A DNA stretch of 64,000 bases from Martelella sp. AD-3. Its GTDB lineage: Bacteria; Pseudomonadota; Alphaproteobacteria; Rhizobiales; Rhizobiaceae. The notes under the pieces were generated by a model, which saw nothing but the letters and a program-made list of their open reading frames with translations, did not search any database and was not told where the DNA came from. Where the stretch lies: positions 1,302,001-1,366,000 of the forward strand of contig NZ_CP014275.1 of assembly GCF_001578105.1 (NCBI RefSeq), written 5' to 3'. Position 1 is the stretch's first letter; every line of letters begins with the position of its first letter. Below, piece after piece: positions 1 through 64,000 of this stretch. A program made the translations under genes and the position numbers.

Positions 1-760
1 CCAGCATCTGCTTCATTGCGTTGCGCTCCAGCCCGTCCTGCGAACCGCAGAGATCGCAGGGGATGATGGGAAAGCGCATCACCTCGGCAAAGCGCGCCAG
101 ATCGTCTTCCGCCGCATAGGCAAGCGGGCGCAGAAGCGTCAGGTCTCCGTCATCGTTCAAGAGCTTGGCCGGCATGGTGGCAAGCCGGCCGCCGTGGAAG
201 AGGTTCATGAAAAAGGTTTCGAGAATGTCCTCGCGGTGGTGGCCGAGCACCAGCGCATCGCAGCCTTCCTCGCGTGCGATCCGGTAGAGATGGCCGCGCC
301 GGAGCCTCGAGCAGAGCGAGCAATAGGTGGAACCCGGCGAAAGCTTGTCGGTGACGATCGAATAGGTATCCTTGTATTCGATCCGGTATCTGACCCCGAG
401 CTTCTCGAGATAGCCGGGCAGAACATGTTTCGGAAAATTCGGCTGGCCCTGATCGAGATTGCAGGCAATGAGTTCGACCGGCAGCAGACCGCGCCATTTC
501 AGCTCCATCAGCACGGCGAGAAGCCCGTAACTGTCCTTGCCGCCCGAAAGCGCGACGAGCCAGCGCTTCTGCCCGTCCAGCATGGAAAAATCGGAGATCG
601 CCTGGCGCGCCTGTCGCAACAGCCGCTTGCGCAGCCGCTGAAAGCTGACGGAGGAGGGCGCATCGGCAAACAGCGCGCGGAAGGCGCCGTCTTCCGCCGT
701 GGTTTCCTCGAGGGTCTCTGCGTCGCTCATGGTCTCGTCACTTTCATTCAACATTTGCAT
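1..760 (-). CDS. ttcA: tRNA 2-thiocytidine(32) synthetase TtcA (3' part beyond window)
   Basis: TtcA thiolates cytidine 32 of certain tRNAs, using ATP and an oxygen-sensitive [4Fe-4S] cluster. Reading the minus strand, about 253 codons are open to the window edge, where the C-terminus is lost. An ATP-pyrophosphatase PP-loop SGGKDS lies near residues 72-77. The cluster-binding CxxC pairs that define TtcA lie near residues 147-150 (CSLC) and 235-238 (CDLC), and [12 protein letters not shown] is present between them. ATGs at 760, 754 and 730 are all in frame. I chose 760 because an AAGG sits about 7 bases upstream of it; 730 is a realistic alternative. The gene runs the same way as glsA, 16 bases downstream of its stop, so they may be co-transcribed. 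Confidence 0.93.
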
Positions 761-776
761 TGCCGGACCTTGCCGT

Positions 777-1703
777 TCAGGTGCCGAACACCGACCAGCC
801 GGTGCGTGCGGCAAGCATTTCCAGCGCGATGCTGCCAAGCAGGGAATTGCCGGTCTCGTCAAGTCCCGGCGACCAGACGGCGATCGAGGCTCTGCCGGGG
901 GCAACGGCGAGAATGCCGCCGCCGACGCCTGATTTTCCCGGAAGGCCGACGCGGAAGGCGAAATCGCCGGAGCCGTCATAATGGCCGCAGGTCAGCATGA
1001 TCGCGCTGATGCGCCGTGCGCGCCTGGGCGAGACGACGGAAAAGCCCGTCAGCGGATTGGTGCCGCGATTGGCAAGGAACAGGCCGGCATGGGAAAGCTG
1101 GACGCAGTTCATGGCAAGCGCGCATTGGTGAAAATAGACGCCGAGGACATGGTCGACGGGGTGTTCAAGATTGTCGAAGCCGCGCATGAAATTGGCGAGC
1201 GCGAAATTGCGATAGCCGGTGCGCTGCTCGGATCGGGCCACCGCCTCGTCAATATAAAGGCTCTCGTCATTGGCGACATAATGCATGAAACGCAGGAACT
1301 CGCCGATTGCCTCGCGCGGGCGGTGGCCGGCCAGCACGATGTCGGAGACCACGATGGCGCCGGCATTGATGAAGGGATTGCGGGGGATGCCGTGCTCGTG
1401 CTCCAGCTGGATGATCGAGTTGAAGGCCGAGCCCGAGGGCTCGCGCCCGACGCGGCGCCAGATCGTCTCGCCCACCTTGCCGAGCGCGAGCGTCAGCATG
1501 AAGACCTTGGAAATGCTCTGGACCGAAAAGGCGGTCTCCGCATCGCCGGCGCGGTAGGTCGTGCCGTCGACGGTGGTGATCGCGATGCCGAGCTGCTTCG
1601 GGTCCACCTTGGCGAGCTCGGGAATATAGTCCGCCACCTTGCCCTCGCCGAGTCGGGGAGAAAGATCGCGCACAATGTCGTCGGCAATGGCCTGCAGGTC
1701 CAT
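777..1703 (-). CDS. glsA: glutaminase A
   Basis: This 308-residue protein is a serine-type glutaminase (beta-lactamase-like fold) that hydrolyses glutamine to glutamate and ammonia. The catalytic SxxK is seen as SISK near residues 63-66. Other family signatures are NPFINAGAI and a C-terminal [15 protein letters not shown] segment. The ATG at 1703 was chosen over upstream in-frame codons because GAGAGG lies just before it and the protein then starts at the usual position ([11 protein letters not shown]). Length is normal for the family. It lies downstream of rpsD but behind a hairpin terminator, so it probably has its own promoter. Confidence 0.93.
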
Positions 1704-1754
1704 GGTCGTCCTCTCGGGGTTTGATACCCACACTAAACGCAACATGCGCCGGAC

Positions 1755-1784
1755 AAAAGAAAAGCCGCCCCGATGGAGCGGCTT
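1755..1784 (-). terminator. Rho-independent terminator of rpsD
   Basis: On the minus strand a 7-bp stem (AAGCCGC / GCGGCTT, 1762-1784) with a 9-base loop is followed by TTTCTTTTG. It starts about 30 bases after the rpsD stop codon. Confidence 0.75.
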
Positions 1785-1811
1785 CTCGAAATGCAATCCG
1801 CGTGAGAAAAA

Positions 1812-2429
1812 TCAGCGCGAATAGAACTCGACGACGAGGTTCGGTTCCATGATGACCGGGTAGGGGATATCGGCAAGCGCCGGAACCCGTACGTAGGTCG
1901 CAACCATCTTGGAATGATCGGCGTCGATATATTCCGGAACGTCGCGCTCGGCGAGCTGGGTTGCCTCGAGAACGCTTGCAAGCTGCTTGGAGCGCTCGCG
2001 AACCTCGATGACATCGCCCGGCTGGCAGCGGTAGGAGCCGATGTTGACCCTGGTGCCGTTGACCGTGACGTGGCCGTGGTTGACGAACTGACGGGCGGCG
2101 AAGACCGTCGGAACGAACTTGGCGCGGTAGATGATCGCGTCGAGGCGGCTTTCCAAGAGGCCGACCAGGTTTTCACCGGTGTCGCCCTTGCGGCGGTTGG
2201 CTTCCTCGAAGATGGCCAGGAACTGCTTTTCGCGCAGTTCGCCGTAATAGCCCTTCAGCTTCTGCTTGGCGCGCAGCTGCACGCCGAAGTCGGAAAGCTT
2301 GCCCTTGCGGCGCTGACCGTGCTGACCGGGGCCGTATTCGCGGCGGTTGACCGGGGACTTCGGACGGCCCCAGATGTTTTCGCCCATACGGCGGTCGATT
2401 TTATGCTTGGACGATTCGCGCTTGCTCAT
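1812..2429 (-). CDS. rpsD: 30S ribosomal protein S4
   Basis: S4 binds 16S rRNA early in assembly of the small subunit and in many bacteria represses its own mRNA. The 205-residue product has the family N-terminus ([20 protein letters not shown]), an S4 RNA-binding domain around residues 95-160 ([28 protein letters not shown]) and the usual C-terminal [21 protein letters not shown] precedes the ATG. It is a single-gene unit with its own terminator downstream. Confidence 0.98.
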
Positions 2430-2446
2430 CGTATTTCCTTTAAGTC

Positions 2447-2476
2447 ATAACAAAAGAACCGGCCTTCGCCGGCTCC
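2447..2476 (-). promoter_or_regulatory. hairpin plus T-run in the rpsD leader
   Basis: About 30 bases upstream of rpsD, transcribed toward it, a 5-bp GC stem (CCGGC, loop GAAG, GCCGG) is followed by TTCTTTTGTTATG, which looks like a small terminator or attenuator. No gene upstream on this strand needs a terminator, so a leader element of rpsD is the simpler reading. The rest of the 295-base gap 2430-2724 shows nothing else I can name. Confidence 0.35.
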
Positions 2477-2724
2477 AAGGAAACACGCCCTCCTTTGGTT
2501 CCTCCCGAGGGAAGATCCTGACAGGTTTTCGCGGAAAAAAGCGCCCGGAAAACCACGGGACATGTCGGTGAAACATCGGCCCAAGGCCGTTGTTGGCGCG
2601 GAGATAGTCGGGTTTTGCCGAAAAGTCAACGGCAAAGCTGGCCCCATAGACCCGGCAGCCATGGACTTTGCGGGTCCGGGCGTGATTTAACCGGCGTCAG
2701 TGATTTCAAACAGGATTTCAGCAG

Positions 2725-3552
2725 ATGAATTTGACTCCCGAAACGCTCGACGCCATTGCCGGGCTGATGCGCGACGCCGCCAAACAAGAGATCCTGCCGC
2801 GCTTTCGCAAGCTGGGCGATGAGGACGTGGCGGAGAAGACCGAGGCGAGCGATCTCGTCACCATCGCCGATACCGGCGCGGAACGGGTGATCAAGGCCGG
2901 CATCGAGAAGATCCTGCCCGAAGCCGTCTTCATCGGCGAGGAGGGCGTTGCCGCCGACCCGTCGCTGCTTGCCAAACTGAAGGATGCCGAGCTTGCCGTG
3001 GTTGTCGATCCGATCGACGGCACGTTCAACTTTGCCCACGGCATTTCCGCCTTTGGCGTCATGGTCGCGGTCGTTTCGAGAGGAGAGACGGTGGCAGGGC
3101 TGATCTACGATCCGATGGGCGATGATTTCATGATCGCGGAAAAGGGCGGCGGCACATGGCTGAAGCGGGCAGACGGTTCGTCGAGCCGGATGAAGGTCGC
3201 CGCGCCCGTCGCGCTTCCGGAAATGCTGGGCACGGCCTCGGTCGCCTTCATGCCGAACGAGAAGCGGGCCAAGCTGCTGGCGAACACCGTGAAACTGCGC
3301 TTTGCCGCAAGCTATCGCTGTGCCGCCGTGGAATACCGCGCCTTCGCCGCCGGCGGCCTGCACTTCGTCACCTATTTCAAGCTGATGCCCTGGGACCACC
3401 TGGCCGGCGTGCTGATCGGCCAGGAGGCCGGCGGCTACATCGCCCGCTATGACGGCTCGCCCTACCGGCCCGATCACCTCGACGGCGGCATTCTCGGCGC
3501 GCCCGACGAGGAGAGCTGGCGGGAACTGCGGGAGAAGGTCTTTTCGCTGTAA
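2725..3552 (+). CDS. inositol monophosphatase family protein
   Basis: This is a Mg2+/Li+-dependent phosphatase-superfamily protein of 275 residues. It carries the metal-binding motifs GEE (near 71-73) and DPIDGT (near 95-100) and the C-terminal WDHLAGVLIGQEAGG. The substrate cannot be read from the sequence: relatives act on inositol-1-phosphate, histidinol-phosphate or sugar phosphates. No partner genes point to a pathway. It stands alone between divergent rpsD and a convergent transporter gene, and ends at a shared terminator. Confidence 0.88.
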   Translation: MNLTPETLDAIAGLMRDAAKQEILPRFRKLGDEDVAEKTEASDLVTIADTGAERVIKAGIEKILPEAVFIGEEGVAADPSLLAKLKDAELAVVVDPIDGTFNFAHGISAFGVMVAVVSRGETVAGLIYDPMGDDFMIAEKGGGTWLKRADGSSSRMKVAAPVALPEMLGTASVAFMPNEKRAKLLANTVKLRFAASYRCAAVEYRAFAAGGLHFVTYFKLMPWDHLAGVLIGQEAGGYIARYDGSPYRPDHLDGGILGAPDEESWRELREKVFSL

Positions 3553-3571
3553 GGAAAGAGCCGACCGGAAG

Positions 3572-3599
3572 AAAAAGGCGCCCCGCGAGGCGCCTTTTT
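3572..3599. terminator. bidirectional terminator between convergent genes
   Basis: An A-run, the stem GGCGCC...GGCGCC and a T-run form a hairpin that works in both directions. It lies between the stop codons of the phosphatase gene (plus) and the MFS gene (minus). Confidence 0.85.
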
Positions 3600-3603
3600 C
3601 TCT

Positions 3604-4854
3604 TCAGACTTCGGGGTTATGCGGCTGCATCAGCTTGCCTTTTTCCGCAATCAGCGTGAAGCCGAGGGCGATGACGCCGAAGATGAAGAAACCGGCGATC
3701 ATAGGCGTCGTTGTGCCGTTGAAGGAAAGGCCGATCACCGCCCCGAGCAGCGCTGAGCCTGCCGTGCTGGCGAAGCCGAGGATCGAGGACGCCGCGCCCG
3801 CCACATGGCCGAGCGGCTCCATCGCCAGCGCGTTGAAGTTCGGCGCGATCCAGCCGAACTGGAACCACGCAACGGCGAAGATGACGTAGAAGACGAAGAA
3901 CGGCATGGCGCCGGCAAAGATCAGGTCGATCGCCAGCCAGACGCCGTTGGTCACAACGAAGCCGATCAACGCGCCGTGCGAAAGCCTGCGCATGCCGATC
4001 CTGCCGACAATCCGCGAATTGGCGAGCGAGGAACCCGCCATGATGATGCCGATGCCGGCAAAGGCGAGGGGGAACAGCGTGCCAAGTCCGTAGATGTCGA
4101 CATAGACCTGCTGCGCCGAGGTCACGAAGCCGAAGATGCAGGCCATGATGAAGGTGGTCGCAAGCGTGTAGAACAGCGCAACGCGGTTGCTCAGCACATA
4201 GGCGAAACTGTGCAGCACCGCCTTCGGCGTCAGTTCGATCACGTCTTCGGGGTGCTGGGTTTCCGGCAGGCGGAACGTGACCCAGAAGAAATTGCCGAGC
4301 GCTGCGAGCCCGAGGAAAACGAAGACCAGATGCCAGTCCCCGAACAGCATGATCGTCTGGCCGATCGACGGCGCGATCACCGGAATGATCATGAATACCA
4401 TCATGATCAGCGACATGATCTCGGCCATCTTGCGGCCGCCGTAAAGGTCGCGCACGACCGCGACGGAGATGACGCGGGTTGCGGCGGCGCCGAGCCCCTG
4501 ACAGAAGCGCACGACAAGCATCATGGTGAAGCTCGGCACGAAGGCACAGAAAACCGCGCCGATGAAATAGATCACCAGGCCGACAAGCAGCGGCAGCTTG
4601 CGCCCGAACCGGTCCGCCAGAGGGCCATAGGCAAGCTGCGCCACGCCGAAGCCCAGCACATAGGACGTGATGATGAACTGATGCTGGTTTTCGGCCTCGA
4701 CGCCGAGGCTGGCGCCGATCTGCTTGAGGCCCGGCAGCATGATGTCGATGGCCAGCGCGTTGAGCGCCATCAGCCCCGCCATCATCGCGACCAGTTCCCA
4801 TTTGCCGGGCGCCTTGCGCACCAGAGGTCCCGCACTTTGTAATGTCTCTGTCAC
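3604..4854 (-). CDS. MFS drug-resistance transporter, Bcr/CflA type
   Basis: This is a 416-residue inner-membrane proton-coupled exporter with about 12 hydrophobic segments. The Bcr/CflA features are ALAIDIMLPGLKQIGASL in helix 1 and the loop motif GPLADRFGRKLPLL after helix 2. Helix 4-5 carries FCQGLGAAATRVISVAVVRDLY. The start is taken as GTG at 4854, with AGGA 9 bases upstream; a longer reading to 4941 would add a hydrophobic stretch unusual for the family. The substrate is unknown. The next gene on the strand, grxD, is 129 bases upstream, so linkage is uncertain. Confidence 0.88.
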   Translation of the reverse strand: MTETLQSAGPLVRKAPGKWELVAMMAGLMALNALAIDIMLPGLKQIGASLGVEAENQHQFIITSYVLGFGVAQLAYGPLADRFGRKLPLLVGLVIYFIGAVFCAFVPSFTMMLVVRFCQGLGAAATRVISVAVVRDLYGGRKMAEIMSLIMMVFMIIPVIAPSIGQTIMLFGDWHLVFVFLGLAALGNFFWVTFRLPETQHPEDVIELTPKAVLHSFAYVLSNRVALFYTLATTFIMACIFGFVTSAQQVYVDIYGLGTLFPLAFAGIGIIMAGSSLANSRIVGRIGMRRLSHGALIGFVVTNGVWLAIDLIFAGAMPFFVFYVIFAVAWFQFGWIAPNFNALAMEPLGHVAGAASSILGFASTAGSALLGAVIGLSFNGTTTPMIAGFFIFGVIALGFTLIAEKGKLMQPHNPEV

Positions 4855-4983
4855 AACGATTAATCCTGAAAGCAAAATAAGGCGCCGCATGCGCGACGCC
4901 CGTTCCTGAAGGCCTGCAAAATGCTGTCCGGGCAGCCGCATGGGCGCCTGCCCGCCGGGACAAACCCTGCCGGTGACCGGCGC

Positions 4984-5319
4984 CTATGCCGCGCCGCGCA
5001 CCGCCACGCCCTTGGAGGACAGATGTTCCTGCAGCTCTCCGGCCTGGAACATCTCGCGCACGATATCACAGCCGCCGACGAACTCGCCCTTCACGTAAAG
5101 CTGGGGAATGGTCGGCCAGTTGGGGTAATCCTTGATTCCCTGACGCAGATCGCCGTCGGCCAGCACGTTGATGCCTTTGTAGTCGACGCCGAGATAGTCG
5201 AGAATCTGCACGACCTGTCCGGAGAAACCGCACTGCGGAAACTGCGGGGTTCCCTTCATGAAGACGACGACATCGTTCCCGTCGACTTCGCTTTTGATGT
5301 AGGTGTTGATGTCACTCAT
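4984..5319 (-). CDS. grxD: monothiol glutaredoxin (Grx4 type)
   Basis: This 111-residue monothiol glutaredoxin carries or delivers [2Fe-2S] clusters and works with BolA-family proteins in iron sensing and cluster delivery. The active site CGFS starts at residue 30, and the glutathione-binding [19 protein letters not shown] follows. AAAGGA lies upstream of the ATG at 5319, and this start gives the standard N-terminus. Its likely partner, a bolA-like gene, is encoded 153 bases upstream on the same strand. Confidence 0.96.
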
Positions 5320-5472
5320 GGGCAATCCTTTCACATACGGGTTCAAGGTCCGCAGCGTTTATTTGCTTTCAGCATATAATCGATCGATTGACAACCGCCA
5401 AGTCCAAAGCACGTGAAACCGGCGAAAATCAATCATTGCCGGCATTCGTCGAAAAACCGTCGGCGGGCTCCG

Positions 5473-5706
5473 CTATTGCGGAGCCGATGTCTGCAGGGCC
5501 AGCGCATGCAGCACGCCGCCCATATTCCCCTTCAGGGCGTCGTAGACCATCTGATGCTGCTGCACCCTGGTCTTGCCCCTGAAGCTTTCCGACACGACCT
5601 CGGCGGCGAAATGATCGCCGTCGCCCGCCAGATCCCTGATCGTGACCGTGGCGTCGGGAATGGCTGCCTTGATCATGTCTTCGATTTCGCCCGCGCTCAT
5701 TGCCAT
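5473..5706 (-). CDS. BolA/IbaG family protein
   Basis: This small BolA-fold protein of 77 residues is expected to form a [2Fe-2S]-bridged heterodimer with the monothiol glutaredoxin encoded next to it. Visible family features are the N-terminal EIEDMIKAAIPDA, the FAAEVVSESFRGKTRVQQHQ core with the conserved His, and VYDALKGNMGGVLHALAL. The start at 5706 has GAGGAG upstream, and the gene begins 2 bases after the purL stop, so it is translated from the same mRNA. The order purL-bolA-grxD is, from memory, common in rhizobia. Confidence 0.93.
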   Translation of the reverse strand: MAMSAGEIEDMIKAAIPDATVTIRDLAGDGDHFAAEVVSESFRGKTRVQQHQMVYDALKGNMGGVLHALALQTSAPQ

Positions 5707-5708
5707 GT

Positions 5709-7970
5709 TCAGTGCTCCTCGCTTGCCGCCGGTTCTTCCGCCGACGGGCCGTTGCCGCCTGCCGCGGACATGAAGCGAGGGAACCACATTTCGTGGGTCT
5801 CGCGCAACTCCTTGACGGAGACGGAAACCAGCTCGTCGATCACGAGCGCGTCACCCTCGACCTTGCCGAGACGGCGGAACTGCACGCCGCTGCCTTCCGC
5901 CGAAGCGCAGACGAAGTTGCCGTATTCGGCGGGCACCGTGATCACGTAGCGGGCCTGATCCTCGCCGAAGAGCAGGGCATGGGGCAGGCCGCGGGCCTGT
6001 TCGACGCTCAGTTTCATGCCCTTGCCGGCGGCCATGCACATCTCGGCAAGCGTGACGGCAAGGCCGCCGGTGGAAATGTCGTGGCAGGCGGTGACCTGGC
6101 CATTGGTGATCGCCGAGCGGACGAAATTGCCGTTGCGGCGCTCGACATAGAGATCAACCGCCGGCGCCGGACCGTCGATGAGGCCGAGCACGTCGCGCAT
6201 ATAGGCGGTGGCGCCAAGGTGGTCGCCGTCGGCGCCGATGAGAATCACATGGTCGCCTTCCGAAAAGGAGCCGATTCGCGCCATCCTGCGCCAGTCTGCA
6301 ATCAACCCGACCCCGCCGATGGTGGGCGTCGGCAGGATCGCCTCGCCATTGGTCTCGTTGTAAAGCGAGACGTTGCCGGAAACGATCGGGAAGTCGAGCG
6401 CGCGGCAGGCCTCGCCGATGCCCTCGATCGCCTTGACGAACTGGCCCATGATCTCCGGCTTCTCCGGATTGCCGAAATTGAGATTGTCGGTTGCCGCCAG
6501 CGGCTCCGCGCCGGTGGCGGTGATGTTGCGCCAGCATTCGGCAACCGCCTGCTTGCCCCCCTCGAAGGGGTCGGCCTCGACGTAATGCGGGGTCACGTCG
6601 CAGGAAAAGGCGAGCGCCTTGACCGGGTGGCCGTCGACGCGCACGACGCCGGCATCGCCGCCGGGGATCTGCAGCGAGTTGCCCTGGATCAGGGTGTCAT
6701 ACTGCTCATAGACCCAGCGCCGGCTCGACTGGTTCGGGCCGCCGATGATTTTCAGAAGCGCGGCGTTGTAGTCATTCGGCGCCTCGACGAGATGGGCGGG
6801 CAGTTCGCCGCGCCTGTCCGGCTCGCGCCAGGGACGGTCATATTCCGGCGCCTCGTCGCCCAGTTCCTTGATCGGCAGGTTGGCAACCTCCTCGCCCTGG
6901 TGCAGCACGCGGAACCGCAAATCATCGGTGGTCTTGCCGACGATGGCGAAGTCGAGGCCCCATTTGCGGAAGATCGCCTCGGCTTCCTCTTCCTTTTCCG
7001 GGTCGAGAACCATCAGCATGCGCTCCTGGCTCTCCGACAGCATCATCTCGTAGGCCGTCATCTCGGTCTCGCGCACCGGCACCCGATCGAGATCGAGTTC
7101 GACGCCGAGATTGCCCTTGGCCCCCATTTCGACGGCCGAACAGGTAAGCCCCGCCGCGCCCATGTCCTGGATCGCGATCACCGCGCCGGTCTGCATCAGT
7201 TCCATGCAGGCTTCCAGCAGGCATTTTTCGGTAAAGGGGTCGCCGACCTGCACGGTCGGGCGCTTTTCCTCGATGTCCTCGTCGAATTCGGCGGATGCCA
7301 TGGTCGCCCCGCCGACGCCGTCGCGACCGGTCTTCGCGCCGAGATAGACGACCGGCAGGCCGACGCCCTTGGCCTCGGAATAGAAGATGGCGTCAGTGCG
7401 GGCGATGCCGGCGGCAAAGGCGTTGACGAGATTATTGCCGTTGTAGCGGGCGTCGAACTCCACTTCGCCGCCGACGGTCGGCACGCCGAAGGAATTGCCG
7501 TAGCCGCCGACGCCGGCAACGACGCCGGACACCAGATGCCGGGTCTTGGGATGGTCCGGCGCGCCGAAGCGCAGCGCATTCATGGCCGCAACCGGGCGCG
7601 CGCCCATGGTAAAGATGTCGCGCAATATGCCGCCGACCCCGGTTGCCGCCCCCTGATAGGGCTCGATATAGGAGGGGTGATTGTGGCTTTCCATCTTGAA
7701 GACGACGCAGTCGCCGTCATCGATGTCGACGATGCCGGCATTTTCGCCCGGCCCCTGGATAACCCGCCGCCCGGTGGTCGGCAGGGTTCTCAGCCAGCGC
7801 TTCGAGGACTTGTAGGAGCAGTGCTCGTTCCACATCGCGGAGAAGATACCGAGTTCGGTGAAGGTCGGCTCGCGGCCGATAAGCTCCAGAACCCGCTCAT
7901 ATTCGTCCGGCTTCAGTCCGTGGGCTTCGACGAGTTCAGGCGTGATCGCCTGAGTGTTGGAAAGTGTCAT
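5709..7970 (-). CDS. purL: phosphoribosylformylglycinamidine synthase subunit PurL
   Basis: PurL is the ATP-dependent synthase subunit that converts FGAR to FGAM in purine synthesis, acting with PurQ and PurS. The 753-residue length fits the small-type PurL. Recognisable segments are [15 protein letters not shown] near the N-terminus, [11 protein letters not shown], the metal/ATP-binding [31 protein letters not shown], and [18 protein letters not shown] in the C-terminal half. The start at 7970 (MTLSNTQ) is preferred over a longer form because it matches the usual N-terminus, although no strong ribosome site precedes it. Confidence 0.96.
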
Positions 7971-8084
7971 GAGACAAGAGCATCCCGCATTGGTTTTCGA
8001 CGTTCGGCGCTTTTCGCCACTCAATAAAGCGGTTCAGGCCGAAATGGAAGCTTCTCCGCCGCTGCTGCACGGTTTTCCGGCGCT

Positions 8085-9539
8085 TCAGCCCCGCCAGTAC
8101 ATCGGCATCAGGATGACGGCGACGGTGAGAATTTCGAGACGACCGAGCAGCATCAGCACCGACAGAAGGTAGAGCTCCGGATCGGCGAAGCTCGAGAAAT
8201 TGCCGGAGGGGCCGATGATATTGCCGAGACCCGGGCCGACATTCGAAAGCGCCGTCAGAACGGCCGATGTCGCCGTGATCAGGTCATAGCCGAAGGCGGC
8301 CATGGCGAGGCTGCCGAAGGCCCACAGAAGAATATAGGCCGTGAAGAACATCGAGACGGCGCGCTGCGTCTCCGAATCGACGCTCAGACGGCCGTAGCGG
8401 ATCGAGTAGACGGCATTCGGGTAGATCAGTTTCTTCATGCCGGTGGACAGCATGTTGTAGAGAATCAGGAAGCGGTAGGACTTGATGCCGCCGGCTGTGG
8501 AGCCGGAGCACCCGCCCATGAAGGTGAGGAAGAAGACCATCACCACGGCAAACGCCCCCCAGGCGGTGTAGTCGGTGCTGGCGAAACCCGTGGTCGACAG
8601 GATGGAGGACACGTTGAACAGCGACTGGACCAGCGCGTTGACGAAGTCCATTTGCCCGTCGAGGCTGATATAGAGCGCCAGAAGGAAGGCCGCTATCGCC
8701 AGATAGGACAGAAACAGGATGATCTGCGGGTCGCGCAGCGTATCGAGGCGGCCGCGGACCACGAACAGGATCAGGATAGAGAAGGGCAGGCTGCACAGTG
8801 TCATGAAGAAGCTTGCGATCAGGAGCAGCCTCGGATTGTCGAAATAGCCGAACGACGCGTCATGCGTCGAGAAGCCGCCTGTCGCCACCGTCGTCAGCGC
8901 ATGATTGACGGCATCGAAATGCGACATGCCTGCCAGGTCATAGGAGACGGCGCAGGCAATGGTGATGCCGACATAGATGGCCAGGAACGCCCTGGTGAAA
9001 CTTGCCATGCGGGCGAAGGGCTTGTCGCTCGTGTCCGATGATTCCATCTTGAAGAAGGCCATCCCGCCGATGCGCAGGAAGGGCAGGATGAAGAGCCCGA
9101 GGGCGACGATGCCGATGCCGCCCATCCATTGCAGCAGCGAGCGCCAGAGCAGGAGGCCGGGCGCGGCGTCGTCCAGGCCTGTCAGGACCGTGGAGCCCGT
9201 GGTGGTGATGGCCGAGACGGCCTCGAACAGCGCCTGGGCGAAGGTCAGGTCTTCGCGCGCGAGGAAGATCGGGATCGAGCCGACCAGCGCGAAGGTCATC
9301 CACAGGAGGTTGACGAGAAAAAAGCCGAGCCTGCGGCTGAAAGGCGGGGGATTGCCGCGCATGGCGACGGCGGTGACGACGCTGGTGCCGCCCACCATGA
9401 AGCCGCAGATGGCGAAGACCTGCCAGTCGTCATTGGCATAATAGAGGTCGGCCATGGCCGGCACGAACATGGCGGCGGCAAGGTAGATCCCGCAAATGGC
9501 CGCGATATAGAAAGCAGACCGCAATAGAGTGGCGTTCAA
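8085..9539 (-). CDS. trkH: potassium uptake protein, TrkH family
   Basis: This is a 484-residue inner-membrane K+ translocating subunit with four pore-loop repeats. Selectivity-filter-like segments are AITTTGSTVLTGL, ALTTVATGGFSTHD, LSTTGFAST and LSNVGPGLGN. About ten or more hydrophobic helices are evident, and GGCSGSTAGGIKSYR follows the third pore loop as in TrkH. It needs a cytosolic TrkA-type regulator, which is not encoded nearby. It stands alone, divergent from ilvA. Confidence 0.93.
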   Translation of the reverse strand: MNATLLRSAFYIAAICGIYLAAAMFVPAMADLYYANDDWQVFAICGFMVGGTSVVTAVAMRGNPPPFSRRLGFFLVNLLWMTFALVGSIPIFLAREDLTFAQALFEAVSAITTTGSTVLTGLDDAAPGLLLWRSLLQWMGGIGIVALGLFILPFLRIGGMAFFKMESSDTSDKPFARMASFTRAFLAIYVGITIACAVSYDLAGMSHFDAVNHALTTVATGGFSTHDASFGYFDNPRLLLIASFFMTLCSLPFSILILFVVRGRLDTLRDPQIILFLSYLAIAAFLLALYISLDGQMDFVNALVQSLFNVSSILSTTGFASTDYTAWGAFAVVMVFFLTFMGGCSGSTAGGIKSYRFLILYNMLSTGMKKLIYPNAVYSIRYGRLSVDSETQRAVSMFFTAYILLWAFGSLAMAAFGYDLITATSAVLTALSNVGPGLGNIIGPSGNFSSFADPELYLLSVLMLLGRLEILTVAVILMPMYWRG

Positions 9540-9643
9540 GGAGACCGTACCCTGTCATACTCTGTGTCATCAGCGGGGTTTTTCCAAACCCGTGATCTAT
9601 GCCATAGCGGTGTAGCGGCACAAACTCAATGGGAAGCAGAAGA

Positions 9644-10894
9644 ATGCGCGACGAAGTGAGAGAAGCGACCACGGCCTTGCGGCAATTGTTCGGGCCGACC
9701 CCGCTCCAGCGCAATGCCCACCTGAGCGCTGCGTTCGAGGCCGACATCTATCTGAAGCGCGAAGACCTGACGCCGGTGCGCTCCTACAAGCTGCGCGGCG
9801 CCTTCAACTTCATGCGCAAGCGCATGGCCGAAGGCGGCGGCGACAGGGTGTTCGCCTGCGCCTCTGCCGGCAATCACGCCCAGGGCTTTGCCTATTGCTG
9901 CCGCCATTTCGGGGTTGAGGGCGTTGTTTTCATGCCGGTGACGACGCCGCAGCAGAAGATCGATAAGACCCGCATTTTCGGTGCCGGCCACATCCGCATC
10001 GAGCTTGTCGGGGATATCTTCGATGTCTGCTACGCGGCCGCGAAGGCCTTTGTCGAAGAGAATGACGGCGTGATGGTGCCGCCCTTCGACGATCCCGACA
10101 TCATCGAGGGACAGGCGAGCGTTGCCGCCGAGATCGAGGCCGAATGGCCGGAGGAAGGCAGGCTGCCGGACCTGATCGTCATGCCGGTCGGCGGCGGCGG
10201 CCTTTCGGCGGGCATTACCGGTTACTTCAACGGGCAGCTTGCTGACGAGGCCTTTCTCTTCGCAGAGCCCGCGGGCGCGCCGAGCCTGAGGCGCTCGCTC
10301 GAGGCAGGCGAAATCGTGACGCTGGACGAGGTCGACAATTTCGTCGATGGCGCCGCCGTTGCCCGGATCGGCGACGCCAATTTCGCGGCGCTCGGCCGGT
10401 TTTCGCCCGAACAGGTGATGCTGGTGCCGGAAAACGCGATCTGCGCGACGATGACCGAGATGCTGAATGTCGAAGGGGTTGTGCTGGAGCCGGCGGGGGC
10501 GCTGGCGCTGACCGCGCTTTCCAGGCTGCCGCCGGAGAGGGTGCGCGGCCGCAGGATCGTCGTTCTGGTCTCCGGCGGCAATTTCGACTTCGACCGGCTT
10601 CCGGACGTCAAGGAGCGGGCGATGCGCCATGCGGGGCTCAAGAAATATTTCATCCTGCGGCTGCCGCAGCGCCCGGGGGCGCTCAAGGATTTCCTCAACC
10701 TTCTCGGCCCGCAGGATGATATCGCCCGTTTCGAATATCTGAAGAAATCGGCGCGCAATTTCGGCTCGATCCTGATCGGCATCGAAACCGCGAAGCCGGA
10801 AAATTTCGCCGCCTTGTTTGAAAAGATGACGGAAAGCGGCCTCAGATATCAGGATATCACCGAAAACGAGATCCTGGCCAATCTGATCATCTGA
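9644..10894 (+). CDS. ilvA: threonine ammonia-lyase (threonine deaminase)
   Basis: This PLP enzyme converts threonine to 2-oxobutanoate and ammonia, the first step toward isoleucine. In the 416-residue product the PLP lysine lies in VRSYKLRGAFNF, the phosphate-binding loop is PVGGGGLSAGI, and SAGNHAQG is present. A C-terminal ACT-like regulatory region (FILRLPQRPGALKDFLNLL) suggests feedback control by an amino acid. The length fits the single-ACT form, shorter than the two-ACT E. coli biosynthetic enzyme. I chose ATG 9644 (GGAAG upstream) rather than 9629, which lacks a ribosome site. Confidence 0.93.
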   Translation: MRDEVREATTALRQLFGPTPLQRNAHLSAAFEADIYLKREDLTPVRSYKLRGAFNFMRKRMAEGGGDRVFACASAGNHAQGFAYCCRHFGVEGVVFMPVTTPQQKIDKTRIFGAGHIRIELVGDIFDVCYAAAKAFVEENDGVMVPPFDDPDIIEGQASVAAEIEAEWPEEGRLPDLIVMPVGGGGLSAGITGYFNGQLADEAFLFAEPAGAPSLRRSLEAGEIVTLDEVDNFVDGAAVARIGDANFAALGRFSPEQVMLVPENAICATMTEMLNVEGVVLEPAGALALTALSRLPPERVRGRRIVVLVSGGNFDFDRLPDVKERAMRHAGLKKYFILRLPQRPGALKDFLNLLGPQDDIARFEYLKKSARNFGSILIGIETAKPENFAALFEKMTESGLRYQDITENEILANLII

Positions 10895-10990
10895 GCGCGG
10901 GGAAGAAGCTTTGTCGCGGTCCAAAGACCCGCGCAAGACTGGCGAACCCGGGAACGATCGTTTAAGAACGCTAAAAAAGGGAGTTTGTTT

Positions 10991-11314
10991 ATGGCATCGT
11001 TTTTCTCGAAGCTCGGTTCTTTGTTTTCCGGCGGCGCCGGCGGCGGTCAGGAGAACGAGCAGGCCGTCAAGTCGATCGTCCACGAGGACTGCATCATCTT
11101 CGCCGAGCCGGTGAAGGAAGGCGCGCAGTACCGGCTCCAGGGCCGGATCGAAAAGGAAGTGGGCGAGGAAACGCTGGTTCGCACCTTCATCCGGGCCGAT
11201 CTGTTCGCCTCCCAGGACGAAGCCATCGAGTGGAGCCTGAAGAAGGGCAAGCAGATCGTCGACCAGAACGGCCGGTCGCTGTTTTCCGACGGTGAGAAAC
11301 ACCGCACGGCCTGA
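10991..11314 (+). CDS. HlyU family protein
   Basis: This 107-residue protein matches the HlyU family, named after a Vibrio haemolysin activator. Most rhizobial members are uncharacterised. Visible family features are a short N-terminal stretch (MASFFSKLGSLFSGG) and the conserved core FAEPVKEGAQYRLQGRIEK followed by TFIRADLFASQDEAIEWSLKKGKQIVDQ. AAAAAAGGGAG precedes the ATG with good spacing. It lies 96 bases after ilvA on the same strand. DNA binding is not obvious, so the family name should not be taken as proof of a regulator role. Confidence 0.8.
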   Translation: MASFFSKLGSLFSGGAGGGQENEQAVKSIVHEDCIIFAEPVKEGAQYRLQGRIEKEVGEETLVRTFIRADLFASQDEAIEWSLKKGKQIVDQNGRSLFSDGEKHRTA

Positions 11315-12129
11315 CCGGGTCCGTCGCCTGACCGGACTCGTCGGAAGCTTCGTGCTGCCGAATGCCAGACCCTTTCCCACAGCGCCCGTTTCTTGGCGGT
11401 GACGCATGGGCGGGCTGAGGCGCGTGCCTGCCTGGCGGCGACCGATGCGGCGCTCGCGCCGATCGGAAAACGCGCCCTTCTGTGCCATCCCCTGTCGTTT
11501 GGCGACTGTGTGCGAACCGGCCGGCCCGCCCGCCGAACGACCGACGCCTTCACGACAGACGTGAACAGGCAAGGGCGATCCAGCCGAAGAACAGGCCGGG
11601 CTTTCTCAACAGGCGGAAGCCCTTTGGCGCTTTGTCGGTCTCGCCGGTTTTCTTTCGGACCTTGCGCGCCCGCATCGCCGCATCGCAGACGCCGGGTCTC
11701 CCGCGCGCGAAGCATTTTTCCAGATCCGGCGGCCCCGGGGCGGCAGCCGGTTTCAGGGCGCATGTCGGGGCGCACGAGGCCGGTCCCGCCGACTGCTCCG
11801 GGTCTGTCTGGCGGATGCGGTGCTTTGCGGGGTGCCGGACAAGGGCCGGCAGCCGCTTCAGGCGGCTCAGTGTGTTGACAAAGCCTGCTCCAATTCCCGG
11901 CCGTCATGCTCGCGCTTGCTGTACGGCCTTGATACTTACCTGACAGATGTTCGCCTGGCACTTTCCGGATAGTAATCTGGGATGTTGGGATGGGGTGGGA
12001 GGCGAAGTCTGTGGTGGATCGACGGTTGGCGTTTTGCCGGCTTTGTGCGCTTGAGGGCGCGAATGTTTCGCAATTGTGCCCGCGCTTGAGGATATCTTGC
12101 CAGACGGGCTATATCTGATTGAAGCGAGT
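11315..12129. other. gene-poor, GC-rich stretch
   Basis: About 800 bases between the HlyU gene and a transposase remnant. Several open frames exist on both strands, but their products are rich in Arg, Pro and Ala, lack ribosome sites and resemble no family I know. I read the stretch as non-coding or decayed sequence, possibly debris from the neighbouring IS. Confidence 0.5.
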
Positions 12130-12490
12130 CAGGTCCTGCGAGGTGGCGCAGGATCGACATCCGCACAGCAGTCCGCGGCGCGCCGATCGGGCGGTTGAGC
12201 AGGCGGTGCGCTATGCGCATCCGGCCTGGGGTGCCCGCAAGATTGCGTGCATGCCGGAGCGTTCGGGGATCGATCCGCCGGCGGCCTCCACCGTCCATGC
12301 TATCCTGGTCGGTCACAAACGGAACGCAACATCCGAGGGCGCGGCACCGGCTTCTGGACGTTTCGCGCGCGAAGCGCCAAACCTGCTGTGGCAGATGGAC
12401 TTCAAAGGACGTTTTCAACTCGTCTCGGGGGACTGGTGCCATCCGCTCACCGTCCTCGATGATCATTCGCGGTTTGCCGTCGCGCGCTGG
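12130..12490 (+). pseudogene. IS481-family transposase remnant
   Basis: This is an internal piece of an IS481-type DDE transposase. It covers the end of the helix-turn-helix region (HPAWGARKIACMPERSG, PPAASTVHAIL) and the first part of the integrase core (APNLLWQMDFKGRF, CHPLTVLDDHSRFAVA). The N-terminus and everything after the second catalytic region are missing, and the frame runs into unrelated DNA near 12490. No terminal inverted repeats were found. It cannot be active. Confidence 0.78.
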
Positions 12491-12504
12491 CTGCCGCAGG
12501 CCAG

Positions 12505-12732
12505 CTACATGTGGAAGATCAGCAGGTAGCTCGTCAGTATGGCGATCCCGAAAAAGGAGATCCACACCGGCATGTTGAACGACGCCGCGGCGGGCATTTG
12601 CGTGTGCTGCTCTTTCTCGACCGCGCTTCCGCTATGCGTTTCCAGCGCAGCGAGACTGTAGCTGCCGCAACGGCGGCAAACGCGCCCAGTATCCTGCACC
12701 ATCATGCAATCGGTACATTTGTAGCGAGCCAT
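12505..12732 (-). CDS. small zinc-ribbon protein with one C-terminal membrane helix
   Basis: This 75-residue protein has an N-terminal zinc ribbon with two Cys pairs (CTDC near residues 6-9 and CRRC near 19-22) and a polar middle. One hydrophobic helix near the C-terminus (ISFFGIAILTSYLLIF) makes it probably membrane-anchored with the ribbon inside the cell. GAGAGGAAC lies upstream of the ATG at 12732, which favours a real gene. Its stop lies at the junction with the IS481 remnant, so the last residues may have been altered by that event. Function unknown. Confidence 0.6.
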   Translation of the reverse strand: MARYKCTDCMMVQDTGRVCRRCGSYSLAALETHSGSAVEKEQHTQMPAAASFNMPVWISFFGIAILTSYLLIFHM

Positions 12733-13069
12733 GTTCGGTTCCTCTCCCGATATGGCAAAGTATAATCCCGAATGGCAGCGCAATCAAGGTATTATAACAA
12801 TGTAATTTATTGTTAACGCTGAGAAAAATACACGACTGAAGGGCTGTTTGGCTTGCTGGCTTGTTGCCGCCAAAGCATCTCTGCTAAGCGTTTGATTTGC
12901 TAATATTATGCGTCGTCAGCGCCTCCGAAGGCGAGGGCCGCCGCGAAGCTCGGAAAACCTCAAGAGTTCGCCGTCTCCGACGGTGAAGTCTGAGAGCAAA
13001 CGATTGAAATCAATCACCACAAGCCGAAACTGAATCCGGCGAGGCAAAAAAGAAAGTCTTGGCTGGGAA
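12733..13069. other. AT-richer intergenic stretch left of the integrated element
   Basis: No convincing gene. Read on the minus strand, the bases just left of the element (13069 downward) contain CTTTCTTTTTT. This would have followed the tRNA-Val 3' end before integration and may be the original tRNA terminator. Confidence 0.5.
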
Positions 13070-13088
13070 GGGATGGTGGGCGATGAGA
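13070..13088. repeat. left attachment site (attL core)
   Basis: The 19-bp core gggatggtgggcgatgaga is identical to the copy at 25127-25145. Fifteen of its bases correspond to the CCA end and acceptor region of the tRNA-Val gene, as expected when a tyrosine integrase uses a tRNA 3' end. Confidence 0.9.
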
Positions 13089-13360
13089 AACCGCCTGCTG
13101 CAAAAGGAACCAAGCGCTTACGGGCATTTGAGACAAAAGAAAAAGATCAACGAAAACAGTGTTTTTCAATTTCCAGTGTCTCACGTTTTCAGCCTGCGAA
13201 TCACCCAAGTTCGAAACTTACGCAGTCGCTTCATAAGAAGTGCTCTGAGGTCGGCAGTGCGATCATTTCAGCCCTGACTGAACGCTTCCAGCTGAGCGCC
13301 CTTGAGGCCAGCGGAGCGGCCAAGCTGGGCCGTGAGGTCGAGCAGGGGAGGCAGGCATGA
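13073..13360 (+). CDS. possible small protein beginning inside attL
   Basis: An open frame of 95 codons starts at an ATG within the attachment core and overlaps the next gene's start by ATGA, which suggests translational coupling. The product is basic and mostly hydrophilic, with a C-terminal FQLSALEASGAAKLGREVE. I recognise no family, and no clear ribosome site precedes the ATG. The true start may lie further in. It could be a small satellite regulator or only a leader for the replication gene. Confidence 0.35.
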   Translation: MVGDEKPPAAKGTKRLRAFETKEKDQRKQCFSISSVSRFQPANHPSSKLTQSLHKKCSEVGSAIISALTERFQLSALEASGAAKLGREVEQGRQA

Positions 13361-14388
13361 GCGTTGACGACTACACCCGCCTGCGCCTGACATGGCTCGA
13401 TCAGGTCTTCGAGGATGAGGCCCTGAGCAAGAGCGCGGCCACCAATGTCGCTTTCTTCATCTCCAAGCACTTCAATCGCCAGCGCTTCAACGACAGCGGC
13501 ATTTTCAGCGCATGGCCGAGTTATGCCACGCTGGCGGAGAAAGTCGGCTGTACGGAGCGCACAGTCCAGAGCGCTGTCCGCCTGCTTGCCAAGCGCGGTC
13601 ATCTGAAGACCAAGGGCAAGGGCGGGCGCAACTGCACGTTGACTTACTTCGCTGTTTTGAAGCGCTCAGAGCAGCAAGAACAGCCCGAAATCCTCCCTGA
13701 AAAAGGTGGAAACACATTTCCACGTTTTGTGCAGGACGATGAAATTGACGCTGCGAAAGGTGGAAATCCGACGTCCGAAACGTGGAAATCTGAAGGTGCA
13801 AAAGGTAGAAGCCAGTTTCCTACAAACTCTTTGAATAAATCTTTGAATGAACCCTTTGAGTTAGGCGCGCGCGCGGAAGCCGAAATCACATCGCTCCCGC
13901 AACAGCCAGCCGAAGAGCAGAAGGCTCGGGATGAAGGGAGTAGGTTGCATTCTCATCACATCACACCGGCGGCAGCGGCGGTTGCAGTGCTGTCTGCCTT
14001 GATGAAGGGACCGGGGCCACTGCCACCACCACCGCCTATCGTTCGCAGAGACCCAAGGCCCGAGTGGCTGATGGATCACCAAGCGAACCATGGATGGCCG
14101 AACGTCTATGAGAACCTCGGTAACCCCGAGCGCTGGGCAGAGGCTTTCGATGATCTGGCTTATGAGATGGAACCCGTTGCAGCCTCGAAGGAGAACCGCC
14201 TGTGGCGTGAATGGGCGGCGGTCTATCGCAAGAGAGGCTGGCCGCTGCCGCCTGCGCAGGATCAGTTGGTCCATTTCCCCGACTGCGGCCCGAAGGGCTT
14301 TGACGGCTTCCTTGAGCGGCTTGATGCAGCGCTGAGGGAGGAAGCGATCAGCGAGGCGGGCAACGTCCTGAGGATTGCGGCGCGATGA
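13357..14388 (+). CDS. winged-helix replication-initiator-like protein
   Basis: This is a 343-residue protein. Its N-terminal ~95 residues look like a helix-turn-helix/winged-helix domain of the phage replication (O-like) type: KSAATNVAFFISKHFN, then WPSYATLAEKVGCTERTVQSAVRLLAKRGHL. A polar, repeat-bearing middle (about 110-170) follows, then a C-terminal domain with WLMDHQANHGWPNVYENLG and a Trp-rich region near 270-310. I infer the role of satellite replication initiator from three things: the domain, the first-gene position, and an iteron-like array plus AT-rich tract inside the gene, the arrangement of lambda O and its origin. No helicase or primase motif is seen, so host or helper replication factors would be needed. 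Confidence 0.6.
   Translation: MSVDDYTRLRLTWLDQVFEDEALSKSAATNVAFFISKHFNRQRFNDSGIFSAWPSYATLAEKVGCTERTVQSAVRLLAKRGHLKTKGKGGRNCTLTYFAVLKRSEQQEQPEILPEKGGNTFPRFVQDDEIDAAKGGNPTSETWKSEGAKGRSQFPTNSLNKSLNEPFELGARAEAEITSLPQQPAEEQKARDEGSRLHSHHITPAAAAVAVLSALMKGPGPLPPPPPIVRRDPRPEWLMDHQANHGWPNVYENLGNPERWAEAFDDLAYEMEPVAASKENRLWREWAAVYRKRGWPLPPAQDQLVHFPDCGPKGFDGFLERLDAALREEAISEAGNVLRIAAR
13702..13811. repeat. iteron-like array within the replication gene (candidate origin)
   Basis: The 11-mer AAAGGTGGAAA occurs at 13702-13712 and 13756-13766. AAACGTGGAAA occurs at 13778-13788 and, on the opposite strand, at 13717-13727. A weaker copy, AAAGGTAGAAG, lies at 13801-13811. The last three copies are spaced 22 and 23 bases apart, about two helical turns. 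Copies fall in different reading frames and on both strands, so protein constraint does not explain them. An AT-rich tract with two CTTTGAAT repeats follows at about 13822-13860, as at lambda ori. Confidence 0.55.
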
Positions 14389-14526
14389 CAGGGCAGAGAG
14401 GGCGGACAGGCCAGCCAGAGACCGCGCTCGGGTCCTTCCTTTAGGCCCTGATGCGGGTATTTGGCACCCCGCGATTTCAGTCACTGAGAGTAAATTTTAT
14501 ACCTAAAAACAATTGGTTAGTTTGGA

Positions 14527-15054
14527 ATGGGTATGCAGGAAACGCATAGCAATACCGCCGATCCGGCGCTCTCGCAGATGCCGAGAAGCCTTTCGAAATC
14601 GGCCTTTGCAAAGTTTGTCGAGGTTTCGCCTGGGCGCATCTCGCAGATGGTCAAGCAGGGCCTTCCGGTCGAGGCTGACGGCAAGATCGATGTAGCGCGC
14701 GGCAAGCTCTGGATCTCCGAGAACATCAACCACACCCGCGCCGCCTCTCACGCCAAAGGGCCGACGCTGTTCGGCGAGGAAAAGCAAAAGACCTCGCTCA
14801 CCGCAGAGCGCGCCCGGCTGGCGAAGGAACAGGCCGACGCCGCCGAGATCAAGAATGCCATCCTGCGCAAGGAACTGGTTCACGCTTCCGACGTCGAGCG
14901 GGAATGGGCGGCAGTGTTGCGCAAGGTCCGCGCTGGCGTCCTCGCCGTTCCCTCCCGTGTCCGCCAGCTTCTGCCGCATCTGACCCCGCATGACGTCGAA
15001 GCCTTCGACAACGAACTCCGCCGCGCTCTTGAGGATCTCGCCAATGACGACTGA
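14527..15054 (+). CDS. small terminase subunit (Nu1-like)
   Basis: This 175-residue protein is expected to recognise the packaging site and recruit the large terminase. The N-terminal third holds a winged-helix DNA-binding motif (SKSAFAKFVEVSPGRISQMVKQGLPV). A long charged helix (TAERARLAKEQADAAEIKNAILRKELVHA) and a helical C-terminus with LRKVRAGVLAVPSRVRQLLP follow, a layout shared with lambda Nu1-type proteins. It overlaps the TerL start by 11 bases. ATGs at 14527 and 14533 are both possible; neither has a strong ribosome site. The 138-base gap before it (14389-14526) is where a cos site would be expected. Confidence 0.8.
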   Translation: MGMQETHSNTADPALSQMPRSLSKSAFAKFVEVSPGRISQMVKQGLPVEADGKIDVARGKLWISENINHTRAASHAKGPTLFGEEKQKTSLTAERARLAKEQADAAEIKNAILRKELVHASDVEREWAAVLRKVRAGVLAVPSRVRQLLPHLTPHDVEAFDNELRRALEDLANDD

Positions 15055-16822
15055 CACCCTTGCGAACGTTCGCAAAAGCGCTCTTGCTGCCTTGATGCCG
15101 CCGCCGAAGCGCAGGCTTTCGGACTGGATCGAGGAAACGATCATGCTGCCCGATGACGTGTCGGCGCTGCCCGGTTCCGTGCGCCTCTGGCCCTTCCAGC
15201 GCGATATTGCCGACGCCATCGGTGATCCGCTGATCGAGCGCGTCACGCTGGTCAAGCCCGTCCGCGTCGGCTTCACAACGCTGCTGACCGGCGCCCTTGC
15301 CGGGTATATCGCGAATGACCCTTCGCCGATCCTCTGCCTTTTGCCGACAGAAGCGGATTGCCGCGACTACATGGTTTCGGATATCGAGCCGATCTTCAAC
15401 GCCTCGCCGGACCTGATCGGGCTTCTGGCTCGTGGCGGCAGTGACGGCGAGCGCAACACGCTCATGGCAAGGCGCTTTCCGGGCGGCTCTCTGAAGGTGG
15501 TTGCCGCCAAGGCACCGCGTAACCTGCGCCGTCACAATGTCCGCGTTCTGCTTTGCGATGAGGTGGACGGGATGGAGAACGGCGCGGAAGGCTCGCCGAT
15601 CCTCCTGGCCGAACGGCGCACCCTGTCCTTTGCCGACCGCAAGATCGTGATCGGTTCAACGCCGGTCTATGCCAACACAAGCCACGTGCTGCGCTCCTAT
15701 GAGCAATCCGACAAGCGGGTGTTTGAGGTTCCGTGCCCGGAATGCGGCGGGTTCCACGAGATCCAGTGGAAGGATATCCAGTGGCCCGAGGGCGAACCGG
15801 AGCGCGCCGCCTATCACTGCCCTTCATGCGGCTGCGAGATCGAGGAACGGTGGAAGCCACAAATGGTCTCAGACGGCCGCTGGCGCGCCACACAGCCCGA
15901 AGTAACCGATCACGCGGGTTTCCGCCTCAACGCGCTCGTGTCGCTTCTGGCGAACGCCTCATGGGCCAAACTGGCGAAGGAGTTTCTTGCCGCCAAGGAT
16001 GACCCGGCGCTCTTGCAGGTGTTCACAAACACCATTCTTGCCGAAGGTTGGAACGAGGCAGGCGAGGAACTGGACGAGAACGACCTCTACAGCCGCCGCG
16101 AAGCCTTCGGGCTTGAACCGGTCCCGCAAGAGGCTCTTGCGCTCACAGCGGGCGTTGACGTCCAGAGAGACCGGCTTGAGATTTCTTTCCTGGGATGGAC
16201 GGAAGCGGGCGAGTGTCTGGTTCTCGGGCATCGTGTCATCTGGGGTAGCCCGCATGACGAGGAAACATGGGCCGAACTGGAAAGCCTTCTCTCGACACGC
16301 TGGCCGCATGCCCTTGGCGGACGCATGGGGCTTGATGCCGCTGTGGTCGATAGCGGCGACGGCGAGACTATGGAGCGGGTCTATGCCTTCTGTTTTCCGC
16401 GCTATCGGCGCAAGATCGTTGCGGGCAAGGGTGTTGCCGGTAACCGGCAATGGATCGAGCGCTCCAAGACCAAGCGCGGCGGCAATCTGTTTCTGGTGGG
16501 GGTCGATGGCCTGAAGGCGCATATCGTGGCGAGGCTCGCCCGTGGGCGCACGATCCGCTTTGCGAATGACCTGCCGCCTGTCTGGTTTGAACAGCTTGCT
16601 AGTGAGCGGCTTGTGGTGCGCTATTCGCGCGGTCAGCCGTCCCGACGGTTTGAACGGATACCCGGTCGGGCGGCTGAGGCGCTGGACTGCGTTGTCTATG
16701 GCTTCGCGGCTCGGCAGTTGGTTAACGTGAACTGGCTTCAGAGGGCGGATGATCTGAGGCATGATCAGCCGCAGACGCGGCAGGAAGAGCAGCGGGTGGT
16801 GCGAAGCCGTTGGCTGCGATAG
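15044..16822 (+). CDS. large terminase subunit (lambda gpA family)
   Basis: This is the ATP-driven DNA packaging motor and nuclease, 592 residues. The ATPase domain has the lambda-type Walker A around 71-79 (KPVRVGFTT) and Walker B near 168-175 (VLLCDEVD). A zinc-binding pair CPEC (231-234) / CPSCGC (259-264) is typical of gpA. The nuclease part includes AGVDVQRDRLEI and AAVVDSGDGE. The length is close to lambda gpA (about 640). The ATG at 15044 lies inside the terS end, giving coupled translation. Lambda-type terminases cut at cos, so cos packaging is the expectation. Confidence 0.95.
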   Translation: MTTDTLANVRKSALAALMPPPKRRLSDWIEETIMLPDDVSALPGSVRLWPFQRDIADAIGDPLIERVTLVKPVRVGFTTLLTGALAGYIANDPSPILCLLPTEADCRDYMVSDIEPIFNASPDLIGLLARGGSDGERNTLMARRFPGGSLKVVAAKAPRNLRRHNVRVLLCDEVDGMENGAEGSPILLAERRTLSFADRKIVIGSTPVYANTSHVLRSYEQSDKRVFEVPCPECGGFHEIQWKDIQWPEGEPERAAYHCPSCGCEIEERWKPQMVSDGRWRATQPEVTDHAGFRLNALVSLLANASWAKLAKEFLAAKDDPALLQVFTNTILAEGWNEAGEELDENDLYSRREAFGLEPVPQEALALTAGVDVQRDRLEISFLGWTEAGECLVLGHRVIWGSPHDEETWAELESLLSTRWPHALGGRMGLDAAVVDSGDGETMERVYAFCFPRYRRKIVAGKGVAGNRQWIERSKTKRGGNLFLVGVDGLKAHIVARLARGRTIRFANDLPPVWFEQLASERLVVRYSRGQPSRRFERIPGRAAEALDCVVYGFAARQLVNVNWLQRADDLRHDQPQTRQEEQRVVRSRWLR

Positions 16823-16827
16823 ATTGG

Positions 16828-17841
16828 CTAATTTGGTTTGAGATACCCCTTCTCGACCATGGAATCACGATCTTGTTGTTCCTGCCTAAGAAACTCGGCA
16901 TATATTTCCGACCGGATTTGGGCGGCTATGTCTGGGCGCAATTGCTCAAATACTTGGATCACTTGATTGCTGGTATAATCTCGGTATGGAATTGGAAGTC
17001 GTGTGATTAAAAAAAACACCGTCGATGATAACATCGAAAAAGCTACGATACCGACGATTACTTTCGAATAGATTTTCAGACTCTCGTGAATCCAGACATA
17101 ATTCAATACGACGAATGTAAAATAAAATGATATAATATAAAATATGAATATAGACACCAGAAAAATAACTAGAATAGCTGAATTTATAGAAAGTGATAAT
17201 GAGTTGAATGTTATATGTGGCAAGTTAAAAGGATGGTAAAATCCTTGAATGTAACTTCTATCATATTTTATTTTGTAATAAGTGTATAGCTCTGGCTCCA
17301 GTTTTTTATTTATTATATGATTTATATACGAGTTCAAAATGAACATTTTATTATCATTGTTGATACATATTATTCCTATAATAGTGTTGATGACTAATAT
17401 CAATTCAAGCGCCCCGGGGAAGTCGGAAACGTGAAATCCAAATACATTTAACCCCAGCTCAACACCGTAAACCTTAAGTAGAGAAAAAATAAAAAGAGAA
17501 GACGATACCAAGAAAAGTTTATTGTTGAATGACGCGATTCTGATGCTCACAGTATGCATCTCGTCGGCTAGTTTCTTGTCTAGTAGTATGTTGCCATTCT
17601 CTGGCTCATATAGATCGAGGTCCAAATCAACAAGTTGATCTGGTCTAAGAAAAACTATCGGGTTGACTAGTGACCTTCTCCTTTGGGATCTGAAGAAGAA
17701 CATCACTAGAGCTATCTTTTTCTTTATAAAGAATAGCATAGAAATATCCATCGTGTGAATTTCGTTCTTTGCGATAGGCCATCTATGAACGATGTCATCC
17801 AATGGCTTTGAGCCAAAGAGCGAAAATAGACATGAGCTCAA
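16828..17841 (-). CDS. AT-rich membrane protein of unknown function (cargo)
   Basis: This 337-residue protein has about four strongly hydrophobic segments: around residues 107-125, 138-157, 215-250 and 260-282. The N-terminus is cytosolic-looking and basic, and the helical C-terminal tail (EIYAEFLRQEQQDRDSMVEKGYL) is charged. Base composition is far more AT-rich than the packaging genes on either side, and it runs against them, which suggests separate acquisition. Its stop lies 6 bases from the convergent terL stop. It sits downstream of a possible trypco2-like gene and an XRE regulator, probably in one transcript. A membrane effector in an anti-phage or helper-interference system is a hypothesis only. 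Confidence 0.6.
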   Translation of the reverse strand: MSSCLFSLFGSKPLDDIVHRWPIAKNEIHTMDISMLFFIKKKIALVMFFFRSQRRRSLVNPIVFLRPDQLVDLDLDLYEPENGNILLDKKLADEMHTVSIRIASFNNKLFLVSSSLFIFSLLKVYGVELGLNVFGFHVSDFPGALELILVINTIIGIICINNDNKMFILNSYINHIINKKLEPELYTYYKIKYDRSYIQGFYHPFNLPHITFNSLSLSINSAILVIFLVSIFIFYIISFYFTFVVLNYVWIHESLKIYSKVIVGIVAFSMLSSTVFFLITRLPIPYRDYTSNQVIQVFEQLRPDIAAQIRSEIYAEFLRQEQQDRDSMVEKGYLKPN

Positions 17842-17850
17842 AAAGGTCTT

Positions 17851-18258
17851 TTACCTGAAGCTAGGTCTGCCGCGCCACCTCTCTTTTGCTTTTAGATACT
17901 CGTCATTTCTGTGCTCATCTATTTTTTGGGCCTTTTCAACGTCTCCGAATGGAAGGCGAACGGGGACACTAAATGTAAGCCTGTTCGCCGCGCCACGTCT
18001 ATGCTCTGCACTTGCGTCAACCCCAAGACCAAATACTCTTAGGCCGCCACTTCCAGCTCCTTCGGTTTCTGCCGATACCGCAATATCGAAGTCAACTCTA
18101 GTGAACATGCCGTACTCACCGGCATCGAAAAGCTGATCCGTATTCCAGATCGTGTTTTTCTTCGCATTTATATTCTCACCTCCATCACTGTTTTGCGCTT
18201 CATTTATACCTCTGAGTATTTCTTTTAGGCTTTTGCTAATATATTCGCTCAACTCCAT
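17851..18258 (-). CDS. possible trypco2-like small protein (cargo)
   Basis: A 135-residue protein starts at ATG 18258, with GAGGAGGAAAG just upstream; a longer frame to 18315 lacks this support. An N-terminal helix (MELSEYISKSLKEILRGINEA) is followed after a linker by a beta-rich core: VDFDIAVSAETEG, LRVFGLGVDASAEHRRGA, NRLTFSVPVRLP. This helix-plus-sheet layout resembles trypco2 domains, known from NTPase- and protease-linked bacterial conflict systems. No trypsin-like partner is nearby. It starts 10 bases after the XRE gene and ends 9 bases before the membrane-protein gene. Confidence 0.5.
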   Translation of the reverse strand: MELSEYISKSLKEILRGINEAQNSDGGENINAKKNTIWNTDQLFDAGEYGMFTRVDFDIAVSAETEGAGSGGLRVFGLGVDASAEHRRGAANRLTFSVPVRLPFGDVEKAQKIDEHRNDEYLKAKERWRGRPSFR

Positions 18259-18268
18259 TCTTTCCTCC

Positions 18269-18499
18269 TCATTCTGTCTTGCGTAGCCGCACGCCTGGCG
18301 ACTTGCCATCGTCATTTAGAAAAACGATTCCAGCTCCTTCTAAAGCCTGTTTAATGGCTTCAAGCGTTCGAGGCAGTAGCTCTTCGCCTCGTTCAAAACG
18401 TGAAACCGTGTCGGCTGAAACACCTGCGTTCTTGGCGAGGTCGCGAACCCCCCAGCCAACAGCTGCACGAGCCATTTTGCATTGGATAGGCAATATCAT
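18269..18499 (-). CDS. XRE-family transcriptional regulator
   Basis: This 76-residue helix-turn-helix protein has the core CKMARAAVGWGVRDLAKNAG, VSADTVSRFERGEE and the family's short C-terminus (TLEAIKQALEGAGIVFLND). It is the first gene of the reversed cassette and faces the plus-strand gene at 18592 across a 92-base divergent region with a candidate operator, so it may control both. It is the only candidate for a master repressor in the element, though it is very small for that. Similar proteins are common in rhizobial genomes. Confidence 0.85.
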   Translation of the reverse strand: MILPIQCKMARAAVGWGVRDLAKNAGVSADTVSRFERGEELLPRTLEAIKQALEGAGIVFLNDDGKSPGVRLRKTE

Positions 18500-18514
18500 A
18501 TCATTGTACCGATT

Positions 18515-18548
18515 TCGTATTGACGAACTGAATATGCGAAGCTATCGT
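18515..18548. promoter_or_regulatory. candidate divergent promoter and operator of the cassette
   Basis: On the plus strand TTGACG (18521-18526) and TATCGT (18543-18548), 16 bases apart, could form a promoter for the gene at 18592. The inverted repeat TTCGT-attg-ACGAA (18515-18528) overlaps the -35 box and is a plausible XRE operator. Assigned by eye only. Confidence 0.35.
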
Positions 18549-18591
18549 AACAATGCACTGAATTCGGATTATTGACAACGGAGCAACGCGA

Positions 18592-19131
18592 ATGAGCACT
18601 CATTTTCGCGAACAGGACAACTACGTCCGCATTACAGAGCTCACCCCGGAGCTGAAGCGCAAGATCGAGGACGCGGTCGAAAACCTGCTGATGATCCTCG
18701 ATGCCTATGACGGCGAGGCGGACGACGAAGACGACGGCAGCGACGAACCGGTGAACGGATGGCCCAATCAGGGGCAGTTCTCCAACAACGCCATGTCCTG
18801 CGATGACGAGCGGGAAATCGACAATTCCGAATACGAGCCTTGGCTTGGCTGGACAACGTCAGGGCTTGCTGGCGCAACGTATGACCGCGATCTCGAAATC
18901 AACGGCGATGAACACGAGCCGTTTTGCGGCTGGACCGAAGAATTCGATCAGGCCAACGTTCACAGAACCGCAGATACCGGACCGCAGGAATGGAGCTACC
19001 ATTACGGCTTCGATCAAAGCGGTGTCCGTGTAGCGACCGACCTGCTGACGGCAAAACTTGGACGCCGGGCAGCGAATCGCGCCGCGCCGTTGCTGGTCTA
19101 TCAAGATTTTGTCCTGCGAAGAGCGACCTGA
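18592..19131 (+). CDS. acidic hypothetical protein
   Basis: This 179-residue protein is very acidic in its middle (ADDEDDGSDEP). It carries a loosely repeated unit of about 40 residues: EIDNSEYEPWLGWT near 69-82 and EINGDEHEPFCGWTEEF near 102-118. CGGAG precedes the ATG. I recall similar acidic repeat proteins as hypotheticals in rhizobia; no function is known. It lies between the reversed cassette and a DNA-binding-like gene. A DNA-mimic or inhibitor role is conceivable from the charge but unproven. Confidence 0.65.
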   Translation: MSTHFREQDNYVRITELTPELKRKIEDAVENLLMILDAYDGEADDEDDGSDEPVNGWPNQGQFSNNAMSCDDEREIDNSEYEPWLGWTTSGLAGATYDRDLEINGDEHEPFCGWTEEFDQANVHRTADTGPQEWSYHYGFDQSGVRVATDLLTAKLGRRAANRAAPLLVYQDFVLRRAT

Positions 19132-19215
19132 GATAACCAGTTTGAAGTTAATGGTACGAAATAAGATAAAATAATACACTGGTATTTTTTGTTCGGATGT
19201 GGTTTTAATGCACCC

Positions 19216-19824
19216 ATGGAACCGAAGCAGACTGCCCCCGAATATATCTATCCCCTCTCCACCATGATCGAAGTGGTGGGTGTGAAGCAGATCACGTTCA
19301 ACAAATGGCGGATCCGCAATGGCCTGTTTCCGCGCACAAAACAGGAAAAGGGCTGGAGCTATTATTCCGTCGCTGACATCTGCACGGCCACGGCCGTCAA
19401 AGGTCTGATCGCACAAGGCGCTCAGGCCAAGTTTGCGATCAGGGCAGCCATGGCCCTCCTGCCGCGCTTCGAGGCCATGGACAAGGCGGCGAGGGGGCAT
19501 AAGGCCGAGGATGACTGGATTGACCGGGTTCTGAAGCACAGCGTCGCCGTGATCATGAGTGATGATGACGCCGACGAACACGAAGATGCTGAGGTTTCGG
19601 TCGAGTTCTACCCGATCATGGTGCCGCTTAAGACGGTTCTCAAGACGGCCGACAACCGCAACCGGATCGGCTGGAATGCCGCAAGCTTCCTCGACCTGTT
19701 CGAGATCTACAAATCGGTTCTGTTCTCGCTCCAGATCATCAAGTTGGGCGATTTGGTCAATCCCGCTGCGCTTGACCGAATGAGCATCCAGGACCTGTTC
19801 GAAGCGCTTCAAGCCAACCACTAA
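19216..19824 (+). CDS. MerR-like helix-turn-helix protein
   Basis: This is a 202-residue protein from ATG 19216; an in-frame TTG at 19189 would add nine residues. The first ~70 residues form a MerR-type winged helix (YPLSTMIEVVGVKQITFNKWRIRNGLFP, then YYSVADICTATAVKGLIAQG). The rest is an uncharacterised helical domain. A regulator or activator of the portal-capsid block just downstream is a reasonable inference from position. It could also be a second TerS-like packaging protein, since MerR-like folds also occur in terminase small subunits. Confidence 0.6.
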   Translation: MEPKQTAPEYIYPLSTMIEVVGVKQITFNKWRIRNGLFPRTKQEKGWSYYSVADICTATAVKGLIAQGAQAKFAIRAAMALLPRFEAMDKAARGHKAEDDWIDRVLKHSVAVIMSDDDADEHEDAEVSVEFYPIMVPLKTVLKTADNRNRIGWNAASFLDLFEIYKSVLFSLQIIKLGDLVNPAALDRMSIQDLFEALQANH

Positions 19825-19860
19825 GCCGACCGGTCATAACGGGAGCGAATAGATAAGCTG

Positions 19861-21183
19861 ATGGCATCCTATATTAGAAAACTCTTTCATAAGAGGAACA
19901 AAACAGACGCAAAGCATGGCCGTAGCGTGAACGCTGCGGCCTTCTGGCCTGATGATCCCCGCACAGTGTCAGCCAGCCGCGACATTCGTGCGTCCACGCA
20001 GATCGTCGGCCAGCGTGTTGCAGGCCTCTATCTGAACGATCCGGTTGTCCGCTCCGCCGTCGAGATCATGGTTTCCATGCTGGTCGGTGACGGCGTTCGC
20101 CTGAAGCATTCGGATGCAGAGATTGCCAAAGGCTTCAACAGCCGCCGCTTCGATCCTTCCGAAGAACAGAGCCTGCTTTCGCTGCAACGCGCCGTGGCCC
20201 GCTCCTGGGCCGTCTACGGCGAAGCGCTGGCACTGATGCGCACCCTTGAGGGCGAGGTATCCGTCCAGATGCTGCACCCCGATCAGCTGGAACGGGCAAA
20301 GAGCGAAGACCTCGGCAATGGCCGGGTGATCATCGCAGGCGTTGAATTCGATGAATTCGACCGCATCGTCGCTTACTGGATCCTGCCGCAGTCGCCGGAC
20401 GATCCCTTTGGCGTCTATCGTCCCTCGCAGCGCTTCGAGGCAGCGAACGTGCTGCATATCTTCGAACGGGAGTTTCCCGGCCAGACGCGCGGCATTTCCC
20501 CGCTGGTCTCGGTTCTGCCGGTTCTGAACACGGCCAGCATTGCCGTCGATGCCGGTCTGAAGAAGCTTCAGGTGGCAGCACTCTTTACCGCTTTCCTGAC
20601 CACGCCGGACGGCTCGGATGTCTTCAGCGGCGATGTGAAGCCCTCGATGGAGCCGGGGGCAACGGTTCGCCTCAATCCCGGCGAAAGCGTTGACATGGCC
20701 GAAGGCGGCGAGGCGGGCGATCTGCCTGCCTTCCTCAAGATCCTTTACCGGCAGGTGGCCGCTGCCATCGGCTGCACCTACGAGGATCTGATCGGCGATC
20801 TTGAGGGCGTGAACTATTCGAGCTTCCGGGGCGGTGCCCTGACGGCACGGCGCAAGGCGGACGCCCGTCGCACCCTTCTGATCATCGACGGCTTTCTGGT
20901 GCCGCTCTATCGCCGCTGGCGGGCCATTGAAGCGCTGCGCGGCAATCTCTCGGCCGAGATCGAGGATCCCGAATGGATCGAGCCCTCATGGCCGCAGGTC
21001 GACCCGATGAAGGAAGCGCAGGCGGATATCGATCTGGTCGATGCCGGTCTGAAGAGCCGCAAGGAAGTCATCGAAGGCCGGGGCCGCGACTTCGAGACCG
21101 TCGAGGCCGAGATCGCCGCCGACACCTTCACCCCAAAAGCAGCCAAGGCCAAAGCGCCGGAACAGGAGGCCATCGAAGAATGA
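19861..21183 (+). CDS. portal protein (lambda family)
   Basis: The portal ring forms the DNA entry vertex of the head and the joining point for the tail. The 440-residue product has the lambda-portal pattern: an early RDIRASTQIVGQRVAGL, the middle RYQ-type region AVYGEALALMRTLEGEV, HIFEREFPGQTRGISPLVSVL, and near the C-terminus AIGCTYEDLIGDLEGVNYSS. It is somewhat shorter than lambda gpB (533). Its stop overlaps the protease-capsid start by ATGA, so the two are coupled. Confidence 0.93.
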   Translation: MASYIRKLFHKRNKTDAKHGRSVNAAAFWPDDPRTVSASRDIRASTQIVGQRVAGLYLNDPVVRSAVEIMVSMLVGDGVRLKHSDAEIAKGFNSRRFDPSEEQSLLSLQRAVARSWAVYGEALALMRTLEGEVSVQMLHPDQLERAKSEDLGNGRVIIAGVEFDEFDRIVAYWILPQSPDDPFGVYRPSQRFEAANVLHIFEREFPGQTRGISPLVSVLPVLNTASIAVDAGLKKLQVAALFTAFLTTPDGSDVFSGDVKPSMEPGATVRLNPGESVDMAEGGEAGDLPAFLKILYRQVAAAIGCTYEDLIGDLEGVNYSSFRGGALTARRKADARRTLLIIDGFLVPLYRRWRAIEALRGNLSAEIEDPEWIEPSWPQVDPMKEAQADIDLVDAGLKSRKEVIEGRGRDFETVEAEIAADTFTPKAAKAKAPEQEAIEE

Positions 21184-22991
21184 CGCTTCTCATGCGCAGG
21201 ACGCAAGCGCGCCCGAACTCATACGATCCCGAAACCCGCAGCTTCACCGTGATTGCTGCCACCGAAGCGCCGGTTGATCGCGGCGATCATATCGAGGTGC
21301 TCGACCTCGATGCCTTCTTTGCCGCAGGCCTGCCCGAAAGCCTGCCGCTTCAGACCGACCATTCCCAAAGTGTCCGCGACACGGTCGGCCGCATGAACAA
21401 CTTCCGGATTGAGACCATCGACGGCAGGCGCGCGCTTGTTGCCGATGCCGTGCTTTCCGGCCGTGCCGACAATGACGCCCTTGCCGCCAACCTGAAGGAC
21501 GGTGCGCAGACGGGTTTCTCGGTCGGCTACACCGTTTCCCGCTGGCAGAAGTCGAAGGACGGCCAGACGGGAAAGCCGATGCGACGCGCCGTAGCCGGGC
21601 GGTTCGTTGAGGGTTCGCTTGTCATCAACCCGGCAGACGCAAACGCCTTTGTGAGGATGGACACCATGGAAACAGAAACGCAGACCGGCAACGAAAACGC
21701 CGGTCTCGATGACGCAACGCTGCGCACGATTGCCCGCTCGGCAGGCATCGCCGACGCCACGATTGACACCGTGCTTTCCCGTGGCGGCGACAATGAAGCC
21801 CGCATGCGCGGCCTGCTCGAAAGCCTCGGCACTGCGCCGCTTGTTCGCAGCGCCGGAAACCACAATGAAGATACGCTCGACAATCCGCAGGTTCTTTGCC
21901 GTGCGGCCATCGATGCTTTTGACGCCATCAACCGGGGACAGGCTCCGACCGGGGCCGCTTCCGCCGTCTTTGCCGAAGGCGAGGCCGCCTTTGCCCGCCG
22001 CATCCTGCGCAATGCCGGTCAGAACATCGCCGGTCTTTCCGATGCGATGGTTCTGCGCAACGCGGCCGCCACTGCCGACTATGCGATCATCGCAGGCGGG
22101 ACGTTCAATCTCTCCATGCGCCGCGAGTATGAAGCCGCTCTCTCCCCGATTGCCACGCTCTTTGGCGAGACAACGGTGGAGACCTTCAACAAGGAAACCT
22201 CCGGCCTCGTTGACTGGACGACGCTTGCCATTGGCGACAAGCTGGAAAACGGCCACTACAAGGCGTCGTATGTTGATGAGAGCGGCGAGACGATCTTTGT
22301 CTCGACCATTGGCGGGGTAACGTCCGTATCGCGCGAGCTTTCGATCAATGCCGGTTCCAGGCTTGGCGATATGGGGTCCAAGTATGGCCGCAGGCTTGCC
22401 GCTGACCTTGCCGACCGGCAGGTCGCATTCCTTGAACAGAATGACGGGGCAGGCCCGAAGATGGCAGACGGCAAGGCCGTGTTCCATGCCAGCCGTGGCA
22501 ACATTGGTATCTTCGAAGATCCGGCCGACACTGGCGATGCCCTTCAAGACATCAACCTTCTTTTGGAGAAGTCCCGGCAGGTTCTGGCCTTCCGCTCCTC
22601 CATGTCGCGCCGGAAGGGCAAGGGTGATGTGATCATCGGGGTCTATCCGACCCACTGGCTTGTCCCGCCGGAATATGAAGCTGACGCCGTGCGTATGGTG
22701 CTGGCAACAGCGCCGACCAATATGGCGGAGATCAACCCACTGGCCGGCAAGCTGGTGGTTGTCTCGGAGCCGCGTCTCAGCAACGCAAAGCGTAGCTGGC
22801 TGGTCGCTGAGCCTGCCAAGATGGACGGGGCGACCCGTGTGCTGCTGCGCGGCAATGAGGCGCCCTTCACCGATAGCCGCCAGAACTTCGACACCGACGC
22901 CATCGACTTCAAGATCCGGCAGGACTTCGGCCTCGGCTGGCTGGAATGGCGGTCGTGGACCCGGCTCGATCACACTGAGGCGGCAGGCTGA
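21180..22991 (+). CDS. prohead protease / major capsid protein fusion
   Basis: This single 603-residue chain carries both head-maturation protease and shell protein. Residues 1 to ~160 are an HK97/U35-type serine protease with His61 (QTDHS), Ser114 (GFSVGY) and an acidic FVEGSLVINPAD at about 142-153. A linker of about 150 residues (TETQTGNENAG onward) would act as the scaffold or delta region. The C-terminal half (from about 320) is a capsid fold of the Mu-like/lambda-like type (TLFGETTVETFNKET, PTHWLVPPEYEADAVRM, LGWLEWRSWTRLDHTEA). Fused forms are known in alphaproteobacterial phages. Self-cleavage between the halves is expected. Confidence 0.9.
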   Translation: MTLLMRRTQARPNSYDPETRSFTVIAATEAPVDRGDHIEVLDLDAFFAAGLPESLPLQTDHSQSVRDTVGRMNNFRIETIDGRRALVADAVLSGRADNDALAANLKDGAQTGFSVGYTVSRWQKSKDGQTGKPMRRAVAGRFVEGSLVINPADANAFVRMDTMETETQTGNENAGLDDATLRTIARSAGIADATIDTVLSRGGDNEARMRGLLESLGTAPLVRSAGNHNEDTLDNPQVLCRAAIDAFDAINRGQAPTGAASAVFAEGEAAFARRILRNAGQNIAGLSDAMVLRNAAATADYAIIAGGTFNLSMRREYEAALSPIATLFGETTVETFNKETSGLVDWTTLAIGDKLENGHYKASYVDESGETIFVSTIGGVTSVSRELSINAGSRLGDMGSKYGRRLAADLADRQVAFLEQNDGAGPKMADGKAVFHASRGNIGIFEDPADTGDALQDINLLLEKSRQVLAFRSSMSRRKGKGDVIIGVYPTHWLVPPEYEADAVRMVLATAPTNMAEINPLAGKLVVVSEPRLSNAKRSWLVAEPAKMDGATRVLLRGNEAPFTDSRQNFDTDAIDFKIRQDFGLGWLEWRSWTRLDHTEAAG

Positions 22992-23236
22992 TGGCAGTGG
23001 ACGAGCGCACAGAGCTTCAGGCCCAACTCAGCGAAGCAAAGCAGGCGCTGCACAAGCTCGAAATCGGCCAGAGCGCCGTCACGCTCTCTTATGACGGCGA
23101 GAGCATCACCTACACCGCTGCAAACCGCACTTCCCTGCAAGCCTACATTCGCAGGCTTCAGGCCGAACTCGGGGTTCCCACACAGGCGAACCCGCGCATC
23201 TTCAACATTCAGGGACGAAAGGGCTACAGGCCATGA
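22991..23236 (+). CDS. gpW-like head-tail connector
   Basis: This 81-residue protein resembles lambda gpW, which plugs the portal after packaging and is needed before tails attach. Features are an N-terminal helix (LQAQLSEAKQALHKLEIGQS), a beta-hairpin (VTLSYDGESITYTAAN) and a second helix (LQAYIRRLQAELG). It overlaps the capsid gene stop by one base. In lambda the W gene lies between terminase and portal; here it follows the capsid gene. It is the last gene clearly on the tail side of the head, consistent with borrowed tails. Confidence 0.82.
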   Translation: MAVDERTELQAQLSEAKQALHKLEIGQSAVTLSYDGESITYTAANRTSLQAYIRRLQAELGVPTQANPRIFNIQGRKGYRP

Positions 23237-23553
23237 AGAACTTCATTCAGCCCGGCAACATTGTCGATCTCACCGCGCCCGCTGGCGGGCTTGCCTCGGG
23301 GCAAGCCCATCTCTTCGGTTCGCTCTTTGGCATTGCCACCACAAGCGCCGCAGAAGGCCAGAGACTGGCCGTGTCGCTCGAAGGCGTCTTCGACCTGCCC
23401 AAGGCCGCAGGCGACAGTCTCGGCGAAGGTGAGGCCGTCTATTGGGATGGCGCGGCAATCTCGGCCACGAGCGAGGGCAACACGCTTGTCGGCCATGCCG
23501 TGGCCGCTGCGCCAGCCGCCGCAACGACCGTTTACGTCCGCGTCAAAAACTGA
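23233..23553 (+). CDS. DUF2190-family protein, probable capsid decoration
   Basis: A 106-residue, Ala/Gly-rich, beta-rich protein with the DUF2190 pattern: FIQPGNIVDLTAPAGGLASG near the start, then VFDLPKAAGDSLGEGEAVYWD and a C-terminal VYVRVKN. Members of this family lie next to capsid genes in many phages and are thought to bind the outside of the shell. Here it overlaps the gpW-like gene by four bases (ATGA), within the head operon. Confidence 0.78.
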   Translation: MKNFIQPGNIVDLTAPAGGLASGQAHLFGSLFGIATTSAAEGQRLAVSLEGVFDLPKAAGDSLGEGEAVYWDGAAISATSEGNTLVGHAVAAAPAAATTVYVRVKN

Positions 23554-23722
23554 TGCGGGCAGAGATCGGCGAGGGCGTTTCCGAATCCGCTTTCGCCGAA
23601 ACGCCAGTCAAGCGCAGGTGACTGGTTAGCGGCGTTCTCCTTGGTCCGCCGCTGCAAAGGCCTCTCCCCGTGTTCGCTCATCGCGGGGGGAGGCTGAGAT
23701 CGAAAAACGAGGAAAGAATAAG

Positions 23723-23977
23723 ATGGCAGGTAGCAGTTTGCGGGAAGTGACGATCCCCCGTTTTGCGTTACGGGCAGAAGAGGCAGCGGCATCGCTGGCA
23801 ATCTCGACTTCGCTTTTCAAGGCATGGGTTTCTGATGGACGCATGCCGAGGGGGCGCAAGATCGGCGGTGTGATGCTTTGGGACACTGAGAAGGTGAGGG
23901 CGGCTTGGAGCCGTCTTTCTGAAGATGGCGAAAGCCAGGACGATGATGAGAATCCCTTTGATGGGATGGTGGCCTGA
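23723..23977 (+). CDS. AlpA/excisionase-like helix-turn-helix protein
   Basis: This 84-residue protein has a MerR/AlpA-type DNA-binding motif (AEEAAASLAISTSLFKAWVSDGRMP, then GGVMLWDTEKVRAAW) and an acidic tail. It overlaps the integrase start by one base. In P4- and PICI-type satellites small HTH proteins beside int control excision and induction; a recombination directionality factor is the best guess. AGGAAAGAATAAG precedes the ATG. Confidence 0.75.
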   Translation: MAGSSLREVTIPRFALRAEEAAASLAISTSLFKAWVSDGRMPRGRKIGGVMLWDTEKVRAAWSRLSEDGESQDDDENPFDGMVA

Positions 23978-25092
23978 TGAAAACCCGATTGCGCTACTGT
24001 GTGTTTGATCCTGATCGGCGCGGAAACCCGCGCTATTACGTGCGCCAAGTTGGTAAGCCAAAAGTGCGGATCAAGGCGGCGTATAAGGATGATCAGGGGA
24101 ACATCACACCGGAATTCATGGCTGAGTATTGGGCGGCTCTGGCCGTCCTTAATGGTATGGCTGAACCGAAAAAAGAAGCGCCGCGCGAAGAAACCTTCGA
24201 CTGGCTGGTCGATCAGTATTTTCGCTCGCAGCGCTTCCAGCGGCTCAATGAGGCCACCCGGCGCGACAAGCGCAGTGTGTTGTTGCGGTTCTGCGAAACG
24301 GCCGGTGCGCTGCCCTACAAGAAGTTCCGCAAGAAGGACATGGAGGCCAGCCAGTTCAAGCGCCGCGAAACACCCGGTGCAGCTGACAAGCTCGTGAAGG
24401 TGATGCGCGCACTCTATAACTGGGCGATTGACGAAAAGCTTGCCGTGGAAAACCCGGCGGCGCGTGTCGGCAAGATCAACAATAAGTCGGAAGGCTTCCA
24501 CACATGGACGCCGGAAGAAGTTGACCGGTTCCGCGCCTTTCATCCGCTCGGCAGCAAGCCGCGACTGGCGATGGAAATCATGATCAATGTCGGCGCGCGG
24601 ATCTCCGACGCATGCCGACTCGGCCGCCAGCACGAAACCATGATCAACGGTCGGCGATGGCTGAAGTTCACCGCTGAAAAGAACCGTGACCGCTTTCCGG
24701 TGCTGATCGAGGTGCCGATGACCTCTGACCTTATCAAGGCGCTCGAACGCACAGAGACGGGCGATCTGGCCTATCTGGTGACCAGCTTCGGCAAGCCATT
24801 CGTGAAGGAAGGTCTCGGCAACAAGATGCGCGAATGGTGCAATCAAGCCGGGCTGAAGCGTTGCAGCGCCCATGGGCTTCGCAAGGCTGCTGCCGTGATC
24901 ATGGCTGAAAGCGAAGTGTCAGCGCCGGAGCTTTGTGCTGCCTTCGGATGGCGCAATCTCAGCACGGCACAGATCTACATTCGCGAAGCTGAAAAGCGCC
25001 GTCTCTCCCGAAATGCCTTCGAGCGTGTCGAACGCTTCAGGAACAGGAATGTCTCACTTTCAAAAGCGAAAAACGCCGATGAGACAGATTGA
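23977..25092 (+). CDS. tyrosine-type site-specific integrase
   Basis: This 371-residue recombinase is presumed to insert the element at the tRNA-Val 3' end. The catalytic residues are visible as Arg208 (GARISD), Lys235 (AEKN), His299 and Arg302 (HGLRK), Trp325 in place of the second His (GWRN) and nucleophile Tyr334 (AQIYIREAEKRR). An N-terminal arm-binding region and a SAM-like core-binding region (about 70-160) precede the catalytic domain. The stop lies 34 bases from the attachment core, the usual arrangement for integrase and its att site. Confidence 0.95.
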   Translation: MKTRLRYCVFDPDRRGNPRYYVRQVGKPKVRIKAAYKDDQGNITPEFMAEYWAALAVLNGMAEPKKEAPREETFDWLVDQYFRSQRFQRLNEATRRDKRSVLLRFCETAGALPYKKFRKKDMEASQFKRRETPGAADKLVKVMRALYNWAIDEKLAVENPAARVGKINNKSEGFHTWTPEEVDRFRAFHPLGSKPRLAMEIMINVGARISDACRLGRQHETMINGRRWLKFTAEKNRDRFPVLIEVPMTSDLIKALERTETGDLAYLVTSFGKPFVKEGLGNKMREWCNQAGLKRCSAHGLRKAAAVIMAESEVSAPELCAAFGWRNLSTAQIYIREAEKRRLSRNAFERVERFRNRNVSLSKAKNADETD

Positions 25093-25126
25093 GGAAATTA
25101 TGATGGGAAAACAGTGCCCTAAAAAG

Positions 25127-25145
25127 GGGATGGTGGGCGATGAGA
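25127..25145. repeat. right attachment site (attR core)
   Basis: The second copy of the 19-bp core, overlapping the CCA end and acceptor/T-arm of tRNA-Val by 15 bases. The tRNA gene is left intact on this side. Confidence 0.9.
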
Positions 25146-25206
25146 GGCTCGAACTCCCGACATCCTCGGTGTAAACGAGGCGCTCTACCAACTGAGCTAA
25201 TCGCCC
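25131..25206 (-). tRNA. tRNA-Val (anticodon TAC)
   Basis: The minus-strand 76-mer folds into a cloverleaf with acceptor GGGCGAT/ATCGCCC, D-arm AGCTCAGTTGGTAGAGC, anticodon arm CCTCG-TTTACAC-CGAGG, T-arm around GTTCGAGCC, and an encoded CCA. It serves as the integration target of the 12-kb element. Confidence 0.96.
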
Positions 25207-25580
25207 GCCCGTGTTGGTGGTGCGTGAAATAGGCGGATAGGAGGAAAATCGCAAGAGGGTTTTCGCCGAATTTGCATTTTTTTTCAAAAACCCGGTGGCC
25301 GGAGCATGCCGAGGCGGCAGGCGCATGAATCGCTCCCGGCGGATTCGTGCGCGGGAGAGAAGAAAGCGCCGTCGAACGCCGCTTGACAGGATGGCGACCG
25401 GCGATTTTTCCGATGACGGTTTTGCCGGTTTTCCGGGCCTTCCCGCAAGGGGCGCGCAAAAAAAACAGAAATGCGAGATATGTCGCTTGACAGTGGCAGG
25501 CGACCCCCTTAAACAGCCGCTCACGCCAGACAGACAAGCGCTCGCGAAAACAAGCGCTTGCCCCTGAAACGGCCAAATGC
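25207..25580. other. intergenic stretch between divergent tRNA genes
   Basis: 374 bases without a credible gene. Divergent promoters for the two tRNAs must lie here. TTGACA (near 25489) lies about 90 bases before tRNA-Asp, too far for a simple promoter, and no clean pair was identified. Confidence 0.4.
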
Positions 25581-25657
25581 GCGGGTGTAGCTCAGCTGGT
25601 TAGAGTGCCGGCCTGTCACGCCGGAGGTCGCGGGTTCGAGCCCCGTCACTCGCGCCA
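25581..25657 (+). tRNA. tRNA-Asp (anticodon GTC)
   Basis: A 77-base cloverleaf with acceptor GCGGGTG/CACTCGC (one G-T pair), anticodon arm CCGGC-CTGTCAC-GCCGG, GGTTCGAGCCC in the T-arm, and an encoded CCA. Confidence 0.97.
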
Positions 25658-26068
25658 TTTTTTCTTCTCCTTCACGTTTTTCATCCTTTGTTGCGCTGCG
25701 GTTCAGTCCATGTGATCGGTCGCGCGCGGTTCGCCCATTGCATTTGCCGGCAGGCGTCGATTCCGGCACCGACGGAAATCGCCCAGCCTGACTTTGCCGG
25801 CGGACTTGCGGACCGTCATGGCGGCAGCCGGCCCTCCCTCCGAGAGCGCAGCAAATTGCCGCACCCCGTTCGAAAGGCCGCAGGCGACGCAAAACCGCCG
25901 CATTCCGTTCCCGAAAGATTGTTGCAGCGCCATGAAATGAAGTCGCAATGGCTTGCGCGAGCGCGTCGGCTGCGCTAACCACAACCCCGACATCTATCAA
26001 TTTTCGGTCTCGCGGTTTATCCTGCGGGTGCGCTGACCCGGGCGCCACCAAACGGCAAGGGTGTTTTT
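25658..26068. other. leader region upstream of nuoA
   Basis: 411 bases with no supported gene; short frames on both strands lack ribosome sites and family resemblance. A T-run directly follows the tRNA-Asp CCA. The promoter of the nuo operon is expected here, but I cannot point to boxes with confidence. Confidence 0.4.
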
Positions 26069-26434
26069 ATGGCTGAAGTCCTCAGTTCCTACGTTCCGAT
26101 CGTCATCTTTATCGCAATCTGTCTCATCATCGGGCTCGCCCTGATGGTCGCGCCCTTCGCGCTGGCCTTCAAGGCGCCCGATGCGGAAAAGCTTTCGGCC
26201 TACGAATGCGGCTTCAACGCATTCGATGACGCGCGCATGAAGTTCGATATCCGCTTCTATCTTGTCGCGATCCTGTTCATCATCTTCGATCTCGAAGTGG
26301 CCTTCCTGTTTCCCTGGGCAGCATCTTTCGGCGATATCGGCTGGTTCGGCTTCTGGTCGATGATGGTGTTCCTCGGCGTGCTGACGATCGGCTTCATCTA
26401 TGAATGGAAAAAAGGAGCACTCGAATGGGAGTGA
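26069..26434 (+). CDS. nuoA: NADH-quinone oxidoreductase subunit A
   Basis: This 121-residue membrane subunit of respiratory complex I has three hydrophobic helices and the invariant loop [21 protein letters not shown] between helices 1 and 2, near the quinone site. AAGGGTG precedes the ATG. It is the first gene of the operon and overlaps nuoB by 10 bases. Confidence 0.98.
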
Positions 26435-27003
26435 GCCAGGACGAAACGCTGGTCGCGCCGGTTCCCAAGGGCGTGGTCGATCCGATGACGAACAAGCCGG
26501 TCGGCGCTGACGACCGCTTTTTCGGTGAAATCAACAACGAACTTGCCGACAAGGGATTCCTCGTCACCTCGTCGGCGCAGCTGATCACCTGGGCGCGCAC
26601 CGGCTCGCTGATGTGGATGCAGTTCGGCCTTGCCTGCTGCGCCGTCGAAATGATGCAGATGTCGATGCCGCGCTATGACTGCGAGCGTTTCGGCTTTGCG
26701 CCGCGCGCCTCGCCGCGCCAGTCCGACGTGATGATCGTTGCCGGCACGCTGACCAACAAGATGGCGCCGGCGCTGCGCAAGGTCTACGACCAGATGCCCG
26801 AGCCGCGCTATGTCATCTCCATGGGCTCCTGCGCCAATGGCGGCGGCTATTATCACTATTCCTATTCCGTTGTTCGCGGCTGCGACCGAGTCGTTCCCGT
26901 CGATATTTACGTGCCGGGCTGTCCGCCCACGGCCGAGGCGCTGCTTTACGGCGTTCTTCTGCTGCAGAAGAAGATCCGGCGCACCGGGACGATCGAGCGA
27001 TAG
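26425..27003 (+). CDS. nuoB: NADH-quinone oxidoreductase subunit B
   Basis: This peripheral-arm subunit of 192 residues carries the terminal [4Fe-4S] cluster N2, which passes electrons to quinone. Cluster cysteines are in [26 protein letters not shown] and VPGCPPT. The start at 26425 overlaps the nuoA stop and has GGAG upstream; the upstream in-frame codon at 26404 has no such site. Confidence 0.97.
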
Positions 27004-27018
27004 CGGCGGGAGAGAATG

Positions 27019-27615
27019 ATGAGTGAAGCTTTGAACGATCTCGGCGCCCATATCCGCGAAGCCTGCGAAGGCGTGCGCGATATCCGCATCGCCCACGGCG
27101 AACTGACCGTTTTCACCACGCCGCAGGCGATCGTCGAGGTCGCGAAATTCCTGCGCGATGACGGCCAGTGCGCGTTCGTCAACATCATCGATGTCTGCGG
27201 CGTCGACTGGCCGGGCAGGGCGCAGCGCTTCGATGTCGTCTACCATCTCCTGTCGCCGACCCAGAACATGCGCATCCGCATCAAGGTGGCGGTGGACGAA
27301 GACGAAGTCGTTCCCTCGATCACGTCCATCTTCCCCGGCGCCGACTGGTTCGAGCGCGAGACCTGGGACATGTACGGCATTCCCTTTTCCGGCCATCCGG
27401 ACCTGCGCCGCATCCTGACGGACTACGGTTTCGAGGGCCATCCGCTGCGCAAGGATTTTCCGACCACCGGCTTTGTGGAGCTGCGCTATGACGAGGAAGC
27501 CAAGCGCGTGATCTATGAGCCCGTCGAGCTTCGCCAGGAGTTCCGCAGCTTCGATTTCCTGAGCCCCTGGGAAGGACCCGAATACGTCCTGCCCGGTGAC
27601 GAGAAGGCGAGCTGA
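27019..27615 (+). CDS. nuoC: NADH-quinone oxidoreductase subunit C
   Basis: This 30-kDa-type peripheral subunit (198 residues) has the family hallmark [20 protein letters not shown] and the following [14 protein letters not shown]. It is separate from NuoD, unlike the fused NuoCD of E. coli. ATG 27019 is better spaced from GGGAGAG than ATG 27016. Confidence 0.96.
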
Positions 27616-27625
27616 GGAGGGCGTG

Positions 27626-28060
27626 ATGGCTGAACGTCTTTCCGGCGGCTGTATCTGCGGAGCGGTTCGTTTCGCCGCGACTCCCGCAAGCGACGAGATG
27701 GGGGTCTGCCATTGCAGCCTCTGCCGTCGCTGGAGCGGCGGGGCCGGTTTCCTCGGCGTCGATTGCGGCGCGACCGTCGAGGTCGAAAACGAGGATATGT
27801 TCGGCGTCTACAAGTCTTCGGACTATGGCGAGCGCGTTTTCTGCAAGACCTGCGGCTCGACGCTGTTCTGGCGCATGCAGGACGGTTCGGACGTGGTCGT
27901 CTCCGCGCAGGCCTTCGATCAGCCCGGTCTTTTCCGCTTCACCAGCGAGATATTCGTTGACGAGAAGCCGGACAATTACGCCTTCGCCAACGATACGAAG
28001 AAGATGACGTCCGCAGAATTCTTCGCGGCTTACGCTGCACAACAGGATCCATCGGCATGA
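27626..28060 (+). CDS. GFA/CENP-V-type zinc-binding protein
   Basis: A 144-residue protein of the glutathione-dependent formaldehyde-activating enzyme family. Zinc ligands are seen in [10 protein letters not shown] (Cys9, Cys11), CHCSLCRRW (Cys28, 30, 33) and FCKTCGST (Cys73, 76). The catalytic role in formaldehyde activation is doubtful for most family members. GAGGAGG precedes the ATG at 27626, and the gene's end overlaps the nuoD start by ATGA, so it is embedded in the nuo operon. Whether it has any role in complex I is unknown. Confidence 0.85.
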
Positions 28061-29247
28061 CTGAACATAATGTCCGCAATTTCACGATCAACTTCGGCCC
28101 GGAGCATCCGTCCGCGCACGGCGTGCTGCGTCTGGTGCTGGAGCTGGACGGCGAGATCGTCGAGCGCGTCGACCCGCATATCGGCCTGCTTCACCGCGGA
28201 ACCGAGAAGCTGATCGAGACCAAGACCTATCTTCAGGCCGTGCCCTATTTCGACCGGCTCGATTATGTGGCGCCGATGAACCAGGAGCACGCTTTCGCGC
28301 TGGCCGTGGAAAAGCTGCTGGAGGTCGAGATCCCGATTCGCGGCCAGCTCATCCGCGTGCTGTTTTCGGAAATCGGCCGCGTGCTGAACCACCTTCTGAA
28401 CTGCACCACCGCCGCCATGGACGTCGGGGCGCTCACCCCGCCGCTCTGGGGCTTCGAGGAGCGCGAAAAGCTCATGGTGTTCTATGAGCGGGCCTGCGGC
28501 GCGCGCATGCATGCGGCCTATTTCCGGCCTGGCGGCGTGCATCAGGACCTGCCGCCCGAACTGGTCGAGGATATCGGCAAGTGGTGCGAGCAGTTCCCGG
28601 CAAAGCTCAACGATATCGAGGCGCTGCTGGCGGGCAACCGTATCTTCAAGCAGCGCAATGTCGATATCGGCAATATCACGCTCGAGGATGCGTTCGCCTG
28701 GGGCTTTTCCGGCCCGATGGTGCGCGGTTCGGGCGCTGCCTGGGACCTGCGCCGGGCGCAGCCCTATGAATGCTATTCCGATCTTGATTTCGACGTGGTC
28801 ATCGGCAAGAACGGCGACTGCTATGACCGCTGGGTGCTGCGCATCAACGAGATGCGCGAATCGGTGAAGATCATGAAGCAGTGCGTCGAACGGCTGCTCG
28901 GCGATGCCAAGACCGGCCCGTTCAATTCGATGGACGGCAAGGTCGTGCCGCCGAAGCGGGCGCAGATGAAGCGTTCGATGGAAGCGCTGATCCACCACTT
29001 CAAGCTCTATACCGAGGGTTATCACGTGCCGGAAGGCGAGGTTTATGCCGCCGTCGAGGCGCCCAAGGGCGAGTTCGGCGTCTACCTCGTTTCCGACGGC
29101 ACCAACAAGCCCTATCGCTGCAAGATCCGCGCCCCGGGCTTTGCCCATCTTTCGGCGATGGACTTCATGTCGAAGGGCCATCAGCTTGCCGACGTCACCG
29201 CCATCATCGGGACGCTCGACATCGTGTTCGGTGAGGTGGACCGGTGA
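28057..29247 (+). CDS. nuoD: NADH-quinone oxidoreductase subunit D
   Basis: This 49-kDa-type subunit (396 residues) forms the quinone-binding cavity with NuoB. It has the conserved [14 protein letters not shown] near the N-terminus, HRGTEKLIE, and the C-terminal [20 protein letters not shown] and [12 protein letters not shown]. Its start overlaps the GFA gene. A 122-base gap follows, the longest inside the first half of the operon. Confidence 0.98.
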
Positions 29248-29369
29248 TCGCTGACGCCCTTGCAATGTCAAGAAACGCTTTTTGCTGTCCCGGACCGGTT
29301 GAAGGCCGGTGCCAGAACATGGGATATGCAAGAGTTGTGAACAGAACCTCCGAAGAGGTATAAGAGAGC

Positions 29370-30332
29370 ATGTCCGTTCGTCGACTAGCCGATGAGAATG
29401 TCCAGCCCGCCGCTTTCGCGTTTTCAGACGAAAATGCCCGCTGGGCCGAAGCCACGATCAAGAAATATCCCGAAGGTCGCCAGCAGTCCGCCGTGATCCC
29501 GCTTCTGATGCGGGCGCAGGAACAGGAAGGCTGGGTGACGCGTGCCGCGATCGAGAAGGTCGCCGACATGCTTTCCATGCCGTTGATCCGGGTGCTCGAG
29601 GTCGCGACCTTCTATACCCAGTTCCAGCTGAAGCCGGTCGGCACCAGGGCGCATATCCAGGTCTGCGGCACCACGCCGTGCATGCTGCGCGGCGCCGGCG
29701 ACCTGATCAATGTCTGCAAGAAGAAGATCGGTCCCGAAGCCCTTGAGCCGAATGCCGATGGCACGCTGTCCTGGGAAGAGGTCGAGTGCCAGGGCGCCTG
29801 CGCCAATGCGCCGATGGTGATGATCTTCAAGGATGCCTATGAGGACCTGACGCCGGAGCGTCTGGAAGAAATCATCGATGCCTTCGAGGCCGGCCGTGGA
29901 GACGAGATCAAGCCCGGACCGCAGATCGACCGCTGGTTTTCCGCGCCCGAGGGCGGGTTCACCTCGCTCACGGATGATGATGACGACGATGCCAGCGCTG
30001 ACGACGAGACCGACGAGGGCGCCGGTTCGCCGGAAGCGCTCGACGGCGCCGAAGGCGACCGGCCGCCGGCTGCCGATCGGAAACCGGAAGACCCGGACGA
30101 TCTGAAGATGATTTCGGGCGTCGGCCCGAAGATCGAGAAGCTTCTGAACGATATCGGCATCTACAAGTTCGAACAGATCGCCGCATGGACGCCGGGCGAA
30201 TGCGCCTGGGTCAATGCCTCGCTGAAGCTCGGCGGCCGCCTCGAGCGCGACGAGTGGCAGCGCCAGGCGGGCGTGCTGGCCAAGGGCGGCATCGAGGAAT
30301 ATGAAAAAGTGTTCGGCAGAACAGCGCGCTAG
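29370..30332 (+). CDS. nuoE: NADH-quinone oxidoreductase subunit E with C-terminal helix-hairpin-helix extension
   Basis: A 24-kDa-type subunit with a thioredoxin-like [2Fe-2S] domain; cluster cysteines are Cys99, Cys104, Cys140 and Cys144. At 320 residues it is nearly twice the usual ~170. After the core (ending near 195) comes an acidic, disordered linker (about 200-240), then a helix-hairpin-helix-like domain ([20 protein letters not shown] at 244-263) and a helical end. I recall such extended NuoE proteins in Rhizobiales. The function of the extension is unknown. Confidence 0.95.
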
Positions 30333-30341
30333 GAGTGAAGC

Positions 30342-31640
<1,299 letters not shown>

Positions 31641-31644
31641 ACCG

Positions 31645-31944
31645 ATGAAGTTCCATGACCAGGTTGATCGCATCGATGCCAGCAAGAGCTGCCTGGCGGG
31701 CTCGGCGTTTGATGATGTCGATCTGTCTGGTTCGAAGTTTCACAACGTGAACATGTCGGGCTGGAAGGTGAGCAACGCCAACTTTTCCGGCATGGTGGTG
31801 ACGGACGCAAACCTGTCCGGCATGACGGTGACGGATGCCAACCTCTCGGGTGTCGCGATCAGCGAATGCCGGTTGCACGGCATGACGATCGACGGCATCG
31901 ATGTCGGCGCGATGCTTGCGCTGTGGAAAGAACACAAGGCTTGA
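31645..31944 (+). CDS. pentapeptide-repeat-like small protein in the nuo operon
   Basis: This 99-residue protein is built largely of five-residue repeats (LAGSAFDDVDLSGSKFHNVN, then ANFSG, ANLSG, ANLSG), the A(D/N)LXX pattern that folds into a right-handed beta-helix. It begins 4 bases after the nuoF stop. The C-terminal helix ends VGAMLALWKEHKA. Its position between nuoF and nuoG suggests co-expression with complex I, perhaps in assembly, but nothing in the sequence proves it. Confidence 0.75.
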   Translation: MKFHDQVDRIDASKSCLAGSAFDDVDLSGSKFHNVNMSGWKVSNANFSGMVVTDANLSGMTVTDANLSGVAISECRLHGMTIDGIDVGAMLALWKEHKA

Positions 31945-32029
31945 GGCGGAACCCGGAGCGGGCGTACGCAATCGAGAACGGAATGCCGGCGGTCTCTTTC
32001 GGATCATCGGCGAAGCGGGAAAAACGGAT

Positions 32030-34111
32030 ATGGTAAATCTGATTGTAGACGGCAAGGAAATCGAGGTTCCCGACCACTACACGCTGTTGCAGGCGGCTGA
32101 GTCGGCGGGCGCCGAAATCCCGCGCTTCTGCTTTCACGAGCGGCTGTCGATTGCCGGCAATTGCCGCATGTGCCTCATTCAGGTGAAGGGCGGACCGCCG
32201 AAGCCGGCGGCCTCCTGCGCCATGGGGGTCAAGGATATTCGCGGCGGCCCGGACGGCTCGCTGCCGGAGATCTATACCAAGACGCCCATGGTCAAGAAGG
32301 CGCGCGAAGGGGTGATGGAGTTCCTGCTCATCAACCATCCGCTCGACTGCCCGATCTGCGACCAGGGCGGCGAATGCGACCTGCAGGACCAGGCCATGGC
32401 CTTCGGCATCGACGCGTCGCGCTACCAGGAAGACAAGCGCGCCGTCGAGGACAAGTATATCGGTCCGCTGGTGAAGACGGTGATGAACCGCTGCATCCAC
32501 TGCACGCGCTGCGTCCGCTTCACCACGGAAGTGGCCGGTATTTCCGAACTCGGTCTGATCGGCCGCGGCGAGGACGCCGAGATCACCACCTATCTGGAAC
32601 AGGCGATGACGTCGGAACTGCAGGGCAATGTCGTTGACCTTTGCCCGGTCGGCGCGCTGACCTCCAAGCCCTTCGCCTTCACCGCCCGTCCGTGGGAATT
32701 GAACAAAACCGAATCGATTGACGTCATGGATGCCGTCGGTTCGGCCATCCGCGTCGATACGCGCGGTCGCGAAGTGATGCGCATCATGCCGCGCGTCAAT
32801 GAAGAGGTGAACGAGGAGTGGATCTCCGACAAGACCCGCTTCATCTGGGACGGTCTGCGCACCCAGCGCATCGACAAGCCCTATATCCGAGTCAACGGCC
32901 GCCTTCAGGCGTCGAACTGGAATGATGCCTTCGCCGCGATCAGGTCCGCGGTCGACGGCGTTTCCGGCGACCGGATCGGCGCGATTGCCGGCGATCTGGC
33001 CACGGTTGAGGAAATGTACGCGCTCAAAGGTCTGATGAGCGCGCTCGGCTCGGCCAATATCGACTGTCGTCAGGATGGGACGAAGCTTGATCCGGCAAAC
33101 GGCCGCGCAAGCTATCTCTTCAACCCGACGATCGAAGGCATTGAAAGGGCTGACGCTCTTCTGATCATCGGCGCCAATCCGCGGTTTGAGGCCTCGGTGC
33201 TGAATGCGCGCATCCGCAAGCGCTTCCGCAAGGCCAATTTCCCGATCGCCGTGATCGGCGAGCAGGCGGACCTGCGCTACGATTACGAATATCTCGGCGC
33301 CGGCCCCCAGACGCTTGCCGATCTCGCCTCCGGTTCGCTCGGTTTCCTCGATGTGCTGAAGAAGGCCGAACGTCCGATCATCATGGTCGGGCAGGGCGCT
33401 CTGACGCGCGAGGACGGCGCGGCCGTGCTGGCCAGGGCCGCGCAGCTTGCCGGCGATGTCGGCGCGGTGAGCGAGGACTGGAACGGCTTTGCCGTGCTGC
33501 ACACCGCGGCATCGCGCGTCGGCGGTCTCGACATCGGCTTCGTGCCGGGCGAGGGCGGCAAGACCGCCGCCGAGATGCTCGGCGATACGGATGTGCTCTT
33601 TTTGCTCGGCGCGGACGAACTTGATTTCTCCGCCAAGAAGGCCGGCTTCACCGTCTATATCGGTTCGCACGGCGATGCCGGCGCGATGAACGCCGATGTG
33701 GTTCTGCCGGCGGCAACCTACACGGAAAAATCGGGCACCTATGTCAATACCGAGGGCCGCGTGCAGATGACCAACCGCGCAGGCTTCGCGCCGGGCGACG
33801 CGCGCGAGGACTGGGCTGTGCTCCGGGCGCTTTCCGGCATTCTCGGCAAGACGCTGCCTTACGACTCGCTGATGGCGCTGCGGGCCGCGCTTTACGGCGA
33901 ATATCCGCATCTCGCCGCGCTTGACGCGGTCGCTGACGCTGATATCAAGGCCGTCGAAACGGCGGCGTCGAAGGGTGGGGATCTCGCGGAAGCCGGTTTC
34001 GTCTCGCCGATCACCGATTTCTACCTGACCAACCCGATTGCCCGGGCGTCCGCCGTGATGGCCGAATGCTCGGCGCTGGCGCGCAACAATTTCAAGGCAG
34101 CGGCGGAATAA
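32030..34111 (+). CDS. nuoG: NADH-quinone oxidoreductase subunit G
   Basis: This 75-kDa-type iron-sulfur subunit (693 residues) relays electrons along the peripheral arm. The N-terminal ferredoxin domain binds [2Fe-2S] ([17 protein letters not shown]). [19 protein letters not shown] and [10 protein letters not shown] bind [4Fe-4S] clusters, and a degenerate molybdopterin-oxidoreductase-like region follows. The ATG at 32030 ([12 protein letters not shown]) gives the standard start; the frame is open further upstream but without family similarity. Confidence 0.97.
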
Positions 34112-34121
34112 GGACCGAACA

Positions 34122-35168
34122 ATGGATTCTTTTGTCTCAACCTATCTCTGGCCCGGACTGATCATGGTCGGTCAGTCGCTGCTGCTTCTGGTCCTGCTTC
34201 TTATCGGCATCGCCTTCATCCTGCTGGCCGACCGCAAGATCTGGGCGGCCGTGCAGATGCGTCGCGGCCCGAACGTGGTTGGTCCCTTCGGTCTGATGCA
34301 GTCCTTCGCCGACCTGTTCAAGTTCGTGCTGAAGGAACCGATCATCCCTGCGAGCGCCGACAAGGTGGTGTTTCTTCTGGCGCCGCTGATCTCGGTAACG
34401 CTGGCGCTCGCCACCTGGGCGGTGATGCCGGTTGCGGACGGCTGGGTGATCGCCAACATCAATATCGGCATTCTTTATATCTTTGCCATTTCCTCGCTTG
34501 AGGTCTACGGCGTGATCATGGGCGGCTGGGCGTCGAACTCGAAATACGCCTTCCTCGGTTCGCTGCGTTCGGCGGCGCAGATGGTGTCCTACGAAGTCTC
34601 GATCGGCCTCGTCATCGTCACCGTTCTTTTGACGGTCGGCTCGCTGAACCTTTCGGACATCGTCTTTGCCCAGCAGACCGGTCTCGGCACCATGCTCGGC
34701 CTGCCGAACTCGTTCCTCGACTGGAACTGGCTGGCGCTGTTCCCGATGTTCATCGTGTTCTTCATCTCGGCGCTCGCCGAAACCAACCGTCCGCCCTTCG
34801 ACCTTCCCGAAGCCGAATCGGAACTGGTTGCCGGCTTCATGGTGGAATATGGCTCAACGCCGTACATGATGTTCATGCTCGGCGAATACGCGGCCATCGT
34901 CTTGATGTGCGCGCTGACGACGACGCTGTTCCTCGGCGGCTGGCTGCCGATCATCGATGTCGCGGTGCTGAACTGGATCCCGGGCGTCATCTGGTTCCTG
35001 ATCAAGGTCTGCCTCTGCTTCTTCATGTTCGGCATGGTCAAGGCATTCGTGCCGCGCTACCGCTACGACCAGCTGATGCGGCTTGGCTGGAAGGTCTTCC
35101 TTCCGCTGTCGCTCGCCATGGTCGTCATCGTCGCCTTCGTTGTTAAACTGACCGGCTGGGTGGGCTGA
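34122..35168 (+). CDS. nuoH: NADH-quinone oxidoreductase subunit H
   Basis: This 348-residue membrane subunit (eight helices) couples the quinone site to the proton pumps. Conserved loops are [19 protein letters not shown] and [20 protein letters not shown]. It begins 10 bases after nuoG. Confidence 0.98.
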
Positions 35169-35208
35169 TTGATGGCGCTTTTCGAAGCGCCGGATTGGAG
35201 AATTTGAA

Positions 35209-35700
35209 ATGGGTTCTGTTGCTCAGGCTTTCAATGCCGTCTTCCTGAAGGAGTTCGTGGCTGCGTTCTTTCTGACGATGCGCTACTTCTTCGCCCAGAA
35301 GTCGACGGTCAACTATCCCTTCGAGAAGGGGCCGGTGAGCCCGCGCTTTCGCGGCGAGCATGCGCTGCGCCGTTATCCCAACGGCGAGGAACGCTGCATT
35401 GCCTGCAAGCTGTGCGAGGCGATCTGTCCCGCCCAGGCGATCACCATCGAGGCCGGCCCGCGCCGCAATGACGGCACGCGGCGCACGGTGCGCTACGACA
35501 TCGATATGGTGAAATGCATCTATTGCGGCTTCTGCCAGGAGGCATGTCCGGTCGATGCCATCGTCGAGGGGCCGAATTTCGAGTTCGCCACCGAGACGCG
35601 TGAGGAACTCTATTACGACAAGGAACGCCTGCTCGCCAACGGCGACCGGTGGGAGCGCGAAATCGGGCAGAATATCGCGATGGACGCGCCCTATCGCTGA
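35209..35700 (+). CDS. nuoI: NADH-quinone oxidoreductase subunit I
   Basis: This 163-residue ferredoxin-like subunit has two [4Fe-4S] sites: [16 protein letters not shown] and [16 protein letters not shown]. An amphipathic N-terminal helix ([22 protein letters not shown]) anchors it to the membrane arm. A 138-base gap to nuoJ holds nothing I can identify. Confidence 0.98.
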
Positions 35701-35838
35701 GCGGCGAAGAGCAAGTGGCCGGGCGGCGTGACGCCGGCCGGTGAAACGATCTGAGAACGGAAAGCCTGCCTGCGTGGCCGGTTTTTCAATGAGACGCGTC
35801 CGGGTTTTCCGAGACGTACAGGAAGAGAAGGCACCAAG

Positions 35839-36453
35839 ATGGGTCTCCAGGCTCTTTTTTTCTATATTTTCGCGTTTATCGCCGTGGCCTCGGCGTTCAT
35901 GGTCATTTCCGCGCGGAACCCGGTCCATTCGGTCCTGTTCCTGATCGTGGTGTTCGTGAACGCCGCTGCGCTGTTCATTCTGGCCGGCGCGGAATATCTC
36001 GGCCTGTTGCTGCTCGTCGTCTATGTCGGCGCGGTCGCGGTGCTGTTCCTGTTCGTGGTGATGATGCTGGACATCGACTTCACCGCGCTCAGGTCCGGCA
36101 TTCTGCGCTATGCGCCGGTGGGCGCGCTGATCGGGGTCGTGCTGCTTGCCGAGCTGATCATCGTTGTCGGCGGCACCTTCATTTCCCCCGAGATCGCCTC
36201 CAACACCGCCATGCCGATGCCGCCGCTTTCGGAACGGTCCAGCGTGCAGGCCATCGGCGACGTGATCTACACGCATTATGCCTATTTCTTCCAGGTGGCG
36301 GGCCTCATCCTGCTGGTGGCCATGATCGGCGCGATCGTGCTCACGCTCAAGCACCGCACGGACGTCAAGCGCCAGAACATCGGCAGGCAGGTGGCGCGCA
36401 CGCCGGAAACGGCGCACGAGGTCGTCAAGGTCAAGCCTGGCCAGGGCCTATAA
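35839..36453 (+). CDS. nuoJ: NADH-quinone oxidoreductase subunit J
   Basis: This membrane subunit of 204 residues has five hydrophobic helices. The helix-3 region EYLGLLLLVVYVGAVAVLFLF carries the conserved glycine bulge. GGAAGAGAAGG lies upstream of the ATG. The hydrophilic C-terminal tail (KRQNIGRQVARTPETAHEV) is typical of alphaproteobacteria. Confidence 0.97.
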   Translation: MGLQALFFYIFAFIAVASAFMVISARNPVHSVLFLIVVFVNAAALFILAGAEYLGLLLLVVYVGAVAVLFLFVVMMLDIDFTALRSGILRYAPVGALIGVVLLAELIIVVGGTFISPEIASNTAMPMPPLSERSSVQAIGDVIYTHYAYFFQVAGLILLVAMIGAIVLTLKHRTDVKRQNIGRQVARTPETAHEVVKVKPGQGL

Positions 36454-36495
36454 TTTAAGAGAATTCAGCAGGGATACGGACTCAAGGACAGAGCA

Positions 36496-36804
36496 ATGGA
36501 AATCGGACTTTCCCACTACCTGACGGTCAGTGCCATACTTTTCACGATCGGCGTCTTCGGCATCTTCCTGAACCGCAAGAACGTCATCATCATTCTCATG
36601 TCCATCGAGCTGATCCTGCTTTCGGTCAATCTCAACATGGTCGCCTTCTCCGCCTTCCTGAACGATCTGGTCGGCCAGGTCTTCGCGCTGTTCATCCTCA
36701 CGGTGGCGGCGGCGGAAGCGGCGATCGGACTGGCGATCCTCGTTGTGTTCTATCGCAACCGCGGCTCGATTGCGGTCGAAGACGTCAATATGATGAAGGG
36801 CTGA
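36496..36804 (+). CDS. nuoK: NADH-quinone oxidoreductase subunit K
   Basis: This 102-residue, three-helix subunit of the proton path has the conserved intramembrane glutamates in [13 protein letters not shown] and [20 protein letters not shown]. It lies between nuoJ and nuoL, with 7 bases to nuoL. Confidence 0.98.
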
Positions 36805-36811
36805 CCTCCAG

Positions 36812-38821
36812 ATGATCTACAAACTCATCATTTTCCTGCCGTTGCTCGGCTTCCTCATCGCGGGCCTCTTCGGAAACCGGATCGGCGCCAAGGCCACCGA
36901 ATGGGTGACCATCGCCTTCATGGCGGTGGCGGCGGTCCTGTCCTGGTACGTCTTCATCTCGGTCGGCTTCCTCAGCCATGCCGAGGACCTGGTGATCCAG
37001 GTGCCGGTGATGCAGTGGATCTCTTCCGGCGACATCGACGTTGCCTGGTCGCTCAGGATCGACACGCTGACGGCGGTGATGCTCGTCGTGGTCAACACGG
37101 TCTCCTGTCTCGTCCACCTCTATTCGGTGGGCTACATGCATGACGATCCGCACCGGCCGCGCTTCTTCGCCTATCTGTCGCTCTTCACCTTCGCCATGCT
37201 GTCGCTGGTGACGTCCGACAACCTGTTGCAGATGTTCTTCGGCTGGGAAGGCGTCGGTCTCGCCTCCTATCTGCTGATCGGCTTCTGGTACAAGAAGCCG
37301 TCGGCCTGCGCCGCGGCCATGAAGGCCTTCATCGTCAACCGGGTCGGGGATTTCGGCTTCCTACTCGGCATTGCCGGCCTTTTCTTCCTCGCGCACACAA
37401 TCAATTTCGATCCGATCTTCGCTGCTGCCGAACACATCGCCGATGACCACGCTGTCGCGGTCGCCGCGGGCGAACAGGTTCCGGTGCTGCACTTCCTCGG
37501 CATGGACCTGACGCTGATGCACGCGATCACCGCGATCTGCCTGCTGCTGTTCATGGGCGCGATGGGCAAGTCGGCGCAGTTCCTGCTGCACACCTGGCTG
37601 CCGGACGCGATGGAAGGCCCGACGCCGGTTTCGGCCCTTATCCACGCCGCGACCATGGTGACGGCCGGCGTCTTCCTCGTGGCGCGCATGTCGCCGCTGT
37701 TCGAACTGTCGCCGTCGGCGCTGACCTTCGTCACGCTGATCGGTTCGATCACCGCGCTCTTTGCCGCGACCATCGGTCTCGTTCAGAATGACATCAAGCG
37801 CGTGATCGCCTATTCGACCTGTTCGCAGCTCGGCTACATGTTCGCAGCGCTCGGGGCAGGGGCCTACGGCGCGGCGGTCTTCCACCTCTTTACCCACGCC
37901 TTCTTCAAGGCGCTCCTGTTCCTGTGCGCGGGCTCGGTCATCCATGCCGTTTCCGGCGATCAGGACATGCGCCGCATGGGCGGCCTCAGGAAGCATATTC
38001 CGATCACCTTCTGGGGCATGATCTTCGGCACGCTCGCGATCACCGGCGTCGGCATCCCCGGCACGGTCATCGGCGCGGCCGGTTACTTCTCCAAGGATGC
38101 GATCATCGAGGCGGCCTTCGTTTCCGCAAGCCCGCTGGCGATGTTCTCCTTCTGGTCGCTGGTGATCGCCGCGGTGCTGACGGCCTTCTACTCCTGGCGC
38201 CTGATCTTCATGACCTTCTTCGGCAAGCCGCGCGCGTCGTCCGATGTCATGCATCACGTGCATGAATCGCCCTGGGTCATGCTGATCCCGCTCATCGTCC
38301 TGTCGGTCGGCGCCCTGTTTGCCGGCGTGGTCTTCGCCGAGTTCTTCTACGGCCATCATTATGCCGAGTTCTGGAAGGGCGCTCTGTTCACCGGGCCGCA
38401 TAACGAAGTGCTTGAAGAGCACCACCACGTGGCGCTCTGGGTCAAGCTCTCGCCCTTCTTCGCCATGCTGATCGGAACCGCTGCCGCGATCTACATGTAT
38501 CTGATCAAGCCCTCCTCGGCGAAAGCGACGGCAAAAGCCTTCCCGCGAATCTACGCATTCCTGCTCAACAAGTGGTATTTCGATGAACTGTACGACTTCC
38601 TGTTTGTCCGTCCCGCCAAGAAGCTCGGGCACTTCCTGTGGCAGAAGGGGGATGTGGGCGTGATCGACCGGTTCGGACCGAACGGCATCGCGGCGCTGGT
38701 CGTCGATGTCACCAACCGCGTGGTCAAGCTGCAGTCCGGTTATGTTTACCACTATGCGTTTGCAATGCTGATCGGCCTTGCCGCCCTTGTAACGTGGATG
38801 ATGCTCGGAGGGGCGCTGTAA
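36812..38821 (+). CDS. nuoL: NADH-quinone oxidoreductase subunit L
   Basis: This large antiporter-like proton-pumping subunit (669 residues) has about 14 core helices plus the C-terminal lateral helix and final transmembrane segment. Conserved: [39 protein letters not shown] and [15 protein letters not shown]. Its stop overlaps the nuoM start by one base. Confidence 0.98.
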
Positions 38822-40332
38822 TGAGCGACTGGCCAATTCTCACGACAGTCACCTTCCTGCCGCTCATCGGCGTGGTGCTGATCCTGTTCACCCGCGACGA
38901 CAACGAGACGGGTCTGCGCAACATCCGCAATGTCGCGCTTCTGACCACGCTGTTCACCTTCGTGGTGTCGCTGTTCATCTGGGTCAATTACGACCCGGCG
39001 GACCCGAACTTCCAGATGGTCGAATATCACGCCTGGCTGGGGACCGGCATTGCCTACCATCTCGGCGTCGACGGCATCTCGATGCTGTTCATCCTGCTGA
39101 CGACGGTGCTGATGCCGCTCTGTATCCTCGCCTCGTGGGAAGCCATCACCTACCGGGTGAAGGCCTACATGATCGCCTTCCTCATTCTGGAAACGCTGAT
39201 CATCGGCGTGTTCGTCTCGCTCGACATCGTGATGTTCTACATCTTCTTCGAGGCGGGCCTCATTCCGATGTATCTGATCATCGGCATCTGGGGCCATGAG
39301 CGGCGCGTCTACGCCTCGCTGAAGTTCTTCCTCTACACCTTCGCCGGCTCGGTCTTCATGCTGCTGGCGATCATGGCGATGTACTGGGTGACGGGCACGA
39401 CCAGCGTGCCGGTGCTGCTGGAGTATGATTTCCCGGTCAATATGCAATACTGGCTGTTCCTCGGGTTCTTCGCCTCCTTTGCGGTGAAGATGCCGATGTG
39501 GCCGGTGCACACCTGGCTGCCGGACGCCCACGTGGAGGCGCCGACGGCGGCCTCGGGCGTGCTGGCGGGCGTGCTGTTGAAACTCGGCGGCTTCGGCGTG
39601 CTGCGCTATTCAATGCCGATGTTCCCCGACGCCTCCTATTACTTCGCGCCGTTCATCTTCGCGCTGTCGATCATCGCCATCATCTACGCCTCGCTCGTGG
39701 CGCTGATGCAGACCGACATGAAGAAGCTGATCGCCTATTCCTCGGTCGCGCATATGGGCTACGTGACCATGGGCATGTTCTCGGCCACGACCGAGGGCGT
39801 CGAGGGCTCGATCTTCCTGATGCTCTCGCACGGCATCGTCTCCGGCGCGCTGTTCTTCTGCGTCGGCATCGTCTATGACCGCATGCATACGCGCGAGATC
39901 GCGGCCTTTGGCGGGCTCGTGAACAACATGCCGAAATTCGCGGTCGCCTTCATGGTCTTCACCATGGCCAATGTCGGGCTTCCGGGCACGTCGGGCTTCA
40001 TCGGCGAATTCCTGACGGTTGTCGGCGTCTTCCAGGTCAATACCTGGGTGGCCGTGTTCGCGGCGACGGGCGTCATCCTTTCGGCGGCCTATGCGCTCTG
40101 GCTTTACCGCCGCGTGATTTTCGGCGCACTGGAGAAAGACAGCCTCAAGGCGCTGCTCGATCTTTCCACGCGCGAGAAGTTCGTACTCTACCCGCTGATC
40201 ATCCTGACGATCTTCTTCGGCGTCTATCCGGAACCGATCTTCGCGGCGATCCACGGGCCGGTAGCCCAGATCGTTCAACATTATGACGCTGTTCTGGAAT
40301 CCACCAAGAACATCGCGCTGCCGGTATACTGA
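38821..40332 (+). CDS. nuoM: NADH-quinone oxidoreductase subunit M
   Basis: This antiporter-like membrane subunit (503 residues) has the proton-channel motifs [37 protein letters not shown] and [15 protein letters not shown]. The start at 38821 lies in the nuoL stop (TAATG); a longer open frame upstream overlaps nuoL and is a shadow. Confidence 0.98.
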
Positions 40333-40349
40333 GACAGGATCTTTTGGAC

Positions 40350-41789
40350 ATGACCTCGGAACTCCTACTTTCAAGTCTGAAGCTGATCATGCCGGAGCTG
40401 ATCCTTTCGATCGGCGCCATGGTCCTGTTGATGATCGGCGCATTTGCCGGCCGCAAGAGCGGCCAGGTGATCGTCGGCCTCTCGGTCTTTCTTCTGATCG
40501 CGGCTTTCGTCGCTCTGTTCTGGTCGGGCTCGGGCACGGCCTTCAACGGCTCGCTCACCTTCAACGCCTTCACCCGCTTCATGCAGGTGCTGGTGCTGAT
40601 CGGCGCGGCGCTGTCGATGATCCTGTCGGTCGGCCACGAGGAGCCGGAATATCTCGACCGTTTCGAGTTTCCGGTGCTGATGCTTCTGTCGACCACGGGC
40701 ATGATGCTGATGGTTTCGGCCAACGACATGCTGGCCTTCTACATGGGCCTCGAACTGATGTCGCTGCCGCTCTACGTGATCGCGGCGATCAACCGGGACA
40801 GCCTGCGCTCGACGGAAGCGGGCCTGAAGTATTTCGTTCTCGGTTCGCTGTCGTCCGGCATGCTGCTCTACGGCATATCGCTGATCTACGGCTTTACCGG
40901 CAATATCGGTTTTGAGGCGATTGCCAACCAGATCTCGCTCGGCGAGACCGGCCTCGGCTTCATCTTCGGCATGGTGTTCGTGCTGGCCGGCATCACCTTC
41001 AAGATCTCCGCCGTTCCCTTCCACATGTGGACGCCGGACGTCTATGAGGGCGCGCCGACGCCGGTGACGGCCTTCTTCGCCTCCGCGCCGAAGGTTGCCG
41101 CCATGGCGATCATCATCCGCCTGCTGATCGATGCCTTTGGTCCGGCTATTGACCAGTGGCGCCAGGTCGTGGTCTTCATCGCCATCGCCTCGATGGTTCT
41201 CGGCGCGTTCGCGGCGATCGGCCAGCGCAACATCAAGCGGCTGATGGCCTATTCCTCGATCACCCATATGGGCTACGCGCTTGTCGGGCTTGCCGCGGGT
41301 ACGGAAGTCGGCGTCAGCGGCGTTGCCATCTACATGGCGATCTACCTGTTCATGACGCTCGGCGCCTTCGCCATCATCATGGCGATGCGTTTGAAGGAAG
41401 GCGGCAATGTCGAGAACATCGACGATCTCGCCGGTCTTTCGCAGACCAAGCCGGTCATGGCCGTGGTGCTGACGGCGCTGATGTTCTCGCTTGCGGGCGT
41501 TCCGCCGCTGGCGGGCTTCTTCGGCAAGTATTTCGTGTTCCTGGCCGCCATCAACGCCGAACTCTATACGCTGGCGATCATCGGCGTGCTGTCCTCGGTC
41601 GTCGCCGCGTTCTACTATCTGCGCATCGTCAAGGTGATGTGGTTCGATGAACCGACCGTGGAGTTCTCGCGGGTCGCCGTGGAACTGCGATTCGTCTTCG
41701 GTCTGAGCGGCCTTTTTGCCATTGGCTATCTGCTATTCGGCGGGCCGCTGAACTCTGCAGCCCAGGCGGCCGCGGCGGCGCTGTTCTAG
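40350..41789 (+). CDS. nuoN: NADH-quinone oxidoreductase subunit N
   Basis: The third antiporter-like subunit (479 residues), last structural gene of the operon. Motifs: [40 protein letters not shown] and [19 protein letters not shown] 40350 is preferred over TTG 40344 by its spacing from AGGA. Its stop abuts the birA ATG. Confidence 0.97.
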
Positions 41790-42554
41790 ATGGCGGCGGG
41801 AAACCCCGCCGCCTCATTCCGGCATGAGGCGCTCGGCGCGGTCGCCTCGACCAATCTTTCTGCGATGGAGCGGGCGGAGGCCGGTGATCCCGGTCTGCTC
41901 TGGGTCACGGCGGATGAGCAGACAGGCGGACGGGCGCGGCGCGGCCGCAACTGGATTTCTGAGCGAGGCAATCTCTATGCCTCGCTTCTGCTTGTCGATC
42001 CGGCCCCCCTTGCAGCCTTGTCGTCCCTGCCGCTGGCGGCGGCCGTTGCGGCGCATGGCGCGATCAGCCGGGTGATGGCGGGTCACGGCGCGGAGGTCGC
42101 CATCAAATGGCCGAACGACGTGCTGATCGATCGTCGCAAGGTCTGCGGCATCCTTCTGGAGGCGCGGAGACTGGCGAACGGCCGCTTTGCCGTCGTCATC
42201 GGGATCGGGATCAATGTTGGATTTTCGCCGGAGGACACCCCATATCCGGTGGCAAGACTGGCCGACTATGTCGCCGGCGCCGATTCTGACGTTCTGTTTG
42301 CCCATCTGTTCGAGATCATGGCGGATGAGCTTTCGATCTGGGATGGCGGGCGTGGCCTCGGCCGGACCGTTTCCCGCTGGCGCGCTGCCGCCTGCGGCAT
42401 CAACGAACGGATCACCATCAATCTGGCCCGCGAGCAGGTCTCCGGGCTTTTTGCCGGCATCGATGACGCCGGCATGCTGAAACTTGAAACGGAAGAGGGC
42501 ACGCGCACCTTTGCTGCTGGCGATGTTTTCTTCGACAACAATAAGAACGGATAA
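41790..42554 (+). CDS. birA: biotin-[acetyl-CoA-carboxylase] ligase
   Basis: This enzyme attaches biotin to biotin-dependent carboxylases. The 254-residue protein has the catalytic SNLSAMERAEAG region, TGGRARRGRNW, KWPNDVLIDRRKVCGILLE and the C-terminal cap. The N-terminal DNA-binding domain of E. coli BirA is absent, so it is a ligase only. It begins directly after the nuoN stop, so it is probably translated from the same mRNA. Confidence 0.94.
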   Translation: MAAGNPAASFRHEALGAVASTNLSAMERAEAGDPGLLWVTADEQTGGRARRGRNWISERGNLYASLLLVDPAPLAALSSLPLAAAVAAHGAISRVMAGHGAEVAIKWPNDVLIDRRKVCGILLEARRLANGRFAVVIGIGINVGFSPEDTPYPVARLADYVAGADSDVLFAHLFEIMADELSIWDGGRGLGRTVSRWRAAACGINERITINLAREQVSGLFAGIDDAGMLKLETEEGTRTFAAGDVFFDNNKNG

Positions 42555-42561
42555 CGCTTAA

Positions 42562-44235
42562 ATGGCGGACAATAAAAACGAACTGGTTTTCCTGCCCCTC
42601 GGCGGGCTCGGCGAAATCGGTATGAACCTTGCCCTTTACGGCTACGGCCCCGCGGAAAAACGCGAATGGATCATGGTCGATTGCGGCGTCACCTTTCCCG
42701 GCCCGGAACTGCCCGGCGTCGACCTCGTACTGCCCGATATCGAATTCGTGCGCGAACAGCGCGGCAACCTCAAAGCCATGATCATCACACATGCGCATGA
42801 GGATCATTACGGCGCGATTGCGACGCTGTGGCCGGGCCTCAACGTGCCGATCTATGCCTCGCCCTTCACCGCGGGCCTGCTGGAGGCCAAACGCGAATAT
42901 GAAAGCTGGATGCGCGAAATTCCGGTGACGATCTTCAAGGCCGGCGACACCATCAATGTCGGACCGTTCACCGTCGAGGGCGTGCCTGTCAACCATTCCA
43001 TCCCCGAGCCGATGGCGCTTTCGATCCGCACCCCGCTCGGCAATATCGTCCATACGGGAGACTGGAAGATCGACCACGCGCCGACGCTTGGCCCCAAGAC
43101 CGACGAAGCCCGTTTCCGCGCCATTGGCGATGATGGCGTGCTGGCGCTGATGTGCGATTCCACCAATGCCATGCGCGATGGCGTGTCGCCCTCAGAAGAG
43201 GAGATTTCGGCAAGCCTCAGGACGGTTATTGAAAATGCGGAAGGGCGCGTCGCGCTGACCACGTTTTCTTCCAATATCGGCCGCATCCGCTCGATCGCCA
43301 AGGCCGCCGACGAAGCGGGTCGCCAGGTGCTGCTGCTTGGCTCGTCGCTCAAGCGCGCGGTCGCGGTGGCGCGCGATCTCGGGATGATGGAAGGCGTGAA
43401 GCCCTTCGTCGACGAGGATGAGTTCGGCTATATCCCGCGCGACAAGGTAGTTGCGATCCTGACCGGTTCGCAGGGCGAGCCGCGTGCGGCCCTTGCCAAG
43501 CTCTCGCGCGACGAGATGCGCAATGTGGCGCTTGCCGCCGGCGATCTCGTGGTGTTTTCCTCGCGCGCCATCCCCGGCAACGAAAAGGCGATCCAGGATA
43601 TCAAGAACGGACTTGTGGAGCAGGGCGTTCACATCCTGACCGACAACGAGGCTCTGGTGCATGTTTCCGGCCATCCGCGCCGCAACGAGCTGAAACAGAT
43701 GTATGAATGGATCAGGCCCGAAATTCTCGTGCCTGTTCACGGCGAGGCAGCCCATCTGATCGCCCAGAAGGAACTCGCCGAACAGAGCGGCATCGCCCAG
43801 GTTCCGCGCGTCAGGAATGGCGATGTTCTGCGCCTTGCGCCGGGCCCCGCGGAGGTGATCGGCAAGGTCGAGGCGGGCCGCGTGTTCAAGGACGGCAAGC
43901 TGATAGGCGACTTCGACGAAATGGGCATCGGCGATCGCCGCAAGCTCTCCTTCGTCGGTCATGTCGCGGTCAACGTGGTCCTGAACAGCAAGTTCGATTT
44001 CGCCGGCGATCCGGACGTGGTGCCGATCGGCCTTCCGGGTTTCGATGACGAGGACGAGCGGATGGAGGACGTACTGTTCGATGCCGTGCTCGGCGCCGTC
44101 GAAAGCATTCCACGCTCGCGACGCAAGGACCTCGGCATGGTCAGGGAGGCGGTGCGCCGCTCCGTCCGCGCCGCTGCCAATGAATGCTGGGGCAAGAAGC
44201 CGGTGGTGACGGTGTTTGTGAACCGGCTTGGGTGA
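42562..44235 (+). CDS. rnj: ribonuclease J
   Basis: This metallo-beta-lactamase/beta-CASP RNase (557 residues) combines 5'-3' exonuclease and endonuclease activity in RNA decay and rRNA processing. The zinc-binding THAHEDHYGA lies near 76-85. CDSTNA, the beta-CASP TGSQGEPRAAL segment and HVSGHPRRNELKQMYEW are also present. It follows birA by 7 bases. In related genomes as I recall them, mce, DUF1467 and proS follow; here an island of about 14 kb intervenes. Confidence 0.95.
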   Translation: MADNKNELVFLPLGGLGEIGMNLALYGYGPAEKREWIMVDCGVTFPGPELPGVDLVLPDIEFVREQRGNLKAMIITHAHEDHYGAIATLWPGLNVPIYASPFTAGLLEAKREYESWMREIPVTIFKAGDTINVGPFTVEGVPVNHSIPEPMALSIRTPLGNIVHTGDWKIDHAPTLGPKTDEARFRAIGDDGVLALMCDSTNAMRDGVSPSEEEISASLRTVIENAEGRVALTTFSSNIGRIRSIAKAADEAGRQVLLLGSSLKRAVAVARDLGMMEGVKPFVDEDEFGYIPRDKVVAILTGSQGEPRAALAKLSRDEMRNVALAAGDLVVFSSRAIPGNEKAIQDIKNGLVEQGVHILTDNEALVHVSGHPRRNELKQMYEWIRPEILVPVHGEAAHLIAQKELAEQSGIAQVPRVRNGDVLRLAPGPAEVIGKVEAGRVFKDGKLIGDFDEMGIGDRRKLSFVGHVAVNVVLNSKFDFAGDPDVVPIGLPGFDDEDERMEDVLFDAVLGAVESIPRSRRKDLGMVREAVRRSVRAAANECWGKKPVVTVFVNRLG

Positions 44236-44330
44236 GGGGGTAGCTCGGGCGAGGTTCCCCCGAACTTCCGGGCTTACGCAATTCCGATCCCTCTTTCCGT
44301 ATGCTACGGTTTTATTGAGCGCCTATCCGC

Positions 44331-44480
44331 CCCGATCTCCCCCCTTGAGGGGGAGATGTCGCGAAAGCGACAGAGAGGGGTAAAGGGCGCAAGCCCCAAA
44401 AAAGCCGCGTATGCCGATAGGGCTCACCCCTCTCTGCCCCTGTCGGGGCACCTCTCCCTCAAGGGGAGAGATTTTGGGCT
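44331..44480. repeat. palindromic intergenic repeat element
   Basis: Two arms in inverted orientation surround a short centre. The left arm (about 44331-44382) contains CCCCCTTGAGGGGGAGATGTC and GACAGAGAGGGGT. The right arm (about 44425-44480) contains ACCCCTCTCTG and CTCCCTCAAGGGGAGAG. Such long imperfect palindromes are common dispersed intergenic repeats of rhizobia. The rest of the 348-base gap after rnj shows no gene. Confidence 0.65.
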
Positions 44481-44583
44481 GCAGCGCAGAGCAAGGCTCG
44501 AAGGTCAGAAGATGGCTGCAACGCTTGAGCAGCAGATCAGCGGGGCAACGGATTGATCCGATTTGCGAATCCGTAGATCCCTT

Positions 44584-45456
44584 TCAACCCGGCCGCCTGA
44601 ACAGCCGGCTCTGTTCGAACAGGCCCTCCAGCTGGCTGATGCGCTGGCGGGTCTTGTCCCAGCTTTTGGCCTGCACCGCCTCGATCAGCGCTTCCACCAC
44701 GAACAGCGTGACCACGGACGAGTCCCAGGCGGACGGAACCTCGATGCTGACCCTGAATGTGTGGCGGGCAAACTTGGTGACCGGCGAGGCCCACTGGTCG
44801 GTAAAGAGGATGATCTCGACGCCGTTCTCGCCTGCCACCCGCGCCAGCGTCGCCATGTCCTGCTCATAGCGGCGGATATCGAAGATCACCAGCACATCGC
44901 CGCTCGCCATGTTCAGCATATGCTGCGGCCATGAGCCGGAATTGGAGGACATCAGCGTCGTCTTCGGCCGGATGACCTGCATGTGGGTGTAGAAATAGCC
45001 CGCGATTGCCCCGGTGATGCGGCCGCCGACGAAATAGACGGCGCGGTCGAGATCCGATAGCAACGCGGCAGCGCCGCCGAATGTCTCCTGATCAAGCTGT
45101 GACAATGTGCGCCGCATATTGTCCATCGCCGCCTCGCCGAAACGGTTCAGGATATGCGTGTCCGGCACATTGCGGGCCAGCCGGTCATGTTTGGCGATCG
45201 GGTTGGAAAGGGTTGCCTCCAGCTCCTGATGCAGGCGCGCCTGAAACTCGGCATACCCCCTGAACCCCAGTTTCTGCACCATGCGCGCGACCGTCGGCGT
45301 CGACACGTCGGCATTTTCGGCAAGCGTGGTGATGCTGCCGAGGCCGGAGACCGGGTAGTTTTCGCTGATCGTGTCGGCAAGGCGCTTTTCCGAGCGCGTG
45401 AGTTCGCCGTAGCGCCCGGCGATGATTTCGGCGACTGTTCGGGACCCGTCGGTCAA
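44584..45456 (-). CDS. RpiR/MurR-family transcriptional regulator
   Basis: This 290-residue regulator has an N-terminal helix-turn-helix (SITTLAENADVSTPTVARMVQKLGFRG, about 40-67) and a C-terminal SIS domain for a phosphosugar-like or other ligand (AVYFVGGRITGAIAGYF, DVLVIFDIRRYEQDMATLA). The start is TTG 45456, with CAGGAG upstream. It is divergent from the catabolic operon at 45609 and is its likely regulator. SIS regulators of catabolic TRAP operons in rhizobia are often of this kind. Confidence 0.92.
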   Translation of the reverse strand: MTDGSRTVAEIIAGRYGELTRSEKRLADTISENYPVSGLGSITTLAENADVSTPTVARMVQKLGFRGYAEFQARLHQELEATLSNPIAKHDRLARNVPDTHILNRFGEAAMDNMRRTLSQLDQETFGGAAALLSDLDRAVYFVGGRITGAIAGYFYTHMQVIRPKTTLMSSNSGSWPQHMLNMASGDVLVIFDIRRYEQDMATLARVAGENGVEIILFTDQWASPVTKFARHTFRVSIEVPSAWDSSVVTLFVVEALIEAVQAKSWDKTRQRISQLEGLFEQSRLFRRPG

Positions 45457-45541
45457 TCTTCGTCTCCTGTTTCCCGGGCATTTAGAAACGGCGCGGCCAA
45501 TCCGTCAACGGCAAAAATGAATAGAAGTTTTCAAAGCGTGA

Positions 45542-45573
45542 TTGACACCGCGCAAAAACTGAAGAACTATTTA
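45542..45573 (+). promoter_or_regulatory. candidate promoter of the catabolic operon
   Basis: TTGACA (45542-45547) is followed after about 17-20 bases by an AT-rich ACTATTTA, 36 bases before the first start codon. The repeat TGCAG-aaaa-TGCAG just before the gene may hold the ribosome site or an operator. Weak, by eye only. Confidence 0.3.
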
Positions 45574-45608
45574 CAAAACCAAGAATTGCAGAAAATGCAG
45601 GGGAACAG

Positions 45609-46391
45609 ATGTTGGGAAAGCCCGGGCTGTTGAGCGCCCGAGACGGCGCGCCTGTGATTGTCGAGCGTGCGTTGGGTCAAAGCGAGGTGGTGCTGGTTTG
45701 CGAGCATGCCGGCCGCGCCATACCTGATCGCCTTGGCGATATGGGCCTCTCCGCCGAACTTTTGCAAAGCCACATCGCATGGGATCCGGGCGCACTGGCC
45801 GTTTCGCGGCTTCTGAGCGCGGCGCTGGACGCGACATTGGTCCACCAGCGTTTCTCGCGCCTCGTCTATGACTGCAACCGGCCGCCGGAAGCGGCCGACG
45901 CCATTCCCGAAATCAGTGAAATTTACGCCGTTCCCGCCAATCGCGGGCTGGGCCCGGTGGCGAAGGCCGAGCGGGCGGAAGCGCTCTATCTTCCGTTTCA
46001 CGAGCGCATCGATGAATTGCTGGATGCGCGCGCCAGTGCCGGGCGCGACGCCGTTCTCGTGACGATCCATTCCTTCACGCCCGTCTTTAAGGGAAAAAGG
46101 CGCGACGTCGAGATCGGCATCCTGCATGACGCCGACAAGAGGCTTGCCGATTGCATGCTCGACCGGGCCAAGGCTATCGGCGGCTATGACGTGCGGCGCA
46201 ACGAACCCTATGCGCCGGTAGACGGCGTGACCCACACGCTGCGCCGTCATGCGCTGCCGCGCAAGCTGCCGAACGTCATGATCGAGATCCGCAATGACCT
46301 GATCGCCGATGCGGCAGGGCAGGGCGCGGTCGCTGGCTTCGTTGCCGGCCTCTTGAGCCAGTGCCTCGACGGCAGGCGGGAGGTGGCCTGA
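45609..46391 (+). CDS. N-formylglutamate amidohydrolase family protein
   Basis: This 260-residue zinc hydrolase resembles HutG-type N-formylglutamate deformylases. Features are VLVCEHAGRAIP, SRLVYDCNRPPE, and the metal/catalytic TIHSFTPVFKGKRRDVEIGIL with a C-terminal VMIEIRNDLI. It heads an operon with TRAP transporter genes and, further on, a glutamine-synthetase-like ligase. The true substrate may be another N-acyl- or gamma-glutamyl-amide rather than a histidine-pathway intermediate; there are no hut genes nearby. AGGGG precedes the ATG. Confidence 0.82.
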   Translation: MLGKPGLLSARDGAPVIVERALGQSEVVLVCEHAGRAIPDRLGDMGLSAELLQSHIAWDPGALAVSRLLSAALDATLVHQRFSRLVYDCNRPPEAADAIPEISEIYAVPANRGLGPVAKAERAEALYLPFHERIDELLDARASAGRDAVLVTIHSFTPVFKGKRRDVEIGILHDADKRLADCMLDRAKAIGGYDVRRNEPYAPVDGVTHTLRRHALPRKLPNVMIEIRNDLIADAAGQGAVAGFVAGLLSQCLDGRREVA

Positions 46392-46900
46392 TGCCTGAGG
46401 CGATCAAGACCTATGTCCGCTACGTCGACGGCTTCAACCGCGTGGTCGGCCGCATCGCCATGTGGCTGATCTTCGTGATGATGGGCATCCTGCTCTGGTC
46501 GTCGGTCTCCAAGACCTTCTTTAATCCCTCGCTGTGGACGCTGGAAATGGCCCAGTTCGTGATGACGGCCTATTACCTCGTCGGCGGCGCCTATTCGCTG
46601 CAACTCGACAGCCATGTGCGCATGGACCTCATCTATGGCCGCTGGACCCCGCGCCAGCGCGCCGTCGTCGATGCGGTCACCGTGTTCATGCTGTTCACCT
46701 ATCTGATCTTCCTGCTGATCGGCGGCGTGTCCTCCACCAGCTACGCGCTGAAATATGGCGAGACCTCCTATTCGAGCTGGTCGCCCTATATGGCGCCGAT
46801 CAAGATCACCATGGTCATCGGCATTTTCCTGATGTTCCTGCAGACGACCTCGATCTTCTTCAAGGACCTCGCCAAGGCGCTGGGGAGGCCGATCGCGTGA
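46391..46900 (+). CDS. TRAP transporter small membrane subunit (DctQ type)
   Basis: A 169-residue protein with four hydrophobic helices and the DctQ pattern: LWSSVSKTFFNPSLWTLEMAQ, then AYSLQLDSHVRMDLIYGRWTPRQRA. It works with the large permease and binding protein encoded next. The start overlaps the previous stop region (TGATG) and has GGGAGGTGG upstream. Confidence 0.9.
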   Translation: MPEAIKTYVRYVDGFNRVVGRIAMWLIFVMMGILLWSSVSKTFFNPSLWTLEMAQFVMTAYYLVGGAYSLQLDSHVRMDLIYGRWTPRQRAVVDAVTVFMLFTYLIFLLIGGVSSTSYALKYGETSYSSWSPYMAPIKITMVIGIFLMFLQTTSIFFKDLAKALGRPIA

Positions 46901-48225
46901 ACCTCTCCTATGAAATGATCGCGCTGCTTCTGTTCTTCTCGATGATGCTGAGCATGCTGACGGGCCAGCGCGTCTTTGCCGCGATCGGCTTTGTCGGCGT
47001 GGTGGCGGCGGCGTTCCTCTGGGGCACCGGCGGCTACGAGATCGGCTTTTCAGCCGGCATGAAGCTGATGAAGTGGTATCCGATGCTGACGCTGCCGCTC
47101 TTCATCTTCATGGGCTACATGCTGTCGGAATCGGGTATCGCCGAAGACCTCTACAAGGCGTTCCACGTCTGGATGGGCGGGCTGCCGGGCGGACTTGCCG
47201 TCGGCACGATTGCGCTGATGGTGGTGATTTCGGCCATGAACGGTTTGTCGGTCGCCGGCATGGCCATCGGCGCGACGATCGCGCTGCCCGAACTTTTGCG
47301 GCGCGGCTATGACAAGATCATGGTGTCCGGCGTCATCCAGGCGGGCTCCTCGCTCGGCATTCTGGTGCCGCCAAGCGTGGTTCTCGTGCTTTACGGCATG
47401 ATCGCCCGCCAACCCGTCGGCAAGCTCTGGGTCGCGGGCGCGCTGCCGGGGCTGATGCTGGCGGCCATGTTCATCATCTACATCGTCATCCGTTGCCGCA
47501 TGAACCCGGCGCTTGGGCCTTCGCTGCCGAAAGAAGAGCGCGACATGCCGCTTGGCGAAAAGCTGAAGCTGCTGCGCGCCGGCATCATTCCTTTCCTCAT
47601 CTTCTTCCTGATGATGGGCCTGTTCCTGATGGGGGTCACCAGCCTGACGGAAAGCGCCGCCATCGGCGCGCTTTCCGCACTCGTTGCCGCGCTCGTCAAG
47701 AAGCGGCTGACGTGGAAGCTCCTGAACCGCACCATGGAGCAGACGCTCGGCATTTCCTGCATGTTCATGTGGATCATCCTGGCGGCGCTCTGCTTCGGCG
47801 CGGTGTTCGACGGGCTCGGCGCGGTGAGGGCGCTGGAAACTCTGCTGCTGGAGCGCTGGGACCTCGGCCCCTGGGAAATCCTGATCATGATGCAGATTTC
47901 CTACATCATCATGGGCACGTTCCTCGATGACACGGCGATGCTGGTGATCGTCGCGCCGCTCTACGTGCCGCTTGTCGGCCATCTCGGCTTCGATCTCGTC
48001 TGGTACGGCGTGCTCTACACGATCACCTGCCAGATCGCCTATATGACGCCGCCCTTCGGCTACAACCTGTTCCTGATGCGGGCCATGGCCCCGCGGGAGA
48101 TTTCGCTGACCGATATTTACCGCTCCGTCTGGCCGTTCGTGATCATCATGATCCTCGGTCTGGCGATCGTCACGGCATTTCCGCAGATTGCCCTGTGGTT
48201 GCCGAACCTTGTCTACGCGCGCTGA
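46897..48225 (+). CDS. TRAP transporter large permease (DctM type)
   Basis: This 442-residue, 12-13-helix sodium-coupled permease has the family segments MLTLPLFIFMGYMLSESGIAE, GIVPPS-like SLGILVPPSVVLVLYG and GTFLDDTAMLVIVAPLYVP. GTG 46897 overlaps the small-subunit stop (GTGA), with GGGGAGG upstream. Confidence 0.94.
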   Translation: MNLSYEMIALLLFFSMMLSMLTGQRVFAAIGFVGVVAAAFLWGTGGYEIGFSAGMKLMKWYPMLTLPLFIFMGYMLSESGIAEDLYKAFHVWMGGLPGGLAVGTIALMVVISAMNGLSVAGMAIGATIALPELLRRGYDKIMVSGVIQAGSSLGILVPPSVVLVLYGMIARQPVGKLWVAGALPGLMLAAMFIIYIVIRCRMNPALGPSLPKEERDMPLGEKLKLLRAGIIPFLIFFLMMGLFLMGVTSLTESAAIGALSALVAALVKKRLTWKLLNRTMEQTLGISCMFMWIILAALCFGAVFDGLGAVRALETLLLERWDLGPWEILIMMQISYIIMGTFLDDTAMLVIVAPLYVPLVGHLGFDLVWYGVLYTITCQIAYMTPPFGYNLFLMRAMAPREISLTDIYRSVWPFVIIMILGLAIVTAFPQIALWLPNLVYAR

Positions 48226-48273
48226 GGCTGATGCGCGTCGGCTTGCGTCCATCGGACGTTTGTGAATGCAGGT

Positions 48274-48290
48274 CCCGGCACGCGGCCGGG
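48274..48290 (+). promoter_or_regulatory. intercistronic hairpin between permease and binding-protein genes
   Basis: The stem CCCGGC/GCCGGG with a 5-base loop lies 40 bases before the binding-protein gene, without a T-run. Such hairpins often protect mRNA ends so that the binding protein is made in excess. Confidence 0.35.
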
Positions 48291-48329
48291 CCACGTAAAA
48301 GCTGAGAAGCAAAACAGAGGGAAGCAGCA

Positions 48330-49376
48330 ATGACCAACAGACGCAGTTTTTTGAAGAATGCGGGCCTTGCGACCGCAGCGGGCGCAACAGCGCTTGCCGC
48401 GCCCGCCGTCACCCGCGCCCAGAGCAAGATCACCTGGCGCCTGCAGACCTATGCGGGGCCGGCGCTGGCCGAGCACGTCATCAAGCCGTCGATCGATGCC
48501 TTCAACACGGCCGCCAACGGCGAGATGGAGATCCAGCTTTTCACCGCCGACCAGCTGGTGCCGACGGGCGAACTCTTCCGCGCCATGCAGCGCGGCACGA
48601 TCGACGCCGTCCAGTCGGACGACGATTCGATGAATTCGCCGCTCGATATCAAGGTGTTCGGCGGCTATTTCCCCTTCGCCTCGAAATTCAGCCTCGACGT
48701 GCCGACGCTGTTTTACGAATACGGTCTCGCCGAGATCTGGGAAAAGGCCTATGCAGAAGTCGGCGTGCAATGGATCTCCGCCGGCGCCTGGGACCCGTGC
48801 AACTTTGCCACCGTCAATCCGGTGACGAGCCTTTCCGACCTTGAGGGGCTTCGCATCTTCACCTTCCCGACGGCCGGCAAGTTCCTTTCGCAGTTCGGCG
48901 TCGTGCCGGTCACGCTGCCCTGGGAAGACGTGCAGGTCGCCATGCAGACGGGCGAACTTGATGGTCTCGCATGGTCGGGCATTACCGAGGACTACACCGT
49001 CGGCTGGGCCGATGTGACCAACTACTTCCTCACCAACAACATCTCCGGCGGCTGGTGCGGGTCTTTCTTCGTCAATTCCGACAAATGGGCGGAAGTGCCG
49101 GAGCATCTGAAGGTGCTGTTCCGCATGTGCACGGACAGTTCGCACCTGCATCGCCTGCACTGGTACTGGGGCGGCGAGGCGCGGCTGCGCGCCCATGGCG
49201 ACAAGCTGAAACTGACGACCATCCCGGATGCCGAATGGAAGACGGTGGAAGATGCCGCCGACGCTTTCTGGGACGAGATCGCCGCCGAGACCGAGCGTAC
49301 GGCCGAAGTGGTCAAGATCCTCAAACAGTATCAGGCCGACATGAAGGCCGCTGGCCCGCCCTACCGCGCGGGTTGA
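48330..49376 (+). CDS. TRAP transporter substrate-binding protein (DctP type)
   Basis: This 348-residue periplasmic receptor has a Tat-like signal peptide (NRRSFLKNAGLATAAGATAL, cut near AVTRAQ at about 31). The mature part has the TRAP receptor pattern: WRLQTYAGPALAEHVIKP, then SLSDLEGLRIFTFPTAGKFLSQFG, and DVQVAMQTGELDGLAWSGIT with an invariant Arg for a carboxylate (LRIF). The ligand is unknown, but such receptors bind carboxylates, so the substrate is likely an organic acid or N-acyl amino acid. GAGGGAAG precedes the ATG. Confidence 0.92.
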   Translation: MTNRRSFLKNAGLATAAGATALAAPAVTRAQSKITWRLQTYAGPALAEHVIKPSIDAFNTAANGEMEIQLFTADQLVPTGELFRAMQRGTIDAVQSDDDSMNSPLDIKVFGGYFPFASKFSLDVPTLFYEYGLAEIWEKAYAEVGVQWISAGAWDPCNFATVNPVTSLSDLEGLRIFTFPTAGKFLSQFGVVPVTLPWEDVQVAMQTGELDGLAWSGITEDYTVGWADVTNYFLTNNISGGWCGSFFVNSDKWAEVPEHLKVLFRMCTDSSHLHRLHWYWGGEARLRAHGDKLKLTTIPDAEWKTVEDAADAFWDEIAAETERTAEVVKILKQYQADMKAAGPPYRAG

Positions 49377-49431
49377 TTGAAGACGCTGGTGGAGGCGGGC
49401 GTATGTCAAGCGGCAACCCTGCCTCTCTTCT

Positions 49432-49453
49432 GGGTCACCCTCGGGCTTGACCC
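49432..49453. repeat. small intergenic palindrome
   Basis: GGGTCA...TGACCC inverted arms around CCCTCGGGCT, in the gap between the receptor and ligase genes. Sequences of this kind are frequent dispersed intergenic repeats in alphaproteobacteria; it may cut or tune the operon here. Confidence 0.4.
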
Positions 49454-49609
49454 GATGGTCCAGGCGACACGGGACGGAAAGGCAAGGGAAACCTTGCCGC
49501 CGAGGCCGACGCCGACACTGTTGACAAGGATCGTCCGGAACGCGTTTGCTCCGGGCGGTCGCATATGAAGGACGCAGAGCCGCGTCCGACAACCGATGGG
49601 AAGAGCCTG

Positions 49610-50983
49610 ATGAGCGCAAGCTACACATTCGACGAACTGAAGCGGGATGTTTCCGAGGGGCGGATAGACACCGTGCTGGCCTGCCAGGTCGACATGCAGG
49701 GCCGGCTGATGGGCAAGCGCTTCCACGCCGAATATTTCGTCGAGAGCGGCTTCAGGGAAACCCATTGCTGCAACTATGTCCAGGCCACCGACATGGAGAT
49801 GAACACCGTCTCCGGTTATGAGTCGACCAGCTGGGCGGCGGGATACGGCGACTATACGATGAAGCCGGACCTTGGCACGCTCAGGCGCATTCCCTGGCTG
49901 GAGGGCACGGCGCTGGTGCTTTGCGATGTCGAGGATCACGCGACCCACAGCGAGGTCGCCCATTCGCCGCGCGCGCTCTTGAAAAAGCAGATCGGCCGTC
50001 TCGAGGCGCATGGCTTTCGCGCGATGATGGCGACGGAGCTTGAATTCTTCCTCTTCAACCAGTCCTTCGAAAGCGCGGAGGAGGCCGGCTATCGCGGGCT
50101 GAAGCGCTCGAGCGCCTATAACGAGGACTATCATATCTTCCAGACCACCAAGGAAGAAGATGTGATGCGGGCGATCCGCAACGGGTTGCAGGGCGCGGGC
50201 ATTCCGATCGAAAATTCCAAGGGCGAGGCCGACGCCGGGCAGGAGGAGCTCAATGTGCGTTACGGCGACGCGCTGACCATGGCCGACCGCCACGCCATCA
50301 TCAAGAACGCCTGCAAGGAGATCGCCTGGCAGAAGGGCAGGGCCGTGACCTTCATGGCCAAGTGGAATTACGATGCGGCCGGCAACTCCTCCCATGTGCA
50401 CCAATCGCTCTGGAGCGCCGACGGCGCGACGCCGCTGTTCTTTGATCCGGACGGTCCATACGGCATGTCGAAGCTGATGGAGCATTATGTGGCGGGCCTG
50501 CTCGCCCATTCGGCAGAGATCACCTATTTTCTGGCGCCCTACATCAATTCCTACAAGCGCTTCATGGCCGGCACCTTCGCGCCGACCAAGGCGATCTGGT
50601 CGCGCGACAACCGCACGGCCGGTTTCCGCCTTTGCGGCGAAAAGACCAAGGGCATCCGCATCGAGTGCCGCATCGGCGGCGCCGATCTCAACCCCTATCT
50701 GGCCTTCGCCGCACAGCTTGCCGCCGGTCTCGACGGCATTGAAAAGGAGATGACGCTGGAAGAGCCCTATTTGGGCGATGCCTATGGCGCGGGCAGCGAT
50801 ATCCGCGAGATCCCGAAGACCCTGCGGGCGGCGGCAGAGGCCATGGACGCTTCCGAGTTTCTGCGTTCAGCCTTCGGCGACGGCGTCATCAACCATTATC
50901 GCCGCGCCGCCGAATGGGAGCAGGAGGAATATGACCGCCGCGTCACCGACTGGGAGGTCGCGCGTGGGTTTGAGAGAGCTTGA
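49610..50983 (+). CDS. glutamine-synthetase-family gamma-glutamyl-amine ligase
   Basis: This 457-residue GS-fold enzyme likely joins glutamate to an amine with ATP. It has the GS motifs MATELEFFLFNQ, KWNYDAAGNSSHVHQSLW and NRTAGFRLCGEKTKGIRIECRIGG. It belongs to the GlnT/PuuA-like branch, in which the typical substrate is a polyamine or other small amine rather than ammonia. Downstream aldehyde and alcohol dehydrogenase genes fit a gamma-glutamylated amino-alcohol or polyamine route. ATG 49610 has GGGAAGAG upstream; ATG 49565 is an alternative adding 15 residues. Confidence 0.85.
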   Translation: MSASYTFDELKRDVSEGRIDTVLACQVDMQGRLMGKRFHAEYFVESGFRETHCCNYVQATDMEMNTVSGYESTSWAAGYGDYTMKPDLGTLRRIPWLEGTALVLCDVEDHATHSEVAHSPRALLKKQIGRLEAHGFRAMMATELEFFLFNQSFESAEEAGYRGLKRSSAYNEDYHIFQTTKEEDVMRAIRNGLQGAGIPIENSKGEADAGQEELNVRYGDALTMADRHAIIKNACKEIAWQKGRAVTFMAKWNYDAAGNSSHVHQSLWSADGATPLFFDPDGPYGMSKLMEHYVAGLLAHSAEITYFLAPYINSYKRFMAGTFAPTKAIWSRDNRTAGFRLCGEKTKGIRIECRIGGADLNPYLAFAAQLAAGLDGIEKEMTLEEPYLGDAYGAGSDIREIPKTLRAAAEAMDASEFLRSAFGDGVINHYRRAAEWEQEEYDRRVTDWEVARGFERA

Positions 50984-51052
50984 AGGCGAGACGACGGCAA
51001 GGGTTGCTTTCGCCTGTTTTGAGACAAACCAGCAAATGACAGGATGGCGATC

Positions 51053-52438
51053 ATGACGATGATCCAATGTATTTCGCCGATCGACGGATCGGTCTATGCC
51101 GAGCGGGAGGCGGTTTCCGCCGCTGCCGCAGGTGCCGCCGTGGAAAGGGCGCGGGCGGCCCAGAGGGATTGGGCGAAGCGGCCGCTTGAAGAACGCGTCG
51201 CGCTGGTTCAGGCGGGCGTCAAGGCGCTCAATGCCATGAGCGACGAGGTGGTGCAGGAGCTGGCCTGGATGATGGGCCGGCCGGTGCGCTACGGCGGCGA
51301 GTTCGGCGGCGTCAACGAACGCGCCGACTATATGGCAAGCATCGCGGCGGAAGGTCTGGCCCCGGTCGCGCTTGAGGACAGCGGCAATTTCCGCCGCTAT
51401 ATCGCGCGCGAGCCGCACGGCGTCGTCTTCGTCATCGCGCCGTGGAACTATCCCTATCTGACGGCGATCAACACCATCGTTCCGGCGCTGATTGCCGGCA
51501 ATGCCGTGATCATCAAGCATGCGAGCCAGACCCTTCTGGTCGGCGAGCGCATCGTCAAGGCTTTCGTTTCTGCAGGCATTCCGGAAGACCTGTTCCAGAA
51601 TATCTTTCTCGATCATGCGACGAGTTCCGAACTGATCGCGGCAAAGAGCTTCGACTTCATCAATTTCACCGGTTCGGTGGAAGGCGGGCGGCAGATCGAA
51701 CGCGCGGCGGCGGGCACCTTCACGCCGCTCGGACTGGAACTCGGCGGCAAGGATCCGGGTTATGTGATGGAGGATGCCGACCTCGATGCGGCGGTCGCGA
51801 CGCTGATGGATGCGGCGATGTTCAATGCCGGCCAGTGCTGCTGCGGCATCGAGCGCATCTATGTGACCGAGAGCCTCTATGACGCCTTTGTCGAAAAGGC
51901 GGCCGCCTTTGCCGCGGCCTACAAGCTCGGCAATCCGCTGGACGAGGCGACAACGCTCGGGCCGATGGCGAACAGGCGCTTTGCCGCCGTGGTGCGCAGG
52001 CAGATCGAGGAAGCGATCGCCGCCGGCGCCACGCCGCTGGTCGACCCGAAACTGTTTCCGCAAGATGACGGCGGCGCCTACCTCGCGCCGCAGGTTCTCG
52101 TCAATGTCGACCATTCCATGGATGTGATGCGCGAGGAGAGCTTCGGCCCTGTTGTCGGCATCATGAAGGTCTCCTCCGACGAGGAGGCGCTTTCCCTGAT
52201 GAATGACAGCGAATACGGCCTGACCGCCTCGCTCTGGACAGCCGATCCCGACCGCGCTGCCGCCCTTGGCGCCCGGATCGAAACCGGCACTGTGTTCATG
52301 AACCGCGCCGACTATCTCGATCCGGCCCTCTGCTGGACCGGCTGCAAGAATACCGGACGCGGCGGCTCGCTCTCCGTTATCGGCTATCACAACCTGACCC
52401 GGCCGAAGTCGTACCACCTGAAGAAAGTCACGAAATGA
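51053..52438 (+). CDS. NAD(P)+-dependent aldehyde dehydrogenase
   Basis: This 461-residue ALDH oxidises an aldehyde to its acid. Visible are IAPWNYPYLTAINTIVPALIAGN (cofactor binding), the catalytic glutamate in GLELGGKDP, and the catalytic cysteine in NAGQCCCGIER. Its stop overlaps the next gene by ATGA. Operon context suggests the substrate is the aldehyde made by the iron-type dehydrogenase next door. ATG 51053 has AGGA at proper spacing; 51044 does not. Confidence 0.93.
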   Translation: MTMIQCISPIDGSVYAEREAVSAAAAGAAVERARAAQRDWAKRPLEERVALVQAGVKALNAMSDEVVQELAWMMGRPVRYGGEFGGVNERADYMASIAAEGLAPVALEDSGNFRRYIAREPHGVVFVIAPWNYPYLTAINTIVPALIAGNAVIIKHASQTLLVGERIVKAFVSAGIPEDLFQNIFLDHATSSELIAAKSFDFINFTGSVEGGRQIERAAAGTFTPLGLELGGKDPGYVMEDADLDAAVATLMDAAMFNAGQCCCGIERIYVTESLYDAFVEKAAAFAAAYKLGNPLDEATTLGPMANRRFAAVVRRQIEEAIAAGATPLVDPKLFPQDDGGAYLAPQVLVNVDHSMDVMREESFGPVVGIMKVSSDEEALSLMNDSEYGLTASLWTADPDRAAALGARIETGTVFMNRADYLDPALCWTGCKNTGRGGSLSVIGYHNLTRPKSYHLKKVTK

Positions 52439-53580
52439 GCTTCACAGCCAACTGGAGTTATCCGACCACGATCAAGTTCGGCGCAGGCCGCATCGTCGAG
52501 CTTGCCGCTGCCTGCAAGAGCCTCGGCATGGCCAATCCGCTGCTGGTGACCGACAAGGGGCTTGCAAGCCTGCCGATCACGAGGAATGCGCTGAAAATCC
52601 TTTCCGAGGAAGGGCTCGATGCCGCATTGTTTTCGGATGTCGATCCGAACCCGAACGAGAAGAACCTTGCCGCCGGCATCGCCGCCTTCAAGGAGGGCGG
52701 CCATGACGGCGTGATCGCCTTTGGCGGCGGCTCCGGGCTCGATCTCGGCAAGCTGGTGGCGATGATGGCGGGCCAGACTTTGCCGGTCTGGGACTTCGAG
52801 GATATCGGCGACTGGTGGACGCGGGCCGATGCCTATGCGATTGCCCCGATCGTCGCGGTGCCGACAACGGCCGGAACGGGCTCGGAAGTCGGCCGGGCAG
52901 GGGTGCTGACCAATTCCGAAACCCATGTGAAGAAGATCATCTTCCACCCGAAGCTTTTGCCGGGCGTGGTCATCTGTGATCCGGAACTGACCATCGGCAT
53001 GCCGAAGATCATCACCGCCGGCACGGGGCTTGATGCCTTTGCCCATTGTCTGGAGGCCTACTGCTCGCCCCACTACCACCCGATGTCGCACGGCATTGCG
53101 CTGGAGGGCATGCGGCTGGTGAAGGACAATCTGCCGCGCGTCTACAACGATCCGGAAGACCTGGAGGCGCGCGCCGAGATGATGAGCGCGGCCGCCATGG
53201 GGGCGGTTGCCTTCCAGAAGGGCCTTGGCGCGATCCACGCGATCTCGCATCCGCTCGGCGCCGTCTATAACACCCATCACGGCATGACCAACGCCGTGGT
53301 CATGCCGCCGGTGCTGCGCTTCAACCGCGACAAGATTGCGGACAAGCTGAGGCTTGCCGCTGATTATCTTGGTATTTCAGGTGGTTACGACGGGTTTTAC
53401 AATTTCGTTCTGGAATTCCGTAAAGAACTTGGCGTACCGGAAAACCTCACGGCAATGGGCATCGCGCCCGACCGGATCGACGAACTCGCCGTGATGGCGC
53501 TCGAGGACCCGAGCACCGGCGGCAACCCGGTCGAGATGACGCTGGAGAACACGAAAGCGCTTCTGGCAGACTGTTTCTGA
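52435..53580 (+). CDS. iron-containing alcohol dehydrogenase
   Basis: This 381-residue group III dehydrogenase oxidises an alcohol, or reduces an aldehyde, with NAD(P). Features are GGGSGLDLGKLVAMMAG (nucleotide binding), PTTAGTGSEVGRAGVLTN, and the metal-site histidines in FAHCLEAYCSPHYHPMSHGIAL and GAIHAISHPLGAVYNTHHG. It is coupled to the aldehyde dehydrogenase by an ATGA overlap and is the last gene of the operon. Confidence 0.94.
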   Translation: MSFTANWSYPTTIKFGAGRIVELAAACKSLGMANPLLVTDKGLASLPITRNALKILSEEGLDAALFSDVDPNPNEKNLAAGIAAFKEGGHDGVIAFGGGSGLDLGKLVAMMAGQTLPVWDFEDIGDWWTRADAYAIAPIVAVPTTAGTGSEVGRAGVLTNSETHVKKIIFHPKLLPGVVICDPELTIGMPKIITAGTGLDAFAHCLEAYCSPHYHPMSHGIALEGMRLVKDNLPRVYNDPEDLEARAEMMSAAAMGAVAFQKGLGAIHAISHPLGAVYNTHHGMTNAVVMPPVLRFNRDKIADKLRLAADYLGISGGYDGFYNFVLEFRKELGVPENLTAMGIAPDRIDELAVMALEDPSTGGNPVEMTLENTKALLADCF

Positions 53581-53633
53581 ATAGAGTTGGCGGCGCGTTT
53601 CGAAGGGCGTCGCGGCCGCGGCGCCCTTGTTCG

Positions 53634-54293
53634 TTATGCGGCGGCCTTGAGAATGTCGTCCTTCGCCTTGTCGAGGTCGGTGCGCACCAGACCGGTCAGA
53701 AGGCGCGGCAGGGCTTGCCTGCCGCCCGCGAGTTCCGCAAGGCTTTCGCCATCCGCAGGCAGGCCGAGGCTTTCGGCGGCCTTTGCCGCGCGGGCGTCGC
53801 AGAAGGGATAGTGTTCTTCCCAGGCGCGCTGGACCTCGCGGAAGAAAATATCCGCCCCGGTTTCGCCGATGCCCTTGAACGCCTTCAGGCGCTTGCGTTC
53901 TTCCGAGGGCGAGCGACCGGCATCATCCCTCAGCCTGCGCAGATCGCCGCCATAGTTTTTGTCCAGCAGGTCGAGCGTGTCGGCCAGGTAACGCGCCGTG
54001 CTTTCGTCATAGCGCGCATAACCGTTTTCGTTCAGCACTTTCACCCGCTCTTCCCACGACGTTGCAGCCATCTTGTCCGGCGTCGTCCAGCCGGCGTCGA
54101 AAAGCGCCTTCGCGGCCTCCTGGGCCTTGTCTGCGCTGATCCGCGCGCTCATCAGCAATGCGCAGACGAGCCACTGGAAGAGCGGCGCAGGCGTGTTCTT
54201 CCCCAAATCTATGCCAAGCATCTGCGCATAGCTTCGGGGATAGCGGTCCAGTACCGCCTTCACGATTTCCGTCTCGTGTGCCTTTGCTGCCAT
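53634..54293 (-). CDS. HhH-GPD-like DNA repair/endonuclease protein
   Basis: A 219-residue protein with the helical layout of endonuclease III-like base-excision proteins and a helix-hairpin-helix (KAFKGIGETGADIFFREVQRA at about 149-169). An acidic/Cys segment (YPFCDARAAKAAESLG) follows in the place of the catalytic Asp region. The four-Cys iron-sulfur loop of EndoIII is absent. The N-terminus has LFQWLVCALLMSARISADKAQEAAK, typical of the glycosylase first domain. GGAG precedes ATG 54293. The IS256 element has inserted 55 bases upstream of the start and may separate the gene from its promoter. Confidence 0.6.
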   Translation of the reverse strand: MAAKAHETEIVKAVLDRYPRSYAQMLGIDLGKNTPAPLFQWLVCALLMSARISADKAQEAAKALFDAGWTTPDKMAATSWEERVKVLNENGYARYDESTARYLADTLDLLDKNYGGDLRRLRDDAGRSPSEERKRLKAFKGIGETGADIFFREVQRAWEEHYPFCDARAAKAAESLGLPADGESLAELAGGRQALPRLLTGLVRTDLDKAKDDILKAAA

Positions 54294-54355
54294 CGCCTGC
54301 TCTCCTTGAACCATGAATGTGTCGTGGGCGCATACCCCGCGCTTTTCCGTCCAAC

Positions 54356-55713
54356 GATCGTGTCCCATGACGTGGTGTAGCTTAGACGACCACGGCTCAT
54401 CCCAGAGGGGCGGATGAGTGTCAGCTTGCTGCTGGCAGGCTGATGAGCGGATCATCGCTCATCGTGGCGATTGTCTCAAGTGTCATGTAGCGGGACCTCT
54501 GGACGGCCCATTCGTCGTTTTGCTCCAGGAGCAAGGCACCGACCAGTCTGACGATGGCGTCGTCGTTGGGGAAGATGCCAACGACTTCAGTGCGTCGCTT
54601 GATCTCGCCGTTGAGACGCTCGATCGGATTTGTCGAATGAAGCTTTGCCCAGTGCTGCCTGGGAAAGGTCATGTAGGCGAGCACGTCCTGTTCGGCGTTG
54701 TCCATGAGCGTGGCGAGTTTCGGCACCTTCGGCCTGATCTGGTCAGCGACATTGCGCCACTGGGTGCTCGCCGCCTCCGGCGTGTCCTGTGCAAACGCGG
54801 TGGCGATGAAGGCGGAGACGACGCGCCGCCCGCTCTTTCCGGCATGAGCCAATGCGTTTCTCATGAAGTGGACCCTGCAGCGCTGCCAGGTGGCGCAAAG
54901 CACCTTCGTCACGGCGGCCTTGATCCCCTCATGGGCATCGGAGACGACGAGCTTGACGCCGCGCAGCCCGCGCCTGGTCAGCTTTCGCAGGAACTCGGTC
55001 CAGATCGGCTCGGCTTCTGATGTTCCGATCTCCATGCCGAGCACTTCGCGCCGGCCGTCGGTGTTCACGCCCACCGCGATGATGACGGCGACTGAGACGA
55101 TGCGCCCGCCGCGTCGGACCTTCAGATAGGTGGCATCAATCCAGAGGTAGGGCCATTCTCCTTCGATGGGCCTGTCCAGAAAGGCCTTCACCTTGTCGTC
55201 TATTTCCTCGCAAAGTCGCGAGACCTGGCTCTTGGAGATGCCCGACATGCCCATGGCTTTGACGAGATCATCGACGGACCGGGTCGAAACGCCCTGGATA
55301 TAGGCTTCCTGGATGACCGCCGTCAGAGCCTTCTCCGCCATCCGGCGTGGTTCGAGAAAGCTCGGAAAATAGCTGCCGGTGCGAAGCTTGGGGATGCGCA
55401 GCTCAACGGTGCCCGCTCGCGTTTCCCAGTCTCGATCGCGGTAGCCGTTGCGCTGGGCAAGCCGGAACGTGGTCTTCTCGCCGTATCCAGCGCCTGTCTT
55501 CGCGCTCACCTCCAGCGCCATCAGTTTCTCGGCTGCAAAGCCGATCATCTCACGCAGCAAATCGGCATCAGCGCTCTTCTCAACAGCCAAGCGCAGGTTC
55601 ATCATGTCGTCGGTCATCGGTGGTGTCCTTAAGGTTGGTTCTAAGCAACCCGACCCTACCGGAAATCACCGATGGCTATGAAATCCAGCTACACCACGTC
55701 ATGGGACACGATC
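54356..55713 (-). mobile_element. complete IS256-family insertion sequence
   Basis: A 1358-bp element with perfect 27-bp terminal inverted repeats (54356-54382 and 55687-55713, beginning GATCGTGTCCCATGACGTGG). An 8-bp target duplication CGTCCAAC flanks it at 54348-54355 and 55714-55721. Intact transposase and ends suggest a recent insertion. Confidence 0.95.
54421..55617 (-). CDS. IS256-family (Mutator-type) transposase
   Basis: This 398-residue DDE transposase has segments with the catalytic acids: [13 protein letters not shown] (first Asp), [13 protein letters not shown] (second Asp) and the C-terminal [17 protein letters not shown] (Glu). A helix-rich DNA-binding N-terminus includes [18 protein letters not shown]. 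It fills the element, with 65 bases to one end and about 95 to the other. No frameshift or stop; probably functional. Confidence 0.95.
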
Positions 55714-55849
55714 CGTCCAACACGCGGAAGCGATGGAAGTTCCGGCCGGAGAGTTGCATCCGACCTTCGAAACGGTCTAGGTCCTGTTGACAAAGTGGTT
55801 TCCCAAATCAGTGGAAGCATGATTCAAGACTGCTTTTTAGGAGGCGGTT

Positions 55850-56565
55850 TTGGCACGCGGCGACCTGACGGATATGGAATGGCGGATCATCGAAGGGCTT
55901 TTGCCGTCGGAGCGCGGTAGAAAGTCCCGGCCCGCGCATGACAATCGACGGTATCCGAACGGCATGCTACATGCTCTGCGGGTCGGCTGCCCCTGGCGCG
56001 ACATGCATGAGCGCTACGGAAAGTGGAATTCCGTCTATATGCGTTTCCGCCACTGGGCGGAACAAGGGGTGTGGGATGCACTGCTTGAAACGCTGGTCGA
56101 GTTGGGGCTGGCCGATGACCGGCAGCACATGATCGACAGCACCACAGTTTGCGGCCACTCTCAGGCTGCGGGTGCTAAAGGGGGACTTATAAGGAGGCTT
56201 TTGGTCGATCACGTGGCGGCTTTTCGACGAAAATCCACGCCCGCGCAGACGGTCAGGGACGCCCTCTCGGCTTCATCCTGACAGGCGGAGAGGCTTCCGA
56301 CTACAATGCTGTTTCTGACCTGCTGGCGATGCCGGTTGGCAAGCCGAGGCGGTTTCTTGCCGACAAAGGATATGACGCTGACTTTCTACGCGAGGAGTTG
56401 CTGCTCCAAGGGACCAGGCCGGTCATTCCGCCGAAGGCCAACCGGAAAGCCCCGCCCGCCTGCGACTTTAGAGCCTACAAGGATCGAAACCGCATCGAGC
56501 GGATGTTCAATCGGCGGATCAAGCAGTTCCGTCGTCTTGCTACCCGATACGACAAGACCCGATAA
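55850..56565 (+). pseudogene. IS5-family (IS427 group) transposase, damaged
   Basis: The first frame (MARGDLTDMEWRIIEGLLPS to about 56180) and a second frame -1 to it (EAFGRSRGG, then GFILTGGEASDYNAVSDLL and DRNRIERMFNR) together make one transposase. The switch lies at AAAGGGGG (56177-56184), where this group normally uses programmed frameshifting. A TAA at 56563 cuts off about 25 C-terminal residues present in the fragment at 58100. A 3-base insertion duplicates an Arg near 56517. The right terminal repeat near 56631 is degraded, so this copy is probably inactive. The IS copy spans 55781-56631. Confidence 0.85.
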
Positions 56566-56668
56566 TCTTTCGAGGGCTTCCTCGCCGTGGCCGCCGCAAA
56601 ATATGGTTGCCATACTGTTGTCAACAAGACCCAGGTTTGTCCGGGTAACTCATTTGGAGGCTAAAATC

Positions 56669-57667
56669 TTGACTGTTGCTTTGGTGGGAACGTCGTCTTT
56701 TGATCGGTTCTTCAATCCAGCCCTCGACGCGTTGCAACGGCGCGGCCATGGTGTGGCACGGTTTGTCACGCGCGAGGAACTGCTTGCCGCCGTTGATGCA
56801 CTGCAGTCTTTGGAAATTCTTGGCGCGACCTCAAGCTTTGCAGCCGACCGGGAGCTGTTTGCCAGGATGCCGCGTCTGCGCGCACTGGTTTCTCCGTTCA
56901 CAGGGGTCGAAGGGTTCGACGTTTCGGCCGCGACGGAAAACGGCATCCTCGTGGCGAATGGCCAGATTGCGGAAAACACCGTCAGCATGGCCGAGGCCGC
57001 AGTTCTCTTCACCCTGGCTTCGCTCTATGACCTTCATGGCACGGAGCGCTACCTTCGCGAAAACCTGCCGCGTCCCTCGCAGGTCCGTGCGCGCATGCTC
57101 ATGGGAAAGACAGTTGGCCTGATAGGCTTTGGCAAAATTGGACAGGCTATCGCGGAACGGCTGTCTGTATGGGGCGTGAGGCTCGTCGCTTCGGTGCGCA
57201 CGCCGCGATCGATGCCCGCCTACGTCACCTCCCAGAGCCTCGATGAAGTGCTCGCGACAAGCGATGTCGTTATCATGGCGGCTTCGCTCACTCCTGAATC
57301 ACGGGGAATGCTGGATCTTGACGCGTTGCGCCGAATGAAACCGGACGTGGTGTTTGTCAACATCACGCGGGGCGGCATCATCCCCGACGATACACTCGCC
57401 ACGCTCGCCGCAGAGCGACCGGCTATGCGCCTTGCCCTCGATGTGTTCGACCCGGAGCCGTTGAAAGAGGATAGTCCGCTGCGCGACCTTCCGAACGCCA
57501 TCCTCACCCCACACATGGTGGGACATACGGTCGAGTCGCAGATGCGCCTGCGGGAGGCATTTTGCGAGAACCTTCTCGCGGTGGCAGAGTGGCGGGTGCC
57601 TGAATACGTCGTCAATCCGTCTGTGATCGAAACGTGGCTGGGAAAAAAGGACAGCCCACAGCTCTAA
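56669..57667 (+). CDS. D-isomer-specific 2-hydroxyacid dehydrogenase family protein
   Basis: This 332-residue NAD(P)-dependent dehydrogenase is related to phosphoglycerate and glyoxylate reductases. It has the Rossmann motif GLIGFGKIGQAIAERL, the catalytic Arg in NITRGGIIPDD, Glu in DVFDPEPL and His in LTPHMVGHT. TTG 56669 with GGAGG 8 bases upstream is the best start; the frame stays open upstream through the IS end, where no homology exists. The substrate is unknown. It lies between two IS5-family pieces, which suggests acquisition as IS-borne cargo. Confidence 0.82.
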   Translation: MTVALVGTSSFDRFFNPALDALQRRGHGVARFVTREELLAAVDALQSLEILGATSSFAADRELFARMPRLRALVSPFTGVEGFDVSAATENGILVANGQIAENTVSMAEAAVLFTLASLYDLHGTERYLRENLPRPSQVRARMLMGKTVGLIGFGKIGQAIAERLSVWGVRLVASVRTPRSMPAYVTSQSLDEVLATSDVVIMAASLTPESRGMLDLDALRRMKPDVVFVNITRGGIIPDDTLATLAAERPAMRLALDVFDPEPLKEDSPLRDLPNAILTPHMVGHTVESQMRLREAFCENLLAVAEWRVPEYVVNPSVIETWLGKKDSPQL

Positions 57668-57691
57668 TTGCGTCCGAGCTTGTATCACTCA

Positions 57692-57919
57692 TCAGTGCAT
57701 CGTCATGCATTCGCGGGCGGCGCGTAGTGCAGCGGCGAGTTCGGCCTTGCTTATCGTCTGGGCAAGGTCACCGCGCAGTGCTGCAGCCCGGTCGGAGCCC
57801 TTGATGGCGGCGATGTTCAGCCACTTGTGGGCGGCGATGAAATCAACGGCGCAGCCGCGACCGGTCGCATACATGAGCCCCATTTCGAAGAAGACGTCGG
57901 CGTGATTGTCGCCGCCCAT
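57692..57919 (-). CDS. Sel1-repeat-type small protein, possibly 5'-truncated
   Basis: This 75-residue product has one and a half Sel1-like alpha-hairpins (ADVFFEMGLMYATGRGCAVD, AAHKWLNIAAIKGSDRAA) and ends in ARECMTMH, close to a small rhizobial family. Related proteins as I recall them start some 15-20 residues earlier. The IS5 fragment begins at the same place as this start codon, with an in-frame stop upstream, so the original N-terminus may have been lost. Confidence 0.55.
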   Translation of the reverse strand: MGGDNHADVFFEMGLMYATGRGCAVDFIAAHKWLNIAAIKGSDRAAALRGDLAQTISKAELAAALRAARECMTMH

Positions 57920-57920
57920 T

Positions 57921-58156
57921 TCAAGGGATCAGGCCAAGGGATCAGGCCGGTCATCCCGCCGAAGACAAACCGGAAAGCCCCGCCCGTCTGCGACTTCAGA
58001 ACTTACAAGGATCGAAACCGCATCGAGCGGATATTCAATCGGATCAAGCAGTTCCGTCGTGTTGCTACCCGATACGACAAGACCCGAAAATCTTTCGATG
58101 GCTTCCTCGCCCTGGCCGCCGCAAAAATATGGTTGCCATACTTTGTCAACAGGACC
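57921..58156 (+). pseudogene. 3' fragment of an IS5-family element
   Basis: The sequence from about 57934 repeats the last ~220 bases of the copy at 55781-56631, including the transposase C-terminus (DRNRIERIFNRIKQFRR through AAAKIWLPYFVNRT) and a well-preserved right terminal repeat. A 13-base tandem duplication (57923-57935 and 57936-57948) marks its left junction. Everything 5' of the last ~70 codons is missing. Confidence 0.85.
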
Positions 58157-58197
58157 TAGATCACCGGGCGGTTAATCTGAGCCGCCCGGTGATCTAG
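58156..58197 (+). terminator. perfect 16-bp hairpin with T-rich tail
   Basis: CTAGATCACCGGGCGG and its exact reverse complement are separated by 10 bases and followed by CTCTTTGTTTT. It is strong enough to be a terminator for plus-strand transcription. The IS5 right end abuts its left foot (CTAG), so the IS targeted the hairpin. Confidence 0.7.
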
Positions 58198-58296
58198 CTC
58201 TTTGTTTTACGCATCGGGTTATCGAAAAACCGGTAGCCGCTTTTTCGCCCGATGCTTTAGGTGTCGTCGAGGCGCAATGTCAGGAGGGAGGAAACC

Positions 58297-58563
58297 TTGT
58301 CGCTGTTTTCCGCATTCGCGGTCTATTTCGTCATCTGGTGGGTGACGCTGTTTGCGGTCCTGCCTTTCGGACTGCGCACCCAGGACGAGGAGGGCAATGT
58401 GGTGCCCGGCACCACGGCCAGCGCGCCGCACCGCTTTCGCCCCTGGCGCGTGATCCTCTGGACATCGCTGGTGGCGGCGCTCGTCTTTGCTGCATGGTAT
58501 GGCGTCGTGATCGTTCTGGGCTACGGGCTCGATGACCTCTCGGCCCTGTTCTGGACGTCATGA
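58297..58563 (+). CDS. DUF1467 family membrane protein
   Basis: This 88-residue protein has two transmembrane helices (FAVYFVIWWVTLFAVLPF and VILWTSLVAALVFAAWYGVVIV) around a loop with LRTQDEEGNVVPGTTASAPH, the DUF1467 pattern. TTG 58297 is preceded by GGAGGGAGG and gives the usual short N-terminus. In related genomes it directly precedes proS as part of a conserved run; here an outer-membrane-protein gene and repeats lie between. Confidence 0.88.
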   Translation: MSLFSAFAVYFVIWWVTLFAVLPFGLRTQDEEGNVVPGTTASAPHRFRPWRVILWTSLVAALVFAAWYGVVIVLGYGLDDLSALFWTS

Positions 58564-58679
58564 TCCAGCGCTTCCGCCGCTTATGGAACCGCTGAACCGC
58601 TCCATCTGTTTGTTTTGACGCATTTTCGCGGACGTCAGATGTCTCCATCTGAATGCGAACTGCTCCACAGCACGACGCG

Positions 58680-58786
58680 CTAGCGCATCGGCCCGAAAAT
58701 CGGAATCGATTTTCGGAAAGCACGATGCGTAGATTCAATAGGTTAGAGCGTCCTTTGTGCGTCCGAATGGACGCACGGCGCTCTAG
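58680..58786. repeat. palindromic dispersed repeat
   Basis: Two palindromes: CCGAAAATC...GATTTTCGG (58693-58716), and AGAGCG...CGCTCT with inner TGCGTCC-gaat-GGACGCA (58745-58784). This pair recurs between genes in many rhizobia. The second overlaps the stop codon of the minus-strand gene and may terminate it. Confidence 0.65.
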
Positions 58787-59403
58787 AACCGCATGCGCAG
58801 GAATGCGCTGCCAAGGCCGTAGTCGTAATCGTTCGCGCCGTTGTCGCCGGTCGAGCGGCCGTATTCGAAGCGGGCGCCGAGCTCCAGAGCCGTGGGGAAG
58901 AACTTGATGCTGGTCTCGAGCCCGCCGTAGAAGGCGCCGCTGTCGATGTCCGAAGGCGCAAACCGGGTATTGTCTTCGATCGTCACATCGCCAAAGACCT
59001 GTCGATAGCCGGCATAGGGCGAGAGCGAGACGAGGCCGAGATTGCCCCTGGCCGCGACATAGGCGCCGATTGAGCTCAGCTGCGTATCGGTCTTCCCGCC
59101 GCCGGCCCGCGTCTCGATCTCCCGGGTGGCGTCGCCGAGCGCCATGAACCCGGTCATTCCGCCGCAAAGGTTGATCGCTCCCTTGCTGCAGATGCCCAGC
59201 CGGCCATCAATGCCCCAATAGGTGTCGGCAATGAGATCGTCGACCGCATCTTCGTTCATGTGCAGCATGAAGGCAGCCGGGCCGCCGGAAAGATCGAGAT
59301 AGAAGGCATCGGAGATGTCGGCGGCATTGGCCGTTCCGGCAAAAGGGGAAAGCCAGGTCAGAAGGGCCGCGGCGGCGAGGGAAGGGACGGGGTTGCGGAT
59401 CAA
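58783..59403 (-). CDS. outer-membrane beta-barrel-like protein
   Basis: A protein of about 206 residues with a likely signal peptide (PSLAAAALLTWLSPFAGTANA, cut before ADISD), alternating beta-strand sequence (GAYVAARGNLGLVSLSPYAGYR, SGAFYGGLETSIKFFPTALEL) and a C-terminal FLRMRF. These are the hallmarks of a small outer-membrane barrel. The start is unsure: TTG 59403 puts the signal peptide at the N-terminus, while a frame up to TTG 59460 is open. Function unknown. Confidence 0.65.
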   Translation of the reverse strand: MIRNPVPSLAAAALLTWLSPFAGTANAADISDAFYLDLSGGPAAFMLHMNEDAVDDLIADTYWGIDGRLGICSKGAINLCGGMTGFMALGDATREIETRAGGGKTDTQLSSIGAYVAARGNLGLVSLSPYAGYRQVFGDVTIEDNTRFAPSDIDSGAFYGGLETSIKFFPTALELGARFEYGRSTGDNGANDYDYGLGSAFLRMRF

Positions 59404-59971
59404 GGCCTGAGAACTCTCATTGCGCGAAGTCGTCAGGCCGTTTTCAGGCAATTGGCGCAAAGGGTCAACGCCGCGGCGCCGGGGCCTTGTTTCGTGGCAA
59501 AGAAAGGATTAACGGCAGCGGCAAGAGCAAGTTTGAGAAGAACAAAAAAAAACAAGGCCTCGGGCCTTGTTTTTCAAGTATCGCGTGATCCGTTCCGTTT
59601 CCGGGGCTGCGAACAAGCGCGCCAGGATCGATCCTCCCAAGACTTGACCGCGAAGAAAAGGCAAGAATTTAAGCTCCCTGCCTGTTTTATGGGCTTAACC
59701 TAGCCCAATGATTGGGCCTTGTCATCCCTTATTTTGCATTTTTGCGACACTGCGAAAGGTTTTTCAGTTTGACAAACACTTTATTGTGTTCTGCAACGTT
59801 TCAAGTGCTTGACATTCGTCAGGATGCTTGGGCCGCCTTCCGCCGGCCGTTTGTTCTCCATCCGTTTCGCGGCTTTAATTTCCCGCAAGAAGTCGCTAAA
59901 AGGGCCGGGAATAAAACCAATATGCAATCGATTCCCGGCACGCCGGGATGGCCACAAGAAAGCAGCCTCCG
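59404..59971. other. intergenic region upstream of proS
   Basis: 568 bases without a credible gene. It holds the terminator at 59544-59574 and an AT-rich stretch. TTGACA at about 59769, followed 17 bases on by TGCAAC, is a weak proS promoter candidate. Confidence 0.45.
59544..59574. terminator. intrinsic terminator
   Basis: An A-run, ACAAGGCC-tcg-GGCCTTGT and a T-run; it reads in both directions. It lies about 140 bases upstream of the minus-strand barrel gene, with no obvious gene ending here, so it may close a lost or untranslated transcript. Confidence 0.7.
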
Positions 59972-61300
59972 ATGCGTCTTTCCCGTTATTTCCTGCCGAT
60001 CCTGAAGGAAAATCCCAAGGAGGCGGAGATCGTCTCGCACCGCTTCATGCTGCGGGCGGGCATGATCCGCCAGCACGGGCAGGGCATCTATTCCTGGCTG
60101 CCGCTCGGCAAGCGCGTCCTCGACAAGGTCAACCGCATCATCCGCGAGGAACAGGACCGGTCCGGCGCCGTGGAACTCCTGATGCCGACCATGCAGTCGG
60201 CTGATCTCTGGATCGAGAGCGGACGTTACGAGGCCTATGGCAAGGAAATGCTGCGGATCACCGACCGGCAGGACCGCGCCATGCTGTTCGGCCCGACGAA
60301 CGAGGAGATGATCACGGAAATCTTCCGCTCCTCAGTCAAGTCCTACAAGCAGCTGCCGCTCAATCTCTACCACATCCAGTGGAAGTTCCGCGACGAGATT
60401 CGTCCGCGTTTCGGCACGATGCGGTCACGCGAGTTCATGATGAAGGACGCCTATTCCTTCGACCTGACGCGCGAGGGCGCGGAGCATTCCTACCGCAAGA
60501 TGTTTGCCGCCTATCTCAGGACCTTCGACCGGCTCGGCCTGCGCGCCATTCCCATGCGCGCCGATACCGGCCCGATCGGCGGCAATCTCAGCCATGAATT
60601 CATCATTCTGGCAGAGACAGGCGAATCGGAAGTCTTCTGCCATCGCGATTTCGTCAAGTTCGACATTCCGGCCGAAGACCTCGACTTCGATAATGTCGAA
60701 AAGCTTCAGGGCATTTTCGACCAGTGGACCTCGCTTTACGCCGCCACCGACGAGATGCACGATGCGGACACCTTCGACGCGCTGCCGGAGGGCGAGCGGC
60801 TTTCCGCGCGCGGCATCGAGGTCGGTCACATCTTCTATTTCGGCACCAAATATTCCGAGCCGATGAATGCCATGGTCCAGGGCCCCGACGGCAAGGAACA
60901 CCCCGTCCACATGGGCTCCTACGGCATCGGCCCGACGCGCCTTGTTCCCGCCATCATCGAAGCCTCTCATGATGAAAACGGGATCATCTGGCCGGATTCG
61001 GTCGCGCCCTTCGATGCGGTGATCATCAACATGAAGGTTTCGGACGATGCCTGCGGCGCGGCGTGCGAGCAGCTCTACCAGGCGCTTTCCAATGCCGGTC
61101 TCGATGTTCTCTATGACGACACCGACGAGCGCGCGGGGGCGAAGTTCGCGACTGCCGACCTGATCGGGGTTCCGAACCAGATCATCGTCGGGCCGCGCGG
61201 CGTGGCTGCCGGCGAAGTCGAAGTGAAGAACCGCCGGACCGGCGCGCGCGAGGCGATGTCGGCGGACGCCGCCATTGCCATGCTCACCGCCGGGCGCTGA
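59972..61300 (+). CDS. proS: prolyl-tRNA synthetase
   Basis: This class II synthetase charges tRNA-Pro. The 442-residue product is the short alphaproteobacterial form without the editing insertion. Motifs are [53 protein letters not shown] and [21 protein letters not shown] (motif 2), [16 protein letters not shown] (motif 3), and an anticodon-binding C-terminus ([13 protein letters not shown]). ATG 59972 ([11 protein letters not shown]) is the family start. Confidence 0.97.
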
Positions 61301-61313
61301 GGAGTACGTCAAG

Positions 61314-62615
61314 ATGGCTGCGGCCGAACCCGCGAAGGACACTGCGGAGATCCCCGCGAAAGCGAAGCCTTTTTCCGTTTTCGAACGCATGGTCGCGTGG
61401 CGCTATCTGCGGTCGCGCCGCAAGGAGGCCTTCATTTCGGTGATCGCCGGCTTCTCCTTCCTCGGCATCATGCTGGGCGTTGCCACGCTGATCATCGTCA
61501 TGGCCGTGATGAACGGGTTTCGCAGCGAACTCGTCAGCCGCATTCTCGGCATCAACGGCCATATCGTCGTTCTGCCCGCCGGCCAGCCTTTTTCCGATTA
61601 TGCGGCGTTGACGAAGCGCCTCGAGGGCGTCGAGGGCGTGCGTCTCGCCTTTCCGCTGGTGGAAGGCCAGGCGCTGGTTTCCGGCGCGCGCGGGGCGGGC
61701 AGCGGCGCTTTGGTCCGCGGTGTCCGTCCGGACGACATGCTGAAGCTCGACACCGTCTCCGACAATATCGTCGAGGGCGACATGGTCGGCTATACCGCGG
61801 GCGAGGGGGTTCTGGTCGGGTCGCGCATGGCCGCCTCGCTCGGGCTTTTCGCCGGCGACAAGATCACCCTGATCTCGCCGGAAGGGGACGTGACCCCCTT
61901 TGGCGTCAATCCACGGGTAAAGGCCTATACGATCTCCGGCATTTTCGAGATCGGCATGTCGGAATACGACGCCTCGATCATCTTCATGCCGCTTGCCGAG
62001 GCGCAGTCCTATTTCAATGCCGGCGGCCATGTGCAGAGCATCGAGGTCTTCGTCGATCACCCCGATGATGTCGATCAGGTGATCCCGCGGATCCGCGAGG
62101 CCGCCGGCGAGGATATCGCGATCTCCGACTGGCGGCAGAACAACCGGACCTTCTTTTCCGCGCTGGAGGTGGAGCGCAACGTCATGTTCATGATCCTGAC
62201 GCTGATCGTGATCGTCGCCGCGCTCAACATCATTTCCGGACTGATCATGCTGGTGAAGGACAAGGGCCCCGATATCGCGATCCTCAGGACCATGGGCGCG
62301 ACATCCGGCGCGATCATGCGGATCTTCTTCATGACCGGGGCCGCGATCGGCATCGTCGGCACGTTTGCGGGCGTGTTTCTGGGCGTCATCGTCTGTCTCA
62401 ACATCGAATCGATTCGCCAGTTCTTCTCCTGGGTCACCGGGACGGTGCTGTTCGATCCGCAGCTCTACTTCCTGAGCACGCTGCCGGCCGAAATGAGCCT
62501 CGGGGAAACGCTCACGGTGGTGATCATGTCGCTCACGCTTTCCTTCATCGCGACGATCGTTCCGGCCTGGCGCGCCTCGCGGCTCGATCCCGTCCAGGCG
62601 CTGCGCTACGAATAG
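61314..62615 (+). CDS. lolC: lipoprotein-releasing ABC transporter permease (LolC/E type)
   Basis: This 433-residue inner-membrane permease sorts outer-membrane lipoproteins together with LolD. One N-terminal helix (FISVIAGFSFLGIMLGVATLIIVM) is followed by a large periplasmic domain and three C-terminal helices (ILTLIVIVAALNIISGLIML onward), ending with PAWRASRLDPVQALRYE. Alphaproteobacteria usually have one hybrid LolC/E. GAGGAG precedes the ATG; it starts 13 bases after proS. Confidence 0.93.
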   Translation: MAAAEPAKDTAEIPAKAKPFSVFERMVAWRYLRSRRKEAFISVIAGFSFLGIMLGVATLIIVMAVMNGFRSELVSRILGINGHIVVLPAGQPFSDYAALTKRLEGVEGVRLAFPLVEGQALVSGARGAGSGALVRGVRPDDMLKLDTVSDNIVEGDMVGYTAGEGVLVGSRMAASLGLFAGDKITLISPEGDVTPFGVNPRVKAYTISGIFEIGMSEYDASIIFMPLAEAQSYFNAGGHVQSIEVFVDHPDDVDQVIPRIREAAGEDIAISDWRQNNRTFFSALEVERNVMFMILTLIVIVAALNIISGLIMLVKDKGPDIAILRTMGATSGAIMRIFFMTGAAIGIVGTFAGVFLGVIVCLNIESIRQFFSWVTGTVLFDPQLYFLSTLPAEMSLGETLTVVIMSLTLSFIATIVPAWRASRLDPVQALRYE

Positions 62616-62627
62616 CGGGAGAACAAT

Positions 62628-63323
62628 GTGGCCAATCCGTCTCTGGAACTGAAGTCGATCGTGCATGAATACGGGCAGGGCGACAGTGTGCTGACGATAC
62701 TGAACGGTGCGTCGCTGAGGCTCATGCCGGGCGAGATGGTGGCGCTGGTGGCGCCGTCAGGCACCGGCAAGTCGACCCTGCTGCAGATCGCCGGCCTTCT
62801 GGAAAAGCCGACCGCCGGCGAGGTGTTTGTCAACGGCAGGGAGGCCTCCGCGCTTGACGATGACGCCAGGACGGCATTCAGACGCAATGATGTCGGCTTC
62901 GTCTACCAGTTCCATCACCTGCTGCCGGAATTCACGGCGCGCGAGAACATCATGCTGCCGCAGCTGATTGCGGGGCTCTCCACGCGCGAGGCGTCCGAGC
63001 GCGCGGACCAGATGCTCGACTATCTCAAGATCGGCCATCGCGCCGAGCACCGGCCGGCGGAACTTTCCGGCGGCGAGCAGCAGCGCGTGGCCATCGGCCG
63101 GGCGGTTGCCAATGCGCCGAGCCTACTGCTTGCCGACGAGCCGACCGGCAATCTCGATCCCGGCACGGCCGGCTATGTGTTCGAGGCGCTCGAGGCGCTC
63201 GTCCGTCAGTCCGGACTTTCGGCGCTGATTGCGACGCATAATCTCGACATTGCGGAGCGGATGGACCGTCGCCTCACCCTCAGGGACGGGCTCGTCGTCG
63301 ACCGCGACCATGCCGCCGCCTGA
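62628..63323 (+). CDS. lolD: lipoprotein-releasing ABC transporter ATPase
   Basis: This 231-residue ABC ATPase drives LolC/E. Walker A is APSGTGKST, the signature [14 protein letters not shown] and Walker [13 protein letters not shown]; the [12 protein letters not shown]-loop region matches LolD. GTG start with GGGAGAA upstream, 12 bases after the permease gene. In relatives dnaE is usually next; here it is not. Confidence 0.95.
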
Positions 63324-63827
63324 TCCATCGCCATTGTCCTGACGCGGCGAAGCCGTGCCGCCCGCCGCATGCGGCGAGCCCGCCCTCGTGCTCGCCGCCG
63401 GCCTGACGAGAGGCATGGGGGCCGGTCCAAACGCTATCTTGCACACAGGACAGAGCGTTTTCCGTTTTCATGGCTTGCTAAATAGGAAAATTATCCTATA
63501 GTGATCAATACAACTCAGAGTAATCGATGCCGTGTCGGTCACAATGAGATGACGGCTTCCGTTTGGTCTGAAGTAAAGTGTATATTGGTCCCCATCGTTA
63601 CAATCGAAACATGTAAGAAATATTGATGATGTTGTTTCTGCCGATCGATTTAATTCTTTCTCTTTTATATTTACGAGTAATGAATGTATAGCCAATTAAA
63701 GAGTTATGACATACATGTAAGGATTTCTCATAACACGTATTTACTTCGAAGATACTATAGCTATAATTGTAAGTGCATCGAGTGCTCGCACCGGTTGGTG
63801 AGGCTTCAAATCAGGAGAGGTTTTGGT
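63324..63827. other. AT-rich stretch downstream of lolD
   Basis: About 500 bases. The first 140 are GC-rich and featureless; from about 63470 the composition drops sharply. A minus-strand frame at 63468-63695 (75 codons, TTG start) is the only candidate gene, described separately. The change of composition suggests inserted foreign DNA. Confidence 0.5.
63468..63695 (-). CDS. doubtful small protein in AT-rich DNA
   Basis: A 75-codon frame from a TTG, without a clear ribosome site. The product (MAIHSLLVNIKEKELNRS at its start, a beta-prone middle with FDCNDGDQYTLYFRPNG, ending IIFLFSKP) matches no family I know. The balanced, non-repetitive residue content in AT-rich DNA is the only argument for it. 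Confidence 0.25.
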   Translation of the reverse strand: MAIHSLLVNIKEKELNRSAETTSSIFLTCFDCNDGDQYTLYFRPNGSRHLIVTDTASITLSCIDHYRIIFLFSKP

Positions 63828-64000
63828 ATGACGCAAGGCGGGATGGACAAGGACAGCCGGAAAGCGGAACGATCCGAAGAGGAGCGCACGGCTTGGAATC
63901 GCTATATGCGCAATTTCAGGCGCAGCTTCAAGGATCGGGGCTTGACCAGTCTGTCGACGGTTATCACGACCGAGCATGCTGAATTCATTGAGCGTTTCGG
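63828..64000 (+). CDS. hypothetical protein, cut by the window edge
   Basis: The first 57 codons of a gene with CAGGAGAGG upstream of the ATG. The product is highly charged and helical (DKDSRKAERSEEERTAWNRY, MRNFRRSFKDRGLTSLSTV). I do not recognise it; the rest lies outside the window. Confidence 0.55.
   Translation, partial: MTQGGMDKDSRKAERSEEERTAWNRYMRNFRRSFKDRGLTSLSTVITTEHAEFIERF

Follow-up and report, generated by a model that had tools for sequence, protein, structure and literature searches.

Martelella sp. AD-3 carries, at the 3' end of a tRNA-Val gene, a 12,057 bp element bounded by identical 19-bp repeats, which we interpret, with a probability of roughly 0.87, as a mobile satellite that would form its own DNA-filled head and borrow the tail, and hence the means of entering a host, from a helper phage. 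This interpretation draws on the anatomy of the element, its insertion site and the corresponding empty site, the selection acting on its genes, the clade to which it belongs, the exchange of modules with a sister element and the mosaic make-up of its head-tail adaptor.

The element, its site and its genes

The repeat GGGATGGTGGGCGATGAGA is present exactly twice in the window (the whole 64-kb stretch of DNA analysed), at 13070-13088 (attL) and 25127-25145 (attR), with no opposite-strand copy in the same 64 kb, and the unit is therefore 12,057 bp long. The attR copy overlaps the 3' end of the host tRNA-Val(TAC) gene identified by ARAGORN (25131-25206, reverse strand), which constitutes the integration site. 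This is in agreement with the 12.06-kb segment, with one repeat inside the tRNA-Val 3' end, that an earlier sequence-only reading had described, and the empty sites which that reading had proposed to look for are present in two of the four congeneric genomes tried (G241 and G242), where the joined flanks of the element align straight across the junction, so that the repeat-bounded unit cannot be ascribed to chance.

Fifteen ORFs of the element were scanned against Pfam and PHROGs at E values of up to 0.01. Its forward strand encodes an O-like replication initiator of 343 residues (13357-14388; PHROG replication initiation families, best E 1e-12, and HTH_36), a 175-residue terminase small subunit, TerS (14527-15054; phrog_57, E 5e-36; dN/dS 0.012 against G240), a GpA-type terminase large subunit, TerL, of 610 residues (14990-16822; PF05876, E 4e-84, and PF20454, E 2e-89; dN/dS 0.034), a 179-residue chassis protein (18592-19131) with homologues in G240, G246 and an HK97-type element of G239, and a variable, weakly MerR-like protein of 211 residues (19189-19824; phrog_2474, E 0.0025). 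The latter is 77% and 70% identical to its counterparts in G240 and G246, as compared to 99% and 93% for the portal, and its alignment with the neighbouring 193-residue gene product of G239 (12 of 61 positions) is unconvincing. These genes are followed by a lambda-family portal (440 residues, 19861-21183; PF05136, E 1e-64; dN/dS 0.020), a 603-residue fusion of maturation protease and major capsid protein (21180-22991; PF25209, E 2e-24; dN/dS 0.019), the gpW head-tail adaptor (81 residues, 22991-23236; PF02831, E 1e-16), a head decoration or cement protein (106 residues, 23233-23553; PF09956, i.e. DUF2190, E 2e-28, and phrog_122), an AlpA-like regulator or excisionase (84 residues, 23723-23977) and a tyrosine integrase (371 residues, 23977-25092; PF00589, E 4e-18). 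The protease-capsid fusion furthermore matches phrog_4523, 'major head and protease protein' (E 9e-72), and a search with the capsid against PDB sequences gave 0 matches. AlpA-family regulators are a hallmark of PICIs, and the 84-residue protein matches phrog_25900, 'transcriptional regulator' (E 2e-7), and phrog_66, 'excisionase and transcriptional regulator' (E 0.0045), though no match is named AlpA and none was found in Pfam. An ORF at 13073-13360 was rejected as a gene, its dN/dS being 1.24.

The Pfam and PHROG matches thus agree with the inventory drawn up previously, i.e. an integrase at the tRNA side, a replication-like gene, TerS, TerL, portal, protease-capsid, gpW and DUF2190 genes, and so does the result that no tail, tape-measure, baseplate or lysis family was found among the 15 ORFs at the above threshold. 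The same scan gave no match to a stopper family, gpW being the sole head-tail connector, and Pfam gave no match to an HNH endonuclease. The head genes do lie in two blocks parted by a cargo cassette, as had been proposed, with reverse-strand ORFs at 16828-18499. The cassette (16800-18576) has no blastn match in G240 or G246, and the DNA flanking it is 94-95% identical to G240 and 84% identical to G246. It comprises, on the reverse strand, an ORF of 337 residues (16828-17841), which is part of the stretch that other DNA replaces in G240 and G246, has no Pfam, PHROG or PADLOC match and falls in a single protein database cluster of 100% identity, an ORF of 154 residues (17851-18315) with a weak match to Trypco2 (PF19631, E 0.0011, under the family cut-off), and a Cro/C1-type HTH gene of 76 codons (18269-18499; PF13560, E 5e-8). 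The previous claim that a large repressor is missing holds for a large CI-type protein, but it overlooked this small HTH gene, which is a plausible satellite repressor and whose homologues (38-41% identity) adjoin cargo in the elements of G239, G240 and G246. The slot between terminase and portal is an exchangeable cargo bay, and in some relatives it carries known anti-phage genes (58 of the 76 cassette proteins listed for relatives were scanned).

Judging from this gene content, the integrase and the AlpA-like protein would insert and excise the element at the tRNA-Val gene, the O-like protein would start its replication upon induction, and TerS and TerL would cut its DNA and pump it into a head for which the element itself supplies the portal, the fused protease-capsid and the cement protein. 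The gpW adaptor would close the portal and then present a helper-type surface, its satellite-type C-arm gripping the satellite portal and its helix-hairpin body receiving the stopper (gpFII/Hc1) and tail of the helper. The small HTH protein and its neighbours would keep the element silent until a helper signal, and the cassette beside it is cargo. Induction, particles, tail supply and transfer of the element are all predictions of this scheme.

A mosaic adaptor and the source of tails

Residue comparisons indicate that the gpW of the element is a mosaic of a lambda-like phage body and the C-arm of the closest satellites. The body is identical to those of 12 congeneric phage-type gpWs at 38-42 of 59 residues, whereas only 8-11 of the 59 are shared with five other satellites and 14-15 with a further two. 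The C-arm, on the other hand, shares 10 residues with satellite L039 and 12 with L040, a level not reached in any of 20,000 shuffles, as against at most 4 to congeneric phages; three other satellites give 7, 6 and 4, the last of which is no better than phages. In lambda, the C-arm of gpW is described as augmenting the portal, and the hairpin barrel as sitting within the gpFII ring (PMC10721106). A recent capture of gpW from a resident prophage was considered and rejected, since the satellite gpWs of G000, G240 and G246 are 75-99% identical to each other but only 58-67% to any phage of the genus, and the acquisition accordingly predates these three. The mosaic could record a past helper, and such a hybrid adaptor suggests how head-making satellites may borrow tails.

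We infer that the tails would be those of congeneric lambda-like phages. The lambda-like prophages of the genus share the GpA terminase, gpW and portal with the element, but differ in having tails and in placing gpW between TerL and portal; the one at 2.374 Mb has 28-29% identity to the element in portal and TerL. It is nonetheless possible, if on balance unlikely, that the element is cf-PICI-like but takes its tails from elsewhere, the gpW body being the trace of an old recombination and the present helpers being other phages. G240 carries the satellite and no other gpW in its genome, so that co-residence of a helper is not required, and PF02831 is found in 4 of the 41 genomes holding loci of the satellite family, each of these outside Martelella sp. 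AD-3 having a single match, the satellite's own adaptor. Such an origin of the tails is in poorer agreement with a gpW body of which about two thirds still matches congeneric phages, and with such gpWs outside satellites being present in 8 of the 13 genomes of the genus, twice in Martelella sp. AD-3.

The replication initiator, packaging and head genes would also be expected of a small phage or a tailless virus able to propagate on its own, but we regard this as highly improbable, because a tail adaptor has been kept (dN/dS of gpW 0.15 and 0.16) and the Pfam and PHROG scan of the 15 ORFs gave neither a lysis nor a receptor-binding gene. It should be mentioned that the presence of gpW alone is no proof against autonomy, since lambda gpW is also credited with holding the packaged DNA (PMC10721106).

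A lineage apart from tailed prophages

Relatives of the element were found by a profile search of genome contigs with a TerL alignment; a scan of genome contigs with the single capsid protein as query returned no relative. The 179 loci mapped are TerL or capsid matches, the best 80 per list, and the layout TerL-cassette-portal-capsid-integrase was present, among the matches listed, in 90 of them, a proportion that is not to be taken as a frequency. One of the 90 is the window's own copy (L038), and some others are a single element drawn from more than one collection, which leaves 74 distinct TerLs and 70 distinct adaptors; 26 of the 179 loci were incomplete and 16 were classed as 'other'. Integrase proximity and the gap between TerL and portal are not independent evidence, since the rule by which the loci were sorted used both. 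The gpW adaptor follows the capsid gene in 88 of the 90 satellite loci, the other two having no annotated adaptor, and precedes the portal in 23 of the 24 prophage-type loci in which one is annotated (13 more are without annotation). In FastTree phylogenies all 90 satellite portals fall in one clade (local support 99), as do all 88 satellite capsids (local support 97). L109, labelled as prophage, falls within the satellite clade and looks like a satellite, and the portals of L202 and L203, labelled as permuted, group with prophages, tail references matching these loci as well.

References for the tail region and lysis, 31 in number and including five derived from L065, itself a prophage-type locus, matched 27 of the 28 prophage-type loci no shorter than 16 kb, as compared to any match at all in 8 of the 48 satellite loci of that size, none of which was matched by the tube, sheath, tape measure or fibre references. 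When short loci are included, 11 of the 90 satellite loci have a tail-reference match. Stopper- or completion-like genes are present in the satellite relatives L084, L096, L191, L160 and L161, and tail docking consequently differs across the family. Annotated among the 90 loci are cement proteins (65), HTH proteins (44), AlpA-like genes (41) and O-like replication genes (25). Att-like repeats 16 bp or longer were found in 34 of the 52 satellite loci examined, delimiting units of 9.85-12.8 kb, and the relatives occupy varied tRNA sites. A portal search at class level gave matches at E values of up to 1e-30 in 28 of 385 genomes, satellites and phages together. On the evidence of these trees and layouts, the element belongs to an alphaproteobacterial satellite lineage with its own portal and capsid clade.

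This leaves very little probability for a deletion remnant, i.e. a lambda-like prophage stripped of its tail, lysis and regulation genes and decaying in place. The notion finds some support in the TerL of the element being 64-66% identical to those of the three prophage-type loci checked (L065, L073 and L153), in the nesting of prophage TerLs among satellite TerLs in the tree, and in a true chassis remnant elsewhere in the genome, which has IS21 where head genes would be. It is contradicted by the recurrence of the same compact layout and of att-like repeats described above, by the separate portal and capsid clade and by the different position of gpW. Furthermore, purifying selection acts on TerS, TerL, portal and capsid (dN/dS 0.012-0.116 in two comparisons); given this and the empty site in two congeners, the element is not a remnant. 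The sequence-only reading had itself named tailed prophages with the same head genes, a lack of conserved synteny and inactivated terminase or capsid genes as findings that would speak against a satellite; the tailed full prophages with a related TerL have their portal and capsid outside the satellite clade and gpW before the portal, the layout is conserved among the matches listed, and terminase, portal and capsid are intact. Finally, a host-domesticated, gene-transfer-agent-like head system packaging host DNA is hardly credible, even though Alphaproteobacteria are the classic hosts of such agents, given the element's own integrase, att repeats and replication gene, the empty sites in congeners and the varied tRNA sites of its relatives.

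Module exchange and comparison with known satellites

An HK97-type element is found at the same tRNA-Val in the congeneric genome G239 (C14, about 318.6-334.6 kb). The two share the integrase (365 of 371 residues, 98%), the AlpA-like protein (82 of 84), the replication protein (76% identity), a homologous HTH protein and the 179-residue protein (74 of 128 aligned residues), and both have cargo adjoining the HTH gene, in G239 a SIR2-NB-ARC protein with weak TPR matches. The head module of G239 is on the contrary unrelated (PF04860, PF04586, PF05065, HNH, PF05119 and PF03354/PF20441), so that within one genus a single chassis, at a single tRNA, carries either of two unrelated head modules. A 6,979-bp element at tRNA-Val(GAC) in the same genome as our element was considered as a headless classical PICI and rejected, its two large reverse-strand ORFs being IS21 genes.

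With these relationships, satellites that make their own heads gain a sizeable alphaproteobacterial lineage, whose head family is unlike the HK97 type of the sister. We consider it an evenly balanced proposition that alphaproteobacterial capsid-forming satellites are a plug-in platform, in which a constant chassis for integration, replication and control would take up unrelated head modules, of the lambda/GpA or the HK97 type, and defence cargo, and in which swaps of the gpW body alone would fit the particle to different tails while the C-arm is kept for the satellite's own portal. If so, some 60 residues of gpW should be enough to predict tail compatibility, and hence host range, and the mosaic adaptor provides a testable hypothesis, at the level of residues, for how satellites choose tails. 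A partial search of the open-access literature gave no description of the lineage or of the adaptor mosaic, which does not establish priority.

The HK97-type head families PF05065, PF04860 and PF03354 mark known cf-PICIs, and the head of the prototype EcCIEDL933 is of the HK97 type; our element has none of the three, but PF25209, PF05136 and PF05876 instead, giving it a GpA-type terminase, a lambda-family portal and a fused protease-capsid where the G239 sister has its HK97-type set. Like cf-PICIs as they are defined, it has its own integrase, terminase (TerS and TerL), portal, maturation protease, major capsid protein and connector, the last being gpW only, as well as a candidate regulator, and its integrase and att repeats provide the site-specific integration of cf-PICIs. 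The cf-PICI gene list includes integrase, regulator, terminase, portal, protease, capsid, connector and HNH, with tails coming from the helper (PMC10690885). The G239 element comes close to this list by its gene families. Our element strictly falls outside it, because its head is of the lambda/GpA type and an HNH endonuclease is missing, and the earlier assignment to the cf-PICI class therefore stands as regards the head set, the missing tail and the conserved lineage, but not as regards these two properties. Judged by its gene content, the element would behave as a cf-PICI does, with a lambda/GpA-type head on the chassis that it shares with the sister, and this reading is probably largely right.

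Rhodobacter phage RcKemmy has a GpA terminase, gpW, portal and capsid-protease fusion like the element, but differs in having a tail and in carrying gpW between TerL and portal. P4-like satellites, classical PICIs/SaPIs and PLEs, which are described as hijacking or remodelling helper particles (PMC11389934, PMC10690885), are likewise helper-dependent, but are without the complete head set that the element has. The Streptomyces satellites MulchRoom and MiniFlayer, which have virulent Streptomyces phages as helpers and are reported to show no significant homology to cf-PICIs (PMC10690885), resemble the element, when set beside it by description, in having their own packaging and capsid genes.

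Anatomy and integrity of the element

The sequence-only reading had described a segment between identical repeats at a tRNA-Val gene, and both points hold: a 19-bp repeat found at 13070–13088 and 25127–25145, and nowhere else in the window, bounds 12,057 bp, and its right-hand copy overlaps tRNA-Val(TAC) at the 3' end. Pfam and PHROGs likewise bear out the gene set proposed there, identifying an O-like replication initiator, TerS, a GpA-type TerL, a lambda-family portal, gpW, a fused protease-capsid, a DUF2190 cement protein, a small AlpA-like regulator/excisionase and a tyrosine integrase. None of the 15 element ORFs matches a tail, tape-measure or lysis family in either collection, in agreement with the claimed absence of such genes, and the head genes are indeed split, TerL being parted from the remaining genes by a reverse-strand cassette that holds two ORFs (337 and 154 aa) and a Cro/C1-type HTH of 76 aa. 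The closest proteins with a named source point to Martelella as the probable host, and the element is already present in IMG/VR as a 12.6-kb viral contig. A transposase-like ORF, with weak matches to rve and HTH_32 (both below cut-off), lies immediately left of attL at 12119–12529.

Inactivated terminase or capsid genes had been named as a point to check, and comparison with the element at the same site in the congener G240 gives pairwise dN/dS of 0.012 for TerS, 0.034 for TerL, 0.020 for the portal, 0.019 for the capsid and 0 for the integrase; against the element of G246 the values are 0.116, 0.056, 0.079 and 0.104 for TerS, TerL, portal and capsid. Empty sites, also to be looked for, occur in two further congeners, the joined flanks running through the junction in G241 (409/510 on the left, 17/19 in att, 132/144 on the right) and in G242 (379/525, 18/19 and 123/137), and in G237 and G238 the joined flanks align on the right side alone. 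A decayed remnant is rejected in view of the low pairwise dN/dS and the empty sites in G241 and G242.

A lineage of related satellites

Relatives were taken from a TerL-alignment search (80 of 125 from species genomes and 80 of 330 from viral contigs, the best in each case) and from capsid searches, and profiles made for the analysis served to map 179 loci. Calling satellite-type those with a TerL-portal gap above 900 bp and an integrase 2.5–8 kb from the portal start, we obtained 90 satellite-type (74 distinct TerLs), 37 prophage-type, 10 permuted, 16 other and 26 incomplete loci. Adaptor position, which is not part of this rule, separates the first two classes: in 88/90 satellite-type loci the adaptor lies 3' of the capsid (none is annotated in 2), and 23 of the 24 prophage-type loci with an annotated adaptor have it before the portal (13 lack the annotation). 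A set of 31 references for tail-region and lysis genes was drawn from RcKemmy (11), phiAP1 (9), the own-genome prophages (6) and the prophage-type locus L065 (5). Of the prophage-type loci 16 kb or longer, 27 of 28 have matches to it, L065 itself among them, as do 8 of 48 satellite-type loci of that length, the latter only through a stopper, a minor tail (completion-like) gene, an uncharacterised post-cement protein or a baseplate gene some 10 kb off. A stopper-like (FII) and/or minor-tail (completion-like) gene is present in satellites L084, L191, L096, L160 and L161, the minor-tail-like gene of L084 being placed between rep and TerS. Permuted relatives (L094, L112, L117, L126, L128, L184, L207) have the order portal-capsid-adaptor-cement, followed by TerS-TerL.

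That the element belongs to a conserved class of satellites is supported by FastTree phylogenies, which place 90/90 satellite rows in one portal clade (local support 99) and 88/88 in one capsid clade (97); the single prophage-type row within the satellite clade, L109, has its adaptor placed as in satellites and gave no tail match. The TerL tree is less clean, and from the nesting of prophage TerLs among satellite TerLs (5 changes) the two groups seem to have exchanged terminases. Prophage-type loci L065, L073, L153 and similar (named ones include Rhizobium, Brucella and Agrobacterium) have TerLs nested in the satellite TerL tree and 64–66% identical to the window's, with portals merely 24–26% identical. 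Capsid relatives in a neighbouring clade (L045, L047, L051, L055, L056) had no TerL or portal of the satellite family mapped in their 20-kb stretches.

The 100 satellite-type and permuted loci come, where a host is named, from Rhodobacterales (28), Hyphomicrobiales (15), Acetobacterales (3) and Sphingomonadales (2), with 3 from Alphaproteobacteria unplaced to order; 49 loci are without a class name. Of 52 satellite loci examined, a few of which are duplicates, a tRNA follows the integrase at a distance of up to 1.5 kb in 40, and repeats of 16 bp or more in 34 delimit units of 9.85–12.8 kb. Gene content is not constant throughout the lineage, cement being annotated in 65, HTH in 44, AlpA-like in 41 and O-like rep in 25 of the 90 satellite-type loci. 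A divergent relative in G244 (L287, 1198–13106; TerL 47%) lies beside tRNA-Ser(GCT) and has a D5-type primase upstream of TerS in place of the O-like initiator.

The gpW adaptor

The own genome encodes two further GpA-type TerLs, both within lambda-like prophages. Genes for capsid, decoration, protease, stopper Hc1, tail terminator, central fibre J and fibre were recognised in the prophage at 2.374 Mb, and those for J and the tape measure in that at 1.655 Mb. Compared with the 2.374-Mb prophage, the satellite has a portal and TerL of only 28–29% identity but a gpW of 61%; with L039, whose portal (74%) is the nearest among the satellites, its gpW shares only 37%. In residues 3–61, 38–42 of 59 positions agree with 12 non-satellite gpWs of the genus, as against 8–11 in five satellites and 14–15 in two more (L121 and L131, whose adaptors are themselves PF02831-type). 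The last 18 residues have 12 identities to satellite L040 and 10 to L039 (0/20,000 shuffles as high), 7, 6 and 4 to three other satellites and at most 4 to the phage gpWs. Nine of the 12 congeneric gpWs adjoin a GpA-type TerL of 29–31% identity, and no adjoining TerL was found for the other 3. A C-terminal KG motif occurs in 65/70 distinct satellite adaptors, 1/17 prophage-type ones (L109) and 0/12 congeneric phage gpWs, a contrast of which common descent of the satellite adaptors explains much.

According to PMC10721106, residues 55–68 of lambda gpW form a C-arm augmenting a strand of the portal, and the hairpin barrel of gpW sits within the ring of gpFII. Residue 62 of the window gpW corresponds to Pfam position 55, so that the break near residue 61 falls roughly at the border of body and arm. 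The alignments thus show a mosaic protein with a phage-like body and a satellite-like C-arm, the body swap being demonstrated within one genus only. We infer a division in which the satellite would retain an arm suited to its own portal and a body that would suit the stopper and tail of local phages. Against a strict pairing of satellite and phage, however, there is no other gpW in G240, and PF02831 was matched in 4/41 genomes with family loci, in 3 of them once each, at the satellite's own adaptor.

Cargo, chassis and class

The G240 element is 94–95% identical in DNA to the window's except at 16800–18576: there it has another cassette, of some 2.0 kb, whose two ORFs are different and whose HTH is 41% identical. 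Among the core genes, those for this HTH and the 211-aa protein (77%) differ most, the portal being 99% identical; against G246, rep and the 211-aa protein have diverged equally (both 70%). The HTH and its neighbours may determine immunity and the induction signal. The G246 element matches at 84% from rep to cement, with a different integrase, cassette and site, tRNA-Val(GAC).

The cassette bay serves as a cargo slot. Among 58 cassette proteins of relatives, the PADLOC matches listed (25 of 42 families) include PD-T7-4, PDC-S45, NsnA, CapP, SoFic, PD-T4-2 and HEC-05, each as single proteins or pairs, and Fic, GmrSD_N, MrcB_N and SLFN_AlbA_2 domains occur in the same set. The cargo of the congener G239 (L288, 8005–11058) is a 1017-aa SIR2-NB-ARC protein, STAND/NLR-like with weak TPR matches; for the cargo of the window element, no function could be recognised in Pfam, PHROGs, PADLOC or the protein database.

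G239 carries a 15.9-kb element at the same tRNA-Val(TAC), with integrase and AlpA-like protein 98% and rep 76% identical to the window's, and with a homologous HTH and 179-aa protein. Its head is of HK97 type (Phage_portal, Peptidase_S78, Phage_capsid, HNH, Terminase_4, TerL_ATPase/TerL_nuclease), and this gene set fits the cf-PICI description in PMC10690885, although the sole connector candidate is a 126-aa protein of no clear family. One chassis of integration, replication and control genes thus bears two unrelated heads. A second chassis element in the own genome (C1:642239–649266; L338:8240–15267), 6,979 bp between 49-bp repeats at tRNA-Val(GAC), has rep (85% identical), a 179-aa homologue, AlpA-like and integrase genes, and an IS21 pair in place of head genes and cargo; it is probably a headless remnant.

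Judged from its genes, the window element is a predicted capsid-forming satellite, cf-PICI-like in working. An HK97-type head is a feature of cf-PICIs. Of the cf-PICI-like class first claimed, the capsid-forming satellite of a conserved lineage stands, whereas the HNH of cf-PICIs is absent and the head is of lambda/GpA rather than HK97 type, on which grounds we would call the element a lambda/GpA-type variant on a chassis held in common with an HK97-type element.
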